Source: Candidatus Thioglobus autotrophicus
GTDB taxonomy: Bacteria > Pseudomonadota > Gammaproteobacteria > PS1 > Pseudothioglobaceae
DNA: 59,905 nt
NCBI GenBank assembly: GCA_022448455.1
Contig: JAKUUR010000009.1
Location: 1-59,905 of the forward strand
Direction: 5' to 3'
Part shown: positions 1-59,905 of the stretch, piece by piece
Numbering within the stretch: the first letter of the stretch is position 1
How the letters are laid out: each line of letters opens with the position of its first letter
Notes under the pieces: generated by a model
The model's input: the letters and a program-made list of their open reading frames with translations, nothing else
The model's database searches: none
What the model was told of the DNA's origin: nothing
Made by a program: the position numbers and the translations under genes

Positions 1-287
1 GAGATGAAAAGATGTTTTGGTTTAATTTTCTCTCTTAGTTCAAGGCATACCTCTGAGAGGACTTGAGGCTTAACAGCGAATACTATGACGTCACAAACTT
101 CTACGAGTGATGAGTTATTTGTGAAAGTAGTGATATTGAGTTCTTCCTCTCTTTTTCGTAATAACCCATTATTAGGATCGCTTGCCTTAATATTTTTCGA
201 GTCATAACCGTTATTCAATAAGCCGTTAATCAGCGCGTAAGCCATGTTTCCAGCACCAATAAATCCAATGACTGTTTCGTTTTCCAT
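1..287 (-). CDS. proC: Pyrroline-5-carboxylate reductase, N-terminal part (cut by window edge)
   Basis: The reverse strand from the ATG at 287 reads to the window edge without a stop, so only about the first 95 residues are visible. It opens with the ProC-type nucleotide-binding motif GFIGAGNMA near residues 8-16, followed by the AVKPQ segment typical of the Rossmann domain. ProC reduces 1-pyrroline-5-carboxylate to proline with NAD(P)H in the cytoplasm. It is transcribed divergently from gph across a 66-base gap. The C-terminal domain lies outside the window, so completeness cannot be judged. Confidence 0.88.
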   Translation of the reverse strand, partial: MENETVIGFIGAGNMAYALINGLLNNGYDSKNIKASDPNNGLLRKREEELNITTFTNNSSLVEVCDVIVFAVKPQVLSEVCLELREKIKPKHLFI

Positions 288-353
288 ATAAAATATCCCA
301 CTTGTTAAAACTTAAGTTAATTCTACCGAAATTGGTGTAAATATAGAACAATA

Positions 354-1022
354 ATGAAAACATTCCAACCAAAATTAATAATGATCGATGTGGACGGGAC
401 TTTAGTCGATAGTGTCCCCGATCTTGCATATTGTATAGATGAAATGATGCAGAAACTTGGTCTGAGGAAATGGGGTGAAGCCAAAGTGCGTCATTGGGTC
501 GGTAATGGCATTCCTAAGCTAGTAGAGAGGGCGTTAACGGGGGAGCTTGAAGGGCGACCAATAAAAGATGTCTTTGATATAGCTTATCCAATTTTTTTAG
601 ATCTTTATGAAGATAATACGGCTCAAAGATCTTACTTATATGACGGTGTTCGGGAAGGTTTAGATTATTTAAAATCACAAGGATATCAATTAGGCTGTGT
701 TACCAATAAATCAGAGCAATTTACCCACCCCTTACTCAAAGTCCTATGTATTTTTAATGATTTTAAAATAATAATTTCGGGTGATACCTTGGCTAAAAGA
801 AAGCCAGATCCTATGCCATTGCTATATTGTGCTGAGCACTTTAACCTTAAGCCAGAAGAGTGCCTAATGCTGGGTGATTCTGTTAGTGATGTTAAAGCAG
901 CTCGAGCTGCTGGCTTTGATATTATTTGCATGTCTTACGGTTATAATCATGGTAACGATATTGCGGATGAAAACCCTGATCTAGTAATAGATTCAATGAG
1001 CCAACTGAGTGACCATTTATAG
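354..1022 (+). CDS. gph: Phosphoglycolate phosphatase (HAD family)
   Basis: A 222-residue HAD-superfamily hydrolase. Motif I DVDGTLVDS carries the nucleophile Asp12 and the acid/base Asp14. Motif II is the T/N in CVTNKS, motif III the lysine in KRKPDP, and motif IV GDSVSD near the C-terminal third. The cap region and length fit Gph, which dephosphorylates 2-phosphoglycolate formed during DNA 3'-end repair or oxygenase side reactions. The stop TAG shares one base with the GTG start of bioA, so the two are translationally coupled. HAD enzymes are easily confused, and another small phosphatase specificity is possible. Confidence 0.82.
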   Translation: MKTFQPKLIMIDVDGTLVDSVPDLAYCIDEMMQKLGLRKWGEAKVRHWVGNGIPKLVERALTGELEGRPIKDVFDIAYPIFLDLYEDNTAQRSYLYDGVREGLDYLKSQGYQLGCVTNKSEQFTHPLLKVLCIFNDFKIIISGDTLAKRKPDPMPLLYCAEHFNLKPEECLMLGDSVSDVKAARAAGFDIICMSYGYNHGNDIADENPDLVIDSMSQLSDHL

Positions 1023-2257
1023 TGAATTTTGATGACCAACATATTTGGCATCCTTATGCCAAAATTCCCAATGCAGTACCTACATATTTAGTAGAATCTG
1101 CCGACAACGTCTATCTTAATCTCAAAGGAGGTAAGCGAGTCATTGATGGTATGAGTTCATGGTGGTCGATGATTCACGGTTACAACAATCCGGCTCTTAA
1201 CCAAGCAATAAAAGATCAGATTGATCGCGTTTCTCATGTGATGTTTGGGGGTTTAACTCATCAACCTGCTATTGATCTCTGTCAGCTTCTTATTCAAATA
1301 ACGCCCCCAGGCCTTGACAAGGTATTTTTGGCAGATTCAGGCTCTGTTTCTGTAGAAATTTCCCTCAAAATGGCGTTGCAATACTGGTACAACAAGGGTC
1401 GAGTAGATAAGACACATTTCGTTACTCCAAGGGGCGGTTATCACGGCGACACTTTTGGAGCGATGAGTGTTTGCGATCCAGAAAACGGTATGCATCACTT
1501 ATTCCAAGGCGTATTACCTAAACATTATTTTGTCACAAAACCGAGCCTTGGAAACACCTCTAAAGCTCTCGCTGATCTTAACAAAGTCTTGAAGGAAAGT
1601 CACAATAAAATTGCGGCAATGATTCTTGAGCCAATTGTGCAAGGCGCCGGTGGTATGAATATTTATGAGCCAAAATATCTTAAAGAAGCTAGGTCACTTT
1701 GTGATACCTTTGATGTACTCTTAATTGTGGATGAAATTGCTACAGGTTTTGGTCGCACTGGAAAACTGTTTGGTTGCGAACATGCTAATATTTCACCAGA
1801 TATACTTTGCTTGGGTAAGGCTTTGACTGGTGGTTATATGACTATGGCAGCAACACTGTCAACTGCCGAAGTTGCTGAAACTGTTGGTGTGCTTATGCAT
1901 GGACCTACTTTTATGGGCAACCCTTTGTCTTGTTCGGTTGCAAATAAAAGTATTGATTTGTTGTTGAGTAGTGAATGGGAAAACAGAATATTGCAAATAG
2001 AACACATACTGAAGTCAGAATTATTACCATTAAAAAAGCAAAAATCAGTATTGGATGTTCGAGTAATTGGCGCTATAGGTGTGATTGAATTTGAAAGTCC
2101 ACTTGATATGAAAGTAGTCCAGGAAGAGTTGATTGAAAATGGGGTTTGGTTGCGGCCTTACGGTAAATTGCTTTATACCATGCCACCTTATGTCATAAAA
2201 GACGAAGAATTATTAACTATCACCAAGGCAATGAGCGCAATTACTCGTAGTTTTTAA
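1022..2257 (+). CDS. bioA: Adenosylmethionine-8-amino-7-oxononanoate aminotransferase
   Basis: A 411-residue class III PLP aminotransferase. The N-terminus HIWHPYAKI and the motif SSWWSMIHGYNNP are characteristic of BioA rather than of ornithine-type enzymes. DEIATGFGRTG holds the PLP-ring aspartate and LGKALTGGY the Schiff-base lysine. BioA makes 7,8-diaminopelargonate from KAPA with S-adenosylmethionine as amino donor, in biotin synthesis. The GTG start overlaps the gph stop by one base. No other bio genes are in the window. It ends 63 bases from the priA stop, in convergent orientation. Confidence 0.93.
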   Translation: MNFDDQHIWHPYAKIPNAVPTYLVESADNVYLNLKGGKRVIDGMSSWWSMIHGYNNPALNQAIKDQIDRVSHVMFGGLTHQPAIDLCQLLIQITPPGLDKVFLADSGSVSVEISLKMALQYWYNKGRVDKTHFVTPRGGYHGDTFGAMSVCDPENGMHHLFQGVLPKHYFVTKPSLGNTSKALADLNKVLKESHNKIAAMILEPIVQGAGGMNIYEPKYLKEARSLCDTFDVLLIVDEIATGFGRTGKLFGCEHANISPDILCLGKALTGGYMTMAATLSTAEVAETVGVLMHGPTFMGNPLSCSVANKSIDLLLSSEWENRILQIEHILKSELLPLKKQKSVLDVRVIGAIGVIEFESPLDMKVVQEELIENGVWLRPYGKLLYTMPPYVIKDEELLTITKAMSAITRSF

Positions 2258-2320
2258 TCTATTTATTCTCAAAATATCCGCAAAAACTTTATTTAAGGTT
2301 TAAGTTTAAGTAAATCTAAC

Positions 2321-4330
2321 TTAATCTATAGGGTCAACATCTAAAAACCAGCGCACCGACGAGTTAATTTTTATTGTTTCTAGGTGTTTGTAAAAAGTTT
2401 TAATGACTCGGTGAAGTTGATTTCTATTTATTGATTGCAAGTAAAGATTAAAGTAGTAGTAATTGGCTTTTTTTTCAATAACGGCGGAAACTGGTCCCCA
2501 AATTTCAACAGAATCTATATCGATATTTTTAAGCAGGTCTGCAACTTCATTTAAGAATTTTTCTGCGTTGTTTTTGTTTTTAGAATTGGCACAAATTAAA
2601 GCTTGGTGTGAATAAGGAGGTAACTGAGTCTTTTCACGTTCTTTTAATAATGTACTGGCGTATTGAGTGTAGTGTGAAGATTTAATAAAGTCAAATATTG
2701 GGTGATTTGGGTAGTGAGTTTGAATTGATACCTCACCCTTATGATCGCTTCTGCCAGCTCTACCAGAGACTTGAATTAAGAGCTGTGCTAAATGTTCTGT
2801 AGCCCTGAAATTCAATGATAATAATCCAACATCTACGTCCAGAATACCCACAAATGCCAAGTTAGAAAAATCATGACCTTTGGCTAGCATTTGAGTACCA
2901 ACTATGATGCACGGTTCGCCTGAATTTATTTTTTCTAAGTGAATTTCAAAAGCTCTTTTTCTGCGTGTGGTATCTCTATCAATTCTAATAATAGTTGTAT
3001 CAGGGAAATAAGACTCAAGGTTTTCCTCCAATCTTTCTGTCCCATAACCTAGAACCCTTAGAGTTTGCTGATGACAAGAGGGGCAAGTGGGTTCTGGCAT
3101 TTTTTCAATGCCACAATGATGACACTTTAGGCGATTAATGTGGCGATGATAGATAAGAGCAGAATCGCAACGATCGCATTCGGCTTTCCAATCACAATCT
3201 GTACAGTAAAACACGGGAGCATAACCTCGACGATTGATAAACAACATAACTTGTTTATTGTCTTCGAGGTAATGCTTTATTTTTGCAACCAAAGGCATTG
3301 ATAACGCTTCTGCTGTCTGATTTCGCATATCAATTAAATTAACTTCTGGCATTATCGCTTGACCAGGACGAGAACTCAAAACAAGCCGAGTAAGTTTCTT
3401 ATCGACCACATTTTTCAAGGTTTCAAGTGATGGCGTGGCTGTACCTAAAATCAAAGGAATACTAGCTAGCTTTGCACGCATAAAGCTAAGATCTCGTGCA
3501 GAATAGCGGAAACTGGATTGTTGTTTGAAAGAGCCATCATGCTCCTCATCAACAATCACTAAGCCGAGGTTGGGCATGGGAGTAAAAATTGCCGAACGTG
3601 TGCCAAGCACCACTCCAGCCTCTCCATTTTTTGCCATTAAATAAGCGTCCAATTTTTGTGTTTCATTTAATTGCGAGTGTACTGCAACAACCTTTGCTTC
3701 AATTCTATCCTCGAAGCGTGTAATCATTTGCGGTGTTAGCCCAATTTCAGGAACCAATACAAGGACCTGTCTTCCTTTCTTGAGTATGGTTTGAGTGATG
3801 TTTAGGTACACTTCAGTTTTGCCACTGCCAGTGACACCATGAAGTAAAAAACCATGAAAATTGTTTTCTGATTTTAAAACTGCTTTAATCGCTTTATTCT
3901 GCTCAGTCGTTGCTTCAAAGGCACAAGGAGATGTTGTATTTTTATGTGTACTTATTTTTTTGATAACCGCTGGCTTGCCTTGTCTAAGATTTTTGGGCAG
4001 GGCGCTAGCCAAGACTTCACCGAGTGGATGGTGGTAATAGTTTGCTGACCAAAATAAAAAATCAAGCATCTCTTTTGACAGAAGAGCTTCCTGGTCGAGT
4101 ATTTCTTCAACTGATCGCAGTTTATCGAAGTCACTTTTCTTTTTATGTGACAACACAATAGCAGTTACTTTTTTTTGTCCAAATGGAACTTTGACTCTGG
4201 CACCGATACTAACTTTTTGATCACACAAATAGTCAAATGTATTATGTAGAGGGGCGGGTATAGCTACTTCTATGATCGATGACAAAGTAAAATGTTTTAG
4301 GGATAAAATAAGTATTTTATCAATATTCAC
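2321..4330 (-). CDS. priA: Primosomal protein N' (replication restart helicase)
   Basis: A 669-residue superfamily 2 helicase, slightly short for PriA (about 700-730 residues is common). Visible in order: the N-terminal DNA-binding start IEVAIPAPL, Walker A GVTGSGKTE, DEEH box VDEEHD, a zinc-binding region with CTDCDW, CDRCD, CHHCG and CPSC pairs in the second half, and the helicase motif QVSGRAGR. PriA reloads the replisome at stalled forks. The assigned start is GTG at 4330; a TTG about 15 codons further in is an alternative, and neither has a clear ribosome binding site. It sits back to back with ybeY, only 5 bases between the two starts. Confidence 0.95.
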   Translation of the reverse strand: MNIDKILILSLKHFTLSSIIEVAIPAPLHNTFDYLCDQKVSIGARVKVPFGQKKVTAIVLSHKKKSDFDKLRSVEEILDQEALLSKEMLDFLFWSANYYHHPLGEVLASALPKNLRQGKPAVIKKISTHKNTTSPCAFEATTEQNKAIKAVLKSENNFHGFLLHGVTGSGKTEVYLNITQTILKKGRQVLVLVPEIGLTPQMITRFEDRIEAKVVAVHSQLNETQKLDAYLMAKNGEAGVVLGTRSAIFTPMPNLGLVIVDEEHDGSFKQQSSFRYSARDLSFMRAKLASIPLILGTATPSLETLKNVVDKKLTRLVLSSRPGQAIMPEVNLIDMRNQTAEALSMPLVAKIKHYLEDNKQVMLFINRRGYAPVFYCTDCDWKAECDRCDSALIYHRHINRLKCHHCGIEKMPEPTCPSCHQQTLRVLGYGTERLEENLESYFPDTTIIRIDRDTTRRKRAFEIHLEKINSGEPCIIVGTQMLAKGHDFSNLAFVGILDVDVGLLSLNFRATEHLAQLLIQVSGRAGRSDHKGEVSIQTHYPNHPIFDFIKSSHYTQYASTLLKEREKTQLPPYSHQALICANSKNKNNAEKFLNEVADLLKNIDIDSVEIWGPVSAVIEKKANYYYFNLYLQSINRNQLHRVIKTFYKHLETIKINSSVRWFLDVDPID

Positions 4331-4335
4331 AAGCC

Positions 4336-4776
4336 ATGGTCGTTATTCAAAATATCATTAATGATGCAAGCGTAGATGAGGAAAAACTCAAATTTACCTG
4401 TCAGCAATTTATGCAAGAGTTTAATGTTGGTGACAGTGAGTTAGTGGTTCGTCTTGTATCTCCTGTAGAGATTCAGGTTCTTAATAAAGAGTATCGATCG
4501 AAAAATCAAGTAACTAATGTCCTTTCTTTTTCAAGTGATATACCGTTGGAAATTGGAGAATCTATTTTAGGAGATGTGGTTATTTGTATGGATGTGGTTC
4601 GAGAGGAGGCTGTAATAGGGGGTAAAGCTTTTTCAGATCATTTAAGCCACATGGCTATTCATGGCATTCTTCACTTGTTGGGTTATGACCATGACGATTT
4701 ACCGTCTGCAAATAAGATGGAAGGAATTGAGATTGAATTTTTGAAAAAAATTGGTGTTAATAACCCTTATCAATGA
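4336..4776 (+). CDS. ybeY: Endoribonuclease YbeY, rRNA maturation factor
   Basis: A 146-residue UPF0054-family protein with the zinc triad in HGILHLLGYDH (His109, His113, His119), invariant in YbeY. The NEYRSKNQVTNVLSF segment is also typical. YbeY acts in 16S rRNA 3'-end processing and ribosome quality control. It has no phoH or corC/lnt genes beside it, the common gammaproteobacterial context. It begins 5 bases from the divergent priA start and ends one base short of the convergent tilS stop, so it has essentially no intergenic space. Confidence 0.95.
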   Translation: MVVIQNIINDASVDEEKLKFTCQQFMQEFNVGDSELVVRLVSPVEIQVLNKEYRSKNQVTNVLSFSSDIPLEIGESILGDVVICMDVVREEAVIGGKAFSDHLSHMAIHGILHLLGYDHDDLPSANKMEGIEIEFLKKIGVNNPYQ

Positions 4777-4777
4777 T

Positions 4778-5947
4778 TCAGCCATCAACCATCTCACCTA
4801 AATTTTCCATAGCCCGTAACTTGCCATCGATGTAGTACATTCTTAGATGATCCCTTTCCCATGGTGGGATGTTCGCTTCTTGCAAAATTTTTTTGAGCGA
4901 TTGTGAGTGCTGTTTACCTTTGAGCTTGATGCGTTGACCATCTTGACGAAAGCGCACCTCGAAATTAGGCAGATCTTTTAATGAGTCATAATAACGGCAT
5001 GGCCTAGTTGAATTGGTATAGTTTTTGTCAAAAAAGTAGAGCTCGTTATGATATCGTCTAACCTGATAATGATGCCAGCTAACGATAGATTTTGCATCTG
5101 CCTTGGCATGAATTAGAGAAATAATTTCTTGTAAGACTTTATCAGAAGGAGAGAGTAATTCGTGCTGGCTAATATAATGACGAATAACATTAACCATTCT
5201 TCTTTTTGGCAATTCAACTAAAGGGGTGACTTGTAATTTATCCTCAATAATGAGGTTGTGATTAGCAATATCTAGTTTAGCCAAATCATGCATCAATTTG
5301 AGTGCTTCGGCTTGATGTTTAGCACTTCTCGCTATATTTTTTGTGAGGTTAGCAAACACGGCTGACAGTTTAGGTAAAAATTCAAGCCTCAAAAGATTTC
5401 GTCTAAAGTTGATGTTTTTATTACTATCATCTTCAACCCAGTCAAGATGGTTTTCTATCGCATAGTCAGTTATTTGTTTCCTTGAGATTGTCAAAAGAGG
5501 TCGATATAGTTGAGAACCATGAATGGTTTTATTTTTCGGCATGGCAGATAAACCGGCAACACCGCTACCTCTGAATAGTTGTAATAAAAGTGTTTCAGCT
5601 TGATCGTCTTGGTGATGGCCTGTACAAAGTATTTCATCAGCCTTCAATTCAGATGTTAATGAAAGATAGCGCTTTTTACGAGCAATTTCTTCGACGTTAG
5701 ATATACTTTCGATGAATATATCAACACTTTTAAAATTAATGTTGGCATTCTGGCAAAGGTTTTTGCAGAAAGATTGCCACTGATGACAATAGTTTGAAAG
5801 ATTATGGTTGATATGTATAGCTCTAACTTTGCCAGGGTAGTGCTTGCTTAAGAAATGCAGAAGTACAACCGAATCGATGCCACCACTGAGGGCAACGACA
5901 ATTTTTTTGTCGATTAAAAATTCGTCTTTATTCGCTAAATCTACCAA
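4778..5947 (-). CDS. tilS: tRNA(Ile)-lysidine synthetase
   Basis: A 389-residue PP-loop ATPase. The pyrophosphate loop SGGIDS is at residues 21-26, and [19 protein letters not shown] is the family signature. The C-terminal region with [12 protein letters not shown] and the IPPWERDHL segment matches the TilS C-terminal domain. TilS converts C34 of tRNA-Ile(CAU) to lysidine, changing its decoding from AUG to AUA. The start lies inside the accA coding region (20-base overlap), so translation is probably coupled to accA. Confidence 0.95.
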
Positions 5948-6878
5948 AGCCTAGGAGTTTTTTGTGCCTTTCTCTAAGAAGTTCTTCTATAGAAACACCT
6001 TGCAACGATTTTAATTCCCTAATGAGAGCTTTTTTAAGGAAATTACAAGACTTTTCTGGATCTCTGTGAATTCCACCCAGTGGTTCAGGAATGATTTTAT
6101 CAATAAGCTTGTTCTTTTTTAGGTGTTTGCTAGTCATTTTAAGAGATTCTGCTGCAATATTTGCTTTAGAGGCATCTTTATAAAGAATAGATGCACAGCC
6201 TTCAGGCGAAATGACTGAATAAATACTATATGCAAACATCATGGTTGTATCAGAAAGTCCAATTGCGAGTGCTCCACCAGAACCACCTTCACCAATAACG
6301 GTTGCTATGATGGGTGTTTTTAAAGTAGACATTTCGAATAGATTTCTTGCAATCGCTTCACTCTGACCACGTTCCTCGGCGCCAATTCCCGGGTAGGCGC
6401 CTGGAGTGTCAATAAAAGAAATGATTGGGAGTGAAAATTTTTCAGCCAGCTTCATTAGTCTTAGTGCTTTACGGTATCCTTCGGGTCTGGTCATACCGAA
6501 GTTATGAAAAATTTTTTCTTTTGTAGAGCGACCTTTTTGTTGTCCTATAAACATGAAATTGAATTCATCTATTTTAGCAATGCCACCAATTAACGAGTGG
6601 TCATTCGAAAACGTACGATCACCATGAAGTTCAGTAAATTCATCAAAAATATTTTCTATGTAATCTAATGTGTAAAGTCTTTGAGGATGTCTTGCAAGTT
6701 GAGAAATTTGCCAATCTGAGAGAGAAGCAAATATTTTTTTTGTTAGTAACTCACTTTTTAATTTGAGTGAGTCCATTTCTTTGGCGATATCAGCGTCATC
6801 TTTGACACTCTCGAGGGCTTCAATCTTATCTTCCAGTTCGGCAATGGGTTGTTCAAAATCAAGATAATTTAAGTTCAT
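5928..6878 (-). CDS. accA: Acetyl-CoA carboxylase carboxyltransferase subunit alpha
   Basis: A 316-residue protein of normal AccA length. It has the N-terminal coiled-coil start [15 protein letters not shown] and the carboxyltransferase motifs [30 protein letters not shown] and [12 protein letters not shown]. With AccD it transfers the carboxyl group from biotin-BCCP to acetyl-CoA, the first committed step of fatty-acid synthesis. It heads an accA-tilS pair with overlapping ends, an arrangement seen in many proteobacteria. Upstream, 67 bases separate it from a divergent LysE-family gene. Confidence 0.96.
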
Positions 6879-6945
6879 TTAAACACCAAAATGGTAGCGA
6901 ATAATTATTTGTGATTATAGCAGATGCTATGGCTATAATCTGTCA

Positions 6946-7554
6946 ATGGACTGGCTAACACTGCTCTCACTAACCATTGCAACTTTCGTTTATGCAATTT
7001 CACCTGGACCAGGTTTATTTGCAGTTTTAGCAATTTCAACAAGATACGGTGCGATGCCAGCAATGTGGCTTTCATTTGGACACACTGTTGGTGATATTAT
7101 TTATGTTACAGTAGCCATGTTGGCTCTCAGTGCATTGGCTGAGATAATTAGTAATAGTATGCTATATGTCAAAATTTTTGGAGCCTCTTATTTGATATAT
7201 ATTGGCTATCAACAGTGGCGCTCAAAGGGCGTTAGCTTTGAACAATCGAATAAAAAAGAGTCAATATTGAAGTTGTTATTAGCAGGATTTATTGTTGGCG
7301 TAACTAACCCAAAAACCATTATTTTTTATTTATCATTTCTTCCTATATTTGTTGATCTTAATAATTTAACAATTACAACCGAAGTTCAGGTAATTAGTGT
7401 TATAGGGTTTACCGTTTTCTTTGTACTGAGTTTAGCCAACGTGTTGGGTCTTAAGCTTAGAAGACATATTGAAAATCCAGTAGTCATTAAGAGAGTCAAC
7501 GAAGTAACAGGTGTAACGATGATTTTGGTTGGTATTTTTGTAGCATTCTATTAA
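6946..7554 (+). CDS. LysE/RhtB-family amino-acid exporter
   Basis: A 202-residue membrane protein of the usual LysE/RhtB length. The N-terminal motif FVYAISPGPGLFAVLAIS matches the conserved SPGP segment of the family, and TNPKTIIFYLSFLPIFV is the second signature. About six hydrophobic segments are visible. Members export amino acids such as lysine, homoserine or threonine; the substrate here cannot be told. The EamA permease 16 bases downstream is probably co-transcribed. Confidence 0.85.
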   Translation: MDWLTLLSLTIATFVYAISPGPGLFAVLAISTRYGAMPAMWLSFGHTVGDIIYVTVAMLALSALAEIISNSMLYVKIFGASYLIYIGYQQWRSKGVSFEQSNKKESILKLLLAGFIVGVTNPKTIIFYLSFLPIFVDLNNLTITTEVQVISVIGFTVFFVLSLANVLGLKLRRHIENPVVIKRVNEVTGVTMILVGIFVAFY

Positions 7555-7570
7555 TTATATGGAGTGAAGA

Positions 7571-8467
7571 ATGATCGAGTCTAAAAATACAATGTCTTTG
7601 TTAATGGTGCTCGTTACTTTTACTTGGGCTCTATCTGGTATTGCTACAAAATACTTATCTTTCTATGTTAGTGAGAATGAAATTGTTGTTTATCGATATT
7701 TTATTGCCACCCTTTCCATAATTCCTATACTTTTTTGGATGAAAATCCCACTCAAAATAAATTTTAAAAACCTCCTGTTATCTTTATTGCTGGCATTGTT
7801 TGTGATTGGTAACACTCGTTTCTATTTTATGGGCATGCAGCTTGGAGCCGCAGGTCTAGGAGCAGCACTTGTAACAGTTTTAATTCCTATAATGGTTTAC
7901 ATATTTATGATCTTCTCTAGAAAGTCAAGGCCAGGAATCAAAGACTGGTTAGCATTATTGCTGGGAGTTGTTGGCGTAATCTTTATGATGAATTTTGAAA
8001 GCTTCAGTCTCTCTGAGTTGATGAGAGGTGGCAACATTTATTTCGTTTTGGCTGCTTTTTTCTATGCTCTAATCACCGTTGTAGGGGCTATGATGAAAAA
8101 CATGCATGTGATGGCCTTTAATTTCTATATATGCCTTTTTGCTGTATCGATTGATTGGTTTTTATCATTTGATGGAGTTTTTCTGAATGTAGCTAAAATG
8201 GACTCAGTTTTTTGGACTAATATTTTCATTGTTTCAATCTTGAGTACTATTGTGGCTAGCACCCTCTATTATATTGGTTTGCGAGTTTTAGGTTCTAAAA
8301 AGTGCTCTGAGTTTGGCTTGTTGACACCATTTTTTGCGATAGCATTGGGTGCTTTATTTTTTGGCGAAACACTAACGATAAAAAATGCATTAGGCACAAT
8401 CATGGCTGTATCAGCACTTGTTGTCTTAAATAATGTCAAGTTTAAAGACTTGACAAACTTTAGATAA
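7571..8467 (+). CDS. EamA/DMT-superfamily permease
   Basis: A 298-residue integral membrane protein with about ten hydrophobic segments in two similar halves, the layout of EamA drug/metabolite transporters. The N-terminal TWALSGIATKYLSF and the C-terminal FGLLTPFFAIALGALFFGE are typical repeat motifs. A purine-rich ribosome binding site (GGAGTGAAG) precedes the ATG. It follows the LysE gene closely, so the pair may export related compounds. Substrate unknown. Confidence 0.82.
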   Translation: MIESKNTMSLLMVLVTFTWALSGIATKYLSFYVSENEIVVYRYFIATLSIIPILFWMKIPLKINFKNLLLSLLLALFVIGNTRFYFMGMQLGAAGLGAALVTVLIPIMVYIFMIFSRKSRPGIKDWLALLLGVVGVIFMMNFESFSLSELMRGGNIYFVLAAFFYALITVVGAMMKNMHVMAFNFYICLFAVSIDWFLSFDGVFLNVAKMDSVFWTNIFIVSILSTIVASTLYYIGLRVLGSKKCSEFGLLTPFFAIALGALFFGETLTIKNALGTIMAVSALVVLNNVKFKDLTNFR

Positions 8468-8532
8468 GGGGTTGGCTGTTATTGTGGAGGTAAGTTTGGT
8501 TTTTGTAATTTTTATTCACTACTCAATAACAA

Positions 8533-8724
8533 CTAGGCGGTAGCTTCAATGTCGCGTTCTGTTAGGTCATTCATAATTGCTGTGCGCATTTCATCAGTAA
8601 AATCAAACCAGTCAAATATTTCATGCATGTGTCTTTTGCAGCCAACACAGTAGCTATTGTGATTGTATTTACAAATACTTACACATGGACTTTTAATCTG
8701 CCTTAATTTATTTTGCTCATTCAT
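8533..8724 (-). CDS. DUF1289 small cysteine-rich protein
   Basis: A 63-residue protein with SPCVSICKYNHNSYCVGCKR, the four-cysteine pattern of the DUF1289 family (probably metal binding), followed by the usual tail with W and M residues. The cellular role of the family is not established. It lies alone between the EamA permease and the dehydrogenase gene, with 81 bases upstream. Confidence 0.85.
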   Translation of the reverse strand: MNEQNKLRQIKSPCVSICKYNHNSYCVGCKRHMHEIFDWFDFTDEMRTAIMNDLTERDIEATA

Positions 8725-8805
8725 AGTGGTGGATTATAAATTACAATTCGTTTTAAACAGAAAAATTCACGTATTTTATTTTCGTTGTTGAAGAGACAAT
8801 TTAAC

Positions 8806-11223
8806 TTAAACTCGCAGCTTCTCATTATCCTTATCGTAAGATGCACTCATCGATACGTGACACTTTCTAGTGCCTATTGAGGTATCAACGGTGAGGTTGG
8901 TTCCCTCCTTGCAGTGTTCCGGTTTTAGATAGGCAAAGGCAATACTGTGGCCTACCCGATGACCATAAGCACCACTAGTAATAATCCCACTCAGTTTGTC
9001 ACTAAAAAAGACAGCCTCATTGCCAAAACATTCTGCAGGCAATTGGTCGTCAAATACTAGGTATGCTAGTTTTGTATTGACGCCATTAGTTTTTCGTTCA
9101 CGTATATTGTCCGAACCAATAAAGTCTCTACTAAGGTCAAGGAATCGTTCCATTCCAGCCTCTAGAGCAGAAATCTCTTCTGTAAACTCTGCACCATAAG
9201 CGCGATACATTTTTTCCAATCGCATACTATTAAACGCCTGACCACCAAAATCCTGTAATCCATGCTGTTCCCCCATTTCCATTAGAGATTCATAGATAGA
9301 GATGAGTTGCCAACTTGGCATATGTAGCTCCCAACCCAACTCGCCCGCGTAGGATACCCGCATCGCAAAAACAGAAGCTGAGTCAATTGTAATGTTTTTA
9401 CAACTCAACCAAGAAAATCCGTTATTACTGATATTTTCACGTGTACATTGTTCTAGTATTTGACGAGCATTAGGTCCAGTTAAAAGTAACCCACCCCAAC
9501 TCTCTGTCATATCTTCGATTTCAACTTCATATCCATCAGAGTGCAACTCAAGCCACTGATAATCTTTTACTTGGGAGCCTATAGCTCCCATTAAAATAAA
9601 GTGTTCTTGGTTAATACGGCTGATAGTCTGTTCTGCCATAATGCCACCATTTGGAGCATGAAAAAGAGTTAAACCAATTCGCCCATCTTTCGCAGGTAGT
9701 TTATTACAGGACAGTTGATCTAAAAATGCAAAAGCATCTTTTCCAGTTACTCTAAATTTTGCCGCTCCGCTAATATCGGTAACACCACAGTAGTTTGAGA
9801 CAGCAGCACACTCCAGAGCAACGGCCTCGTGGGCCTCACTGTGAGCCCAAGTATGACTTTCTTTTCTGATGCTTTCTGTTGTAAACCAAGCGGGTTTTTC
9901 AAATCCTGTATTGACGATATGAATTGCACCTTGCTGTGCCAGTACTGTATGTAGCGCGCTGACCCTGATTGGTCTACCATGTGGCCTGTTTTCATTAGGT
10001 ACAGCCATGGCATACATTCTTTCATATGACTCTATAGCTCGAGTAATACAGTATTTCTTATCCGCCCAACGGTCAAATCGGCGAGAATCTAGTGAAGCCA
10101 TATTGAGTTCAGTTTGTCCATGCACCATCCATTGTGCTAGGTATTTTCCAATACCACCTTGAGCAATACCGATACTGGCACCACATAAATTCCAAAAGTT
10201 TCTTAACCCTTTGGCTGGTCCAACAAGCAGGTTGTCATCTGGTGTATGGGTAATGAGTCCATTAATGACACTGCTAATACCAACCTCTTTAAATAAAGGT
10301 ACAATCTCCATGCAGCGCTCTAACCAGGGCATAAGTCGCTCTATGTCTCCTTCAAATAACTCTCTATCAAATGACCAATCTACTCCTTCTAATGCCCAGG
10401 GTTTAGAGCCTCTTGTTTCATATGGACCAATCAAAAATCCGTTACCCTCTTGGCGAATATATGAGGCAGCTATAGAGTCACGCGTGACAGGCAATTCTTT
10501 TGTTAGTGCAGCAATATCCGGGTGATTGTCTGTAATCAAGTACTGATGTTGCAGGTTGACCAAGGGTACATAAGAACCAACCATTTCACCAACCTGGGGT
10601 GAAAAGCAACCACCCGCATTAACAACATGCTGAGCGATAATATTTCCCAATTCAGTGACAACTTCGTACTCACCGTTAGATAGAATATTGATATCAATAA
10701 CTCGGTTAAAGTTACTTACCTGAGCTCCAGCTTTTTTACCCAGTTGCGCTAACTGAGTAACTACAGTTGTCGGGTCAACGTGTCCGTCATTAGGAGTGTA
10801 TAAGATGTTACGTGCATTATCAAAGCTCATCATCGGATTAATGGTTGAAGCTTCTTCCTTCGAGACAAAATACATTTCGAAGCCAATATGGTTTGCTTTA
10901 CTTATAACGTTACGAAACCACTGCTCCTCAACTTCAGTATGTCCCACCCTCAAAGAACCAGTTTTGTGAAATGATGAAGGAAGTCCAGTTTTTTCTGGAA
11001 GAATTTCATCGTAAAGTTTTATCGTATATTCATGAATATGGGAAAGTGTGTGGTTGCCATTAAAATTTGGACATAGACCTGCTGCATGCCATGTAGAGCC
11101 ACTCGTAAGTTCGCCTTTTTCAACTAACACAATATCAGTCCAGCCCTCTTGCGTTAGATGGTACATAAGGTTCACACCTAGAGAGCCACCACCAATAATT
11201 ACTACTTGAGCATGTGTTTTCAT
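8806..11223 (-). CDS. FAD-dependent dimethylglycine/sarcosine dehydrogenase-like protein with GcvT domain
   Basis: An 805-residue two-part flavoenzyme. Residues 1 to about 390 form a DAO-type FAD oxidase domain with the dinucleotide motif IIGGGSLGVNLMYHL, and the SGSTWHAAGL segment holds the histidine that binds FAD covalently in the family. The second half resembles the aminomethyltransferase (GcvT) fold, with SYAGELGWELH typical of the folate-binding region. Such enzymes oxidatively demethylate dimethylglycine or sarcosine and pass the C1 unit to tetrahydrofolate. The gene follows the MttB-like gene by 14 bases, so the pair is an operon acting on a methylated amine, perhaps in sequence. The exact substrate is inferred. 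Confidence 0.85.
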   Translation of the reverse strand: MKTHAQVVIIGGGSLGVNLMYHLTQEGWTDIVLVEKGELTSGSTWHAAGLCPNFNGNHTLSHIHEYTIKLYDEILPEKTGLPSSFHKTGSLRVGHTEVEEQWFRNVISKANHIGFEMYFVSKEEASTINPMMSFDNARNILYTPNDGHVDPTTVVTQLAQLGKKAGAQVSNFNRVIDINILSNGEYEVVTELGNIIAQHVVNAGGCFSPQVGEMVGSYVPLVNLQHQYLITDNHPDIAALTKELPVTRDSIAASYIRQEGNGFLIGPYETRGSKPWALEGVDWSFDRELFEGDIERLMPWLERCMEIVPLFKEVGISSVINGLITHTPDDNLLVGPAKGLRNFWNLCGASIGIAQGGIGKYLAQWMVHGQTELNMASLDSRRFDRWADKKYCITRAIESYERMYAMAVPNENRPHGRPIRVSALHTVLAQQGAIHIVNTGFEKPAWFTTESIRKESHTWAHSEAHEAVALECAAVSNYCGVTDISGAAKFRVTGKDAFAFLDQLSCNKLPAKDGRIGLTLFHAPNGGIMAEQTISRINQEHFILMGAIGSQVKDYQWLELHSDGYEVEIEDMTESWGGLLLTGPNARQILEQCTRENISNNGFSWLSCKNITIDSASVFAMRVSYAGELGWELHMPSWQLISIYESLMEMGEQHGLQDFGGQAFNSMRLEKMYRAYGAEFTEEISALEAGMERFLDLSRDFIGSDNIRERKTNGVNTKLAYLVFDDQLPAECFGNEAVFFSDKLSGIITSGAYGHRVGHSIAFAYLKPEHCKEGTNLTVDTSIGTRKCHVSMSASYDKDNEKLRV

Positions 11224-11237
11224 ATTAATCTTGATAA

Positions 11238-12788
11238 TTAGTTTCGACCAATAGCTTTGCGGCTTAATTGAATCTTAAATTTTTTTCGCAGCTCTTCGTC
11301 TGTACTATCGCTAATATGGTTAGGGAAGTGAGTTGCAAGTATCTCTTTTTTTCTTGAGATTGCAGCATCTAAGATAATCGGATTGCCTTTATCTTTCCAG
11401 TCGTTTGGGCTGTCACGGTCACTCAGTTCGGGGTAAATATATTCGCTCTGCATAACATTGATTGTTTGTTCAGAACCCAAATAATGGCCTTTATTATTCA
11501 AACACACATCTTTAATAATATCAAAACAAAGAGACTCCTCACTCTCATCGCTAAAACCTTTGGTCATTCTTAATGAGGCACCTAGCAAATCATTGTCTAA
11601 TAATAAGCTTTCAGGGCAGGTGCCCAAAAGGCTTGCATACATTCCTGCAGATTCATAAATAATATTGGCACCAGCTATAGCAGTCACCACATGCGTTAAG
11701 GCACGTTCTGAGCCTGCTTGAAAGTCTGGAAATTTTGCATCCGTCATACCTGCCGGTGCACCTGTTGGCAGGTCAAAATAGTTTCCCATTTGTGCGCAAG
11801 CTGCTGATATCAAGCCTTGTTCTGGTGAACCACCACACATGGATCCGGTACGTAAATCGGATACAAATGGCCAGGTACCAAGAATTGCTGGTGCGCCAGG
11901 TTCGATTGCATTAACGTAGACTAAACCACCAAGACACTCAGCCCAGGCTTGTGATACCACACCTGGCAACAGTGCTGGAGCTGTTGCCCCAGCTTGGGCA
12001 GCAGAAAGAAGTAAAATAGGCATGCCACCTTCAACACCGACACGCAGGCATTCCAAAGACTCCTCCGCAAATTTCATTGGTGGTACAACAAAGCAGTTAC
12101 TCATACTAACAAAAGGTCGCTGCCGCCATTTATCCTCACTGCCAGCAATAATATGCAACATTTCAAGACCATCAGTGACATGAGGTGACTCGGTAAAACT
12201 CACACCAATGTGTTTTTGCGTACCCATCACTGCGCAATAAACTGTGTTTTGATCCATCGCCCTTGGGTCTACTATATCACGCAGCACGCAGGTTCTTTGA
12301 AACATATGGATATGCTCACATTTATCGGCAATTCTGGCCATATCATAAAGATCTTGACTAAGCGATTCTCTATATTCATTGTTCTCAGGGTCGGCAATCA
12401 TAACTGCAGCACCCGCAGTAGAAAAATGAACTTTTGAGCTGCTTAAATCCAAATCGTATTTAGGAGATTGGCCGTGAAGAGTCAAACTATGTTGCGCTAA
12501 GTCCATAGCCTTTTTAACCACTTCTTTTGGCATTCTAAGTCTGCCGTCATCACCCATGACTGCACCAAACGCAACACAGGTTTCAATACAATGCGGAGTT
12601 GCATCAGCAAAGCCAATTTCTTCAAGGATACGGTAAACATTAACTTCAATTGCCTGGACTTGCACTTCACTCAGTGGCTTATACCTACCACCAATCTCAC
12701 CAGGCTTAACAGGCTTCTCTTCTTCAGTTAATGGGGCACTTCTTAAGGCAATTCTTGCCTCTCTTCCACCTGATTTCCTTCTGGTCAT
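11238..12788 (-). CDS. Trimethylamine methyltransferase (MttB) family protein, non-pyrrolysine type
   Basis: A 516-residue MttB/COG5598-family protein. The reading frame is uninterrupted, with no in-frame amber codon, so this is not the pyrrolysine-containing trimethylamine methyltransferase. Non-Pyl homologues include glycine-betaine methyltransferases that transfer a methyl to a corrinoid protein. Conserved-looking segments are MCGGSPEQGL and GAPAGMTDAKFPDFQAGSE in the second half. The N-terminus is basic (MTRRKSGGREARIA). No corrinoid protein or reactivase is in the window. The partner 14 bases downstream is a DMGDH-like flavoprotein, so demethylation of a quaternary amine is the best guess. 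Confidence 0.82.
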   Translation of the reverse strand: MTRRKSGGREARIALRSAPLTEEEKPVKPGEIGGRYKPLSEVQVQAIEVNVYRILEEIGFADATPHCIETCVAFGAVMGDDGRLRMPKEVVKKAMDLAQHSLTLHGQSPKYDLDLSSSKVHFSTAGAAVMIADPENNEYRESLSQDLYDMARIADKCEHIHMFQRTCVLRDIVDPRAMDQNTVYCAVMGTQKHIGVSFTESPHVTDGLEMLHIIAGSEDKWRQRPFVSMSNCFVVPPMKFAEESLECLRVGVEGGMPILLLSAAQAGATAPALLPGVVSQAWAECLGGLVYVNAIEPGAPAILGTWPFVSDLRTGSMCGGSPEQGLISAACAQMGNYFDLPTGAPAGMTDAKFPDFQAGSERALTHVVTAIAGANIIYESAGMYASLLGTCPESLLLDNDLLGASLRMTKGFSDESEESLCFDIIKDVCLNNKGHYLGSEQTINVMQSEYIYPELSDRDSPNDWKDKGNPIILDAAISRKKEILATHFPNHISDSTDEELRKKFKIQLSRKAIGRN

Positions 12789-12920
12789 CTGTTTAATCCG
12801 AGTTGAGTTCTGATTGGGGCATTTTGATACGAAATTTAATCGCTGTCAATCATTTTTTTAACTTAATTATTGCATTATTCTATAACATATATTGTTGAAA
12901 TATCTTAAGCATAAGCAACA

Positions 12921-15900
12921 ATGGCTAGTAATGAATTATTGACTGATTACAGTGACTTACGTCAAGCTGTTAGAAGTGCACGTGTGATGAAGGAGCGTCA
13001 GGCATTATCAAATTTAATAAAAATAGATAAGACTAGTGTCAATCAAAGAACATTGATTAGTCAGAAAACATCTGATTTGATTGCAAAATTACGCCAAACT
13101 AAAAAACCAGATTTGTTATCTCAGTTTATTGCTGAATACAATTTAAATACTGAAGAGGGACTCTCATTGATGACTTTAGCTGAGTCTTTTTTACGTGTAC
13201 CTGACAATAAAACTAGAGATAAACTTTTTTCAGATAAGATTTCAAATAAGCCCTGGGCAAAACACTTGCGAGGTGGGAAATCTTCTATAGTGAGTATTGC
13301 AACTATCGCTCTTAGTATTGCAGATATGATGATAAGTCATGGACATAACGACTCCATTAAGGATCGCATTAAGCATGCACTAGAGATTTTATCTAGACCT
13401 GGTATTCGCTTTAGCGCAGCCAGTGTGATAAGATTTTTCGGAACCCAATTCGTTTTTTCAGAAGACATAGAGAGCGCCTTAGCTGTTGATAATCAGGATG
13501 CGCATTCTTTCGATATGTTGGGAGAGGCGGCATGGACAATGACTGATGCAGATCGCTACTTTTTAGCATATAAAAATGCCCTGATTGCGATTGGAGAAAA
13601 TAACAAAGGAGGCGACATTTTTTTAGCAGATGGAATATCTGTAAAACTCTCTGCACTTCACCCAACCTATGATTTTATGCATAAGGAGCGTGTTTTAAAA
13701 GAATTGGTTCCAAAGCTATTGACTTTGATTGAAATTGCACAAAACTACAATGTTGCCATAAACATTGATGCCGAAGAGTGTGATCGGTTGGACATATCAC
13801 TCGATGTTATTGGCGAGATTGCCAAGAGCATTGCACACTCAAAATGGCAAGGTTTTGGAGTTGTGGTTCAGGCTTATCAAAAACGAGCCCCCTATGTTTT
13901 GGATTGGCTTTATGAATTAAGTCAAAAAAACAATTTAAAGTTAATGGTTCGTTTAGTGAAGGGGGCGTATTGGGATAGCGAAATAAAAATATCACAAGTA
14001 TTGGGTGATGTTGATTATCCGGTATTTACAAAAAAATCAAATACTGACTATTCCTTTCTGGCTTGTGCGCAAAAGTTGCTTGATATGAGAGATTATATTT
14101 ATCCACAGTTTGCTAGTCACAACGCTCATACTCTTATAAGCGTGTGTGAGATTGCAGGCGACAATGTTGGCTTTGAGGTTCAACGTCTTCATGGCATGGG
14201 CGAGTCACTTCACGAGCTCTTGTCAAGTCAGTACGGAGTTTTGTCAAGAATATATGCCCCAGTTGGCAGTCACAAGGACTTACTGGCCTATTTGATGAGA
14301 CGCTTACTTGAAAATGGTGCAAACAGTTCATTCATTAACCACTTGTTTGACCAAAACATCAAACCAGAGCATTTAGCCTGCGACATTTTGAGCCAGGTCG
14401 AACAAGATAAAGAGCCCTCTCATCTAAGCATCCCTTTGCCGAAAGATATTTATCAAACAATTCGTCAAAACTCCAGCAGTATATTGCTTTCAGAACAGGA
14501 TGAAGTTGACCGTTTATATCAAAAGCAGCAGCCCTGGTTAGAACATAAATGGCAAGCTAAATCGATTATATCTGCTGATTATGTGGATGATGAGATTAGA
14601 CGCAAGGTAATCAACCCTGCTGACTTTAGTGATCAGGTGGGTGATGTTATTTACGCTACCGAAACGCAATTGGATGAGTGTTTAAAGAGCGCACAAGAAG
14701 CCTTTAAAGACAAAAGCAATAATCAACGACTGATGCTTCAAAGTTTAGAGCGTGCAGCTGACCTGTATGAGTCGAATCAAGCAGAGCTCATGAGTTTGGC
14801 AATGAGAGAAGCAGGAAAAACCTATCAAGATGCTATAGATGAGGTGCGTGAAGCAGTTGATTTCCTTAGATATTACGCAAACTTAGCACAAAAGGTCATT
14901 CCTAACAAGCGCGAAGCTTTAGGTATTTTTGTGTGTATCAGTCCCTGGAATTTTCCTCTGGCAATTTTCACAGGCCAGGTTGCTGCAGCACTCTCTGCAG
15001 GTAATGTTGTGATTGCAAAGCCTGCCGAAAGTACCTCTCTGATTGCTTACCGAGCAACACAGTTATTATTAGAAGCTGGCGTACCATTGGGTATCTTGCA
15101 GTTGGCTTTAGGTGAAGGGTCAGATGTGGGCTCTTATCTTGCAAGTCATCCAAGCATTGCCGGTGTCGCCTTTACAGGCTCAACTCGGGTGGCCAAACTC
15201 ATCAAGCACAATTTGGTAATGAACGGAAATGCCAAGGCAAGAGTTATTGCAGAGACGGGCGGTTTGAATGCCATGGTCGTTGATTCAACAGCACTCAGTG
15301 AGCAAGTCACTAGAGATGTGCTAGATAGCGCTTTCAAAAGTGCAGGCCAACGCTGTTCAGCGCTAAGAATACTGCTTATTCAGGATGAGTGTTTTGATGA
15401 AACTATTTCCATGATAAAAGGCGCCATGCTTGAATTAAAACTTGGACATCCAAAGTATCTTTCGACCGATTGCGGCCCGGTAATTAATGCTGATGCAAAG
15501 ACGAAACTTCAGGGTTACATAGATCAATTAAGCTCACAAAATAAAGTCATTGCAGGAGTTAAAAATGAACTCAGTAGCGGTTACTACGTTGCTCCAACGA
15601 TTATTCAACTTGACAGCATAGATGAAATCAATGAAGAGTTTTTTGGCCCCATTCTCCATGTGATTCGCTATACAAGAGATAATTTGACGGATACGATTGA
15701 TCGTTTGAATGCAAAAGGTTATGGATTAACATTTGGTATTCATTCGCGAATAAAAAAACAAGTAGATGAGATTACATCGAGAGTCAATGCGGGAAATATC
15801 TACGTAAACCGCAATCAGGTTGGTGCCATTGTCGGCTCACAACCTTTCGGTGGAGAGGGATTGTCTGGCACTGGACCAAAGGCGGGCGGTCTGCATACAC

Positions 15901-16538
15901 TTCATGGCTATAGCCGTAATCTGCAGCATGGAAAAACAAGTGAACAAATTATGACTCTATATGACGGTCATGTTGAAGTAACTAGTTTGATTAAATCATC
16001 TCTTACATTTGATGAAAAATTGATAGAAAAACTTCGACAAGAGTTTCCATCTATTGGTACTCAATTTTTTGAATTTTTGCATGAAACAGTTAATACTTAT
16101 GCATTGAAGCATAGCTTGCCTGGTCCTACAGGAGAGTCAAATGAGCTCAGCTATCAAGCGAAGGGTATTGCACTTTGTCTTGGGCCAAGCTCGACTGACG
16201 CTCTCATACAAACTATTATTGCGTTGGCTCTAGGCAATAGTGCTATCAGCTTAATAAGTCAAAAAAATTACTCTTCTCTGATTAAGTTAGGTTTTGATAA
16301 AGACAATATTTTTAGATTAATAAACGGTCCAAGTTCAAATCTTTTTAACAGTAAGCAGTATGACACAATACTCTATTTTGGTGACTTGATGTCGGTTGAA
16401 CGGGAACTAGAGAACAGGCGTGAAGAGATAATCCCAATTATGAATTCGATTTATGAACCCTGGCAATTAGTTAACGAACGAGTGGTAACCGTAGATACTA
16501 CAGCATCTGGTGGTAATGCTAATCTGTTAGCACTCTGA
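12921..16538 (+). CDS. putA: Bifunctional proline dehydrogenase / L-glutamate-gamma-semialdehyde dehydrogenase
   Basis: A 1205-residue PutA. Residues to about 500 hold the FAD proline dehydrogenase barrel (INIDAEECDRLD, RLVKGAYWDSEIK, ASHNAHT). Residues from about 560 hold the aldehyde dehydrogenase (CISPWNFPLAIFTGQ, AETGGLNAMVVD, catalytic Cys812 in SAGQRCSALR). The last 200 or so residues match the extra C-terminal ALDH-like domain of long PutAs. It converts proline to glutamate at the membrane surface, channelling P5C. The N-terminus shows no ribbon-helix-helix DNA-binding domain, so unlike E. coli PutA it should not repress its own gene. It is divergent from the MttB-like gene across 132 bases. 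Confidence 0.95.
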   Translation: MASNELLTDYSDLRQAVRSARVMKERQALSNLIKIDKTSVNQRTLISQKTSDLIAKLRQTKKPDLLSQFIAEYNLNTEEGLSLMTLAESFLRVPDNKTRDKLFSDKISNKPWAKHLRGGKSSIVSIATIALSIADMMISHGHNDSIKDRIKHALEILSRPGIRFSAASVIRFFGTQFVFSEDIESALAVDNQDAHSFDMLGEAAWTMTDADRYFLAYKNALIAIGENNKGGDIFLADGISVKLSALHPTYDFMHKERVLKELVPKLLTLIEIAQNYNVAINIDAEECDRLDISLDVIGEIAKSIAHSKWQGFGVVVQAYQKRAPYVLDWLYELSQKNNLKLMVRLVKGAYWDSEIKISQVLGDVDYPVFTKKSNTDYSFLACAQKLLDMRDYIYPQFASHNAHTLISVCEIAGDNVGFEVQRLHGMGESLHELLSSQYGVLSRIYAPVGSHKDLLAYLMRRLLENGANSSFINHLFDQNIKPEHLACDILSQVEQDKEPSHLSIPLPKDIYQTIRQNSSSILLSEQDEVDRLYQKQQPWLEHKWQAKSIISADYVDDEIRRKVINPADFSDQVGDVIYATETQLDECLKSAQEAFKDKSNNQRLMLQSLERAADLYESNQAELMSLAMREAGKTYQDAIDEVREAVDFLRYYANLAQKVIPNKREALGIFVCISPWNFPLAIFTGQVAAALSAGNVVIAKPAESTSLIAYRATQLLLEAGVPLGILQLALGEGSDVGSYLASHPSIAGVAFTGSTRVAKLIKHNLVMNGNAKARVIAETGGLNAMVVDSTALSEQVTRDVLDSAFKSAGQRCSALRILLIQDECFDETISMIKGAMLELKLGHPKYLSTDCGPVINADAKTKLQGYIDQLSSQNKVIAGVKNELSSGYYVAPTIIQLDSIDEINEEFFGPILHVIRYTRDNLTDTIDRLNAKGYGLTFGIHSRIKKQVDEITSRVNAGNIYVNRNQVGAIVGSQPFGGEGLSGTGPKAGGLHTLHGYSRNLQHGKTSEQIMTLYDGHVEVTSLIKSSLTFDEKLIEKLRQEFPSIGTQFFEFLHETVNTYALKHSLPGPTGESNELSYQAKGIALCLGPSSTDALIQTIIALALGNSAISLISQKNYSSLIKLGFDKDNIFRLINGPSSNLFNSKQYDTILYFGDLMSVERELENRREEIIPIMNSIYEPWQLVNERVVTVDTTASGGNANLLAL

Positions 16539-16568
16539 TTTTATTAAGCTCAATGAGGCTTTTTGTGA

Positions 16569-18062
16569 TTAGGCGTCTTTGCCGCTTTCAAAGTGAAATT
16601 GTGCGCCTTTTCGAATTCCAGAAGGCCACCTTGATGTGATTGTTTTTAGTTGAGTGTAAAAACGCACACCCTCCATGCCGTGAATTGAAGAACCGCCAAA
16701 AAGTGAACGTTTCCAGCCACCAAAGCTGTGCATAGCGACCGGAACAGGGATAGGTATATTCACGCCCACCATGCCTACTTTAACGTGTGAGGTAAAGTGT
16801 CGTGCGGTGTCTCCATCACGAGTAAAGATAGCGGTGCCATTGCCAAATTCATGGTCGTTAACAAGAGTTAATGCCTCATCATAACTTGACACTCTTAAAA
16901 CTGATAAAACAGGTCCAAAAATTTCATCGGTATAAATTGACATATTAGAGGTCACATTATCAAACAAGCAACCACCAACGAAGAAACCATCTCTTTTTGT
17001 TTCAGATCTTCCATCAACTCTGAGCTCGGCGCCTTCGTTTATACCTGCCTCAATGTAAGACAAAATCTTTTCTTGACTCTGCTTTGAGATAACTGGTCCC
17101 ATTTCAACTTCTGGTTCATTGTATGCGCCAATTTTTAAAGATTTAATTTTTGGCATTAGAGACTGAATTAAATCTTCTGCAGTCTCATCTCCAACAGCAA
17201 CCACGACCGAGATAGCCATACAACGCTCACCAGCAGAGCCATAAGCCGCACCAATAATCGCATCGCTGCTTTGTTCTAAATCAGCATCAGGCATGACAAT
17301 CATGTGGTTTTTTGCGCCACACAGGGCCTGAACGCGTTTGTTGTGACTCGAACCCTTATGATATATGTACTCACCTACAGGTGTTGAGCCTACAAAGCTA
17401 ATCGCCCTAACAGCGTCGTTAGTGAGGATTTCATCTACCGCCTCCTTGTCACCAACAACGGTATTGAGGACACCATTTGGTAGACCTGCTTCATGCATTA
17501 ATTCGGTAAGCCTTAATCCACAAGAGGGTACCTTTTCTGAAAGCTTTAAAACAAAGGTATTGCCACATGCAATAGCAACTGGGTACATCCACATCGGTAC
17601 CATTGCAGGAAAATTAAAAGGAACTATGCCTGCGCAGACCCCAATCGGTTGGCGCAAGTTATAGCTATCAATACCAGTTGAAACATCAGCACTAAAGTCA
17701 GATTTAAGATGATTATTAATTGCTGTACAGTATTCAACAACTTCTAATCCTCTTCCAACCTCACCTTTAGCATCAGCAAAGGTCTTACCGTGATCTTGAG
17801 AGATTAGTTTGGCTAATTCATCGGTGTGTTTAATAATGAGGTCACGATAATTAAACATTATTTGCGCGCGCTTTGACGCTGTTACTTGGGACCAGGAGGC
17901 AAGCTTTTCATTGGCAACCTTAATAGCTTTTTGGACGTCATTAGCACTTGCTCCTTGTATTTGTTTTGTTATTTTCCCGGTTGAAGGGTCATAAATGTCA
18001 AACAAAGTTTCTGAAGTACCAGTGACGTTATCTCCGTCGATGATGTGTTGCAATGTAATCAT
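16569..18062 (-). CDS. iolA: Methylmalonate/malonate-semialdehyde dehydrogenase (CoA-acylating)
   Basis: A 497-residue aldehyde dehydrogenase of the MmsA/IolA subfamily. Visible are PFNFPAMVPMWMYPVAIACGN, the catalytic Cys281 in GSAGERCMA and the C-terminal FGGWKRSLFGG. IolA turns malonate semialdehyde into acetyl-CoA with NAD and CoA, the last step of inositol breakdown. It is the last gene of the long minus-strand inositol operon, 23 bases after iolJ, which favours IolA over the valine-pathway MmsA. It converges with putA 30 bases away; a weak hairpin lies between. Confidence 0.93.
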   Translation of the reverse strand: MITLQHIIDGDNVTGTSETLFDIYDPSTGKITKQIQGASANDVQKAIKVANEKLASWSQVTASKRAQIMFNYRDLIIKHTDELAKLISQDHGKTFADAKGEVGRGLEVVEYCTAINNHLKSDFSADVSTGIDSYNLRQPIGVCAGIVPFNFPAMVPMWMYPVAIACGNTFVLKLSEKVPSCGLRLTELMHEAGLPNGVLNTVVGDKEAVDEILTNDAVRAISFVGSTPVGEYIYHKGSSHNKRVQALCGAKNHMIVMPDADLEQSSDAIIGAAYGSAGERCMAISVVVAVGDETAEDLIQSLMPKIKSLKIGAYNEPEVEMGPVISKQSQEKILSYIEAGINEGAELRVDGRSETKRDGFFVGGCLFDNVTSNMSIYTDEIFGPVLSVLRVSSYDEALTLVNDHEFGNGTAIFTRDGDTARHFTSHVKVGMVGVNIPIPVPVAMHSFGGWKRSLFGGSSIHGMEGVRFYTQLKTITSRWPSGIRKGAQFHFESGKDA

Positions 18063-18085
18063 TTTATTTCTTTAGTTGTGTTTTA

Positions 18086-18916
18086 TTACTGCCCTAGTAA
18101 ACGGATTATTTTACTAGCTGTAGAGCACATATTTGGAATTACTTGCTGCATTATAGTAATACGATCAAACAAATCAGGGCTGGACTCAAGAGTGGCTCGC
18201 AATGAGGTGCCAAATTTTTTTCGCAAAGTGGTACCAACATTGAATTTGGCTACTTGACGTGATGCCATTATTTGAATATCCTTGTTTTCAAGGCCACTAG
18301 TTCCATGAATTACCAATGGCAGACTTAAAGCTTCTTCCAACTCGGTAAAACGGTCTAAGTCGATTGCTACAGATCGGTCTTCCAAACGGTGCACATTACC
18401 TATTGAAATTGCCAGTGAGTCAGGTTTCCCTTGTTCTTCCATGGCTACAGCCTCAGTTACTTCTGTTAGGGCAGAACGGATATGGTCACGACCACTTGCA
18501 TAGGGCACCGAGCCCACTTCAGCCTCTACCGATGTGCCTTGAGGGTGCGCATAGGAAACAATGTCGCGGATAGCGGCGATATTTTCAGAGATAGGTAACT
18601 GAGAGCCATCAAACATTACGGAAGTAAATCCAGTATCAACAGCTTGTTTAACTATATCAATTTCGTAGGTATGGTCAAGATGCAGACATACTGGAACCTG
18701 AGCATTTTCGGCCATAGGTCTTAACATGCCGATAACTTGCTCCATAGGCATAAATTGGCGCATATCGAGATTGATGGAGAGAATTACTGAAGCATTGCGT
18801 GCTTCTGCAGCATCAACAACTGCACGCGCATCTTCGTAGCCAAATACATTGAAGCAGGCGACAGCATAACCCCCATCTTGGGCTGGTATAAGAATATCTT
18901 TAAGATTAGTAAGCAT
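18086..18916 (-). CDS. iolJ: Class II aldolase, IolJ-like (6-phospho-5-dehydro-2-deoxygluconate aldolase)
   Basis: A 276-residue class II fructose-bisphosphate-aldolase-family protein. Zinc-site motif CLHLDHT, VMFDGSQLP and the sugar-phosphate motifs VHRLED and IHGTSGLE are visible. In the inositol pathway IolJ splits DKGP into dihydroxyacetone phosphate and malonate semialdehyde. The context (between iolA and an iolB) supports that over glycolytic aldolase. It is notable because the IolC protein of this operon carries a fused C-terminal DUF2090 aldolase-like domain, so two aldolase types coexist. A tagatose-bisphosphate-type aldolase is the alternative. Confidence 0.83.
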   Translation of the reverse strand: MLTNLKDILIPAQDGGYAVACFNVFGYEDARAVVDAAEARNASVILSINLDMRQFMPMEQVIGMLRPMAENAQVPVCLHLDHTYEIDIVKQAVDTGFTSVMFDGSQLPISENIAAIRDIVSYAHPQGTSVEAEVGSVPYASGRDHIRSALTEVTEAVAMEEQGKPDSLAISIGNVHRLEDRSVAIDLDRFTELEEALSLPLVIHGTSGLENKDIQIMASRQVAKFNVGTTLRKKFGTSLRATLESSPDLFDRITIMQQVIPNMCSTASKIIRLLGQ

Positions 18917-18921
18917 ATTTG

Positions 18922-19761
18922 TTATTTAAATTTATTAAGCATATCTTGCATGCCAGGGATGGTATCTAGCTGATAGGCATGATCTTTGTGAAAATTCATA
19001 TGCAATGGGCGCTGGGTTTCTCCAGCCAGAATGGTGAAATAATACATTTCATATCCAGGAGCTGCTACACAAGGGTGATAACCTTTATCAAAAATAAAGG
19101 TCGATCCATTGCGTATATGATAGACTGGACCATAGTCCTTCCCATCTGGAGTTAAAAACTGGGCACCAAAGCCATGAGGCGGGTTAAAGCGAAAGTTATA
19201 AACTTCATTGTGACGACTCTCTTCAGGCAGTCTGTCTATTTCATGTTTATGAGGTGGAAAGCCAGACCATCCACCTGCACCTACGGTAAATAGTTCACTA
19301 ACCAACAGTTTGCCAACCTTGCCAGCTGGATCCTTACCCAGAATATGTTTAATTTTACGATGGGTTTTAGTGTCATCAGAGCCGTACTGAACTGTATCAA
19401 TATCGTCTTCCCTTATAACAAAGGCGCTGTGGGTTTGATTATGCTTGGCTCCCGAAATGAAGACTTCTACAGCGTCACTGACACAGCTCAGTGTGGCTTC
19501 ACAGTCCACCGGTATGTAAACACCTTCAGGATTTCCTTCCCAGATATGCTGACGTTTCCCAACCTGTTTGAAAGTTTGATTTTGTACTTGTACATCAATA
19601 CTTCCAGTGGCTGGCACTATGCAAGTTTCATAATCAGCTAGTTGATAGCTGTATGATTCACCAGACTTTAGCTTAATGATATTGAAATAGCATAGGGGCA
19701 CTATGTCATGGTTACAATCTACAATTGCCTGATTATTGTTATTATGTTGAGGGATATGCAT
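18922..19761 (-). CDS. iolB: 5-deoxy-glucuronate isomerase, first copy
   Basis: About 279 residues, double-cupin IolB family. PPHKHEIDRLPEESRHNEVYNFRFNPPHGFGAQ carries the metal-binding His/Glu set (first 20 residues of the signature are PPHKH to NEVY). The GYHPCVAAPGYEMYYFTILAG tail is also conserved. The ATG at 19761 is preferred over the upstream GTG because GTGGAG lies at ribosome-binding distance and the kinase gene stops 2 bases before it. IolB isomerises 5-deoxyglucuronate to DKG. A second, diverged IolB sits at 27762-28562. Confidence 0.88.
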   Translation of the reverse strand: MHIPQHNNNNQAIVDCNHDIVPLCYFNIIKLKSGESYSYQLADYETCIVPATGSIDVQVQNQTFKQVGKRQHIWEGNPEGVYIPVDCEATLSCVSDAVEVFISGAKHNQTHSAFVIREDDIDTVQYGSDDTKTHRKIKHILGKDPAGKVGKLLVSELFTVGAGGWSGFPPHKHEIDRLPEESRHNEVYNFRFNPPHGFGAQFLTPDGKDYGPVYHIRNGSTFIFDKGYHPCVAAPGYEMYYFTILAGETQRPLHMNFHKDHAYQLDTIPGMQDMLNKFK

Positions 19762-19763
19762 AC

Positions 19764-20762
19764 TTAACTCCACTTTGTTGTTGGTTTTATCATCATTTTT
19801 TTTTGTAGTAACTTAATTTCCTGTAAGTTGGGCATAGCACTAACACAGCCTTGCTGGGATACTACTAAAGCTGCTGCCGCACTGCCAGCCTCAATGGCTT
19901 GTTGCCAGTCACCAGAAGACATATAGTTCATTACCACGTTACCTAGAAAAGCATCACCAGAACCATAAGGCTTAAGGGCGGGTAGAGTATAAATTCCGGT
20001 ATCAAGTCGAGCCTGACCAGAAAAAAGGCTGCAACCCTTTTCGCCACGCTTAAGGATCATCAATTGGTTATGGGCGGCACATTGCTCAACCTGTGTTTTA
20101 ATATCTTGTTGTAGAATTTTAAATTCCTCTTCATTGCCGACTAATACATGCGCTTTTTCCGCTGCTTTTTGGTAGGCTGAACGGGTAGTTTGCTGATCGG
20201 GCCAGTTCCAGGGTCGATAGTCCAAATCTAGCCAAACCTGACAATCATTTTGTTGTGCATGCTCCATCATTTCAAGGGTCTGGTTTCGTGAATCAGTCTC
20301 AATCAGACTGGTGCCAGTCACAATCAGATTGCTGCTTTGGGTAATGGCCAGTCGTATAGCTTCATCACAGGTAATTCGAAGATCTGCAGGATTATTACGG
20401 TATATTACTACTTCGCAGTCCTCCTGACGCTCTTCGGCAATTGCTAGACTGGTACGTTCGTCACCATAAGTTGTTTGCATTAATTGTAGATCAATGCCTT
20501 CAGTTTTAAGGCGCTGCCGCACATACTCACCGACAGGATCGTCGGACAAAGCCGAGATAAGGCCTACTTCACCTCCTGCACGCTTCATAGCTACAGCAAT
20601 ATTAGCGCCAGAGCCACCTACATCACTAGCAAATAAGCCTGCATCGCGAGTTTTAATTCCTACAGGCTGTGGATAAAGGTCAAGGCCAGCTCGCCCTACT
20701 ACCAAAGCACTCCATACTCGATTATCTCGGAAATGCAGATGTGATACTTTTATTTCAGACAT
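19764..20762 (-). CDS. PfkB-family sugar kinase, paralogue of IolC
   Basis: A protein of about 332 residues in the ribokinase/PfkB family. Substrate-side motif GGSGANIAVAMKRAG near residue 50, NEEEFKIL mid-protein, and the catalytic GSGDAF with Asp near residue 270. It resembles the kinase half of IolC at 25849-27765 (VGRAGLDLY against LGRAAVDLY) but lacks the DUF2090 extension. It lies between an iolB and a Gfo/Idh gene with short overlaps, so it probably phosphorylates DKG or a related deoxy sugar acid. Why the operon has two such kinases is unclear. ATG at 20762 is chosen over TTG one codon upstream. Confidence 0.82.
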   Translation of the reverse strand: MSEIKVSHLHFRDNRVWSALVVGRAGLDLYPQPVGIKTRDAGLFASDVGGSGANIAVAMKRAGGEVGLISALSDDPVGEYVRQRLKTEGIDLQLMQTTYGDERTSLAIAEERQEDCEVVIYRNNPADLRITCDEAIRLAITQSSNLIVTGTSLIETDSRNQTLEMMEHAQQNDCQVWLDLDYRPWNWPDQQTTRSAYQKAAEKAHVLVGNEEEFKILQQDIKTQVEQCAAHNQLMILKRGEKGCSLFSGQARLDTGIYTLPALKPYGSGDAFLGNVVMNYMSSGDWQQAIEAGSAAAALVVSQQGCVSAMPNLQEIKLLQKKMMIKPTTKWS

Positions 20763-21879
20763 CAAGCCACTGAGCAGTAAGTGCAGAACGATCTATGGCG
20801 TCCATTACTCTTTCGATTTTTAGACCATCAGCAAAGTTTGGCCAGACTGGCTGACCTGTTTCAATTGCATCCAGCAAATGTTTAAGTTCGCATACCTTGA
20901 CGTCGATAAAGCCGAGGCTATGCCCTGCATTCGGTAAAAAGGCATCATATGGTGGCTGAGCTGGACCACTTAAAATGGTTTTAAAACCCTCTTGTCTGGG
21001 ATCGTCACTACGTGTGTAAAGCTTGATCTCATTCAGGCGCTCCTGGTCGTGACAGATCATGCCTTGTGAACCGTGAATTTCCCAACGCAATCCACACTTT
21101 CTTCCCCAAGCAACTCGACTTACACGTAAGGTTCCCTTAATTCCACTCTCAAAATGAGCCATTGCTGTACAAATATCATCATTGTCAACTACTAATGTTT
21201 GCCCTTGATTTTTTGGATCAGAACGCTCTTTATGAACCGTATCATAATCTCCCACTAATCGAGTTATTTCGCTACCTGTCATATAATGAGCCATACTAAT
21301 CAAGTGACACATAACATCGGCATTAGAGCCAGTACCTGAAGCTTCACGGCTCATTCGCCAAGAATGGGGTCGATCCGGATCGGCCTCATTGTCGACATCG
21401 TAGATTCCATGAAAGCCGATTACTCGACCTATAACACCCTCATCAATAAGTTTTCTAGCACTTTGAACGGCAGGATTTTGAGTATAGTTATAGCCAAGTA
21501 TAGTTTGAGTATTACTGGCTTGTGCTGCTGCAAACATAGCTTCAGAGTCAGCTAAATTGGTAGACATAGGTTTTTCACACCAGACATGCTTGCCAACCTT
21601 TAGAGCAGCTACTGAGATTTCTTTATGTAATGTATTTGGAACACAGACAGAAATCAGTTGAACTTTGGGATCATTTACTACGTCCATCCAAGTATTCGTG
21701 CAACGAGCAAAACCCATTTCCTTTCGCATAACTTCAGCTCTATCAGCTTTGTAATCACAAATCATCTCTAGACTAGGTCGCAGACCATCTCCAAAAACAC
21801 TGCCTGCAGAAGCATAAGCAATAGAATGAGCCTTACCCATAAAAGCCGTGCCAATAACCCCTACGCCAATTGTTTTCAT
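20755..21879 (-). CDS. Gfo/Idh/MocA-family oxidoreductase (probable cyclitol dehydrogenase)
   Basis: A 374-residue two-domain NAD(P)-dependent dehydrogenase. The Rossmann motif GVIGTAFMGKAHS is at the start and the catalytic motif WCEKPMS near residue 95; the C-terminal beta-sheet domain is full length. It is clearly distinct from the IolG-like protein at 29399-30379. Family members oxidise myo-, scyllo- or chiro-inositol, or other sugars. The ATGA overlap with iolE upstream and the overlap with the kinase downstream place it inside the pathway. A scyllo- or chiro-inositol dehydrogenase is plausible; the exact substrate cannot be read. Confidence 0.83.
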   Translation of the reverse strand: MKTIGVGVIGTAFMGKAHSIAYASAGSVFGDGLRPSLEMICDYKADRAEVMRKEMGFARCTNTWMDVVNDPKVQLISVCVPNTLHKEISVAALKVGKHVWCEKPMSTNLADSEAMFAAAQASNTQTILGYNYTQNPAVQSARKLIDEGVIGRVIGFHGIYDVDNEADPDRPHSWRMSREASGTGSNADVMCHLISMAHYMTGSEITRLVGDYDTVHKERSDPKNQGQTLVVDNDDICTAMAHFESGIKGTLRVSRVAWGRKCGLRWEIHGSQGMICHDQERLNEIKLYTRSDDPRQEGFKTILSGPAQPPYDAFLPNAGHSLGFIDVKVCELKHLLDAIETGQPVWPNFADGLKIERVMDAIDRSALTAQWLDV

Positions 21880-22781
21880 TCTCTTTCCTCTATTTCAATT
21901 CCAAATTTTTCACAATAACTTTGAATATTTTTGTAACCCATTGTCACGTATGTTAAAGGGTGCGCTTTGGCTGGGTCTTGTTCCGCCTCAACAACTATCC
22001 AGCCACTGTAGTCAGCATCACTAACCAGTTTGAATAGATCAGGAAAATTAAAGTCACCATCTCCAGGCACCGTAAATACGCCACTTAATACGGCATTTAA
22101 AAAGCTTGAATCAGTATTTAGTGCTTCATCTAACATTGTTTTTCTTACATCTTTGCAATGAATGTGGAGTACTCTGTCACTGTACTTTTCATAGACCCTT
22201 AGCGGATCTGAGCCAGCATATATTAAGTGGCCCGTATCTAATACCAATCCAAGATCATTACTTGTCATTGCCATTAGTTTGTCCACCTCCTCTTCGATTT
22301 GAACTATTGTCCCCATATGGTGATGGTAGGCCAGTTGCATTCCATGTGATAATGTATATTTTGCCAACTGGTTAAGTTTGATAGTCCACTCTTGCCACTG
22401 ATCTTCAGAAATAACTGGACGTTGTGAAAGTGGCACAGTTATTTCACCTTGAACACAAGCATCCATTTCGCAATAGACGATAACTTCTGTCCCTAGATCT
22501 TTCAGAAGTTGCATGTGCGGTGTTATTCTTTTTATTTCATCTTCAAGACTGTCTACTAGTAAATTCCCATCGAACCAGCTAGAGACTACCTCCATTTCAT
22601 ATTTATTAAATAGAGGCTCTAAGATTGATTTTTCTCGAGGCCATTTACCTCCTAATTCAAAGCCACTAAAGCCAGCTTGTTTACCCTCTTGCAAGCAATG
22701 CTCCACTGTAGTATCTCGCCCCAATTCTGGCATGTCATCGTTAGTCCATGAAATCGGGCTAACACCAATTTTTACACTCAT
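21876..22781 (-). CDS. iolE: myo-inosose-2 dehydratase
   Basis: A 301-residue xylose-isomerase-like TIM barrel. The opening IGVSPISWTNDDMPELG is a hallmark of IolE. Metal-ligand motifs include AYHHHMGT, LDTGHL, HCKDV and the C-terminal VVEAEQDPA. It dehydrates 2-keto-myo-inositol to the trihydroxycyclohexanedione that IolD hydrolyses. A strong ribosome binding site GGAGGA precedes the ATG. It overlaps the downstream dehydrogenase by 4 bases. Confidence 0.94.
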   Translation of the reverse strand: MSVKIGVSPISWTNDDMPELGRDTTVEHCLQEGKQAGFSGFELGGKWPREKSILEPLFNKYEMEVVSSWFDGNLLVDSLEDEIKRITPHMQLLKDLGTEVIVYCEMDACVQGEITVPLSQRPVISEDQWQEWTIKLNQLAKYTLSHGMQLAYHHHMGTIVQIEEEVDKLMAMTSNDLGLVLDTGHLIYAGSDPLRVYEKYSDRVLHIHCKDVRKTMLDEALNTDSSFLNAVLSGVFTVPGDGDFNFPDLFKLVSDADYSGWIVVEAEQDPAKAHPLTYVTMGYKNIQSYCEKFGIEIEERE

Positions 22782-22811
22782 TACAATCCTCCAAATTATT
22801 GTTAATATTAA

Positions 22812-23993
22812 TCAATCAGAAAGCCTAATCCGCTGGTGTTCAGAAAGTTTTAAGCTAAAATTTTCTAGATCAAGAGAGTCTAGGAGTGCTTGTTGTGTTA
22901 CTTCAAACATGCTCAGCCCATGAAGACTAGAATACGAACTTGTATCGTAATCTAAGTTTGTTGGGAAGGGATATCCGTCTGTTGCGCAGACAAGGACATT
23001 CTTAACCAGCCTTTTCGAAAGGGTGTTATTGTTTTGATGTTTTAGTAAAGCTGGGTAAATATTCTTTATAATTTTATTGTAATCTATACGCTCCATAGCC
23101 TTACCAAAGACCGATGAAATTTGTAAAAGGTTAGCGATTCGATTAAAGTTATTTGTACTGTTTGAACCAGCTGCATGAAATAAAGCTGGATTACAAAATA
23201 TGCCATCACCTTTCTTTATTGGAACTTGAACTGCATTTTTACTAAAAAAACCTTTAAATTCTTTGTTTCTCCATGCTAAATATCCCAATTCATACTGTTG
23301 CGAATAAGGCAGTAGTAGAGTAGGCCCACTTTCAAGTGGCATATCGCTGTGTGCAATTACAGCCTGCAAAGTTAAGTGCTGAGACATGCGGTGAGTTGAG
23401 ATAGGATACTCTTGAATAGCTTCATTTTCTTGAAAGCCCAAATGGTAATCGCGATGGGGCTTTTGCATTTCACTGCCTGGCTTAACTACATTGACTTGTG
23501 CTGTCATTTGAGGGTTGGGGCCGCACCAAGACTCTGCAACTACTCTTAGGATGTTGTTAGCATAATAACTGATAAAGGCTTCAGAGTTTTCGAGGGCAAC
23601 CTTTTGAAAGCTGTTCCATATCCTTGTATTGCTACCAGAAGCGAAATGATCGTTTTTATTAGTAGCTTCATTTTTAATAATCTTGTCAAAAATAACGTTA
23701 CTCTGATCTATTACTTTCTCTTCATATAGATTACGAATAGCAAAAACTCCTGGACCTTTTTCTAAAATGTGATTCAGCTCGGTTTTTACTCTCTTTTCTT
23801 GGTTTGAGTTATCGATAAGAGGAGTGATATTTCTTGCATCATAAATTACGACATTATTTTCAACCGAATCAGCTAAAGGGTATTCCTCTTTGAGCGTTTT
23901 CTGAGAACAGGTTTGCATCAAATCATCAAGGTTAATTTCAGATTCGGTAAAAAAAACTTGCTCATGAATGGGCTGTAATACCTCTTTTTGCAT
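22812..23993 (-). CDS. Phytanoyl-CoA dioxygenase (PhyH)-family protein inside the inositol operon
   Basis: A 393-residue protein with the PhyH-type Fe(II)/2-oxoglutarate pattern: His180-x-Asp182 in PHRDYHLGF, distal His273 in LFHAAGSNS, and Arg285 in NNFNRIAN at the position expected to bind 2-oxoglutarate. Between them, MPLESGPTLLLPYSQ is the typical double-stranded beta-helix segment. The N-terminal 110 residues are unlike anything I recognise. The iolD stop lies 2 bases upstream and iolE follows 30 bases downstream, so it is co-transcribed with pathway genes. Oxidative O-demethylation of a methyl-inositol is a conjecture; no substrate can be read. Confidence 0.75.
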   Translation of the reverse strand: MQKEVLQPIHEQVFFTESEINLDDLMQTCSQKTLKEEYPLADSVENNVVIYDARNITPLIDNSNQEKRVKTELNHILEKGPGVFAIRNLYEEKVIDQSNVIFDKIIKNEATNKNDHFASGSNTRIWNSFQKVALENSEAFISYYANNILRVVAESWCGPNPQMTAQVNVVKPGSEMQKPHRDYHLGFQENEAIQEYPISTHRMSQHLTLQAVIAHSDMPLESGPTLLLPYSQQYELGYLAWRNKEFKGFFSKNAVQVPIKKGDGIFCNPALFHAAGSNSTNNFNRIANLLQISSVFGKAMERIDYNKIIKNIYPALLKHQNNNTLSKRLVKNVLVCATDGYPFPTNLDYDTSSYSSLHGLSMFEVTQQALLDSLDLENFSLKLSEHQRIRLSD

Positions 23994-23995
23994 TA

Positions 23996-25852
23996 TTAGT
24001 AGGGCTGTTTTGTTTTTGCTTTTTTGTATGCTTGATAAATCGTTTCACTGTTTGCATTGGAGGATACTTCTGGCACTGCAACCTCCCACCAACAACCGCC
24101 TTCTGGGCTAATTTTATGAGAATCTGTGACTAAACTTATAAGGTAAGATTTTGATGATGAACGCGCGCGGCTAAGCGCTGGTGCTAATTCTTGTATGCTG
24201 TTAACTTGTTCAGAGTTAGCTCCTAGAGCTTTTGCGTGTAGCGCAAAATTAATTTCTGGATGACCATCATCGACACTTTGACAATCTTTCAATAAATTAT
24301 TAAACGAACGATTGCCGGTTGCATTTTGAAGACGATTAATACAAGAGAATCCTCGATTGTCCAAAACAACCACAATCATCTTATGTCCTAGCATGACGCT
24401 AGTTGCCAATTCAGAGTTCAGCATTAAATATGAGCCGTCTCCAACAAGCACAATCACTTCACGGCTGGGTTCGGCCATTTTAACACCCAATCCTCCAGCT
24501 ATTTCGTATCCCATGCAAGAAAAACCGTATTCAGCATGGTAACCTCCAGCCTGCTCTGTTCGCCACAATTTATGCAATTCACTTGGCAAACTTCCTGCAG
24601 CACAAAGAACAATGTCACTGGCTATGCCATGACGTTTTATTTCACCCAGCACCTGAGCTTCAGTGGGCAAAATGTCTTCTGTTTTCGATGAATTACTAAT
24701 GGAGGTAATTTGGTCATAGTAGTTATTCCACTTGGCAATTTCTTTTTGCCCCAAGGTTAACCAAGATTGTGGTGCTTTCCAAGTTGAGAGGTGTTTATCC
24801 AATTGCAATATTCCCAGCTTAGCATCACCCCATAACGATAGTGCATTGTGTTTTATGGCGTCAAAACGAGAAACATTTAACTGTAATAGTGTTTTATTAG
24901 CAAATAGCGCTCTAGAGCCAGAAGTAAAGTCATTTAATCTTGTGCCAATAGCCAATACAACATCGGCTTGTTGTGCCAGTTTATTGGCTGCATTGGAGCC
25001 GGTTACTCCAATAGCACCAACATAGCAGGGGTGATTCCATGCCAGTGAACCTTTCCCTGCTTGGGTTTCTGCTACTGGAATTTGATATTTTTCTGCAAAT
25101 TTTTGCAATGTCTCACACGCCTTTGCATAATGCACACCGCCGCCAGCAACAATGAAAGGTTTTTTAGATTGTAACAACGCTTCAACTGCGCGAGTTAGTT
25201 CCATATTATCAAGTGCTATTTGACGAATGGAATGGGTACGCTTAATAAAAAACTCTTCGGGATAGTCAAACGCCTCTGCTTGAACATCCTGGGGCAGGGA
25301 CAAGGTTACCGGGCCACAGTTTTCTGGATCTAATAGAGTTTGCATTGCAACAGGCAAACTATTAATGATTTGTTCGGGTCTCATAATGCGATCAAAATAT
25401 CGACTCACTGGCTTAAAGCAATCATTGACACTAATTGTAGGATCTGAAAAATCCTCTAATTGCTGGAGTACAGGGTCTGGAGTTCGGCTGGCAAAAAAAT
25501 CACCCGGCAATAATAAAACTGGCAGTCTGTTAACATGGGCCAGTGCTGCGGAAGTGATCATATTGGTAGCGCCAGGTCCAATTGAGCTGGTGCAAGCCAT
25601 CATTCTCTGGCGTTTGTTGGCCTTGGCATAAGCTATAGCCGCATGAACCATTCCTTGTTCACTGTGCGCACGGAATGTAGGCAAATGCTTTTGCTGCTCT
25701 TCTAATGCCTGTCCCATGCCGGCCACATTGCCATGTCCAAAGATTGCAAAAACTCCAGCAAATATGGGTTGAACTTCATCATCAATCTTGATATGCTGTG
25801 CTGATAAATATTTAACTACGGCCTGCGCCATTGTGAGCCTAATTGTTTTCAT
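23996..25852 (-). CDS. iolD: 3D-(3,5/4)-trihydroxycyclohexane-1,2-dione acylhydrolase (ThDP enzyme)
   Basis: A 618-residue thiamine-diphosphate enzyme of IolD length. AIFGHGNVAGMGQAL and the pyrimidine-side glutamate in RAHSEQGMVHAAIAYAKA open the protein; the C-terminal GDGSYLMLNSE segment is the Mg-ThDP motif. IolD opens the cyclitol ring to 5-deoxyglucuronate. It overlaps iolC by 4 bases (ATGA), indicating translational coupling. It is the only IolD in the window, so both halves of the operon must share it. Confidence 0.95.
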   Translation of the reverse strand: MKTIRLTMAQAVVKYLSAQHIKIDDEVQPIFAGVFAIFGHGNVAGMGQALEEQQKHLPTFRAHSEQGMVHAAIAYAKANKRQRMMACTSSIGPGATNMITSAALAHVNRLPVLLLPGDFFASRTPDPVLQQLEDFSDPTISVNDCFKPVSRYFDRIMRPEQIINSLPVAMQTLLDPENCGPVTLSLPQDVQAEAFDYPEEFFIKRTHSIRQIALDNMELTRAVEALLQSKKPFIVAGGGVHYAKACETLQKFAEKYQIPVAETQAGKGSLAWNHPCYVGAIGVTGSNAANKLAQQADVVLAIGTRLNDFTSGSRALFANKTLLQLNVSRFDAIKHNALSLWGDAKLGILQLDKHLSTWKAPQSWLTLGQKEIAKWNNYYDQITSISNSSKTEDILPTEAQVLGEIKRHGIASDIVLCAAGSLPSELHKLWRTEQAGGYHAEYGFSCMGYEIAGGLGVKMAEPSREVIVLVGDGSYLMLNSELATSVMLGHKMIVVVLDNRGFSCINRLQNATGNRSFNNLLKDCQSVDDGHPEINFALHAKALGANSEQVNSIQELAPALSRARSSSKSYLISLVTDSHKISPEGGCWWEVAVPEVSSNANSETIYQAYKKAKTKQPY

Positions 25853-27765
25853 TTGCTATTTTCCTCTCTGTATTTTTTCCAAGCTTTAATTAATTCGATG
25901 TAATTACCGGCCACAGAGTCAACCAACTCTTGGTCACTTATTTTGTGTTGCATCCACTGTTTCGCTGGTTCATAAAAAATTGTCCTGCCAACTGCAAAAC
26001 CTTTACAAATCTCATATTTTGAAGCGCCAGCAAAAGATTCTTTCACAGCCTCCATAGATGCAGACAGCCCTAATAATAATACACCTTGGCAGTGTGGGTC
26101 ATGGCTCAATATGATATCACTTGCCAGTTGCCAAGACTTGTCTTGAAGTGCTGGTAATTTCCACCAATCTGGTTTAATGCCGAGATGATAAAACCTCTTT
26201 AGTATTTGGGGTATTGTAGAGGCATCCTCTTCAGACTCTGCAGGCGGGATGACTTCTAATAACAATTGATGCCCGCTTTGAACGCAAGCAGAATAGAGCT
26301 CCTTCAGTTGCCGCTCTTGCTTAAGCCTTAATTCAATAGGGTCGTCTGGATGATAAAACAACAAGCACTTTACAACATGTGTTAGTGGCCAAGACTGTAG
26401 TTTCGATCCAATTGATCCTCCACCATCGAACTCTAGAGGGCGAGAGCCAGGAAGCTCTACTGGTCTTGCAATCCACCATGGTTTTTCAGCAATAGAGTGG
26501 AGCGCTTCTTCACCATAAGTATCATCGATTAATACACCAACATTTCTCTCTGAAATATTGATTTGCTTAATAGTGCTTTCTATTGAACTCAAAAATAGTT
26601 TTTTTAGTTTAGCTATTTGATCTGGATCTTCCCCGCACTCAATCGCTAAATCATAGAGTTGCTTACGATGATCAAACGCGAATCCAAAAATTTCGGATCG
26701 TGTAGCTCTTCTCAAGCTAACTCTATGAAGGTGATTAAGGGCTTCATCTTGGCTTGGGCTTGGAATGTTGTGTGCATTATCCAAATAGTAAAACAACTCC
26801 TTTTCGCTTGGAATCGCTGGAGCGCAACCATGCCGAGAAACTACTAGTGCGCCAGAGGCATTCGCATAAGTGGCACTTTTTTCGAGACTCTCATTTCTTA
26901 AATAGCCACGCAAAAATCCAGACATGAAGGCATCACCGGCGCCAAGCACGTTTAGTATTTCGACTTGATTGCCTTTTATAACTTCAAGGTTAGCTGAACT
27001 GTCTGGAATATCACTGGTAATTACTGTGCATCCCAATGGACCAAGTTTTAATACAATGATGGTGCTGCTCAGCTTTCGAATTTGCTTTAAAGCGGTAATC
27101 GTATCTTCACTGCCACCAGCAATATGAATCTCCTCTTCGGTGCCGACAACAACATCGCAATAGGGTAGTATAGTTTGTATGTGTTGACTTACATCATCAC
27201 TTGGGACAAAACGAGATTCACCATCACCTAATCCAGCTAAACTCCACAACACAGGTCGATAATCGATGTCTACAATTACCTTGGTATTTGCTGCTTTGGC
27301 ATACTCAATAGCTTTCATGCTGGCGCTATAAGTATTGGCAGAAGAAAAATGTGTTCCTGTAATTAACAGTGCTTTACTGCTAGCAATGAATTCAGCTGTA
27401 AAGTCTTTTATGTCCACCGCCATATCTGCACAGTCTTTTCGATAAAAAATAAGTGGAAAGGTTTCTTTGTCTTGTATGCCTAGGATAACTAAACCTGTTA
27501 ATCGTTCTTTATCTGTGACAACATGGGAAACGTCTACCCCAACGCTTGCCAACTCATTGCGCACAAAACGACCCATATGTTCATCGCCAACTCGGGTGAG
27601 CATTGCGGACTTGAGTCCAAGTTTGGAACAACCGTAAGCAATATTTGCGGATGAGCCGCCAAGATATTTTGCAAAACTACCCATGTCTTCTAAGGTAGAT
27701 CCAATTTGTTGTCCGTATAAATCTACTGCCGCACGTCCTAGACAAATAATATCCAGTTTTTTCAT
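25849..27765 (-). CDS. iolC: 5-dehydro-2-deoxygluconokinase fused to DUF2090 domain
   Basis: A 638-residue fusion. Residues 1 to about 330 are a PfkB kinase (GGSSANIAYG near 36-45, catalytic GAGDAF with Asp278). From about 340 to the end lies the DUF2090 domain often fused to proteobacterial IolC (FGFAFDHRKQLYDLA at its start, GVLIDDTYGEEAL, WKLPAL, GVLLLGLSA). DUF2090 has a class I-aldolase-like barrel and is thought to do the DKGP aldolase step where IolJ is missing. Here IolJ is present as well. The stop overlaps iolD by 4 bases and the start overlaps iolB by 4. Confidence 0.92.
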   Translation of the reverse strand: MKKLDIICLGRAAVDLYGQQIGSTLEDMGSFAKYLGGSSANIAYGCSKLGLKSAMLTRVGDEHMGRFVRNELASVGVDVSHVVTDKERLTGLVILGIQDKETFPLIFYRKDCADMAVDIKDFTAEFIASSKALLITGTHFSSANTYSASMKAIEYAKAANTKVIVDIDYRPVLWSLAGLGDGESRFVPSDDVSQHIQTILPYCDVVVGTEEEIHIAGGSEDTITALKQIRKLSSTIIVLKLGPLGCTVITSDIPDSSANLEVIKGNQVEILNVLGAGDAFMSGFLRGYLRNESLEKSATYANASGALVVSRHGCAPAIPSEKELFYYLDNAHNIPSPSQDEALNHLHRVSLRRATRSEIFGFAFDHRKQLYDLAIECGEDPDQIAKLKKLFLSSIESTIKQINISERNVGVLIDDTYGEEALHSIAEKPWWIARPVELPGSRPLEFDGGGSIGSKLQSWPLTHVVKCLLFYHPDDPIELRLKQERQLKELYSACVQSGHQLLLEVIPPAESEEDASTIPQILKRFYHLGIKPDWWKLPALQDKSWQLASDIILSHDPHCQGVLLLGLSASMEAVKESFAGASKYEICKGFAVGRTIFYEPAKQWMQHKISDQELVDSVAGNYIELIKAWKKYREENSK

Positions 27766-28562
27766 GCTTTATCCAACATCCACTGGTGATCTGGATGGTT
27801 CTTAAAAATCCATTGACGTTTTGGTCCTGCCATTACATTTAAATAGTAAGAATCGTATCCATAGGGAACGCCAACGGGATGATAACCGCGTGGCACTAGA
27901 ACAACGCATTTATCTTCCACCGCCATAGTCTCGTCAATTTCTAAATCATCGGTATATACACGCTGAAAAACAAAACCTTGTGGTGGGTTTATTCGATGAT
28001 AATAGGTTTCCTCTAAATAGGATTCAACTGGAGGGTTGTCAGAGTCATGTTTATGGGGTGGGTAACTTGACCAGTTTCCAGCCGGAGTTTTGACTTCGAC
28101 AACCAGCAAACTATCAGCTTCATCTTGTTCCGGTAAGATATTACAAATAGACCTTGTATTGCTTCCCTCTCCTCGAACCTCATTAGTCATGTCTTCAGGC
28201 TTAATATGTCTGGCAGGATAATTTCCAAAACCAGGCGCAGTTGCTATTGCCAGCTCAAGTTTGGTTATCGCTTTGATAGATACTTGACTGTTATTGGGCG
28301 CATATACTGCATGCGGTTTTTTATCTTCAAATACACTCATCCTATCGCCAAGACTATGAAAAGTATGCTTATCTACTCTAATATCAGCCTTGCCAGATAA
28401 GATTACCAAGCATGATTCTTTATCTGGATCAATCCAATTCAAAGTTTGTTGAGGTGCCAGTTCATGTGCTTGAAATCCGACATATTCCCAATTGGCTGAG
28501 TCTGGTGTAATGTTTTGATAACAACCATCTGAACTTAATTTAGGACGAGATAAAAGAGACAT
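27762..28562 (-). CDS. iolB: 5-deoxy-glucuronate isomerase, second copy
   Basis: About 266 residues, IolB family, with PPHKHDSDNPPVESYLEETY for the cupin metal site and GYHPVGVPYGYDSYYLNVMAG near the end. The ATG at 28562 is chosen because AAGGAA stands at proper distance and the RpiR gene stops 2 bases before; a longer frame from 28619 would overlap that gene by 55 bases. Compared with the copy at 18922-19761 the sequence is strongly diverged, so this is not a recent duplication. It overlaps iolC by 4 bases. Confidence 0.9.
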   Translation of the reverse strand: MSLLSRPKLSSDGCYQNITPDSANWEYVGFQAHELAPQQTLNWIDPDKESCLVILSGKADIRVDKHTFHSLGDRMSVFEDKKPHAVYAPNNSQVSIKAITKLELAIATAPGFGNYPARHIKPEDMTNEVRGEGSNTRSICNILPEQDEADSLLVVEVKTPAGNWSSYPPHKHDSDNPPVESYLEETYYHRINPPQGFVFQRVYTDDLEIDETMAVEDKCVVLVPRGYHPVGVPYGYDSYYLNVMAGPKRQWIFKNHPDHQWMLDKA

Positions 28563-28564
28563 AT

Positions 28565-29386
28565 TTAATTTCCTTGTTGATGGTATCCGATGGATATACA
28601 TATAGCCTGAACAAGGCACATTGTTGCTCCTAAAGACCTAAAAGTGTGAATCTCTGCTTCATGTATGCAAAATAAATAATCTGCAAGATGGGCAATAGGA
28701 TTTAGCTTTGTATCGGTCAGCAGAATAACCGTTGCATTCGATTGTTTTGCTTCCTTAACGGCTTCAGTTGTCGAAGCAGAATAAGGGTTATAAGTGATTG
28801 CAATTAATACAGTTTTCTCATCAAGCCAATGTGATAGTTTTTCTTCTGCATCTACGTTATTGGTAATACGGCATCGAATGCCTAGATTATTTAACATATA
28901 ATAAAAATAGTTTGCTATAGGTTGAGCTCTATTCGAACCACATAAAATTACTTCATTAGCCGTACACAACGCCTTCACGGATTCCTCTATTAGCTCTTCA
29001 TTTATTTGTTCAGATAGTAGTTTTGTGGCAGCAATATTACGACTAGTAACATCATGAAATATATTCGAACTATTCGTACTTACATCGCCTACAGTGACTT
29101 TTTGCACATCAGTGATACGCTGATGATAGTTGATAGCAGATTGCGAAATTTTGACCTTGAATAGCTCTTGCAGTTCTGCAAAACCACTAAAACCAAAATG
29201 CTTGGCAAAACGCACCAGGGTAGAAGGATAGACCCCAATATCTTCAGCAATCGCCGCAAGAGTGTTTAATGCGAGTTTTTGAGGTTGATCGATAATGTAG
29301 AATGCTATCAACTTCATTTTTTTACTTAATTTGGGGTAGTTTTCTTGTAATAAACTATTCAAATCGTTAATATTTTCTGGCAGCAT
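28565..29386 (-). CDS. RpiR-family transcriptional regulator of the inositol operon
   Basis: A 273-residue regulator with an N-terminal RpiR-type helix-turn-helix (residues about 1-75, with TLAAIAEDIGVYPSTLVRFAKHFGFSGF) and a C-terminal SIS sugar-phosphate domain (LCGSNRAQPIANYF, IAITYNPYSASTTEAVKEA). RpiR proteins sense phosphorylated sugars; in inositol clusters they act as IolR repressors. It sits inside the operon it probably controls, 12 bases after iolG and 2 bases before iolB. Candidate operators are the inverted repeats at 33387-33439. Confidence 0.88.
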   Translation of the reverse strand: MLPENINDLNSLLQENYPKLSKKMKLIAFYIIDQPQKLALNTLAAIAEDIGVYPSTLVRFAKHFGFSGFAELQELFKVKISQSAINYHQRITDVQKVTVGDVSTNSSNIFHDVTSRNIAATKLLSEQINEELIEESVKALCTANEVILCGSNRAQPIANYFYYMLNNLGIRCRITNNVDAEEKLSHWLDEKTVLIAITYNPYSASTTEAVKEAKQSNATVILLTDTKLNPIAHLADYLFCIHEAEIHTFRSLGATMCLVQAICISIGYHQQGN

Positions 29387-29398
29387 TTTATTTAATAG

Positions 29399-30379
29399 TT
29401 ATAAGTTAACAGGGTTTCCGCTTTCAAAAGATTGTTTAGCCGCTTCGGCAATTTTCAATGCAAGAACACCATCTAAAATGTCTACGCTAGGCTTAACACC
29501 TGTTTGAACTGATTTCATAAAATGTACCAACTCGTTGTGATATGCCTTTTCATATCTTTCTAAGAAAAAATATTTTGCTTTAGCTTGGTTAATTCCATTT
29601 GCGTTGCTTAGCACCACATTATCTTCAAGTGCATTTTGTACTTGCAACATTCCTTTTTGTCCAAAAACTTCAATTCTCTGGTCATAACCAAAAGCCGCTT
29701 GACGCCCATTAATAATAGTTGCAATCACACCCTTCTTCATGGTTAATATGGCACTGGCAGTATCCACATCACCATAGCTAGCAATATCATCATTTGTAGC
29801 AGTGGCAGCAACATATATATTGCTTGGTGTGTCTTTAAGTATCCAGCAGGCCATGTCAAAATCGTGGATCATCATGTCATAAAACAACCCGCCAGAACTT
29901 GCAATATATTCCATAGAAGGCGGTTCTGGGTCATGAGAGTTAATTATCAAAGACTGAACTGAGCCGATAAGGTTTGCATCAACTTTATTCTTCAAGCTGA
30001 CCATATGTGGGTCAAATCGCCTGTTAAAACCAATCATGCATACAATGCCACTTTCTTTAACAACTTTGGCACACGATAAAGCTCTATCGAGACTTAAATC
30101 AATTGGTTTTTCGCAAAAAACAGGCTTACCTGCTCGGGCACACCGTTCTATTAGATCTGCATGTGTAGCAGTACTGCTGGCAATGATAAAGGCATCTATT
30201 TCGTTATTATTGAACGCTTGGTCTAAGCTTAAGACGATGGCATTGTACTTTTTGGCAAGCTGCTCTGCCGCTTCTGGATGGAGGTCAACAACAGAATGAA
30301 GCGTAGTTGTTGCTTCACCCGCTATTGCTATTGCATGGACGGCACCTATGCGACCTGCACCAATCAAACATATTTTCAT
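29399..30379 (-). CDS. iolG: Inositol 2-dehydrogenase
   Basis: A 326-residue Gfo/Idh/MocA enzyme. N-terminal LIGAGRIGAVHA binds NAD; FCEKPIDLSLD has the catalytic lysine near residue 95; GGLFYDMMIHDFDMACWI is the conserved IolG segment with the catalytic Asp and His. It oxidises myo-inositol to 2-keto-myo-inositol, the entry step. It lies directly after the transporter genes and before the regulator. Confidence 0.92.
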   Translation of the reverse strand: MKICLIGAGRIGAVHAIAIAGEATTTLHSVVDLHPEAAEQLAKKYNAIVLSLDQAFNNNEIDAFIIASSTATHADLIERCARAGKPVFCEKPIDLSLDRALSCAKVVKESGIVCMIGFNRRFDPHMVSLKNKVDANLIGSVQSLIINSHDPEPPSMEYIASSGGLFYDMMIHDFDMACWILKDTPSNIYVAATATNDDIASYGDVDTASAILTMKKGVIATIINGRQAAFGYDQRIEVFGQKGMLQVQNALEDNVVLSNANGINQAKAKYFFLERYEKAYHNELVHFMKSVQTGVKPSVDILDGVLALKIAEAAKQSFESGNPVNL

Positions 30380-30411
30380 AATATTTGCTATTTATTAATT
30401 CTGACAATTCT

Positions 30412-31185
30412 TTATTTGCTATTTTTTAATGCTGACAATTCCTTATTGCCAGACATCATAAATTGTAATTCTTCATAATTAATCTCTCCAGCAAGAGCAG
30501 TGCCAAGAGTTTCGCCTCGAGATAGAACTGTAAATTTGTCACCTACAGCTAAGGCATGTGAAACGTTATGCGATATAAATACTACTGCAACTCCTTTTTC
30601 CCGGACTTTTTCTACAGTTTTTAATACATTAGAGGTCTGGTATACACCCAAAGCTGATGTAGGCTCATCAAGTATTAATATTTCAGCACCAAAAAATACG
30701 GCACGGGCAATGGCAACGGTTTGCCTTTCACCACCTGAAAGAGTTCCTATTGATTGATTCGGGTCTCGTAATTGGATCCCTATTTTTTCCATTTCTGACA
30801 TCAAAATTGAGTTACATTTCTCAAAGTCCATTACAGTGATTGGACCTATTTTTTTTGTCAGTTCTCTACCGAGCCAAAAATTACGCGACACTGACATTAA
30901 TGGGATCAATGCCAAATCTTGATAAACTGTAGCAATTCCAGAATCTATTGCTTCACGGGGCCCTTGCAATACAGTGGGTTTTCCATTAATATTTACTTGC
31001 CCAGCTGTGGGCTGGTGTACCCCAGACATGATTTTAATCAATGTTGATTTTCCTGCGCCGTTATCGCCCAATAAGCAGTGGCACTCTCCCCTATTAATAG
31101 AAATTGAAACCCCTTTAAGGGCATTTACATTACCAAAACTTTTATAAATGTCTGTAAGTTCCATCAGTGGTGAAGTACTCATCAT
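30412..31185 (-). CDS. Sugar/inositol ABC transporter ATP-binding protein (single NBD)
   Basis: A 257-residue ATPase with Walker A GDNGAGKST, signature LSGGERQTVAIARA, Walker B LILDEPTSAL and the H-loop VFISHN. Only one nucleotide-binding domain is present, as in FrcA-type transporters, whereas typical CUT2 ATPases such as RbsA carry two fused domains. It should energise the permease encoded upstream, with which it overlaps by 4 bases. Probable cargo is inositol, from context. Confidence 0.92.
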   Translation of the reverse strand: MMSTSPLMELTDIYKSFGNVNALKGVSISINRGECHCLLGDNGAGKSTLIKIMSGVHQPTAGQVNINGKPTVLQGPREAIDSGIATVYQDLALIPLMSVSRNFWLGRELTKKIGPITVMDFEKCNSILMSEMEKIGIQLRDPNQSIGTLSGGERQTVAIARAVFFGAEILILDEPTSALGVYQTSNVLKTVEKVREKGVAVVFISHNVSHALAVGDKFTVLSRGETLGTALAGEINYEELQFMMSGNKELSALKNSK

Positions 31186-32288
31186 TTCGATCCTGTGATT
31201 AATTTACGAACATGAGTATTGAGTATCACTGCTAATAGTAAAAGCACTCCTAGGAAAACTCGAAATAATGAGCTCTCCACGCCAATAAAAAACAAACCTT
31301 GTTGCACTACTCCAAATATGATTGCGCCCAGAGCTGCACCAATAACAGATCCATAACCTCCAGTTAATAAGGCGCCACCTATGACCACGGAAATAATTGC
31401 TTCAAATTCTTTAAGGATGCCTCTATCCGCTGAAGCCGAGCCAAACTCAATAACTTGAGTGGTGGCGAATACAGTAGCACAAAAAGCAGTAAAGACAAAC
31501 ATGAGGATTTTAACTTTGTTAACCGGTACGCCAATATGCCGTGCAGCTTGTGCATCGCCACCGGAGGCGTAAATCCAATTACCAAAACGAGTTTTTGTTA
31601 ACAAAAAATGACCAAAAATAATTAGACCCAGTGCCCAAACCATCATTGCAGGGATTCCAGATACAACTGGCTGGCCAGCTTTAGTGCCAGCTACAAAGGT
31701 TTGAATCCAGCCCTGTTCAGCAAGCCATTCGAATAAGCCTGAGAATATTTTTCCACCAAAGATAGGCGCTAACCAGTCATTTTGAGAAAATTCGTTTATA
31801 CCTCCAATAATGGTTTTTTTGGTACTGGCAATAGCAACAAAAATTGTCAAACCTCGCAAAATATATAAAAAAGCAAGACTAACAATAAAGGATGGTAGAT
31901 TTGTTTTGACTGTAATATAGCCAATTAAAGCGCCTATCGACATCGCTACAGCAAAGGCTGTAAGAATACTGAGCCAAACAGGCCAACCCCAAACAATAGA
32001 AGTGACAGCGATCACTATGCCAGAAAAACCTATCATCGATCCAACTGAAAGATCAAATTCACCAGCAATCATCAACAGGCAGGCACCAACAGCAATAATA
32101 ATGAACTGAGAAGAGACTATGCCCCAATTCATGGATCCTTCTAGAGAAAACATGCCAGTATCATGTGCTACCAGAAAAAAGAAAAGAAAAACCAACATAA
32201 CGCCAACTATGGCTCCTAGATCTGGGCGTAGCATAGCGTTTTTAAAATAAGCGCGAATATGCGAAATATTTTTTATATTTATAGACAT
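31182..32288 (-). CDS. Sugar/inositol ABC transporter permease (CUT2/BPD_transp_2)
   Basis: A 368-residue membrane protein with about ten hydrophobic segments. GEFDLSVGSMIGFSGI and NWIYASGGDAQAARHIGVPVNKVKI are hallmarks of the RbsC/FrcC permease family. It forms the membrane channel of the inositol-type importer, between the binding-protein gene (96 bases upstream, with a terminator-like hairpin between) and the ATPase gene (4-base overlap). Confidence 0.93.
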   Translation of the reverse strand: MSINIKNISHIRAYFKNAMLRPDLGAIVGVMLVFLFFFLVAHDTGMFSLEGSMNWGIVSSQFIIIAVGACLLMIAGEFDLSVGSMIGFSGIVIAVTSIVWGWPVWLSILTAFAVAMSIGALIGYITVKTNLPSFIVSLAFLYILRGLTIFVAIASTKKTIIGGINEFSQNDWLAPIFGGKIFSGLFEWLAEQGWIQTFVAGTKAGQPVVSGIPAMMVWALGLIIFGHFLLTKTRFGNWIYASGGDAQAARHIGVPVNKVKILMFVFTAFCATVFATTQVIEFGSASADRGILKEFEAIISVVIGGALLTGGYGSVIGAALGAIIFGVVQQGLFFIGVESSLFRVFLGVLLLLAVILNTHVRKLITGSK

Positions 32289-32329
32289 GATTCAGTCTAA
32301 TTTAGATCTTTTAGGGAAGGTAAAAAAAA

Positions 32330-32364
32330 TGCTGCCCACTTCAGCAGATCAACGGTGGGCAGCA
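32330..32364 (-). terminator. Intrinsic-terminator-like hairpin between binding-protein and permease genes
   Basis: A perfect 10-bp stem (TGCTGCCCAC pairing with GTGGGCAGCA) encloses a 15-base loop and is followed, reading on the minus strand, by eight T residues at 32322-32329. It lies after the binding-protein stop and before the permease start, so partial termination would leave more binding-protein mRNA than permease mRNA. It may also protect the 3' end of the short transcript. Confidence 0.85.
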
Positions 32365-32384
32365 AGGCAAAACCTAATTAACTA

Positions 32385-33347
32385 TTAACGATATACACCT
32401 GCGTATTTTTCAACTAAGCTAATGTTGCTCTTAGTGATAAATCCAGGGCCAGAGTTAATGGCGCCAGATGGCCATACGCCATAGCGAGATAGGTTAGTTA
32501 AGAAAACAACCGGAAGATACCCTTGTAAGTACGGTTGTTGATCAATGGCAAATGAAATCACACCAGATTTAACGGCAGCTGCAATTTCACCTGAAAGGTC
32601 AAAAGTACCAAAATAGATATCACCCGAACGACCTAAGGCATCCAAAGCTGAAAGTGTTGGATGAGCAGAGGTTGGACCCAAGGTAAGAATGGCGTCTGTG
32701 TTAGGGTGCGACCTAAGGTGTGCCATAACTTTATTTTTTATTTCCGTTGGATCTTGTCCAGAGTCTATCATTTGATGGCCTAGATCTACACCAAGTGCAT
32801 CGGCGTAGCCTTGGCAACGATCAACAGACACAGGATTTGTAAAAAAGTGATTGACACATAGGAACTCACTTACACCAGCAGCCTTAGCTCTTTTACCTGC
32901 ACCAAAACCAGCATCATACTCAGGTTGGCCAATATGCGCCAATGCACCAAGTGCTTCAGATTGAGCACGAGTTCCAGAGTTAATTGTAACCACTGGAATG
33001 CCCTTTGCTATTGCGTCAGTAATAGGTCCTTTTAGTACATCAAAATCAGCAATTGTTACAATAATGCCATCAGGGTTACTTGCTGCAGCCTGCTGGACGA
33101 TACGTGCCATATCTGCTAAATCACCAGTAGTAGGGTTACGATAATCTACCGTAACATCCATTTGATTAGCGGCTATTTCAATTGCATTTTTAATTGTGTT
33201 CCACCACGAATCAGAATCTGGTGCATGGCTAATTAGGACAAATTTCTCTCCTGATGCAATTGCTGTTGAACTTCCAAACATAGATGTTGCAAAAAGTACA
33301 AATATTGCAAGAACAATGCCAGAAGCACGCTTATTTATATTAAACAT
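32385..33347 (-). CDS. Periplasmic sugar/inositol-binding protein of ABC transporter
   Basis: A 320-residue type I periplasmic binding protein. The first 32 residues form a signal peptide (basic MFNINKR, hydrophobic core, STAIASGEK cleavage region). The mature part begins FVLISHAPDSDSWWNTIKNA and includes DGIIVTIADFD and GIPVVTINSGT, typical of RbsB/inositol-binding relatives. It is the first gene of the 15-gene operon, with a 322-base upstream region. Inositol as ligand is inferred from context. Confidence 0.92.
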   Translation of the reverse strand: MFNINKRASGIVLAIFVLFATSMFGSSTAIASGEKFVLISHAPDSDSWWNTIKNAIEIAANQMDVTVDYRNPTTGDLADMARIVQQAAASNPDGIIVTIADFDVLKGPITDAIAKGIPVVTINSGTRAQSEALGALAHIGQPEYDAGFGAGKRAKAAGVSEFLCVNHFFTNPVSVDRCQGYADALGVDLGHQMIDSGQDPTEIKNKVMAHLRSHPNTDAILTLGPTSAHPTLSALDALGRSGDIYFGTFDLSGEIAAAVKSGVISFAIDQQPYLQGYLPVVFLTNLSRYGVWPSGAINSGPGFITKSNISLVEKYAGVYR

Positions 33348-33386
33348 GTTTTTATACTCCTCTTCTTAGAAAAAATAATAAAATTA

Positions 33387-33439
33387 TTGGAAGTCAATAT
33401 TGATTCCAACTTCTTGAAGCGTATTTAGAGCTTCAAGAA
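33387..33439 (-). promoter_or_regulatory. Two inverted repeats in the leader of the inositol operon
   Basis: The 322-base gap 33348-33669 holds the operon promoter region. Within it, 33387-33409 is a near-perfect inverted repeat (arms TTGGAA/TTCCAA around the palindrome TCAATATTGA, one extra G). At 33411-33439 there is a perfect 10-bp inverted repeat (TTCTTGAAGC/GCTTCAAGAA, 9-base loop). Both lie between the candidate -10 at 33445-33450 and the start codon. They could be RpiR operators or leader hairpins. Confidence 0.5.
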
Positions 33440-33444
33440 AAATC

Positions 33445-33480
33445 AGTATACATCAATTTTATATGTATGAATTTATATAA
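33445..33480 (-). promoter_or_regulatory. Candidate promoter of inositol operon, near-copy of the TRAP-1 promoter
   Basis: Read on the minus strand this stretch ends in AAATTGATGTATACT, with TATACT as a likely -10 about 98 bases before the binding-protein start. The upstream half contains AATTCATACATATA. The same order of elements, nearly identical, occurs at 39029-39064 before the TRAP binding protein. The -35 match is poor, which suggests activator dependence or an overlapping operator. The rest of the gap to 33669 is AT-rich, with no gene recognised. Confidence 0.5.
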
Positions 33481-33669
33481 ATTTCTACTTTATAAAAAAT
33501 AGAACAAATGTTATATTTTAATTCCTCAAAATTAATCCACATCAATTAATTTGCAATTTGTATTGTCACACAGGGGTAGCAGGGCAAGGGGTTTTTTCAG
33601 TCGTTGAAATGACCCTCTCTATGATTTGCAAGTCTGAATAAAAATCTAATCTGTTGTACTGAAACTTAG

Positions 33670-34722
33670 TTATTGTGTATTTGATAATGTTTCAGCAAGA
33701 TTCCTGAGGACGGTTTGCGTTTCTTCCCAATCTATGCAACCGTCAGTGACAGAGACACCATACTTCATCTCATTTTGATTGTCCAGTATTTTTTGATTGC
33801 CAGAAAACAAATTACTTTCTAGCATGATGCCAAAAATTGATTTGTTTCCAGCGACAATTTGTGCACTAATTTCTTCAACCACATTACCTTGTAGTCGGTA
33901 GTCCTGATTAGAGTTATCGTGAGAACAGTCCACCATAATTCTTTCAGGTAAATCATTTTGCTGAAGAAGTTTTTCACAACGCTCAATATCTTCACTATGG
34001 TAGTTTGGTTTAATGCCGCCCCTTAGAATAATATGTGACGACTTGTTGCCTTTTGCTTTAAATGCTGAAATTTGACCTTCATCATTGATCCCTAAAAAAC
34101 TTTGAGGTGAAGAACAAGCTTTGATTGCATTAACGGCCGTTATTAGTTTTCCATCGGTATTATTCTTAAAACCAACTGTCATTGAAAGGCCGCTCGACAT
34201 TTCACGATGCGTTTGTGATTCAGTTGTTCTTGCGCCTATGGCGCACCAAGAGATGAGATCTGCTAGGTATTGAGGGGTAATTGGATTGAGAGCTTCTGTG
34301 GCTGCCGGCATACCTAAGTCCGCTAACCAAGTTAAAAATTGGCGACTTTGATAAAGACCTTTGTCGACATCAAGTGAATTATCCATATCGGGATCACTAA
34401 TTAAACCCTTCCAGCCAATCGTGGTTCTTGGTTTTTCAAAATAAACTCTCATTACTATAAAAAGTGATTCCTTTAATTCTTCACTAAGGGTTTGCAATTT
34501 ATGTGCGTATTCTTTTGCAGCCTCAAGGTTATGAATTGAGCAGGGTCCAACAATCACCATCAATCTAGAATCCTTTCCTGAGAGAATATCGCTCACCACT
34601 TTTCGGCCAGCCATAATATTTCTCTTGCCCTTTTGAGTGATGGGCAATTTATTACTGAGATCATTAGGGGAGGTGATAACAGCTTCACTGGCAATATTAG
34701 TATTGTGAATTTGACTATCCAT
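33670..34722 (-). CDS. aroG: 3-deoxy-7-phosphoheptulonate (DAHP) synthase, class I
   Basis: A 350-residue type I alpha DAHP synthase of normal length. VIVGPCSIHNLEAAKEYA, MRVYFEKPRTTIGWKG, GARTTESQTHREMSSGLS and VDCSHDNSNQ are invariant-type motifs. It condenses PEP with erythrose 4-phosphate, opening the shikimate pathway. Its feedback type (Phe, Tyr or Trp) cannot be read with confidence, so the symbol is generic. It stands alone, downstream of an 80-base leader shared with the small ORF region on the other strand. Confidence 0.93.
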   Translation of the reverse strand: MDSQIHNTNIASEAVITSPNDLSNKLPITQKGKRNIMAGRKVVSDILSGKDSRLMVIVGPCSIHNLEAAKEYAHKLQTLSEELKESLFIVMRVYFEKPRTTIGWKGLISDPDMDNSLDVDKGLYQSRQFLTWLADLGMPAATEALNPITPQYLADLISWCAIGARTTESQTHREMSSGLSMTVGFKNNTDGKLITAVNAIKACSSPQSFLGINDEGQISAFKAKGNKSSHIILRGGIKPNYHSEDIERCEKLLQQNDLPERIMVDCSHDNSNQDYRLQGNVVEEISAQIVAGNKSIFGIMLESNLFSGNQKILDNQNEMKYGVSVTDGCIDWEETQTVLRNLAETLSNTQ

Positions 34723-34802
34723 ATAAAGTGCTTACTAGTTAAATTAATTTATCGATGATTTTATACATAAGTTACTCTATTATGTTGTTGAGATAAGATA
34801 AT

Positions 34803-35010
34803 ATGAGTATTAAAAAAAATCCCTAGGATAAATCAGAAGGGCAATGCTGTATCACAAATTTATCGAGAAACCTATGCACATAACTTAGATGTCATATATC
34901 ATCTACTTGCTGAAGTTCTTAATACTCGAAGTGAAAAACAGGACCAACTTTTACGTCGACAATTATCAAAATATCAAGCTGATATCGAGACCTTAATTAA
35001 TAATGAATGA
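34803..35010 (+). pseudogene. Small ORF interrupted by an A8 tract, overlapping the thioesterase start
   Basis: ATG at 34803 is followed by an eight-A run (34812-34819) and then TAG at 34824-34826. In the +1 frame relative to this ATG, a start-less open frame runs on to TGA at 35008-35010. It encodes a helical, charged peptide (IYRETYAHNLDVIYHLL, then RRQLSKYQADIETLI). Removing one A from the run would join both into a 68-residue protein starting MSIKK. The stop overlaps the thioesterase ATG at 35003 by 8 bases, which is what a real upstream gene would show. The peptide vaguely recalls the C-terminus of DUF6279-type lipoproteins, but I do not recognise it firmly. Frameshifted remnant, sequencing error in a homopolymer, or polymerase slippage are all possible. 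Confidence 0.45.
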
Positions 35011-35455
35011 GTTGTTAAAAGACTTCACTTTTGTGGTCGATCTTAATATTGAATGGGGGGATATGGACGCCCTTCAACATGTCAACAATATTGAATATTT
35101 CAAATATTTTCAAGTGGCTCGAATCGCCTATTTTGAAAAAATTAATTCTGATAGTGTGTTTGGAGAAACACGAATTTCATTGATACTAGCATCAACTCAA
35201 TGCAAGTTCATTTACCCACTTGCCTACCCGGATAGTATTTCTGTTGGAGTCAGAGTTGACACAATGGCAGATCAGTACTTTACAATGAAATATGCTGTTG
35301 TTAGCCACAAGCACCAGAGACTGTCCGCTATTGGTGATGCCAAAGTGGTAATGTTTGACTATGTTAATAATAAAAAAGCCTCTATTCCTAGTGAGACTAG
35401 AAAGACGATCATTGATCTTGAAAAAGCCGTTGACGAGATAGTCGACAAAGATTAG
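35003..35455 (+). CDS. Acyl-CoA thioesterase, 4HBT (hotdog) family
   Basis: A 150-residue single-hotdog thioesterase. WGDMDALQHVNNIEYFKYFQVARIAYFE is the YbgC/FadM-type active-site segment, with the Asp at the catalytic position. It hydrolyses acyl-CoA thioesters of unknown chain type in the cytoplasm. It overlaps the interrupted small ORF upstream by 8 bases. The 216 bases after it hold no recognised gene. Confidence 0.87.
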   Translation: MNELLKDFTFVVDLNIEWGDMDALQHVNNIEYFKYFQVARIAYFEKINSDSVFGETRISLILASTQCKFIYPLAYPDSISVGVRVDTMADQYFTMKYAVVSHKHQRLSAIGDAKVVMFDYVNNKKASIPSETRKTIIDLEKAVDEIVDKD

Positions 35456-35671
35456 TGCGTACAGAAACAAACTATCCACTAAGAAAAACATCATGATGCC
35501 AAGCATGCCTATCATCATGTCTCCAGACTTTCGCCTTACTAAGACTTCAATTGGCTCGATTAAAAAGTGGGTTAAGGGTTTCCTTAGAATAAGACATGAT
35601 ATTAAAGATACCGTTTCTAGCTTTATAAAATAGGCAAAAGCCTGGAGAAAAATTGAATTAATTTTGAAATA

Positions 35672-36052
35672 TTAAACTTTAGTAACATCAATTTCTTTTA
35701 ATTCTTTTTCTCTATCAAGGTATTTGTATTCAATCTTGGTAGGATTAAATTGTTTTAATTCTTCAAATATTACATCTGTATTGAAATCGCCACATGTGTA
35801 AACATCTAGCTGCATTAAACCTGGATCTTCTTCATCCCAACAATGTAAAGCGATATGAGAGGTTTCAATAATAACTAAACCAGTCAAACCTCTGTTGCCT
35901 GGAATATCAAGGTATGTCGTAATTGGGCCTTGACATATTTGCATGCCAATCTTGCTTACTAATTCCGTTAACCAGGTATGAGCCCATTTTTGGTCATTGG
36001 GTGTTTTACGTGTTTCGGCTCTTATAATGAGATGTTTGTGAACTACTGGCAT
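35672..36052 (-). CDS. speD: S-adenosylmethionine decarboxylase proenzyme
   Basis: A 126-residue bacterial AdoMetDC. Ser65 in IIETSHIALHCWDE is the residue expected to become the pyruvoyl cofactor after self-cleavage; the His and Cys that assist catalysis follow (LHCW, YTCGDFN). It decarboxylates S-adenosylmethionine to give the aminopropyl donor for spermidine. It is short like the archaeal/Bacillus-type enzyme rather than the longer E. coli SpeD. No spermidine synthase is next to it. Confidence 0.88.
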   Translation of the reverse strand: MPVVHKHLIIRAETRKTPNDQKWAHTWLTELVSKIGMQICQGPITTYLDIPGNRGLTGLVIIETSHIALHCWDEEDPGLMQLDVYTCGDFNTDVIFEELKQFNPTKIEYKYLDREKELKEIDVTKV

Positions 36053-36151
36053 TCCTATCTCCAGGTAAATAGAATGTTAGATATTTTTGTAAAAATGCCA
36101 TTATACTTTAATATTCTTCTGTAAATAGATAAAAAAAAAGAAGATTATTAA

Positions 36152-37237
36152 CTATCTGCCTTTAACAATTGCTGAACCCCAAATCAAAATGATGCCAATC
36201 AGAGCAGCGCTTAAAAGCCAAATAAAAGGTAAGCCTCCGCCTGCATCATACATAACACCTCTATATGCCGCACCTATCGAGTCAAAAGGTATTATTTCAC
36301 CAATCTCTCGTAACCAATCTGGTGCAGCGGCAACGGGAGCCATCGAACCTCCGAGAACGGATTGGTAAAAAACTGTAGGAAGAATAACAAGCAAAGACCA
36401 AAGACCCGTCAATTCAAAAATTCCCATGAAAAGCCAGACGAGACAGAGAGATACTATCCATACACTTAACCAAACCCCTATAAACTGCTCCCACTGAGAA
36501 GTTGTAAAGACTACCACTAGTGCTAAAACGAAACTTGCCAAACCCATTGTCATTACTGGAGCCAGTGTTCGAACATATGCGCGATTCATGCTAGCCATTT
36601 GACTAGTTGCAAGGAATAGCAGTATTGTCCCTACCATAGCGGCAAGCCAACTTGTAAAAGTCATCACGAAAGGAGCTGGAAGGGTTGCAGTACTTTCAGC
36701 CCTATGTAGAGTTTCTACATCTACAGTAACTGTAGGAGCAAGGCTAGGCATCTGACCCTTAGACATGGCAAGTCGAAGATTCGCTACACCGGAAGAAAGA
36801 GCCATCTGGATCATCATCGGTAATTGCGAGGCCATTTGTGTTTCAGCAACAGTCAAATGCTGTGTATTCCAGATCTCAATACTGAAGTTTTTGTCACCAA
36901 CCGCAAGTTTAGAAAAGTCTGCAGGGAAGAGTATCACAGTCGCTACCTCACCCGCCTCAAGTGCAGAACGTGCAATCTCAGGATTATCAAGCTCAGTGAC
37001 GGTGAAAGGTAGATTTCCTGCAATTCCATCCATCGCTATAGTGGCAAGTTTCATCGGTGGAAAAGTCAGCCCTTCATCCTGATTGACGACACCAAGATTG
37101 AAAGCTGAGGCAGTTCGAACTGGGTCTGCAGGCGCAGTCAAATTAAACAACGAAAAGACCAGCATGATCATGGCGGGAACCATAATCGCAGGTTTGAAAA
37201 GTTTACTGCGGCGAAATTCAGCAATAGATGACGACAT
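36152..37237 (-). CDS. ABC-2/YhgE-Pip-like membrane protein
   Basis: A 361-residue membrane protein with one N-terminal membrane segment (about residues 17-33), a periplasmic region of roughly 150 residues (GVVNQDEGLTFPP near its start) and about five membrane segments in the C-terminal half. This is the architecture of ABC-2-type permeases and YhgE/Pip proteins. No ATPase gene adjoins it, so it may be an orphan. Possible roles are export or envelope stress; nothing in the context decides. Confidence 0.6.
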   Translation of the reverse strand: MSSSIAEFRRSKLFKPAIMVPAMIMLVFSLFNLTAPADPVRTASAFNLGVVNQDEGLTFPPMKLATIAMDGIAGNLPFTVTELDNPEIARSALEAGEVATVILFPADFSKLAVGDKNFSIEIWNTQHLTVAETQMASQLPMMIQMALSSGVANLRLAMSKGQMPSLAPTVTVDVETLHRAESTATLPAPFVMTFTSWLAAMVGTILLFLATSQMASMNRAYVRTLAPVMTMGLASFVLALVVVFTTSQWEQFIGVWLSVWIVSLCLVWLFMGIFELTGLWSLLVILPTVFYQSVLGGSMAPVAAAPDWLREIGEIIPFDSIGAAYRGVMYDAGGGLPFIWLLSAALIGIILIWGSAIVKGR

Positions 37238-37352
37238 GATAAAAAACTCCTATTAATGGATTAACTAACGTTACTAGCTAAACAATACAGAATGAAACTT
37301 ATTAAGTCAAATCTACAGCAAGATATCTTGGAAAAATGTTGACTAATTAAAG

Positions 37353-38954
37353 CTATTTTTCACCAAGTATCATATCTGCAGCCTTTTCAGCGATCATCAT
37401 CGTTGGTGCATTGGTATTACCAGAAATGAGTTCTGGCATAATTGAAGCGTCAACAACTCTTAACCCAGAAATGCCGTGAACCTTTAGTTGATCATCCACA
37501 ACACTGCTATCGTCATTCCCCATTTTGCATGTTCCAACTGGATGATAGATGCTCTGGCTGTTATTTTTTGCTGCCTCTAATAGTTGTTCATCTGAAGTGT
37601 AAGATTTACCAGGTACGAATTCATCAAGAATATATTTTTTTAAAGAGGAGGCTTTGGCAATTTTTCTTGCCACTTTGATGGATTCAACTGCAATTTTTTG
37701 GTCGCCCTCTGTGGATAAATAGTTTGGAATAATTGTTGGGGGTTGGCTTGGATCTGCGGAATTGATTCTTACTTCGCCACGACTCTCAGGACGTAGAGTA
37801 CAGACTGACATTGTAAATGCAGAAAAGGGATGGACGCCATCACCAGGTTTGTCGGCGCTTAATGGCTGCATATGGAATTGTATATTAGGCCTAGAGCCAT
37901 CTAAGGCTGTATTAGTAAAGGCATAAACTTGACTAGCGCTTAAAGTTAAAGGTCCCGTTCTGAAGAACAAAAATTGTAACCCAATCATTGCCTTTTTCCA
38001 CCAGGTATTTAATTCATCATTTAGAGTTCTTGTGGTTGTTTTGTAGACCATTCTAACTTGTAAATGGTCTTGTAGGTTTTTTCCTACTGCAGGGTTGTTG
38101 TGAATCACATCAATGCCCAGTTTTTGTAATAATTTTGCATCACCAATACCAGAAAGCTGTAATATTTGTGGTGATGCAATTGAGCCAGCAGACAAAATCA
38201 CTTCGCAATTGGCGTAAATTTCTCTTTCTCTTTCTTTTCCTTTTTGAATACATTTAACGCCAATCACTTTCTTGCCTGAAAAAATTAATTTACTCATTTG
38301 AGTGTCAGTCGTAATTGTCAAATTATTTCTTTTCCTAATTTTTTTTGTTAGAAAAGACCTGTATGAACTCATCCTAAAGCCTTTATATGAAGTTTGTTGG
38401 AAATAACCAACCCCTTCTTGCTTTTCGGAATTGCAATCTGGGTTATAGGGTATGCCTATTTCTTGAGCCGCCTTAATAAAATATTCTGCTATTTTTCTTT
38501 TCAACCTTAAGTTGGAAATTTTTAACTCTCCATCTACACCGTGATATTTGCTTTTACCGTTTTCTTGGCATTCAGATTTTTTGAAATAAGGTAATATGTC
38601 ATTGAAACCCCATCCCTTATTGCCTAAATGTTCCCAGTTATCATAATCGTGTTTGTCACCCCTGATATATAACAAACCATTTAATGCACTTGAACCACCT
38701 AAGACCTTACCTCTTGGCCAATCAATTCGCCTATTATTGACACCTTTATCTTTCTCTAATTTATACATCCAGTCAAACTTAGGGTTATTCATGGTTTTGA
38801 AATAGCCGACTGGTATATGGAGCCATATACTATTATCTTTGCTACCTGCTTCAATCAGCAAAACATTATTGTTTGGGTCGGCGGAAAGCCTGTTAGCTAA
38901 CAGGCAGCCTGCAGAACCTGCACCGACAATGATGTAGTCATAAGTTTTATTCAT
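37353..38954 (-). CDS. GMC-family FAD oxidoreductase (choline/alcohol dehydrogenase-like)
   Basis: About 533 residues of GMC oxidoreductase. IIVGAGSAGCLLANRLS is the FAD-binding motif at the start, GGSSALNGLLYIRG the GMC signature 1, GSIASPQILQLSGIG signature 2, and HPVGTCKMG holds the active-site histidine. The ATG at 38954 puts the FAD motif at the usual distance; an upstream start at 39029 would add a 25-residue tail unlike the family. Members oxidise primary alcohols such as choline. It shares a divergent promoter with TRAP-1, so it probably acts on the TRAP-1 substrate. Confidence 0.87.
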   Translation of the reverse strand: MNKTYDYIIVGAGSAGCLLANRLSADPNNNVLLIEAGSKDNSIWLHIPVGYFKTMNNPKFDWMYKLEKDKGVNNRRIDWPRGKVLGGSSALNGLLYIRGDKHDYDNWEHLGNKGWGFNDILPYFKKSECQENGKSKYHGVDGELKISNLRLKRKIAEYFIKAAQEIGIPYNPDCNSEKQEGVGYFQQTSYKGFRMSSYRSFLTKKIRKRNNLTITTDTQMSKLIFSGKKVIGVKCIQKGKEREREIYANCEVILSAGSIASPQILQLSGIGDAKLLQKLGIDVIHNNPAVGKNLQDHLQVRMVYKTTTRTLNDELNTWWKKAMIGLQFLFFRTGPLTLSASQVYAFTNTALDGSRPNIQFHMQPLSADKPGDGVHPFSAFTMSVCTLRPESRGEVRINSADPSQPPTIIPNYLSTEGDQKIAVESIKVARKIAKASSLKKYILDEFVPGKSYTSDEQLLEAAKNNSQSIYHPVGTCKMGNDDSSVVDDQLKVHGISGLRVVDASIMPELISGNTNAPTMMIAEKAADMILGEK

Positions 38955-39028
38955 GTATTTTGTATTCTGGTGATTTAGTCTTATAGCTGAAATTATAGCT
39001 ATTAATTTTAACTCAAAATTATTTTTCA

Positions 39029-39064
39029 AATATATGAATTCATATATATAAATTGATGTATACT
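39029..39064 (+). promoter_or_regulatory. Divergent promoter/operator between GMC oxidoreductase and TRAP-1
   Basis: Positions 39030-39047 form a perfect 18-bp palindrome centred on GAATTC (ATATATGAA/TTCATATAT). It is followed by AAATTGATG and TATACT at 39059-39064, a likely -10 lying 92 bases before the TRAP binding-protein ATG. The element is a near-copy of 33445-33480. A dyad over the weak -35 region suggests a dimeric regulator; the GntR protein at 42476 is one candidate. Confidence 0.55.
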
Positions 39065-39123
39065 AGTTTACCACTTAATGCTATATGGGGTTAATATGTT
39101 TAATCTAACTGCATTAATTAAGT

Positions 39124-39171
39124 GTTTTTTATGTTAAAAAATAAAGGAGTTTTTTATGTTAAAAAATAAAG
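39124..39171 (+). repeat. Tandem duplication of the dctP start region
   Basis: Two identical 23-base copies (39124-39146 and 39149-39171, period 25) each contain GTTTTTT-ATG and the codons TTA AAA AAT AAA. The second copy carries the true start of the TRAP binding protein (ATG 39156), preceded by AAAGGAG. The first ATG at 39131 opens a 12-codon frame (MLKNKGVFYVKK) ending at TAA inside the gene start. It has no ribosome binding site of its own, so it is more likely a slip duplication than a leader peptide. Confidence 0.8.
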
Positions 39172-40253
39172 TTGTTTTAATGTTCGCTGCGTTACTAGCT
39201 TTCAGCTTTAGTTCAAGCGCAATGGCAGTTACAAAATTGAAAATACAATCTGTTATAGGAAGCAGCACTAGTGAAGTTGTGATGCTTAAAGAATTTGCAG
39301 CTCATGTTGCGATAGTGACTGATGGCAGAGTGTTGATGGAGATTGTCCCTGGCGGTTCTGTTGTGCCAAATAATGATGTTTTAGATGCAGTAGACGCAGG
39401 TTTGCTTGATGGTGGATTTGCATGGACGCATTACTGGTCTGGCAAGCATCCAGCAGCGATGTTGTTTGGTTCTCCTGTTGCAGGTGCTGGTGTTGGTATT
39501 GATAATATCGCATGGATTTCTTGGTTCCATAGTGGTGGTGGTAAAGAGCTTTATGATCGATTATGGGATGAAATGGACATGAATATTCATGGCCTTATGT
39601 TGCAACCCGTTGGACCGGAAGCGCTTGGTTGGTTTAAAGAACCGATCTATAATATGGATGACTTCCGTAAGCTAAGATTCCGTACACCTCCTGGAATTCC
39701 AGGTCAAACATACAAAGACATTGGTGTCGCTGCAGTAGCTATGGGTGGTGGAGATATTCTGCCTGCACTTGAGAAAGGTGTTATTGATGCAGCAGAGTGG
39801 TGCTGCCCACAACCAGATAGAGACTTTGGTTTCCAAAAGGTTCTTAAGTACTACTACTTGGAAGGACTTCACCAAGTTGTTGTGAATGCTGACATGTATA
39901 TCAATGGCGACGTTTGGGATAGCTTTTCTGAGCGTGATCAAGCTGCAATAAATATTGCTGCAGATGCTTCATTGATTCGTTCAATGTCTAATCGTATCTA
40001 CCAAAACGGTTTAGCTTTGAAAGACTTGACAGAAAATTGGGGTGTACAGCTGATGGATACTCCAGCTGATTACTTCCCAACTTACATGAACGCTGCGTAT
40101 GCTACGCTTGAAAAGAATGCTGCAGATAACGCCTTCTTTGCAGAAGTTTGGCAATCTCAAAAAGATTTTGCAGTTATTGCAGTGCCTTTCTGGGCTGGTT
40201 CGCAAGCATCAAATGCTAAGCTAGGCAAAGCATTTGCTGATACACTGAAGTAA
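39156..40253 (+). CDS. TRAP transporter solute-binding protein (DctP family), system 1
   Basis: A 365-residue periplasmic binding protein with a signal peptide (residues 1-24, ending SSSAMA-VTKL). KLRFRTPPGIPGQTYKDIGVAAVAMGGGDILPALEKGVIDAAEW is the DctP ligand-binding region, with the arginine that anchors carboxylate or sulfonate groups (in LRFRTP). It delivers an organic anion to the DctQM permease. GGAG 6 bases before the ATG is a good ribosome binding site. It is divergent from the GMC gene and followed by a terminator-like hairpin. The substrate is unknown; DHPS or a related acid is plausible from the neighbours. Confidence 0.9.
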   Translation: MLKNKVVLMFAALLAFSFSSSAMAVTKLKIQSVIGSSTSEVVMLKEFAAHVAIVTDGRVLMEIVPGGSVVPNNDVLDAVDAGLLDGGFAWTHYWSGKHPAAMLFGSPVAGAGVGIDNIAWISWFHSGGGKELYDRLWDEMDMNIHGLMLQPVGPEALGWFKEPIYNMDDFRKLRFRTPPGIPGQTYKDIGVAAVAMGGGDILPALEKGVIDAAEWCCPQPDRDFGFQKVLKYYYLEGLHQVVVNADMYINGDVWDSFSERDQAAINIAADASLIRSMSNRIYQNGLALKDLTENWGVQLMDTPADYFPTYMNAAYATLEKNAADNAFFAEVWQSQKDFAVIAVPFWAGSQASNAKLGKAFADTLK

Positions 40254-40282
40254 AGATTCATCTCTATACTTCTTCCAAAACT

Positions 40283-40318
40283 AAGTTGCCAATAGTAAAT
40301 ACTGTTGGCAACTTTTTT
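40283..40318 (+). terminator. Intrinsic-terminator-like hairpin after dctP (system 1)
   Basis: A 10-bp stem (AAGTTGCCAA pairing with TTGGCAACTT) with a 12-base loop is followed by further T residues. It lies 30 bases after the binding-protein stop and 200 bases before dctQ, suiting partial termination within the operon. Confidence 0.8.
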
Positions 40319-40334
40319 AAGTTTGACAGCTTTA

Positions 40335-40361
40335 GCTGGTGGCGCTTCTCCTGCCGCCAGC
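40335..40361 (+). other. Second stem-loop in the dctP-dctQ gap
   Basis: GCTGGTGGC pairs with GCCGCCAGC (one G-U pair) around a 9-base loop. There is no T run, so it is not a classic terminator. It is GC-rich in an AT-rich gap and could stabilise the processed dctQM message. The remainder of the 267-base gap (40254-40520) shows no gene. Confidence 0.5.
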
Positions 40362-40520
40362 AATGGCTTCTTGTTTGTTACAATGCAGTTTGTTTTTATA
40401 TATTTATTTAGCTATTCTCAACTTAATATATAAAATCTAATTGGGGGTTTTTGCCGGCTAGGCCTATTAAAAGGTATGATGTTTTTTCATCACTTTTTTA
40501 TTTAGTCAAAGGTATTCAAT

Positions 40521-41129
40521 ATGTCAGAAGAGGAAGATTATAGTCATTTAGATACTACTGATGAAATGGTTGCTGAAGGGCGATCATACACTGGGGTTAT
40601 GCCTGATGATATGCCCAAGTATATGGCTAAGACAATTCTTGGGATTGATCTTTTTAACTTAAGAGTAGGACAGATGGCTTGTTGGCTGACTGTACCAGTG
40701 TTTGTCTCTATGTTTTATGAAGTTGTTGCGAGGCACTTCTTTAGTGCCCCGACGATGTGGGCCTACGACATAAGTAGAATGTTTGCTGGCGCTATGTTTA
40801 TGCTCGGAGCCGGCTATGCGCTTTCAAAAGGCGTGCATATTCGTGCTGACTTTCTCTATCGTAAATGGTCTATCAGAAGGCAAGCCTCAGTTGATCTCAC
40901 TTTGTATCTATTGTTTTATTTTCCAGGGCTTATTGGAGGTATAAATGCCTGTTATAAGTATGCTTATAAATCTTGGTCACAAATGGAAAAAGGGATGGAT
41001 ACTGCATGGATGCCACTCATGGGTCCAATCAAGACTGTTTTAGTAATAGGATTTGCATTGCTCTTGATACAAGGCATATCAGAGGTACTCAAGTGCGTGT
41101 ATGCGGTTAAACATAGGAGATGGCCATGA
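40521..41129 (+). CDS. TRAP transporter small permease (DctQ), system 1
   Basis: A 202-residue membrane protein with four hydrophobic segments after a long acidic N-terminal tail of about 50 residues. WAYDISRMFAGAMFMLGAGYALSKGVHIRADFLY is the DctQ core. It couples the binding protein to the DctM subunit. It overlaps dctM by 10 bases. Confidence 0.88.
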   Translation: MSEEEDYSHLDTTDEMVAEGRSYTGVMPDDMPKYMAKTILGIDLFNLRVGQMACWLTVPVFVSMFYEVVARHFFSAPTMWAYDISRMFAGAMFMLGAGYALSKGVHIRADFLYRKWSIRRQASVDLTLYLLFYFPGLIGGINACYKYAYKSWSQMEKGMDTAWMPLMGPIKTVLVIGFALLLIQGISEVLKCVYAVKHRRWP

Positions 41130-42445
41130 CTCCAGAAGTGCTAGGCATGATTTTAATTGCGGCAATGCTGTTTGCCATTTTTATTGGCTTCCCTATCTCC
41201 TTTACGTTAATCTTTTTAGGTGTTGTCTTTGGCTATCTTGGCTTCGGTGATCTAGTCTTTTACTTGATGACTTTTCACTTCTCTGCGAGCATGTTGGAGC
41301 AGACGCTTGCAGCGATTCCTTTGTTTACCTTCATGGGCATTATGATGGAGAAAGCAAACTTGATGGAGAGATTGTTTACATCCGTCCAGATGGCATTATC
41401 TAGAACCAAGGGTTCACTATTTGTTGCAGTACTTTTTGTGGCAACTATATTTGGTGCGGCAACTGGAATTGTTGGAGCATCGGTGACAATTCTTGGAATT
41501 ATGTCAGCCAAAACATTTAATAAGGCAAAGTATGATGTGCGCTTGGCTGCTGGCTCAATTACTGCTGGTGGAACTTTAGGTATATTGATACCACCAAGTA
41601 TTATGCTGGTTGTTATGGGGCCTATTTTAAATGTCCCTGTAACAGACTTGTTTGCTGCAGCAATCATGCCGGGTTTGATGTTAGCGATTCTCTACACCGG
41701 CTATACACTTATTAGGTGCCACCTAAATCCGTCATTGGGTCCTGTCGTACCTGAGGAGCTTCGCCCAACATCAATGAAACAGGTTTGGGTTGAGTTTTTT
41801 CAAGGTCTAGTACCACCGGTTCTCTTGGTGGGTTCATCCCTTGGAAGTATATTGTTTGGTCTCGCGACCCCTACTGAAGGTGCTGCTATGGGCGCAGTTG
41901 GTTCAATATTTTTATCGCTAGTTTATCGAAAATTTACTTTCAAGCATTTTAGAGAAGCCCTATTAAAGACCCTTGAAATTACCACGCTAATAATGATTTT
42001 GGTTGCTGCTTCAAACTTTTTTGGTTCAGTATTTTCAAGGTTGGGAACGCCAACCATGATAACTGAATGGATGATGTTGTTAGATTTGCCGCCAATGGTT
42101 TTACTATTGATCATTATGGCTTTTATTTTCCTTTTGGCTTGGCCATTAGAGTGGGTACCGATTGTATTAATTATCTTGCCAATCATATTACCTCTAATCG
42201 AACAACTAGGCTTTAATCTGACTTGGTTTGGAATCTTAGTTGCAGTTAATTTACAAACAGCCTGGCTTTCACCGCCGGTTGCTCTGTCGGCCTATTTTTT
42301 GAAAGGGGTGGTCCCGGAATGGGATTTAACAGATATTTATAAAGGTATGATGCAATTTATGTGCATCCAAGTAGTTGGCTTAATGTTGATTATTGTATTT
42401 CCACAGATAGTATTGTGGCTGCCAAATTATTGGTATGGCAATTAA
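41120..42445 (+). CDS. TRAP transporter large permease (DctM), system 1
   Basis: A 441-residue membrane protein with about 12 hydrophobic segments. AAIPLFTFMGIMMEKA, FGAATGIVGASVTILG and GGTLGILIPPSIMLVVMG are DctM signatures. It forms the sodium-coupled transport channel. It converges with the GntR gene, 30 bases apart, with no clear terminator between. Confidence 0.93.
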   Translation: MAMTPEVLGMILIAAMLFAIFIGFPISFTLIFLGVVFGYLGFGDLVFYLMTFHFSASMLEQTLAAIPLFTFMGIMMEKANLMERLFTSVQMALSRTKGSLFVAVLFVATIFGAATGIVGASVTILGIMSAKTFNKAKYDVRLAAGSITAGGTLGILIPPSIMLVVMGPILNVPVTDLFAAAIMPGLMLAILYTGYTLIRCHLNPSLGPVVPEELRPTSMKQVWVEFFQGLVPPVLLVGSSLGSILFGLATPTEGAAMGAVGSIFLSLVYRKFTFKHFREALLKTLEITTLIMILVAASNFFGSVFSRLGTPTMITEWMMLLDLPPMVLLLIIMAFIFLLAWPLEWVPIVLIILPIILPLIEQLGFNLTWFGILVAVNLQTAWLSPPVALSAYFLKGVVPEWDLTDIYKGMMQFMCIQVVGLMLIIVFPQIVLWLPNYWYGN

Positions 42446-42475
42446 ACAAATGATAAGTAAATGACTGATATGAGC

Positions 42476-43246
42476 TTATTCTCCGACTAAGCTGTACTGT
42501 TCCCGAATGTATTCAACTTCAGTTGTATTAACATAGGAAGTTCGTAACTCAACAATCTCGTCATGGTAGGTATAACCAAGGCGCTCAATTTTTAAAATAG
42601 GTGTACCCATTTCGATACCTAACATTTGAGAAATTTTTTTGTCCACCAAGGTTGCCTTAATTCTCTCAGAGGTATGTGTTATAAAAACATTAAATTTATT
42701 TTGAAATAGGTTGTATATAGTGTTATGACGGTTAACGAGAATTTCTTCAGTTAATAATGAAAATTTAGCTGCAGCAATGACAATCTTGTCAACCGAGTGG
42801 ACTTTACTTTGAAAGCCTAATTTATTATAGATATGAAAAACCTTGTTGTTTTCTTTTGGGATGTTTAACAACTTCATTTCTGTTTTGTTGGCTTTTCTTA
42901 TTTTGAAAGAGTCCAGTTCGACTTCAGGAATGTGCTTTACGTCACTATCATTAAAGAAAATATGAAAAAATTTAAATAGGAAACTCCGGTCGTCATGTTG
43001 GCAAACAAAAGTTCCTAGGCCTTGTTTTCTAATTAAAATACCTTCTTTTTCCAAAGCTCCGATAGCCTTTCTAACAGTGCCAATCGATACATTAAATAGG
43101 CCTACTAGGGTTTTTTCATTAGGAATAAGTTGTCCAGGCCTTAAGATATCTTTATAAAGGCAATCAAATAGTTCATTCCTAATCTGAAGCCACATTGGCG
43201 TTTTGATGTTAGGGTCAATTTTAAATTTAAGATCTGTTAAGCTCAT
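42476..43246 (-). CDS. GntR-family regulator (HutC/UTRA type)
   Basis: A 256-residue regulator. Residues about 15-85 are a GntR winged helix (PMWLQIRNELFDCL, LIPNEKTLVGLFNVSIGTVRKAIGALEKEG). The rest is a UTRA ligand domain ending in ILKIERLGY and the usual strand pairs. It is the last gene of the sulfonate operon, 18 bases after the zinc alcohol dehydrogenase, and probably controls that operon and perhaps TRAP-1. Confidence 0.88.
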   Translation of the reverse strand: MSLTDLKFKIDPNIKTPMWLQIRNELFDCLYKDILRPGQLIPNEKTLVGLFNVSIGTVRKAIGALEKEGILIRKQGLGTFVCQHDDRSFLFKFFHIFFNDSDVKHIPEVELDSFKIRKANKTEMKLLNIPKENNKVFHIYNKLGFQSKVHSVDKIVIAAAKFSLLTEEILVNRHNTIYNLFQNKFNVFITHTSERIKATLVDKKISQMLGIEMGTPILKIERLGYTYHDEIVELRTSYVNTTEVEYIREQYSLVGE

Positions 43247-43264
43247 AATTTTGAATGCATTTGT

Positions 43265-44275
43265 TTATAAATGTGGCTTTAAGATAACCTTTGCGGATGA
43301 CATTCTATCATCATGAAGTTGTCTAAAAGCAAGATTTGCATCAGATAACGGAAGCTCCTTTATCCAAGACAAATTACCAAACTCACCTCTTTCTATTGTT
43401 TTTAATGCAGATTTAAAATCTTCCATGCTGTAGGTGTAACAGCCAATTAGTTTAATTTCTTCTAGGGTTAGTTTTCTTATGTTGATACTGCTTGTCCAGC
43501 TCTGTAGCCCGACATTGACAATAACGCCACCAGTTTTGACTGTATCAAAGGATAGGGAGCTGGTCTTTTCACTGCCCACGCAGTCGATAACAACATCAAA
43601 TGAATTATCACGGATTGATTCAGTAAGGGGATTAGTCGGATTAATGCCGACATGCTCCTTGACGCATGGATGGCGAGCTAAGTTAGTCTCTAAAACCTGC
43701 ATTTTTACGCCATAAGACTTTAATAGTAATGCTGTCAGCAGCCCAATAGCGCCGGCACCAATAATTAAAACTTGACACTCTTGTATGGGAAGGTAGGATT
43801 CTTCCACTGCAATATTAACAGCATGTATTACGGTTGCTGCAGGCTCGGTTAGAGCGATATGGTTTGGATCCATATCCTTTGGCGCCTCAATTAAACAGCG
43901 TTTAGGAATTGTCATATACTGAGCAAATGCACCCTGCCTATTCATGCCAATCATATCTCTATCACTGCACAAGTTGTCACGACCTTGCAAGCAATAATCA
44001 CATACACCGCAGGTAATCAATGGGTTGCCTGTAACTATTTGGCCCCGCTTCTGTCCTTCAACGATTTCTCCACAAAACTCATGACCCAGAATAAGACCTG
44101 GCTTTCTTCTCGGATCTTTGCCGTGGTAGGCGTGCATGTCGGAGCCACAGATGCCTACAGACTCAATGCGTAATAAAACGTCATCATCGCGATCTTGTTG
44201 AGTAGATCGGTACTCAGGAACATAAGTCATTTCTTCGGGAGCGGTATAAACCACTGCTGCCATTGAATTTATCAT
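43265..44275 (-). CDS. Zinc-dependent alcohol dehydrogenase (probable DHPS 2-dehydrogenase, HpsO/HpsP-type role)
   Basis: A 336-residue medium-chain dehydrogenase. Catalytic zinc motifs GICGSDMHAYHG and GHEFCGEI, the four-Cys structural zinc lobe CGVCDYCLQGRDNLC, and the Rossmann motif LIIGAGAIGLL are all intact. In DHPS pathways a pair of 2-dehydrogenases interconverts the R and S forms through the 2-keto compound. This enzyme and the SDR upstream (4-base overlap) are the best candidates for that pair. Direct evidence for substrate is absent. Confidence 0.83.
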   Translation of the reverse strand: MINSMAAVVYTAPEEMTYVPEYRSTQQDRDDDVLLRIESVGICGSDMHAYHGKDPRRKPGLILGHEFCGEIVEGQKRGQIVTGNPLITCGVCDYCLQGRDNLCSDRDMIGMNRQGAFAQYMTIPKRCLIEAPKDMDPNHIALTEPAATVIHAVNIAVEESYLPIQECQVLIIGAGAIGLLTALLLKSYGVKMQVLETNLARHPCVKEHVGINPTNPLTESIRDNSFDVVIDCVGSEKTSSLSFDTVKTGGVIVNVGLQSWTSSINIRKLTLEEIKLIGCYTYSMEDFKSALKTIERGEFGNLSWIKELPLSDANLAFRQLHDDRMSSAKVILKPHL

Positions 44276-45033
44276 TGTGCTGAAAAACCTCCATCTAAAA
44301 ATATTGTTTGGCCTGTAATATAGGAATTAGCATCACTACATAGAAAGACACTGATACCAAATAAATCTTCTTCTTCACCATTACGATTCATCATTGTTTT
44401 GGCTGCTAAAACTTTTAACTTTTCAGGGTCTTGAAATAATGATTCAGTTAGCTTGGTGTGAAAAAATCCCGGTGCAATAGCGTTAACCAGTATACCGTTT
44501 TTAGAGTAGGCCTGAGCTAATGCGCGAGTCAGCTGCATCACTCCGCCCTTACTAGCACCGTAGGGAATGCTATTGTCGAATGCTCTAAGGGACTGCAAGG
44601 AAGCAATATTAATAATTCTTCCCCAACCACTTTCTTTCATCTTTTTAACAACCAATTGACTTAATTGATAGGGCGCGGTTAAATTGATATCCATGGTTTT
44701 TTGCCAAGCATTAAGTGTCATTTCTTCAGCAGGAAGTCTGACATTTATACCAGCAGCGTTAATTAAAATATCTATTTTTTTTGACACGCTGTAGATATCA
44801 GATAGCATTTGTTCTAATTTATTGGAATTGGTAACATCAACTCGAAAAAATGCTGCTTGTGAGCCTAGTGCTTCTACCTCTTTTATGGTTTCATCTGCAT
44901 TGTCATCTATGCTTGCAATCCAAACAAATGCTCCTGCGCGGGCTAATGCTAATGCTATCATTTTGCCGATACCACTGCTACCACCAGTCACTAGGGCAAT
45001 TTTATTGTTCAGTGAAAAATTAGCTAAATCCAT
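44272..45033 (-). CDS. Short-chain dehydrogenase (probable DHPS 2-dehydrogenase partner)
   Basis: A 253-residue SDR. TGGSSGIG binds the cofactor, INAAGINVR follows, and the catalytic triad is Ser in IASLQS with YGASK. The C-terminal FLDGGF is typical of classical SDRs. It lies 5 bases after hpsN and overlaps the zinc dehydrogenase gene. It is likely one half of the HpsO/HpsP-type racemising pair that feeds the R isomer to HpsN. Confidence 0.85.
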   Translation of the reverse strand: MDLANFSLNNKIALVTGGSSGIGKMIALALARAGAFVWIASIDDNADETIKEVEALGSQAAFFRVDVTNSNKLEQMLSDIYSVSKKIDILINAAGINVRLPAEEMTLNAWQKTMDINLTAPYQLSQLVVKKMKESGWGRIINIASLQSLRAFDNSIPYGASKGGVMQLTRALAQAYSKNGILVNAIAPGFFHTKLTESLFQDPEKLKVLAAKTMMNRNGEEEDLFGISVFLCSDANSYITGQTIFLDGGFSAQ

Positions 45034-45038
45034 ATAAT

Positions 45039-46367
<1,329 letters not shown>

Positions 46368-46406
46368 TTAATTAATTTGTTGTTTGCATACTACATCTTA
46401 TATTGA

Positions 46407-47423
46407 TCATAATATTGATTCTGTTAGCCTGGTAATCTCATCATAAAGTTCTTTTGAAATAGCTATTTTTTTTTCCTTTGACTCTTTTCTTTTTTCAAGT
46501 CGCTTGCTGCCTGGTAATCTCGTCGAGGGCTGGTCAAGTATCGCGCTGACAATAGTTTCCATGCGATCAGCGAAACTGTCACCAGAAAAGAAACTGGGGT
46601 CTATGGCAATTAATAGTTGTCCTACACCTGGTGAGTCGCCCTCTGAATCAAGAAACGAGCTTGCCTCAAAGCCAAACTTAGAGTCAGTTAATCCTGCAGC
46701 TAGTATTTCCACCATTAATGCCAGAGCGCTTCCCTTGGCATCGCCAATTGGAAGCATGGCACCTGATAGAGCCTTTTGAGCATTTGTAGTTGGATTGCCT
46801 TGCTCGTCTATCGCCCAGCCTTCAGGGATTCGCTCTTTTTTTTGATTGGCTAACATCACTTTACCACGGGCAACTTTACTTAAGCTTAAATCAATTACCA
46901 AAGCTGGGGCATTTTTACGGGGGGCAGAAAATGCAATTGGATTGGTTCCAAATAGGGCTTGGGTTCCTCCCCAAGGAGGTATTGCTTTAGGGGTATTTCC
47001 AAACATTAAACCTATCAGTCCAGAATCAGCCAAACATTCAACATGCCTTCCAGCTTGACCAAAATGATGAGAGTTAGATACACTAACAGCCGCAATGCCA
47101 TATTTTTTGGTAGCATTGGTGAGCTCATTAATTGCTAATGAAAGTGCAGGAAAAGCAAACCCATGCTTTGCATCAATCCTAATAACACCACCCTTGCTGC
47201 TAACAATAGTGGGATTTACATTGCCATCTACCTTGCCAGATGATAACTGCTCAATATAGGATGGTAGACGTGACAGGCCATGTCCGGATTGACCATCGAT
47301 TTCAGCAGAGATTAACGCATCAGCAACATCTTTAGCATTTTCCTTTGATGTCTGGTTATGTTGAAGGGCATTCAAAGCTAGATCCCAAGCTTCTTTTTTG
47401 TCTAAATGCAATGTATTGGTCAA
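46407..47423 (-). CDS. comC: Ldh2/MDH2-family dehydrogenase, probable (R)-sulfolactate dehydrogenase
   Basis: A 338-residue Ldh2-type oxidoreductase. The motif GHGLSRLPSYIEQL, NSHHFGQAGRHVE (catalytic His) and PPWGGTQALFGTNPIAF are typical. In sulfonate clusters this family supplies ComC, which interconverts sulfopyruvate and (R)-sulfolactate. The start is TTG at 47423, supported by AAGGAG seven bases upstream. The gene is 102 bases downstream of suyB and 63 upstream of hpsN. Malate or ureidoglycolate dehydrogenase are family alternatives, less likely here. Confidence 0.8.
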   Translation of the reverse strand: MTNTLHLDKKEAWDLALNALQHNQTSKENAKDVADALISAEIDGQSGHGLSRLPSYIEQLSSGKVDGNVNPTIVSSKGGVIRIDAKHGFAFPALSLAINELTNATKKYGIAAVSVSNSHHFGQAGRHVECLADSGLIGLMFGNTPKAIPPWGGTQALFGTNPIAFSAPRKNAPALVIDLSLSKVARGKVMLANQKKERIPEGWAIDEQGNPTTNAQKALSGAMLPIGDAKGSALALMVEILAAGLTDSKFGFEASSFLDSEGDSPGVGQLLIAIDPSFFSGDSFADRMETIVSAILDQPSTRLPGSKRLEKRKESKEKKIAISKELYDEITRLTESIL

Positions 47424-47525
47424 TCCTTAACTCCTTATAAGAGTTATTTAAAAAGCTCTATATAGATTATGTAAACAATCAATGTAAGCCATATCAAGCT
47501 GTTTCCTGAAATTTATCCTAACAAA

Positions 47526-48692
47526 TTAAGCGCTCTCATATAATCGCGTCAGAATAAACTCTTGATGTCCTAGTATTTCTGCTGCAGTCATTTGCCCATT
47601 AGCAACCCTAATCATAACATCAATTAACTTATCACCTGCTTGGTCCATGTCAATATCACGGCTTAAGAGGCCAGTCACATCAACATCGACATGTTCTGAC
47701 ATGGTTCTAACAGTCCTAGGGTTGGCGCAAATTTTAATTACAGGCAAAATAGGGTTGCCAATAATATTACCCTGGCCAGTAGGGAACAGGTGAGCAACGT
47801 AGCCAGAGGCTGCACAAAGGGTGACCATTTCACCAGCAGCTGAAGATGAATCCATAAACCAGAGTCCTTTACCTGTTGGCATTTCTGCTTTATCTAGAAC
47901 ACCGTCAACGCGACATTTTTTTCCAATCTTTTGAATATTACCTAAAGCCTTCTCTTCGATAGTAGTTAAACCACCCTCAATGTTTCCTTTTGTAGGCTGT
48001 GATTCAGATAAGTCGTCTGTTTTAAATCTTTCAATCATATCTTGATAGCGATTAAACATGAACATAAACTTTTTAGCAACAGCATCATTAGCACATCTTG
48101 CTTCAACTAGGTGTTCACCTCCAGTAATTTCAGAGGTTTCTCCAAACAACAAGGTATTGTTATTTTCATACAATTTATCAAATGCATTACCAACGGTTGG
48201 GTTTGAACCAAAACCTGAAGTTGTGTCTGATTCACCACACTTGGTTGATATCCATAACTCACTTATATCGCAAGGCTCTCGTTGCAATCCAGTAGCATAG
48301 CGCACCATATCAAAAGCTTCTTTTGAAGCATCAGCAATGGTTTGAATGTCGCCTTTTTTCTCAATTGCAAATCCTTGAACAGGTTTTCCAGTTGTAGCAA
48401 TACCATCAACAATTTTTTGAGTCCAACCTGGCTCAATACCTATCACTACAACGGCAGCCACGTTTGGGTTAGATCCCGCTCCAATCATTGTTCGAAAATG
48501 TAAGTCTAGATCTTCGCCAAACTGAAGCCTACCGTAAGGGTGAGGTAGAGCAATGGTACCTTTAATATTATTAGCAACAGCTTCGCAGGCTGCATTTGAG
48601 ATATCGTCAACAGGCAAGATTACAACATAGTTGCGAATACCTACTCGATTATTATCACGACGATATGCGTTAATTTTTTCACTTAAATTCAT
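47526..48692 (-). CDS. suyB: (R)-sulfolactate sulfo-lyase subunit beta
   Basis: About 388 residues, UxaA/altronate-dehydratase C-terminal family. [14 protein letters not shown] at the start, [22 protein letters not shown] with the conserved Cys, and the C-terminal region [20 protein letters not shown] match SuyB. The ATG at 48692 is chosen because AAAGGTGG precedes it and suyA stops 2 bases before; the GTG at 48701 would overlap suyA. Together with SuyA it splits sulfolactate into pyruvate and sulfite. Confidence 0.9.
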
Positions 48693-48694
48693 AA

Positions 48695-48976
48695 TTACCA
48701 CCTTTTTGTTTTTACGTTATGAACATGCAGATGGTCACCAACTTTGATGTTTGCAATTGTGCGACCAATATCTGCGCCATATTTAATAACTGTGTCATCT
48801 TTATTGAGTTTTTTAATCGCTAACTTATGCCCAATAGGGATGTCTTGATTAATCTTTATATCGATTAGTTTGTCTTGGTCCATCACCCATCCAGTCACTG
48901 TGTCGTTGGTTTTGAGTCCTTCAACTGTGACAACACCAACGGAATCATTCTCGTCATGGACAATAAATTGAATCAT
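48695..48976 (-). CDS. suyA: (R)-sulfolactate sulfo-lyase subunit alpha
   Basis: A 93-residue SAF-domain protein ([41 protein letters not shown]), the small subunit that pairs with SuyB. In altronate dehydratases the same domain is fused or differently arranged; the split suyA-suyB order is typical of sulfolactate sulfo-lyase. It is the first gene of the operon, with a strong AAGGAG ribosome binding site and an AT-rich 164-base upstream region. Confidence 0.9.
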
Positions 48977-49140
48977 GTTTGCTCCTTATAAATGAGTAGA
49001 ATAAATAATTAAATATTGATTAACACTTAAAAATATTAAATAATATATTATATCAATGACATATATTATATCATCTATATGAATTAATATATTATATTTG
49101 AGAAATGAATATTGGCATACCAATTCTATGTCATAAAATT
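48977..49140 (-). promoter_or_regulatory. Divergent promoter region of the sulfonate operon
   Basis: Very AT-rich spacer between suyA (minus) and a secreted-protein gene (plus). On the minus strand it holds TTCATATAGAT followed by two TATAAT-like boxes. The TTCATATA core recurs in the 39029-39064 element and before the second TRAP system (TTCATATAGAT near 49683-49695), so it may be a regulator half-site. AT-rich chance matches cannot be excluded. Confidence 0.4.
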
Positions 49141-49530
49141 ATGAAAAAAACATTACTGGTCTTAATATTTTTCTTATTGTCAACTCACAGTTTTGCAAAG
49201 GTTGGTGATGTTTATTTTTGTGAAATGACCCAGGCTATTGAATTAAAGGAAGGAAAACTTATTAACTATATTCCTCAAAAATTCAAATTTACAATAGAAT
49301 CAGACAATATGATTAGATTTGGTTTAGATGTTAATTATTTTAGAGGTAGTGCTTTTAAGGTCATAGAGTTTTCTGATAATGGAGAAAAATTCTATGGTGA
49401 TAATTTTGAGTATTCTTACGGTGATTTTTATTTCGCCGAAATATTTAGATGGGCCTCGACAGATGTTGACGCATTGACAGCAACAGCGGTTAGTGCAACA
49501 TGTGCCATTCTTGAAGACTACTCTGTTTAG
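49141..49530 (+). CDS. Hypothetical small secreted protein
   Basis: About 129 residues from the ATG at 49141, which gives a clean signal peptide (MKKTLLVLIFFLLSTHSFAKVG, cleavage after HSFA); a longer frame from 49105 would bury it. Mature part is about 110 residues, mainly beta-strand-like with many aromatic residues (YFRGSAFKV, YSYGDFYFAEIFRW) and two cysteines. I recognise no family. It lies between suyA and TRAP-2 and might be a periplasmic accessory protein. Confidence 0.7.
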   Translation: MKKTLLVLIFFLLSTHSFAKVGDVYFCEMTQAIELKEGKLINYIPQKFKFTIESDNMIRFGLDVNYFRGSAFKVIEFSDNGEKFYGDNFEYSYGDFYFAEIFRWASTDVDALTATAVSATCAILEDYSV

Positions 49531-49551
49531 TTTTTAGTTTTTAGTTTTTAG
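49531..49551. repeat. Short tandem repeat (TTTTTAG)x3
   Basis: Three perfect 7-base copies of TTTTTAG start directly after the stop TAG of the secreted-protein gene, whose end GTTTAG resembles a fourth partial copy. The run is T-rich and may serve as a terminator tail, though no stem precedes it. Such repeats vary in copy number by slippage. Confidence 0.8.
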
Positions 49552-49623
49552 TTTATTTTTTTATACTTACGATAAATGTGGATGTTAATTTTGACGAACG
49601 ATTAAGGAAGGTATACAATCGGC

Positions 49624-49657
49624 TTAACACTCTCGGATCAAATTAATCTGGTGTTAA
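49624..49657 (+). promoter_or_regulatory. Inverted repeat upstream of TRAP-2
   Basis: TTAACAC and GTGTTAA are perfect inverted arms with a 20-base spacer, about 135 bases before the dctP-2 start in the 260-base gap 49531-49790. The spacing of two helical turns between half-site centres (27 bases) suits a regulator dimer or tetramer. No other gene-like content was seen in the gap; a good AAAGGAG ribosome binding site stands before the ATG. Confidence 0.4.
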
Positions 49658-49790
49658 TATTTTCAAGTTATAACTAGATTATTTCATATAGATTACATGA
49701 TCAGATTTTTCTGTTGGTTTTTTGTTTTTTATTATTATCCTTGAGTGCTTATTTTATTTATTGTGAGATATTAATTAAAGGAGATAAATT

Positions 49791-50864
49791 ATGTTTAGAA
49801 ATAAATTGATATTTATGATGATAGCAACACTACTCGTTTTTAGTGGTTCGAGTTCAGTTGCTGCAGAAGAAAAAGTCATCAAGTGGAAACTTGCGATGAC
49901 ATGGCCTGCTGGCTTACCACCTTTCGCATGGACTGTTACACGTTTTGCTGACAATGTAGAGGCGATGAGTGGTGGTCGAATGACAATTCGTGTTGATGAT
50001 AAAAATAAACACAAAGCTGCCTTGGGCATACTTGATATGGTCAAAGCTGGTCAGTATGAGATGGGTCATTCAGCTTCTTACTATTGGAAAGGCAAGGACA
50101 TTAATACTATGCCATTTACAACCATGCCTTTCGGTATGACAACTGCTGAGCAAGATGCATGGTACTTCTATGGTGGTGGTGAAGCACTTGCAAAAGAAGT
50201 GTTTGACAAACATGGAGTTAACCAGTATCAAGGTGGTAGTACAGGTAATCAGATGGGTGGTTGGTTCCGTAAGGAAATCAATTCTCTTGATGACCTTAAA
50301 GGTCTGAAGATGCGAATCCCTGGTTTTGCGGGAGAAGTATTGGCTGAACTTGGCGTCGCGGTAACTAACCTGCCTGCGGGTGAGTTATATACTGCACTAG
50401 AGCGTGGAACGATTGATGCGCTTGAGTGGGTTGGCCCAGGTATGGATATTAATATGGGCTTTCATAAAATTGCACCATATTATTACACTGGTTGGCATGA
50501 GCCTGCTACAGACTTACAATTCTTAATCAACCAAGATGCATGGAATGAGTTACCGGCTGATTTACAAGCTATTATCGAGATAGCTATGGTTGATTCCAAG
50601 GCGCGTATGTATTGGGAAAACTATGCCATGAGTGCCGAAGCTTGGTCTAAGATGGGCGTGGATTACCCTAACATTAAAGTTAGGACTTTCCCGCCAGAAG
50701 TAATTGCTGAGATGAAGGCTGTTAATGCTAGACTTATAGCTGAAACTTCTGCAAGAGATCCTATGTTCAAAAAGATCATGGAATCTCAAGCGGAATTTAT
50801 GGCAAAGGCTCGAGAATGGACAAAGATTTCAGATTATTTGTACTTGAAAGACAATATAGAATAA
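49791..50864 (+). CDS. TRAP transporter solute-binding protein (DctP family), system 2
   Basis: A 357-residue periplasmic binding protein with signal peptide (residues 1-25, ending SSVAAEEK). WKLAMTWPAGLPPFAWTVTRFAD opens the mature part, and LKMRIPGFAGEVLAELGVAVTNLPAGELYTALERGTIDALEW is the ligand region with the conserved arginine. It is clearly different from system 1 (subfamily with the GGSTGNQMGGWF segment). It is divergent from suyA with one small gene between. DHPS or a 2-oxo acid are reasonable cargo guesses. Confidence 0.9.
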   Translation: MFRNKLIFMMIATLLVFSGSSSVAAEEKVIKWKLAMTWPAGLPPFAWTVTRFADNVEAMSGGRMTIRVDDKNKHKAALGILDMVKAGQYEMGHSASYYWKGKDINTMPFTTMPFGMTTAEQDAWYFYGGGEALAKEVFDKHGVNQYQGGSTGNQMGGWFRKEINSLDDLKGLKMRIPGFAGEVLAELGVAVTNLPAGELYTALERGTIDALEWVGPGMDINMGFHKIAPYYYTGWHEPATDLQFLINQDAWNELPADLQAIIEIAMVDSKARMYWENYAMSAEAWSKMGVDYPNIKVRTFPPEVIAEMKAVNARLIAETSARDPMFKKIMESQAEFMAKAREWTKISDYLYLKDNIE

Positions 50865-50885
50865 TTTAAATCTTATGTGTTTTAT

Positions 50886-50917
50886 AATGCCCGCTATAAA
50901 CGCGGGCATTTTTTTTA
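50886..50917 (+). terminator. Intrinsic-terminator-like hairpin after dctP (system 2)
   Basis: A perfect 9-bp GC-rich stem (AATGCCCGC pairing with GCGGGCATT), 7-base loop, followed by a run of T residues. It lies between the dctP-2 stop and the dctQ-2 start, a third case of this arrangement in the window. Confidence 0.88.
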
Positions 50918-50935
50918 TTTTTACAGGCTAATGTA

Positions 50936-51451
50936 ATGCAATGGATTGAATCATTTTGCGATAAATGTGCTAAATACTTAGGGGTGATTATTTCATTTCT
51001 ACTTATTTTAATGATGGTCAATGTTGCTTTTGATACAATGAATCGCTACCTCATGAATACCAATTCAGTTGCTTTACAAGAAATGGAGTGGCATTTGTTT
51101 TCTGTGATTATTTTATTAGGCACTTCTTATGCTCTGAACGAAGAAGGACATGTACGTGTCGATATTTTTTATACAAATTTTAGTGCAAAAAAGAAAGCCA
51201 TCATCAACATGATTGGTGTCGTTACATTTTTGCTACCACTGAGTCTATTAGTAGCATTCGGTTCACTTGGCTTTGTTAAAGAGGCCTATGTTTTTATGGA
51301 GCAGAGTGGAGATCCAGGCGGACTGCACTATCGTTTTATTATCAAGGGTTTAATTCCAACATCATTTTTTATTTTAATATTCATGTCTTTTGGCTATTTT
51401 GCACGTAACTATAACCTCTTAAAAAGACTTAATTCAGGATCCAAATCATGA
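50936..51451 (+). CDS. TRAP transporter small permease (DctQ), system 2
   Basis: A 171-residue protein with four membrane segments, the usual DctQ size. QEMEWHLFSVIILLGTSYALNEEGHVRVDIFY is the conserved core. It overlaps dctM-2 by 4 bases (ATGA). It lacks the acidic N-terminal tail seen in system 1. Confidence 0.9.
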   Translation: MQWIESFCDKCAKYLGVIISFLLILMMVNVAFDTMNRYLMNTNSVALQEMEWHLFSVIILLGTSYALNEEGHVRVDIFYTNFSAKKKAIINMIGVVTFLLPLSLLVAFGSLGFVKEAYVFMEQSGDPGGLHYRFIIKGLIPTSFFILIFMSFGYFARNYNLLKRLNSGSKS

Positions 51452-52797
51452 TTGGAGTATTGATGTTTTTTACTGGTCTAGGAATGCTATTTATTGGCTT
51501 TCCAGTAGCGTTTACTTTCGGTGCCGTGGCGGTATTCTTTGGAATGGCTGCTGGTATTATCGAAGCTTTTAATGATGGTGAGTTATTAATCGACGGTATC
51601 GATAATGGTTTGATGATGTTTGCGATGATGCCTCATCGTATTTGGAGCATTATGAACAACACCATTTTGATGGCTATTCCTTTATTTATATTAATGGGCT
51701 TGATTCTCCAAAAAACCAAACTAGCTGAACGCTTACTTGAATCAATGGGTTATTTATTTGGCGAAATCAGAGGTGGTTTAGCAATAAGTACTGTAGTAGT
51801 TGGATCTTTATTAGCTGCATCTACTGGAGTTGTGGGAGCCAGTGTTGTAGCTATGGGCGTTATTTCCTTGCCCGTAATGTTAAAGTACAATTATTCAAAA
51901 CACATAGCAACTGGCACTATCTGTGCCGCAGGTACTTTGGGCCAAATTATTCCACCCTCTATTGTCCTTATTATATTGGGAGACGTCTTTAACGTCCCTG
52001 TTGGAGATTTGTTTAAAGCTGCACTGTTACCTGGTTTAGTTCTGGTTGCGGCTTATGTTGTCTATATTTTAGTAGCAGCGTATTTAAACCCTCAAATCGC
52101 TCCAGCTGTAAAGCTTGAAAGGCAAGAAGGTGAGAGTAAAAAACAGCAAGTCATTTCAGCGTTATTTGCAATTATTCCGCCTTTGTCATTAATTGTTATC
52201 GTTCTAGGTTCTATTTTTGCAGGTATTGCAACCCCTACAGAGTCGTCCGCGATTGGTTGTTCTGGTGCCGTTATACTAGCAGTCTTATATAGAAAGTTTT
52301 CATTTGCAATGTTGATGGAATCTTCCAAGGCAACGGTAAAAATAACCGCAATGGTTTTTGCTATTTTGATTGGAGCAACTGCATTTTCTATGGTATTTAC
52401 CTATACTGGAGCTGATGCATTGATAGAGGATTTTATGCTCAGCTTACCGGGCGATAAATGGGGTTTTATAATTATGGCAATGCTAGCCATATTGGTTCTA
52501 GGATTCTTTATAGATTTTGTAGAAATTTCCTATATTATTGTGCCAATACTAGTTCCTATTTCAGAAGTTATTGGCATCAATCCTATTTGGTTTGCTATCT
52601 TAATTGCAATGAATCTGCAGACTTCCTTTTTAACTCCACCCTTTGGCTTCAGCTTATTTTATTTAAAAGGAGTTGCCCCGGAGAGTATAAAAACAACGGA
52701 TATTTATAAAGGAGTAATTCCTTTTATCATCATACAAGTTATTGTACTAGCCTCCATTGTTGTGTACCCAAATTGGTATGGCAGTTTCACATATTGA
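51448..52797 (+). CDS. TRAP transporter large permease (DctM), system 2
   Basis: A 449-residue membrane protein with about 12 hydrophobic segments. The motifs MAIPLFILMGLILQKT, ASTGVVGASVVAMG and GTLGQIIPPSIVLIILGD mark DctM. An insertion of about 25 residues after the first membrane segment (FNDGELLIDGIDNGLMMF) is seen in the mannitol/2-oxo-acid-type DctM group. It completes the second TRAP set. Confidence 0.93.
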   Translation: MIGVLMFFTGLGMLFIGFPVAFTFGAVAVFFGMAAGIIEAFNDGELLIDGIDNGLMMFAMMPHRIWSIMNNTILMAIPLFILMGLILQKTKLAERLLESMGYLFGEIRGGLAISTVVVGSLLAASTGVVGASVVAMGVISLPVMLKYNYSKHIATGTICAAGTLGQIIPPSIVLIILGDVFNVPVGDLFKAALLPGLVLVAAYVVYILVAAYLNPQIAPAVKLERQEGESKKQQVISALFAIIPPLSLIVIVLGSIFAGIATPTESSAIGCSGAVILAVLYRKFSFAMLMESSKATVKITAMVFAILIGATAFSMVFTYTGADALIEDFMLSLPGDKWGFIIMAMLAILVLGFFIDFVEISYIIVPILVPISEVIGINPIWFAILIAMNLQTSFLTPPFGFSLFYLKGVAPESIKTTDIYKGVIPFIIIQVIVLASIVVYPNWYGSFTY

Positions 52798-52852
52798 TCC
52801 TAGGGAGTATTAAATATGCCTCAACATATGGGGAATCTGGCTTATTAAATTT

Positions 52853-53329
52853 ATGTTTTCAAGAAAATTAAAAAGCACTTTGATGATTCGTAAATTTGGC
52901 TTATTAAAAGTGCCACTGATTTGGCTTTGTAGGCCCAAAGTGATTGAACATACAGATGAGAGAATAGAAGTGGTAATCCGGTTAAGGCGCCGTACGAAGA
53001 ACCACTTAGGGAGTATGTATTTTGGTGCGCTGGCAGTCGGTGCAGACGTTACGGGAGGATTCCTTGCAATGGATCCCATCAAGGAAAGTGGAAGACAAAT
53101 TCAACTTATTTTTAAAGACTTCAAGGCGGATTTTCTAAAACGGCCAGAAGGAGACGTTCACTTCTACTGTAACGATGGTCTAGCCGTAAGAGAGTTAGTA
53201 AAAAAAACTGTTGAGACTGGTGAAAGGCATAACTATAAAATGAATATAGAAGCTATCGTGCCTTCATTATCAATGGATGTTGTTGCGAAGTTTGAACTTA
53301 CATTATCGTTGAAAGATAAAACTATTTAG
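52853..53329 (+). CDS. DUF4442 hotdog-fold protein (possible thioesterase)
   Basis: A 158-residue protein. LRRRTKNHLGSMYFGALAVGADVTGGFLAMD is the DUF4442/YiiD-C-type hotdog segment, with Asn and His in the region that serves as active site in thioesterases. Function in the family is not firmly known. It follows dctM-2 by 55 bases and may be read from the same transcript. Confidence 0.75.
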   Translation: MFSRKLKSTLMIRKFGLLKVPLIWLCRPKVIEHTDERIEVVIRLRRRTKNHLGSMYFGALAVGADVTGGFLAMDPIKESGRQIQLIFKDFKADFLKRPEGDVHFYCNDGLAVRELVKKTVETGERHNYKMNIEAIVPSLSMDVVAKFELTLSLKDKTI

Positions 53330-53366
53330 ATATCTTCACTCACACATGAGATGAAATTTCGACTGA

Positions 53367-53588
53367 TTACATATTTTCTTTCTGTTCTTTAAGCCATTTT
53401 TCAATATCGCTCTTGTGCCATCTACTAGTTCTTCCAAGCTTCATTGGCTTTGGAAAACTACCTTCATTAAGCATTTTGTATAAATAAGAACGAGTAATAT
53501 TCTGTTTGTAGAGAGTGTCCTGCTTTAGTTTATTAGAGAAAGAAATAATCTCACATACTTTTTTTTGAGTTAATAGTGATTCGCCCAT
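53367..53588 (-). CDS. AlpA-like phage/island regulatory protein
   Basis: A 73-residue MerR-type helix-turn-helix protein. ITRSYLYKMLNEGSFPKPMKLGRTSRWHKSDIEKWL is the AlpA/excisionase pattern. In E. coli CP4-57, AlpA activates the integrase gene for excision. Between its Leu-rich start and the core lies an insertion of about 12 residues (SNKLKQDTLYKQ) that typical AlpA proteins lack. It marks the left part of the mobile-element remains. Confidence 0.8.
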   Translation of the reverse strand: MGESLLTQKKVCEIISFSNKLKQDTLYKQNITRSYLYKMLNEGSFPKPMKLGRTSRWHKSDIEKWLKEQKENM

Positions 53589-53615
53589 AACAACAGTTTA
53601 ACCTTAAATAGATTA

Positions 53616-54563
53616 CTAAACAATCATGCGCAGTTTCTTGTCGAGTATTTGCACTTCAAGATGTCGAGTTTGAGGATAAGGTATCTCACCATCAGCCTCA
53701 ACCACTAACGGCTGCTGTGACTTTATCACTACTCTACGAGCTCTGTAGTTGCGCAGAATAGGCTCATTGACATGTGTCCCTTTCATAATTTTCGGGATCA
53801 AACGCAAGATTTTTAGTCGACCAATACTCTGTGTCACCATTACATCTAGCAAGCCGTCATCCACCTGGGCGTCAGGACAAACCCAAAAACCACTGCCAAA
53901 ACAGCGACCATTGGTAATCGCCGTCATCGTTGTCGATTGCTCGAAAGCCTTTTGATCGTCAATCTGAATACTGACCTTTGGGATACGATAATCAATCAGC
54001 GTCTTCATAATCGCCGCAAGATAAGCCGCCGTACCAGTAAGAAAACTCGGCACTTTGGTAAAGTTAAGTGCGGCTTGTGCGCCAAAACCAATATCCATGC
54101 CATTCATAAAATACTGTGGATTATTATTTTGTTCTGAGCGCAATTGATCGCCTGACATGCGTCCAACATCAAACAGTTTTGTCTGCCCCTGAGTAATTTT
54201 CTCAATCGCTACATGCCAGTCAAACACCTTGCCGCCAATAGTGGTTTGCGGTGGGATCATTTTGGCAAAATCGTCACCATTTCCGAGTGGCACAACACCT
54301 AGAGCAATCGTTTCGCCTTCGTTTGAAGCGCGCAGCAGCCCGTTAACAACTTCATGAACCGTTCCATCGCCTCCAACAGCGATTACGGTCGAGTATTTCG
54401 TTGCTGCTTTTTCAGCCAACGTCACTGCTTCAAGTGGTGCAGAAGTAGCAGCTACATCAAACTCAATACCGGCGTCAATCAGCCCTTGCTGGACCTCTGG
54501 CCAGTGCTTTTTAACACGACCCCGTCCAGCTATCGGGTTATAAATAACGAGAATTGAGGGCAT
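53616..54563 (-). CDS. Diacylglycerol/lipid kinase-family protein (YegS/BmrU type)
   Basis: A 315-residue DAGK catalytic-domain protein. VIYNPIAGRGRVKK at the start, the nucleotide motif AVGGDGTVHEVVNGL near residues 60-75 and PLGNGDDFAKM are conserved. The C-terminal VEADGEIPY is also typical. It phosphorylates a lipid such as diacylglycerol or sphingoid base. By eye its base composition is richer in G and C than the integrase region, as with the ABC exporter at 57556; not computed. Confidence 0.88.
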   Translation of the reverse strand: MPSILVIYNPIAGRGRVKKHWPEVQQGLIDAGIEFDVAATSAPLEAVTLAEKAATKYSTVIAVGGDGTVHEVVNGLLRASNEGETIALGVVPLGNGDDFAKMIPPQTTIGGKVFDWHVAIEKITQGQTKLFDVGRMSGDQLRSEQNNNPQYFMNGMDIGFGAQAALNFTKVPSFLTGTAAYLAAIMKTLIDYRIPKVSIQIDDQKAFEQSTTMTAITNGRCFGSGFWVCPDAQVDDGLLDVMVTQSIGRLKILRLIPKIMKGTHVNEPILRNYRARRVVIKSQQPLVVEADGEIPYPQTRHLEVQILDKKLRMIV

Positions 54564-54640
54564 TTTATGAGTTTATACTATCACTAAAAATATTGATATC
54601 AATTTACCCTTTTTGGGAAGTAGTAGTAATAGTAGATCAC

Positions 54641-55843
54641 ATGATTAGAAAAATTTTCTCCAGGCCATTTACTCAACAAGAGGCCATCAGTCAAGAGGCG
54701 ATCGATGCAGCCACTGAAGTGCTGAAGACGGGCAGGTTACACCGATACAATACAATTGAAAACGAACTTTCACAAGTCTCACTATTAGAACAGGAGTATG
54801 CTAATTATCAGGGTAGTCGCTACTGTCTGGCTTGTACATCTTGTGGTTATGCCCTCAGTATTTCACTGAAAGCGGCAGGCTTGGAGTCTGGTGATTATGT
54901 TTTAACCAATTCGTATACTCTTGCTCCAGTGCCGGGAGCCATCTCTAATGCTGGCGGCAGGGCTATATTTGTAGAGATTAATGAAAATCTTGTACTTGAC
55001 CTGGACGACCTTGCACAAAAGGCAACCTCAAGCGGCGCTCGTTTTTTGCTGCTATCGCACATGCGAGGCCATATTGTGGATATGAATGAGTTGATGCGTA
55101 TTGTACAGGAGAAGAATTTGATTTTGATTGAGGATTGTGCCCACACTATGGGTGCGAAGTGGGGAAAAAAGAAAAGCGGTAATTTTGGCCTAGCCGCCTG
55201 TTTTAGTACCCAGACCTATAAACACCTAAACTCAGGAGAGGGTGGTCTTATAACCTCCGATAATGCTGTATTTATAGCGCGTGCGATTGTGCTATCGGGC
55301 TCTTATATGTTCTATGAAAGACATGGGGCCGCCCCGGAGGCGGAAGTTTTTTCAGATATTCGATTACAAACCCCAAATTATTCAGGTCGTATGGATAACC
55401 TTAGGGCTGCGATTCTCCGTCCACAGTTAATTTCTCTGGAAGAAAATATTAAACGCTGGAACAAACGCTATCAAATTGTTGAGCAAAAACTTCAAAAAGT
55501 TACCGGTGTTGTGCTCCCTGAGCGACCTGACGAAGAGCGCTATGTTGGGAGTTCTTTTCAGTTTAGAATTCCGGGAATTTCCCACACTAAAGCTGGTAAA
55601 TTTATTGAAGCTAATAAACAACTTGGCGTGGAAATAAAATGGTTTGGCAGTGATGAGCCTACTGGGTTTACCAGTAACCACAAAAGTTGGAAATATTTGG
55701 AGTACCAAGATTTAGAAAATTCTGACAAAATCCTTTCGGGATTGTTTGATTTGCGATTGCCGTTAACATTTTCGCTTGATGATTGCTCGCTGCTTTCTGA
55801 TATTATCAGTGAATGTGTCCAAGAGTATCAATCTACTAAATAG
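54641..55843 (+). CDS. DegT/DnrJ/EryC1-family aminotransferase
   Basis: About 400 residues. The ATG at 54641 removes a 29-residue extension that would overlap the DAGK start. CTSCGYALSISLKAAGLESGD, EDCAHTMGAKW and FSTQTYKHLNSGEGG (PLP lysine) give the family. Such enzymes aminate keto-sugars for surface polysaccharide or antibiotic sugars. No sugar-nucleotide genes adjoin it, so it is an orphan, possibly cargo of the mobile element. Its 3' end overlaps the convergent integrase gene by 8 bases. Confidence 0.85.
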   Translation: MIRKIFSRPFTQQEAISQEAIDAATEVLKTGRLHRYNTIENELSQVSLLEQEYANYQGSRYCLACTSCGYALSISLKAAGLESGDYVLTNSYTLAPVPGAISNAGGRAIFVEINENLVLDLDDLAQKATSSGARFLLLSHMRGHIVDMNELMRIVQEKNLILIEDCAHTMGAKWGKKKSGNFGLAACFSTQTYKHLNSGEGGLITSDNAVFIARAIVLSGSYMFYERHGAAPEAEVFSDIRLQTPNYSGRMDNLRAAILRPQLISLEENIKRWNKRYQIVEQKLQKVTGVVLPERPDEERYVGSSFQFRIPGISHTKAGKFIEANKQLGVEIKWFGSDEPTGFTSNHKSWKYLEYQDLENSDKILSGLFDLRLPLTFSLDDCSLLSDIISECVQEYQSTK

Positions 55844-57095
55844 TTTTCCTTTTTGATTTGCGGTACTGTTCCATAGTTTCATCGATAGTAGTTGCTTTAC
55901 TTAAACTTAAACTTGGAGTTGTATCTTTAAGTTTTGCCAGATGATCTGACCATTCTTGCATCATAGTTCTTCGCTCTTCTATATGATCAGAGTGGTTATA
56001 AGCCGCTTTTACAGTGTTGGATTTTGTGTGTGCTAATTGAAGCTCAATAATATCTGCTCTATAGCCAAGTTCATTTAATCTGATGCTAGCCATGTGTCTG
56101 AAGCCATGGGTTGTGAATGTAAATTTATCAATTCCTAAGCTTCTTATTGCAACCAGTAGAGCATTGGTTGTAATACTAGCGTTTTTGTTTCTTGGAGTTG
56201 GAAAAACATAATCACTTCCTGTGTCAATCTGACTCAAGTTCTTTAGCGTTGTCAGTACCTGGTAGCTCATAGGAACCAAATGAACTTTCTTCATCTTCAT
56301 GCGTTCAGCATTAATACGAATAAGTCTTGCATGAAAATCTACTTCACTCCATAACAAACCTGTTAGTTCACCTGGTCTTAAAAATACATGAGGTGCTATT
56401 GTTAAAGCAGCATTAACTTCATCACTTCCTATGTGTTGGTCAAGCATATTAAGTAACAATCCAATCTCCTTAGGGTCTGTGATAGTAGCGTGGTGTTTGA
56501 TGGGTTTCTTTTTAAAAATATCATTAGGTAAATCTCTAACTGGATTAACCGTAATAATTCCCATGCCAACAGAATGTGAAAATACACCATTGGCAATACC
56601 TTTAACCTTTTGTAGAGTATCTAACAAACCTTTGTCTTGGATTTCAAGAAGCAACTTAAGCATAATTGGGGAGTTAATTTGGTCAATAGGCATTTTTCCA
56701 ATAATAGGAAGCAAGTAGCTATTGGCTCTTTGAACAGTGTCTTCAGCATAACCGAGCGTCCATTCATCTTTCTTATTGTTAAGCCAATTAAGAAACATGC
56801 CCTTGAAAGATATTTCATCAGGATTATCTCTGTAGCTATATATTTTTGGAAATTTAGGATTTATTCCTTGTTTAAGAAGTTGCTTGTTTCTATCTCTAGC
56901 TTGCCTGGCATCTAGCAGTGATACTTCGAGGTAGGTACCTAATGCCATCATTGTGGCTTTATTGTTAAACCTGTATCTATGTCGCCAAAGCTTCGAGCCG
57001 TTTGGATTAATTTCTATACATAACCCATGAGAATCGGACACACGATAAAGTTTATGTTTGGGTCTGAGGTTTCTAACCTGTGTGTCATTAAGCAT
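55836..57095 (-). CDS. Tyrosine integrase of P4/CP4-57 type
   Basis: A 419-residue site-specific recombinase. Residues about 1-85 are the DUF4102 arm-binding domain (VSDSHGLCIEINPNGSKLWR). The SAM-like core-binding domain follows, then the catalytic domain with Arg240 (FLRPGELTGLLW), His330 and Arg333 (HGFRHMAS), His356 (LAHTKSN) and Tyr366 (AAYNHSD). All catalytic residues are present, so it looks intact. The gene starts 184 bases from the tmRNA-end scar at 57279 and runs away from it, the same order as ssrA-intA in E. coli. Confidence 0.93.
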   Translation of the reverse strand: MLNDTQVRNLRPKHKLYRVSDSHGLCIEINPNGSKLWRHRYRFNNKATMMALGTYLEVSLLDARQARDRNKQLLKQGINPKFPKIYSYRDNPDEISFKGMFLNWLNNKKDEWTLGYAEDTVQRANSYLLPIIGKMPIDQINSPIMLKLLLEIQDKGLLDTLQKVKGIANGVFSHSVGMGIITVNPVRDLPNDIFKKKPIKHHATITDPKEIGLLLNMLDQHIGSDEVNAALTIAPHVFLRPGELTGLLWSEVDFHARLIRINAERMKMKKVHLVPMSYQVLTTLKNLSQIDTGSDYVFPTPRNKNASITTNALLVAIRSLGIDKFTFTTHGFRHMASIRLNELGYRADIIELQLAHTKSNTVKAAYNHSDHIEERRTMMQEWSDHLAKLKDTTPSLSLSKATTIDETMEQYRKSKRKTI

Positions 57096-57097
57096 AA

Positions 57098-57144
57098 TGT
57101 GAGTAGATTTTTATAATTAAATAAAAATACAACATCTACTCACA
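57098..57144. promoter_or_regulatory. Inverted and direct repeats before the integrase gene
   Basis: TGTGAGTAGAT (57098-57108) and ATCTACTCACA (57134-57144) are perfect inverted arms with 25 bases between. Right after them a related direct copy TCTACTCTCA (near 57148-57157) follows. Repeats at this place could be integrase arm-type sites or an operator for autoregulation. The remainder of the 460-base gap up to 57555 contains the attachment scar and AT-rich DNA, no gene seen. Confidence 0.55.
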
Positions 57145-57278
57145 ATTCTACTCTCATTTATTTATGATGTCAAAAGAAGTAATAAGAAAGACTAAGAAGT
57201 AAAATGTCTTAAAAACCATATAGAATAAAAGTTTTATATGCTATTTGATTCTTTATGAGAAATAGTGAGAAAATTATA

Positions 57279-57301
57279 TGGTGGAGATGGGGGGAGTTGA
57301 A
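57279..57301 (-). other. Attachment-site scar: 3' end of tmRNA (ssrA)
   Basis: Read on the minus strand these 23 bases end in TTCAACTCCCCCC followed by ATCTCCACCA, the T-loop half, acceptor stem and CCA end of a bacterial tmRNA. Sequence further upstream on that strand does not continue as tmRNA, so only the 3' end is present, as left by integrases that use ssrA. It lies next to the integrase start. An intact ssrA is not in this window. Confidence 0.75.
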
Positions 57302-57555
57302 CTATCGTCTAAACCCCCTATTAATAAGGGATTGTTCATTTCCAAGTTAAAATTATATACACAATTCTATACACAAATAAAACTGGTAGATAATTAATTA
57401 GATAATAACTAATTACTATTGATTTACTACATAAGTCATTGATTTATAATGATAAATAACCACTATCCTACTCATATTTACACAGACTTTCAAGGGTACG
57501 GGTGTAATGGCCTGACTTATTTGGACACCTTTCAAGCCACTTTTTTTCAATTCAG

Positions 57556-59346
57556 CTACGCCTGAGTTTGCTTATTGACTTGTATTTGCCAAAGTCTCGC
57601 ATATTGGCCGTTGAGATCAAGCAACTGTTGATGCTTGCCTTGCTCGGCAATAGTGCCATTGCCAAGCACAATAATTTGATCGGCATCGACAATGGTGGAA
57701 AGGCGATGAGCAATCACCAACGTTGTGTGCTTATGCGCCAAACTCGCTAACGCCTTTTGTACCATTTTCTCCGAATACGAATCAAGCGCCGAAGTGGCCT
57801 CATCAAAAATCAATATCGGTGGATTTTTTAACAGCACTCGTGCAATCGCTAGACGCTGCTTTTCACCGCCTGAGAGTTTTAAGCCTCTCTCGCCAACCAG
57901 TGTGTCATAACCTTGCGGCAAGGAGTCAATAAAGCTGTCAATAAAACTGAGCTTCGCTGCCTGTTTAACTTCGGCTTCGGTTGCACCCGCACGACCGTAA
58001 GCAATATTGTAATAAATGCTTTCATTAAACATCACCGGATCTTGCGGTACGACACCCATCGCGCCGCGCACTGAGTCTTGGGTGAATTGTTTAATGTCTT
58101 GCTGGTCAATGCGTATTTCACCGCTAGAAATATCGTAAAAACGAAAGAGCAGCTTAGCAAGTGTTGATTTGCCCGCACCAGAAGGACCGACAATCGCTAC
58201 TTTTTGCCCCGGTTTAAGAACAAAGTTAATATTTCTTAGCAACTCCTGCTTGCCAGCGTAAGCAAAAGAGACGTTGTTAAATTTAACCTCGCCTTGAGTG
58301 ACTTTGAGCTCTGACGCATTGGCAACATCGGTGACTTTAGAGGAGCGATCCAATAGGTCGAACATATTGTTCATATCGATGAAATTATGTTTAATTTGAC
58401 GATAAATAATACCCAAACCACCGAGCGGAATAAAGAGCTGTAAGAGGAGTGCTTGAATCATAATAAGGTCGCCCAAGCTAAGGCTCTTATCAACTACACC
58501 TTGTGCTGCCATAATCAAAACAATGGTCACACCGATAGCAATCACCGCGCCTTGGACAAAATTAAGCGCTGTCATGGAAGTAAAGCTTTTGGTGGCAACA
58601 TCTTCCCAGCGCTGCATCGTCTCACCGTAACGATCGACTTCAAATTTTTCTTGATTGAAGTATTTGACGGTCTCGTAATTAATCAAACTATCGACCGCAT
58701 TGGTATTGGCCTCGGATTGCATATCGTTCATTTGGTAGCGATACTTCATCCGCCAAGTGGTAATGGCCAATGTTAACGTAACATAAAAGAACACAGTTAA
58801 TAAAGAGACGCCAGCAAAAAGAAGGTCGTAATTTAGCCATAAAATGCCGATTACTAAACATATCTCAAATAATGAAGGCAGAATATTAAAGACAAAAATG
58901 GAGAGTAAGGTGGAGACACTTTGGGTACCTCGGTCAATATCACGGGTAATACCGCCAATGCGACGATCCAAATGAAAGGATAAATCCAAAGTGTGTAAAT
59001 GCCTAAAGACGCCAAGTGCAATCAAATTCATCGCGTGATAACGAACTTTGGCAAAAATGGCATCACGAAGCTCATTAAACAGTGAACTTGCCAGTCGTAA
59101 AAGGCCGTAAGCTAGCAACATGCCGAGCGGCAACACCAAGACTAAATTCGTCTGATCAAGGCCATCAACGATCTCTTTTAGCGCAAGGGGAACCGCAACA
59201 TTAGCCAATTTCGCCAACATTAAAAAACTAACAGCCCAAATAACACGAGCTCGCATTTTGAGTAAATACGGCAAGAGCTTTTTTAAAACCTTAATATCTC
59301 TGGTTTTAAAATCGTAAGCCTTAGTTTGGTTACTGCTTGAATGCAT
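57556..59346 (-). CDS. ABC exporter of the ATM1/HMT1 (ABCB7) type
   Basis: A 596-residue half transporter: six membrane segments in residues about 30-310, then an ATPase domain with Walker A GPSGAGKST, signature LSGGEKQRLAIARV, Walker B LIFDEATSALD and H-loop IAHRLSTI. FHLDRRIGGITRDIDRG in the first half is the ATM1/HMT motif tied to glutathione-linked export of metal or sulfur compounds. Its base composition looks less AT-rich than the integrase region. Its start overlaps a truncated mobile-element gene by 10 bases. Confidence 0.92.
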   Translation of the reverse strand: MHSSSNQTKAYDFKTRDIKVLKKLLPYLLKMRARVIWAVSFLMLAKLANVAVPLALKEIVDGLDQTNLVLVLPLGMLLAYGLLRLASSLFNELRDAIFAKVRYHAMNLIALGVFRHLHTLDLSFHLDRRIGGITRDIDRGTQSVSTLLSIFVFNILPSLFEICLVIGILWLNYDLLFAGVSLLTVFFYVTLTLAITTWRMKYRYQMNDMQSEANTNAVDSLINYETVKYFNQEKFEVDRYGETMQRWEDVATKSFTSMTALNFVQGAVIAIGVTIVLIMAAQGVVDKSLSLGDLIMIQALLLQLFIPLGGLGIIYRQIKHNFIDMNNMFDLLDRSSKVTDVANASELKVTQGEVKFNNVSFAYAGKQELLRNINFVLKPGQKVAIVGPSGAGKSTLAKLLFRFYDISSGEIRIDQQDIKQFTQDSVRGAMGVVPQDPVMFNESIYYNIAYGRAGATEAEVKQAAKLSFIDSFIDSLPQGYDTLVGERGLKLSGGEKQRLAIARVLLKNPPILIFDEATSALDSYSEKMVQKALASLAHKHTTLVIAHRLSTIVDADQIIVLGNGTIAEQGKHQQLLDLNGQYARLWQIQVNKQTQA

Positions 59347-59813
59347 CGAGTGTCGCTTTAGTTAGAAAAGGCTTGGTTGTAAGGATTGATTTTAGAATGG
59401 ACGAATACTCTGGTGATAATCATATTCTTTCTACCTTTATCAATCGACAGAAACAATGGATTGAAAGAACCTACAAGACTAAACATATTGGTCATGGGTG
59501 GGCGAGAGAAAAAGAAAAAGCTAAGAAACAACATTATCATGTTTATTTGATTATTGATGGAGATGTTATTCAGAATCCAACAAAGTTACTTAAACGAATC
59601 AACGCTAAATGGTATAAGCATGGGAGTATTTGGATTCCTACGAAGAAACTTGAAACAGATCGAGGCTGTTTTTATTACATTGATAAACATAACTATAAAG
59701 ATGAGAGAGCAGAAGTAATTGAAAGGTTATCTTATCTAGCTAAAACTAGAGGGAAAGGTTATAAAGATAAACAAGCTAAGAACTATTCTGTAAGTAGGTT
59801 AAAGGCTAAGTAA
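59337..59813 (+). pseudogene. YagK/YfjJ (inovirus Gp2-like) domain protein, 5'-truncated
   Basis: The open frame starts after a stop at 59322-59324. Its protein contains LVVRIDFRMDEYSG, KKQHYHVYLIIDG, KRINAKWYKHGSIW and YYIDKHNYK, a pattern of the YagK/YfjJ C-terminal (inovirus Gp2) domain. The domain begins at once, before the first ATG (59397), and the only earlier start is a TTG inside the ABC gene's start, so the N-terminus is probably lost. In E. coli this family is carried by CP4-57 and CP4-6. It converges on the partial integrase, overlapping it by 15 bases. Confidence 0.65.
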
Positions 59814-59905
59814 GAATTTACTCCAATCTTCCATCATTGGTTTTCTTTCCTCTAAATATAGTGCGTGGTTGTAAACACCTCTAACTCCAGTAATCTCATG
59901 TGCTA
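59799..59905 (-). CDS. Second tyrosine integrase, C-terminal end (cut by window edge)
   Basis: The minus-strand frame entering at the window edge reads AHEITGVRGVYNHALYLEERKPMMEDW and ends at TAA (59799-59801). This matches the end of P4-type integrases: the AH of the last catalytic histidine box, the nucleophile Tyr in VYNHA, then LEERKPMMEDW. The complete integrase at 55836 has the parallel LAHTKSNTVKAAYNH and IEERRTMMQEW, so the two are relatives, not copies. Only about 35 residues are visible. Confidence 0.85.
   Translation of the reverse strand, partial: AHEITGVRGVYNHALYLEERKPMMEDWSKFLLSL

Follow-up and report, generated by a model that had tools for sequence, protein, structure and literature searches.

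Organization of the inositol operon

The window, which is the whole stretch of 59,905 nucleotides analysed here, carried a cluster of inositol genes on its minus strand (Table 1). The genes were arranged in the order RpiR-type regulator (29386), iolB, iolC-DUF2090, iolD, PhyH, iolE, Gfo, kin2, iolB2, ald2 and mmsA (16569). Upstream of the regulator, iolG was followed by a sugar ABC transporter. The PhyH gene was surrounded by core genes of the canonical iol pathway (IolG-E-D-B-C-J-A). No known step of this pathway uses a PhyH-type oxygenase. An earlier note on this DNA had described the gene as locked between its neighbours, and the gaps were confirmed, with PhyH lying 2 bases after iolD and 30 bases before iolE. 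The one named CoA-linked enzyme in the operon was the CoA-acylating semialdehyde dehydrogenase that ends the inositol pathway (iolA/mmsA). This argued against a CoA substrate for PhyH.

Table 1. Genes of the inositol operon in the window, with their coordinates and the matches that identify them
Feature	Coordinates	Strand	Basis
iolA/mmsA, CoA-acylating methylmalonate/malonate-semialdehyde dehydrogenase	16569..18062	-	TIGR01722, 656 bits (cut-off 448.5)
ald2, class II aldolase, IolJ-like	18086..18916	-	PF01116; block member
iolB2, second IolB-like isomerase	18922..19773	-	TIGR04378, 173 bits, under cut-off 205; block member
kin2, second IolC-like PfkB kinase	19764..20765	-	TIGR04382, 272 bits, under cut-off 300; block member
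Gfo/Idh/MocA dehydrogenase (GfoLG), scyllo-inositol-dehydrogenase-like	20755..21879	-	Closest solved structure 5ya8; block member
iolE, inosose dehydratase	21876..22781	-	TIGR04379, 398 bits (cut-off 290)
PhyH-domain Fe(II)/2-oxoglutarate oxygenase (predicted)	22812..23993	-	ORF with ATG start, 393 aa; Pfam and motif
iolD, trihydroxycyclohexane-dione hydrolase	23996..25852	-	TIGR04377, 931 bits (cut-off 715)
iolC-DUF2090 fusion (kinase + aldolase)	25849..27765	-	NF047869, 852 bits (cut-off 600)
iolB, 5-deoxy-glucuronate isomerase	27762..28619	-	TIGR04378, 344 bits (cut-off 205)
RpiR-type regulator (IolR-like)	28565..29386	-	HTH_6 and SIS domains
iolG, inositol 2-dehydrogenase	29399..30379	-	TIGR04380, 392 bits (cut-off 355)
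Sugar ABC transporter	30412..33347	-	ATPase 30412-31185, permease 31182-32288, binding protein 32385-33347

Conservation of the PhyH protein

PF05721 (PhyH) was the sole Pfam family matched by the ORF at E 0.01 (E 1.2e-23, 85 bits, cut-off 22), and four more members scored 86-110 bits. The Pfam domain and the HxD...H...R pattern were common to the window protein and the phytanoyl-CoA dioxygenase family, which includes human PHYH (2a1x) and TlxJ (7vbq). These two were matched by profile with E values of 1.5e-6 and 5.9e-6, respectively. Single-sequence matches to the solved PhyH members were weak, with E 0.029 at best. The window protein also differed in length, with 393 aa compared to a 308-aa chain, and in the position of its gene amid inositol genes.

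The motif residues were H180-x-D182, H273 and R285 in the numbering of the window protein. In an alignment of 52 members, of which 11 came from the window's own genus, H180, D182 and R285 were invariant and H273 was present in 51. The intact pattern claimed in the earlier note was confirmed by this alignment together with the PF05721 score above cut-off. The polar residues D115, H116, N122, R124, N127, K131, Q177, Q210 and Q291 were also invariant in all 52 members of this subfamily alignment. When the gene was compared with those of three congeners, dN was 0.076, 0.124 and 0.218 and dS was 0.36, 0.80 and 1.64. The resulting dN/dS of about 0.13-0.21 indicated purifying selection. The enzyme would be expected to depend on iron and 2-oxoglutarate, and it is a member of a distinct PhyH subfamily tied to inositol catabolism.

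No NCBIfam equivalog fitted the ORF; the lone match, to T4SS_DotA, was noise at 14.9 bits against a cut-off of 500. At the same Pfam threshold, no domain of a ferredoxin oxygenase complex of the MocDEF type was detected, PhyH being the single hit. An AlphaFold model made from three sequences (window, L001 and L002) gave an unusably low pLDDT of 30.5. Viral contigs were scanned twice for PhyH relatives, and none was found there.

PhyH within the genus

An unbroken PhyH gene was found in 11 of the 29 genomes of the window's genus, and the identical 11 contained iolD over the cut-off. The order iolD-PhyH-iolE was kept in all 11, namely the window and 10 others. The sister genus had a single genome with iolD (G039). 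Its cluster consisted of iolB-iolC-iolD-iolE-mmsA with iolG and the same transporter as in the window, and it was devoid of PhyH, Gfo, kin2, iolB2 and ald2. This suggested that the five genes were gained or lost together, which is the simplest reading of a comparison with this one sister-genus cluster.

In a twelfth genus genome (G018, 70% complete), PhyH was broken and no iolD scored over the cut-off. The remnant covered residues 10-102 and 265-392 only. At this locus (L042, G018:C10, 4976-5729), a 228-aa PhyH frame was found without about residues 103-264, the HxD motif included, and iolD was missing between iolC and PhyH. This state was either a deletion or an assembly fault in an incomplete genome. 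G018 was scored as PhyH-negative in the Fisher test of the genus and was kept outside the 65 carriers described below.

Co-occurrence of PhyH with iolD

PhyH was counted at E <=1e-30 and iolD at E <=1e-150. In an even phylum sample of 397 genomes, each at least 90% complete, iolD was found over the cut-off in 27/27 PhyH carriers, compared to 72/370 non-carriers. When the window's genome was removed, 26 of 26 carriers had iolD (Fisher p 1e-17). The family sample contained 150 genomes from 149 genera of a family that was, by resemblance, probably Rhodobacteraceae. Here, iolD was present in 30/30 carriers and in 51/120 non-carriers (p 4e-10). One of these carriers (G606) had an iolD fragment under the cut-off and a PhyH gene cut by a contig end; it was counted as positive for both genes in the Fisher test and was excluded from the tree. 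When all samples were pooled, each of the 65 distinct carrier genomes contained iolD sequence, 64 of them over the cut-off and G606 as the fragment.

Scoring of iolD covered at most three (phylum) or seven (family) first-look candidates per genome, so that some iolD genes may be missed, in non-carriers too. The Fisher tests take genomes as independent and thereby overstate significance, an effect limited in the family sample by its near one-genome-per-genus composition. Ectoine hydroxylase, a 2-oxoglutarate oxygenase of similar frequency (25/397 genomes), served as the control, and genome size was controlled through this comparison only. It showed no association with iolD, which was present in 7/25 carriers of the control gene and in 92/372 other genomes (p 0.81). 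Within the genomes sampled, the presence of PhyH thus implied that of the inositol pathway, also where the genes lay apart, and the pathway did not imply PhyH. Such a one-way dependence is the pattern expected for an optional entry enzyme.

Gene neighbourhoods of the homologues

Homologues with 37-49% identity were found in 47 records of a plasmid collection, and named isolates carrying the gene included Sinorhizobium, Pantoea, Ruegeria and Paracoccus. The earlier note had proposed a search for PhyH next to iolD or iolE in other genomes. Such genes were found, in or beside iol clusters of several clades including an actinobacterium. A core iol gene lay within 9 kb of PhyH at 11 of 26 loci in the phylum sample, 7 of 28 in the family sample and 5 of 15 plasmid loci. 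The 15 plasmid loci were hand-picked from the 47 records; L020 was excluded, and additional loci fetched later stayed outside all counts. Locus labels came from BLAST comparison with the window proteins and a limited reference set of annotated neighbours, where the lack of a label does not prove the lack of a gene. Each stretch was trimmed to about 9 kb, and longer clusters were therefore partly seen.

Three contexts were observed. In the first, PhyH lay within an iol operon in the order iolD-iolE-PhyH-iolB (G474, G439, G336, G560 and G571, and G554 up to the contig end). In the second, a sugar ABC transporter and iolB accompanied PhyH beside a variant iolD and a Gfo-TIM-Gfo-LacI set (G478, G290, G446, G255, G270 and G516). 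G464 had the same transporter-iolB-PhyH portion, with iolD 13 kb distant. PhyH was also found amid iol genes in Thioclava, Shinella and, within an iol island, the actinobacterium Tsukamurella. In the third context, PhyH was solitary with a divergent LacI regulator, at times with a short-chain dehydrogenase.

According to the earlier note, homologues lying consistently outside iol clusters, with another substrate, would speak against its proposal. This stood with respect to position, since for 35 of 54 sampled homologues the surrounding 9 kb contained no core iol gene and no strong match to Gfo. It did not stand with respect to the genome, where all 35 had iolD elsewhere (G606 as the fragment). 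In a quick phylogeny of 79 members, whose branch support came from SH-aLRT only, the linked or unlinked state required 11 changes, at least 8 of them forced by well-supported branches. This indicated that iol linkage arose or was lost many times.

Some loci showed other arrangements. A recurrent non-iol set was found near PhyH in L094, L031, L127, L130 and L017. It comprised a succinate-semialdehyde dehydrogenase, an HpcH-type aldolase, a hydroxyacid dehydrogenase and a Gfo, and it may represent a further catabolic branch for substrates of this class. One record (L126, MT835877.1; 75% GC) bears the label 'UNVERIFIED: Bacteriophage sp.' but resembles a bacterial contig; it contained LacI-PhyH together with Gfo, iolG-like and TIM-barrel genes. 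In S. meliloti Ak57, the record labelled plasmid pSymB (L018, CP090106.1) was 3.72 Mb long. This is about the size of the S. meliloti chromosome, and the replicon is perhaps mislabelled.

The accompanying block and the variant inositol cluster

The solved structure closest to the block Gfo (E 2.2e-103) was 5ya8, a scyllo-inositol dehydrogenase that also has L-glucose dehydrogenase activity. Related Gfo enzymes with 37-44% identity were found in 13 other PhyH-bearing loci. The block-type Gfo was not exclusive to PhyH genomes. It was present in 29 of 30 carriers, but also in 40 of 51 non-carriers with iolD.

IolB2 and kin2 scored under the curated NCBIfam cut-offs, and ald2 passed none. The three resembled genes of a variant cluster. 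IolB2 was 56-59% identical to an iolB from Marinovum, G439, G474 and G206, and ald2 was 40-42% identical to the aldolase adjoining those iolB genes. Where the stretch was long enough to show them, iolJ, iolB2-like and kinase genes were also present, namely in G206, G551 and Marinovum. These features of IolB2, kin2 and ald2 suggested that the cell handles a ring-opened product unlike the canonical one.

The variant cluster was seen at Rhodobacteraceae-like loci (L028, L077, L078, L084, L091, L092, L095, L098 and L121; L075 and L076 partly). Its iolD was low-scoring, at about 774-803 bits in the genomes scored. It contained an IolE-like TIM barrel and two Gfo enzymes and, where the stretch reached, its own IolB, kinase and IolJ. 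The TIM barrel of Marinovum scored 173 bits, under the iolE cut-off of 290. In L075 and L076, the IolJ-IolB-kinase-Gfo-Gfo portion adjoined an ordinary iolD. A low-scoring iolD with an adjacent Gfo also occurred in genomes without PhyH (G175 and G268).

A proposed entry step into inositol catabolism

We propose that the PhyH product is an entry enzyme for modified cyclitols such as O-methyl-inositols. The conserved intact motif, the operon position, the co-occurrence with iolD and the repeated linkage to iol genes were all observed. The earlier note had suggested an extra entry step into inositol catabolism, and this role is well supported by the co-occurrence, the negative control and the repeated linkage. 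The partners also resemble cyclitol enzymes, since the block Gfo is closest to a scyllo-inositol dehydrogenase structure and the binding proteins next to PhyH in Shinella and G290 matched a rhizopine-binding model, under its cut-off. The expression table of Ensifer adhaerens described below points the same way. We infer with good confidence that the enzyme has a cyclitol as its substrate and supplies the inositol pathway. For O-demethylation of a neutral methyl-inositol as the reaction, the case is evenly balanced.

In the proposed mechanism, the oxygenase would convert a modified cyclitol into a form that the inositol pathway can use. The likeliest chemistry would be hydroxylation of an O-methyl-inositol at its methyl carbon. 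The resulting hemiacetal would then break down to free inositol and formaldehyde, while 2-oxoglutarate would be converted to succinate and CO2. The free inositol (myo, scyllo or chiro) could be a substrate of either IolG or the scyllo-inositol-dehydrogenase-like Gfo. The oxidised product would continue down IolE-IolD-IolB-IolC or enter a second branch of IolB2-kin2-ald2.

Demethylation is favoured by the abundance of O-methyl-inositols in plants that host many carriers, by the logic of rhizopine use and by a precedent for demethylation with 2-oxoglutarate. Many plants are described as rich in methyl-inositols (PMC5889025), and pinitol was given as the most concentrated component of a Mimosa root exudate (PMC5789663). 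Rhizopine demethylation by MocDEF in R. leguminosarum and S. meliloti is proposed to follow a similar logic, in which an O-methyl group is oxidatively removed from a cyclitol that enters the inositol pathway. MocDEF is a ferredoxin oxygenase complex, according to the title of Bahar 1998 as cited in PMC5789663, in contrast to the single PhyH-domain protein of the window. The precedent is methylguanidine, whose demethylation is described as beginning with a 2-oxoglutarate oxygenase (PMC12508155). This Fe(II)-dependent hydroxylase, MgdH, is likewise a catabolic-operon oxygenase whose product, minus the methyl carbon, feeds the pathway of the operon, as that paper describes it. MgdH differs in working on an N-methyl group with the aid of a lyase.

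Possible fate of the C1 unit

The gene context does not favour demethylation. Formaldehyde-handling genes would be expected, though not required, as companions of a demethylase. When 71 loci were queried with single purU, FrmA and GFA sequences, such genes did not accompany PhyH apart from three stray matches. These were purU in Peteryoungia, a GFA-family gene 10 kb off in S. meliloti and an FrmA-like gene of 26% identity; the first two were the query genes themselves. Glutathione-dependent formaldehyde dehydrogenase was absent from the window's genome and was found in 1 of the 11 genus genomes with unbroken PhyH and in 3 of 29 overall. PurU was over the cut-off in 0/29. Formate-tetrahydrofolate ligase was present in 10 of 11 unbroken-PhyH genomes, compared to 13 of 18 others, so that a folate route is possible and not tied to PhyH. 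A second IolB, kinase and aldolase would also be superfluous for a product that was just free myo- or scyllo-inositol, which counts against demethylation. Simple demethylation leaves this doubling of the lower pathway unexplained.

The window also carried, at 8806-12788 on the minus strand, an MttB-family protein (PF06253) beside an 805-aa FAD oxidoreductase-GcvT fusion of the dimethylglycine/sarcosine dehydrogenase type, whose GcvT domain is folate-binding. The pair perhaps serves demethylation of methylamine or glycine betaine feeding folate. Together with the formate-tetrahydrofolate ligase, it suggested that folate could take up the C1 unit. Two full copies of the ligase gene were found in the window's genome (G000:C38:213-1877 and G000:C23:43088-44752). 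Most genus genomes had one copy, and G017 also had two.

Alternative reactions

Hydroxylation of a deoxy- or C-methyl cyclitol is an unlikely but real rival to demethylation. The candidates include quercitol, viburnitol, cyclohexanetetrols and compounds of the laminitol or mytilitol type. Inositol or an inositol-like dehydrogenase substrate would be formed with no release of formaldehyde. This is consistent with the lack of linked formaldehyde genes, and the doubled IolB2-kin2-ald2 set suits a substrate that is still unusual after ring opening. PhyH enzymes are mostly hydroxylases and marine algae produce such cyclitols, but these are less widespread than methyl-inositols in legumes and the other plants that host many carriers.

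It is a little less probable that PhyH, instead of opening the pathway, works with Gfo, IolB2, kin2 and ald2 in a variant form of it, where its substrate would be an intermediate or a stereoisomer. The genus fits this, since PhyH accompanies exactly these four genes there and G039 has none of the five. Elsewhere, PhyH lies near the variant cluster with its iolJ, iolB2-like and kinase genes and its iolD with Gfo-TIM-Gfo. However, the iolB adjoining PhyH at six loci (ABC-PhyH-iolB or iolE-PhyH-iolB) was canonical, with 49-51% identity to the window iolB and 25-30% to iolB2. In G336, G560, G571 and G554, PhyH lay in an iol operon whose stretch contained neither iolJ nor iolB2; a block-type Gfo was present in that stretch in G336 and elsewhere in the genome in the other three. 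The frequency of this Gfo in iolD genomes without PhyH (40/51) also argues against a variant-pathway role.

An indirect association is improbable. PhyH would then act on an unrelated plant or algal compound and share a habitat and a flexible operon with the inositol genes. The many homologues that are solitary with a divergent LacI, sometimes with a short-chain dehydrogenase, would fit such a role. Against it, 0 of 65 carrier genomes were without iolD sequence (the broken copy of G018 lying outside this count), and PhyH was repeatedly placed inside iol operons. The contrast within the family and the ectoine-hydroxylase control made shared habitat alone unlikely.

The least probable alternative, which we consider very doubtful, is demethylation of rhizopine-like amino-cyclitols (3-O-methyl-scyllo-inosamine), a task ascribed to MocDEF that an enzyme of unrelated type would here perform: the rhizopine-binding model NF052284 was the lone NCBIfam match at E 1e-20 of the window's binding protein and also matched the PhyH-adjoining binding proteins of Shinella and G290, but the scores of 275, 265 and 273 bits lay under the cut-off of 420, and the same transporter as in the window is found in the PhyH-less cluster of the sister genus. 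The inositol pathway is described as required for rhizopine use (PMC5789663) and an Ensifer adhaerens 'phytanoyl-CoA dioxygenase' as going down with a rhizopine-binding protein (PMC6637203), but rhizopines are described as rare in nature (PMC6668481).

Relation to published records

The entry step looks like the use of a known enzyme class in a known pathway for an apparently undescribed reaction. In ranked listings of open-licence literature, which leave out most subscription papers and preprints, no description of this enzyme or of bacterial methyl-inositol degradation was among the matches listed, and no marine methyl-inositol source was among the best 15 of 215 papers. The words dioxygenase, pinitol and methyl were absent from the main text of an inositol-cluster survey (PMC9430895). 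In the Mimosa exudate study (PMC5789663), mocDEF homologues are named in the section on Rhizobium, and the main text makes no mention of phytanoyl.

We tentatively consider, at somewhat less than even likelihood, a widespread and undescribed route by which plant-associated, soil and marine bacteria would consume inositols that carry methyl groups or other modifications. PhyH would strip or hydroxylate the cyclitol, the scyllo-inositol-type Gfo would oxidise it, and the IolB2-kin2-ald2 set of some lineages, including that of the window, would handle products that the canonical enzymes leave aside. If true, this would give a function to a PhyH subfamily currently annotated as 'phytanoyl-CoA dioxygenase', and it bears on the diet of root-associated and marine bacteria. 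The strict link to inositol catabolism and the presence of the gene in Sinorhizobium, Pantoea, Ruegeria and Paracoccus isolates make the modified-inositol question directly testable.

A candidate member of the subfamily appears in the published transcriptome of Ensifer adhaerens OV14 (PMC6637203), where 9 of 7074 genes are given as down at every time point from D1 to D7. Six of the nine are three ABC transporter genes with the rhizopine-binding protein, a Gfo, an inositol 2-dehydrogenase and IolC. The seventh (OV14_RS14055), with a distant locus number, is the 'phytanoyl-CoA dioxygenase', which the table of that paper describes only as acting on phytanoyl-CoA. Its published identities are 86% to S. 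meliloti and 78% to A. tumefaciens. The S. meliloti and Agrobacterium members of the subfamily were 76% identical to each other, which is comparable to these figures.
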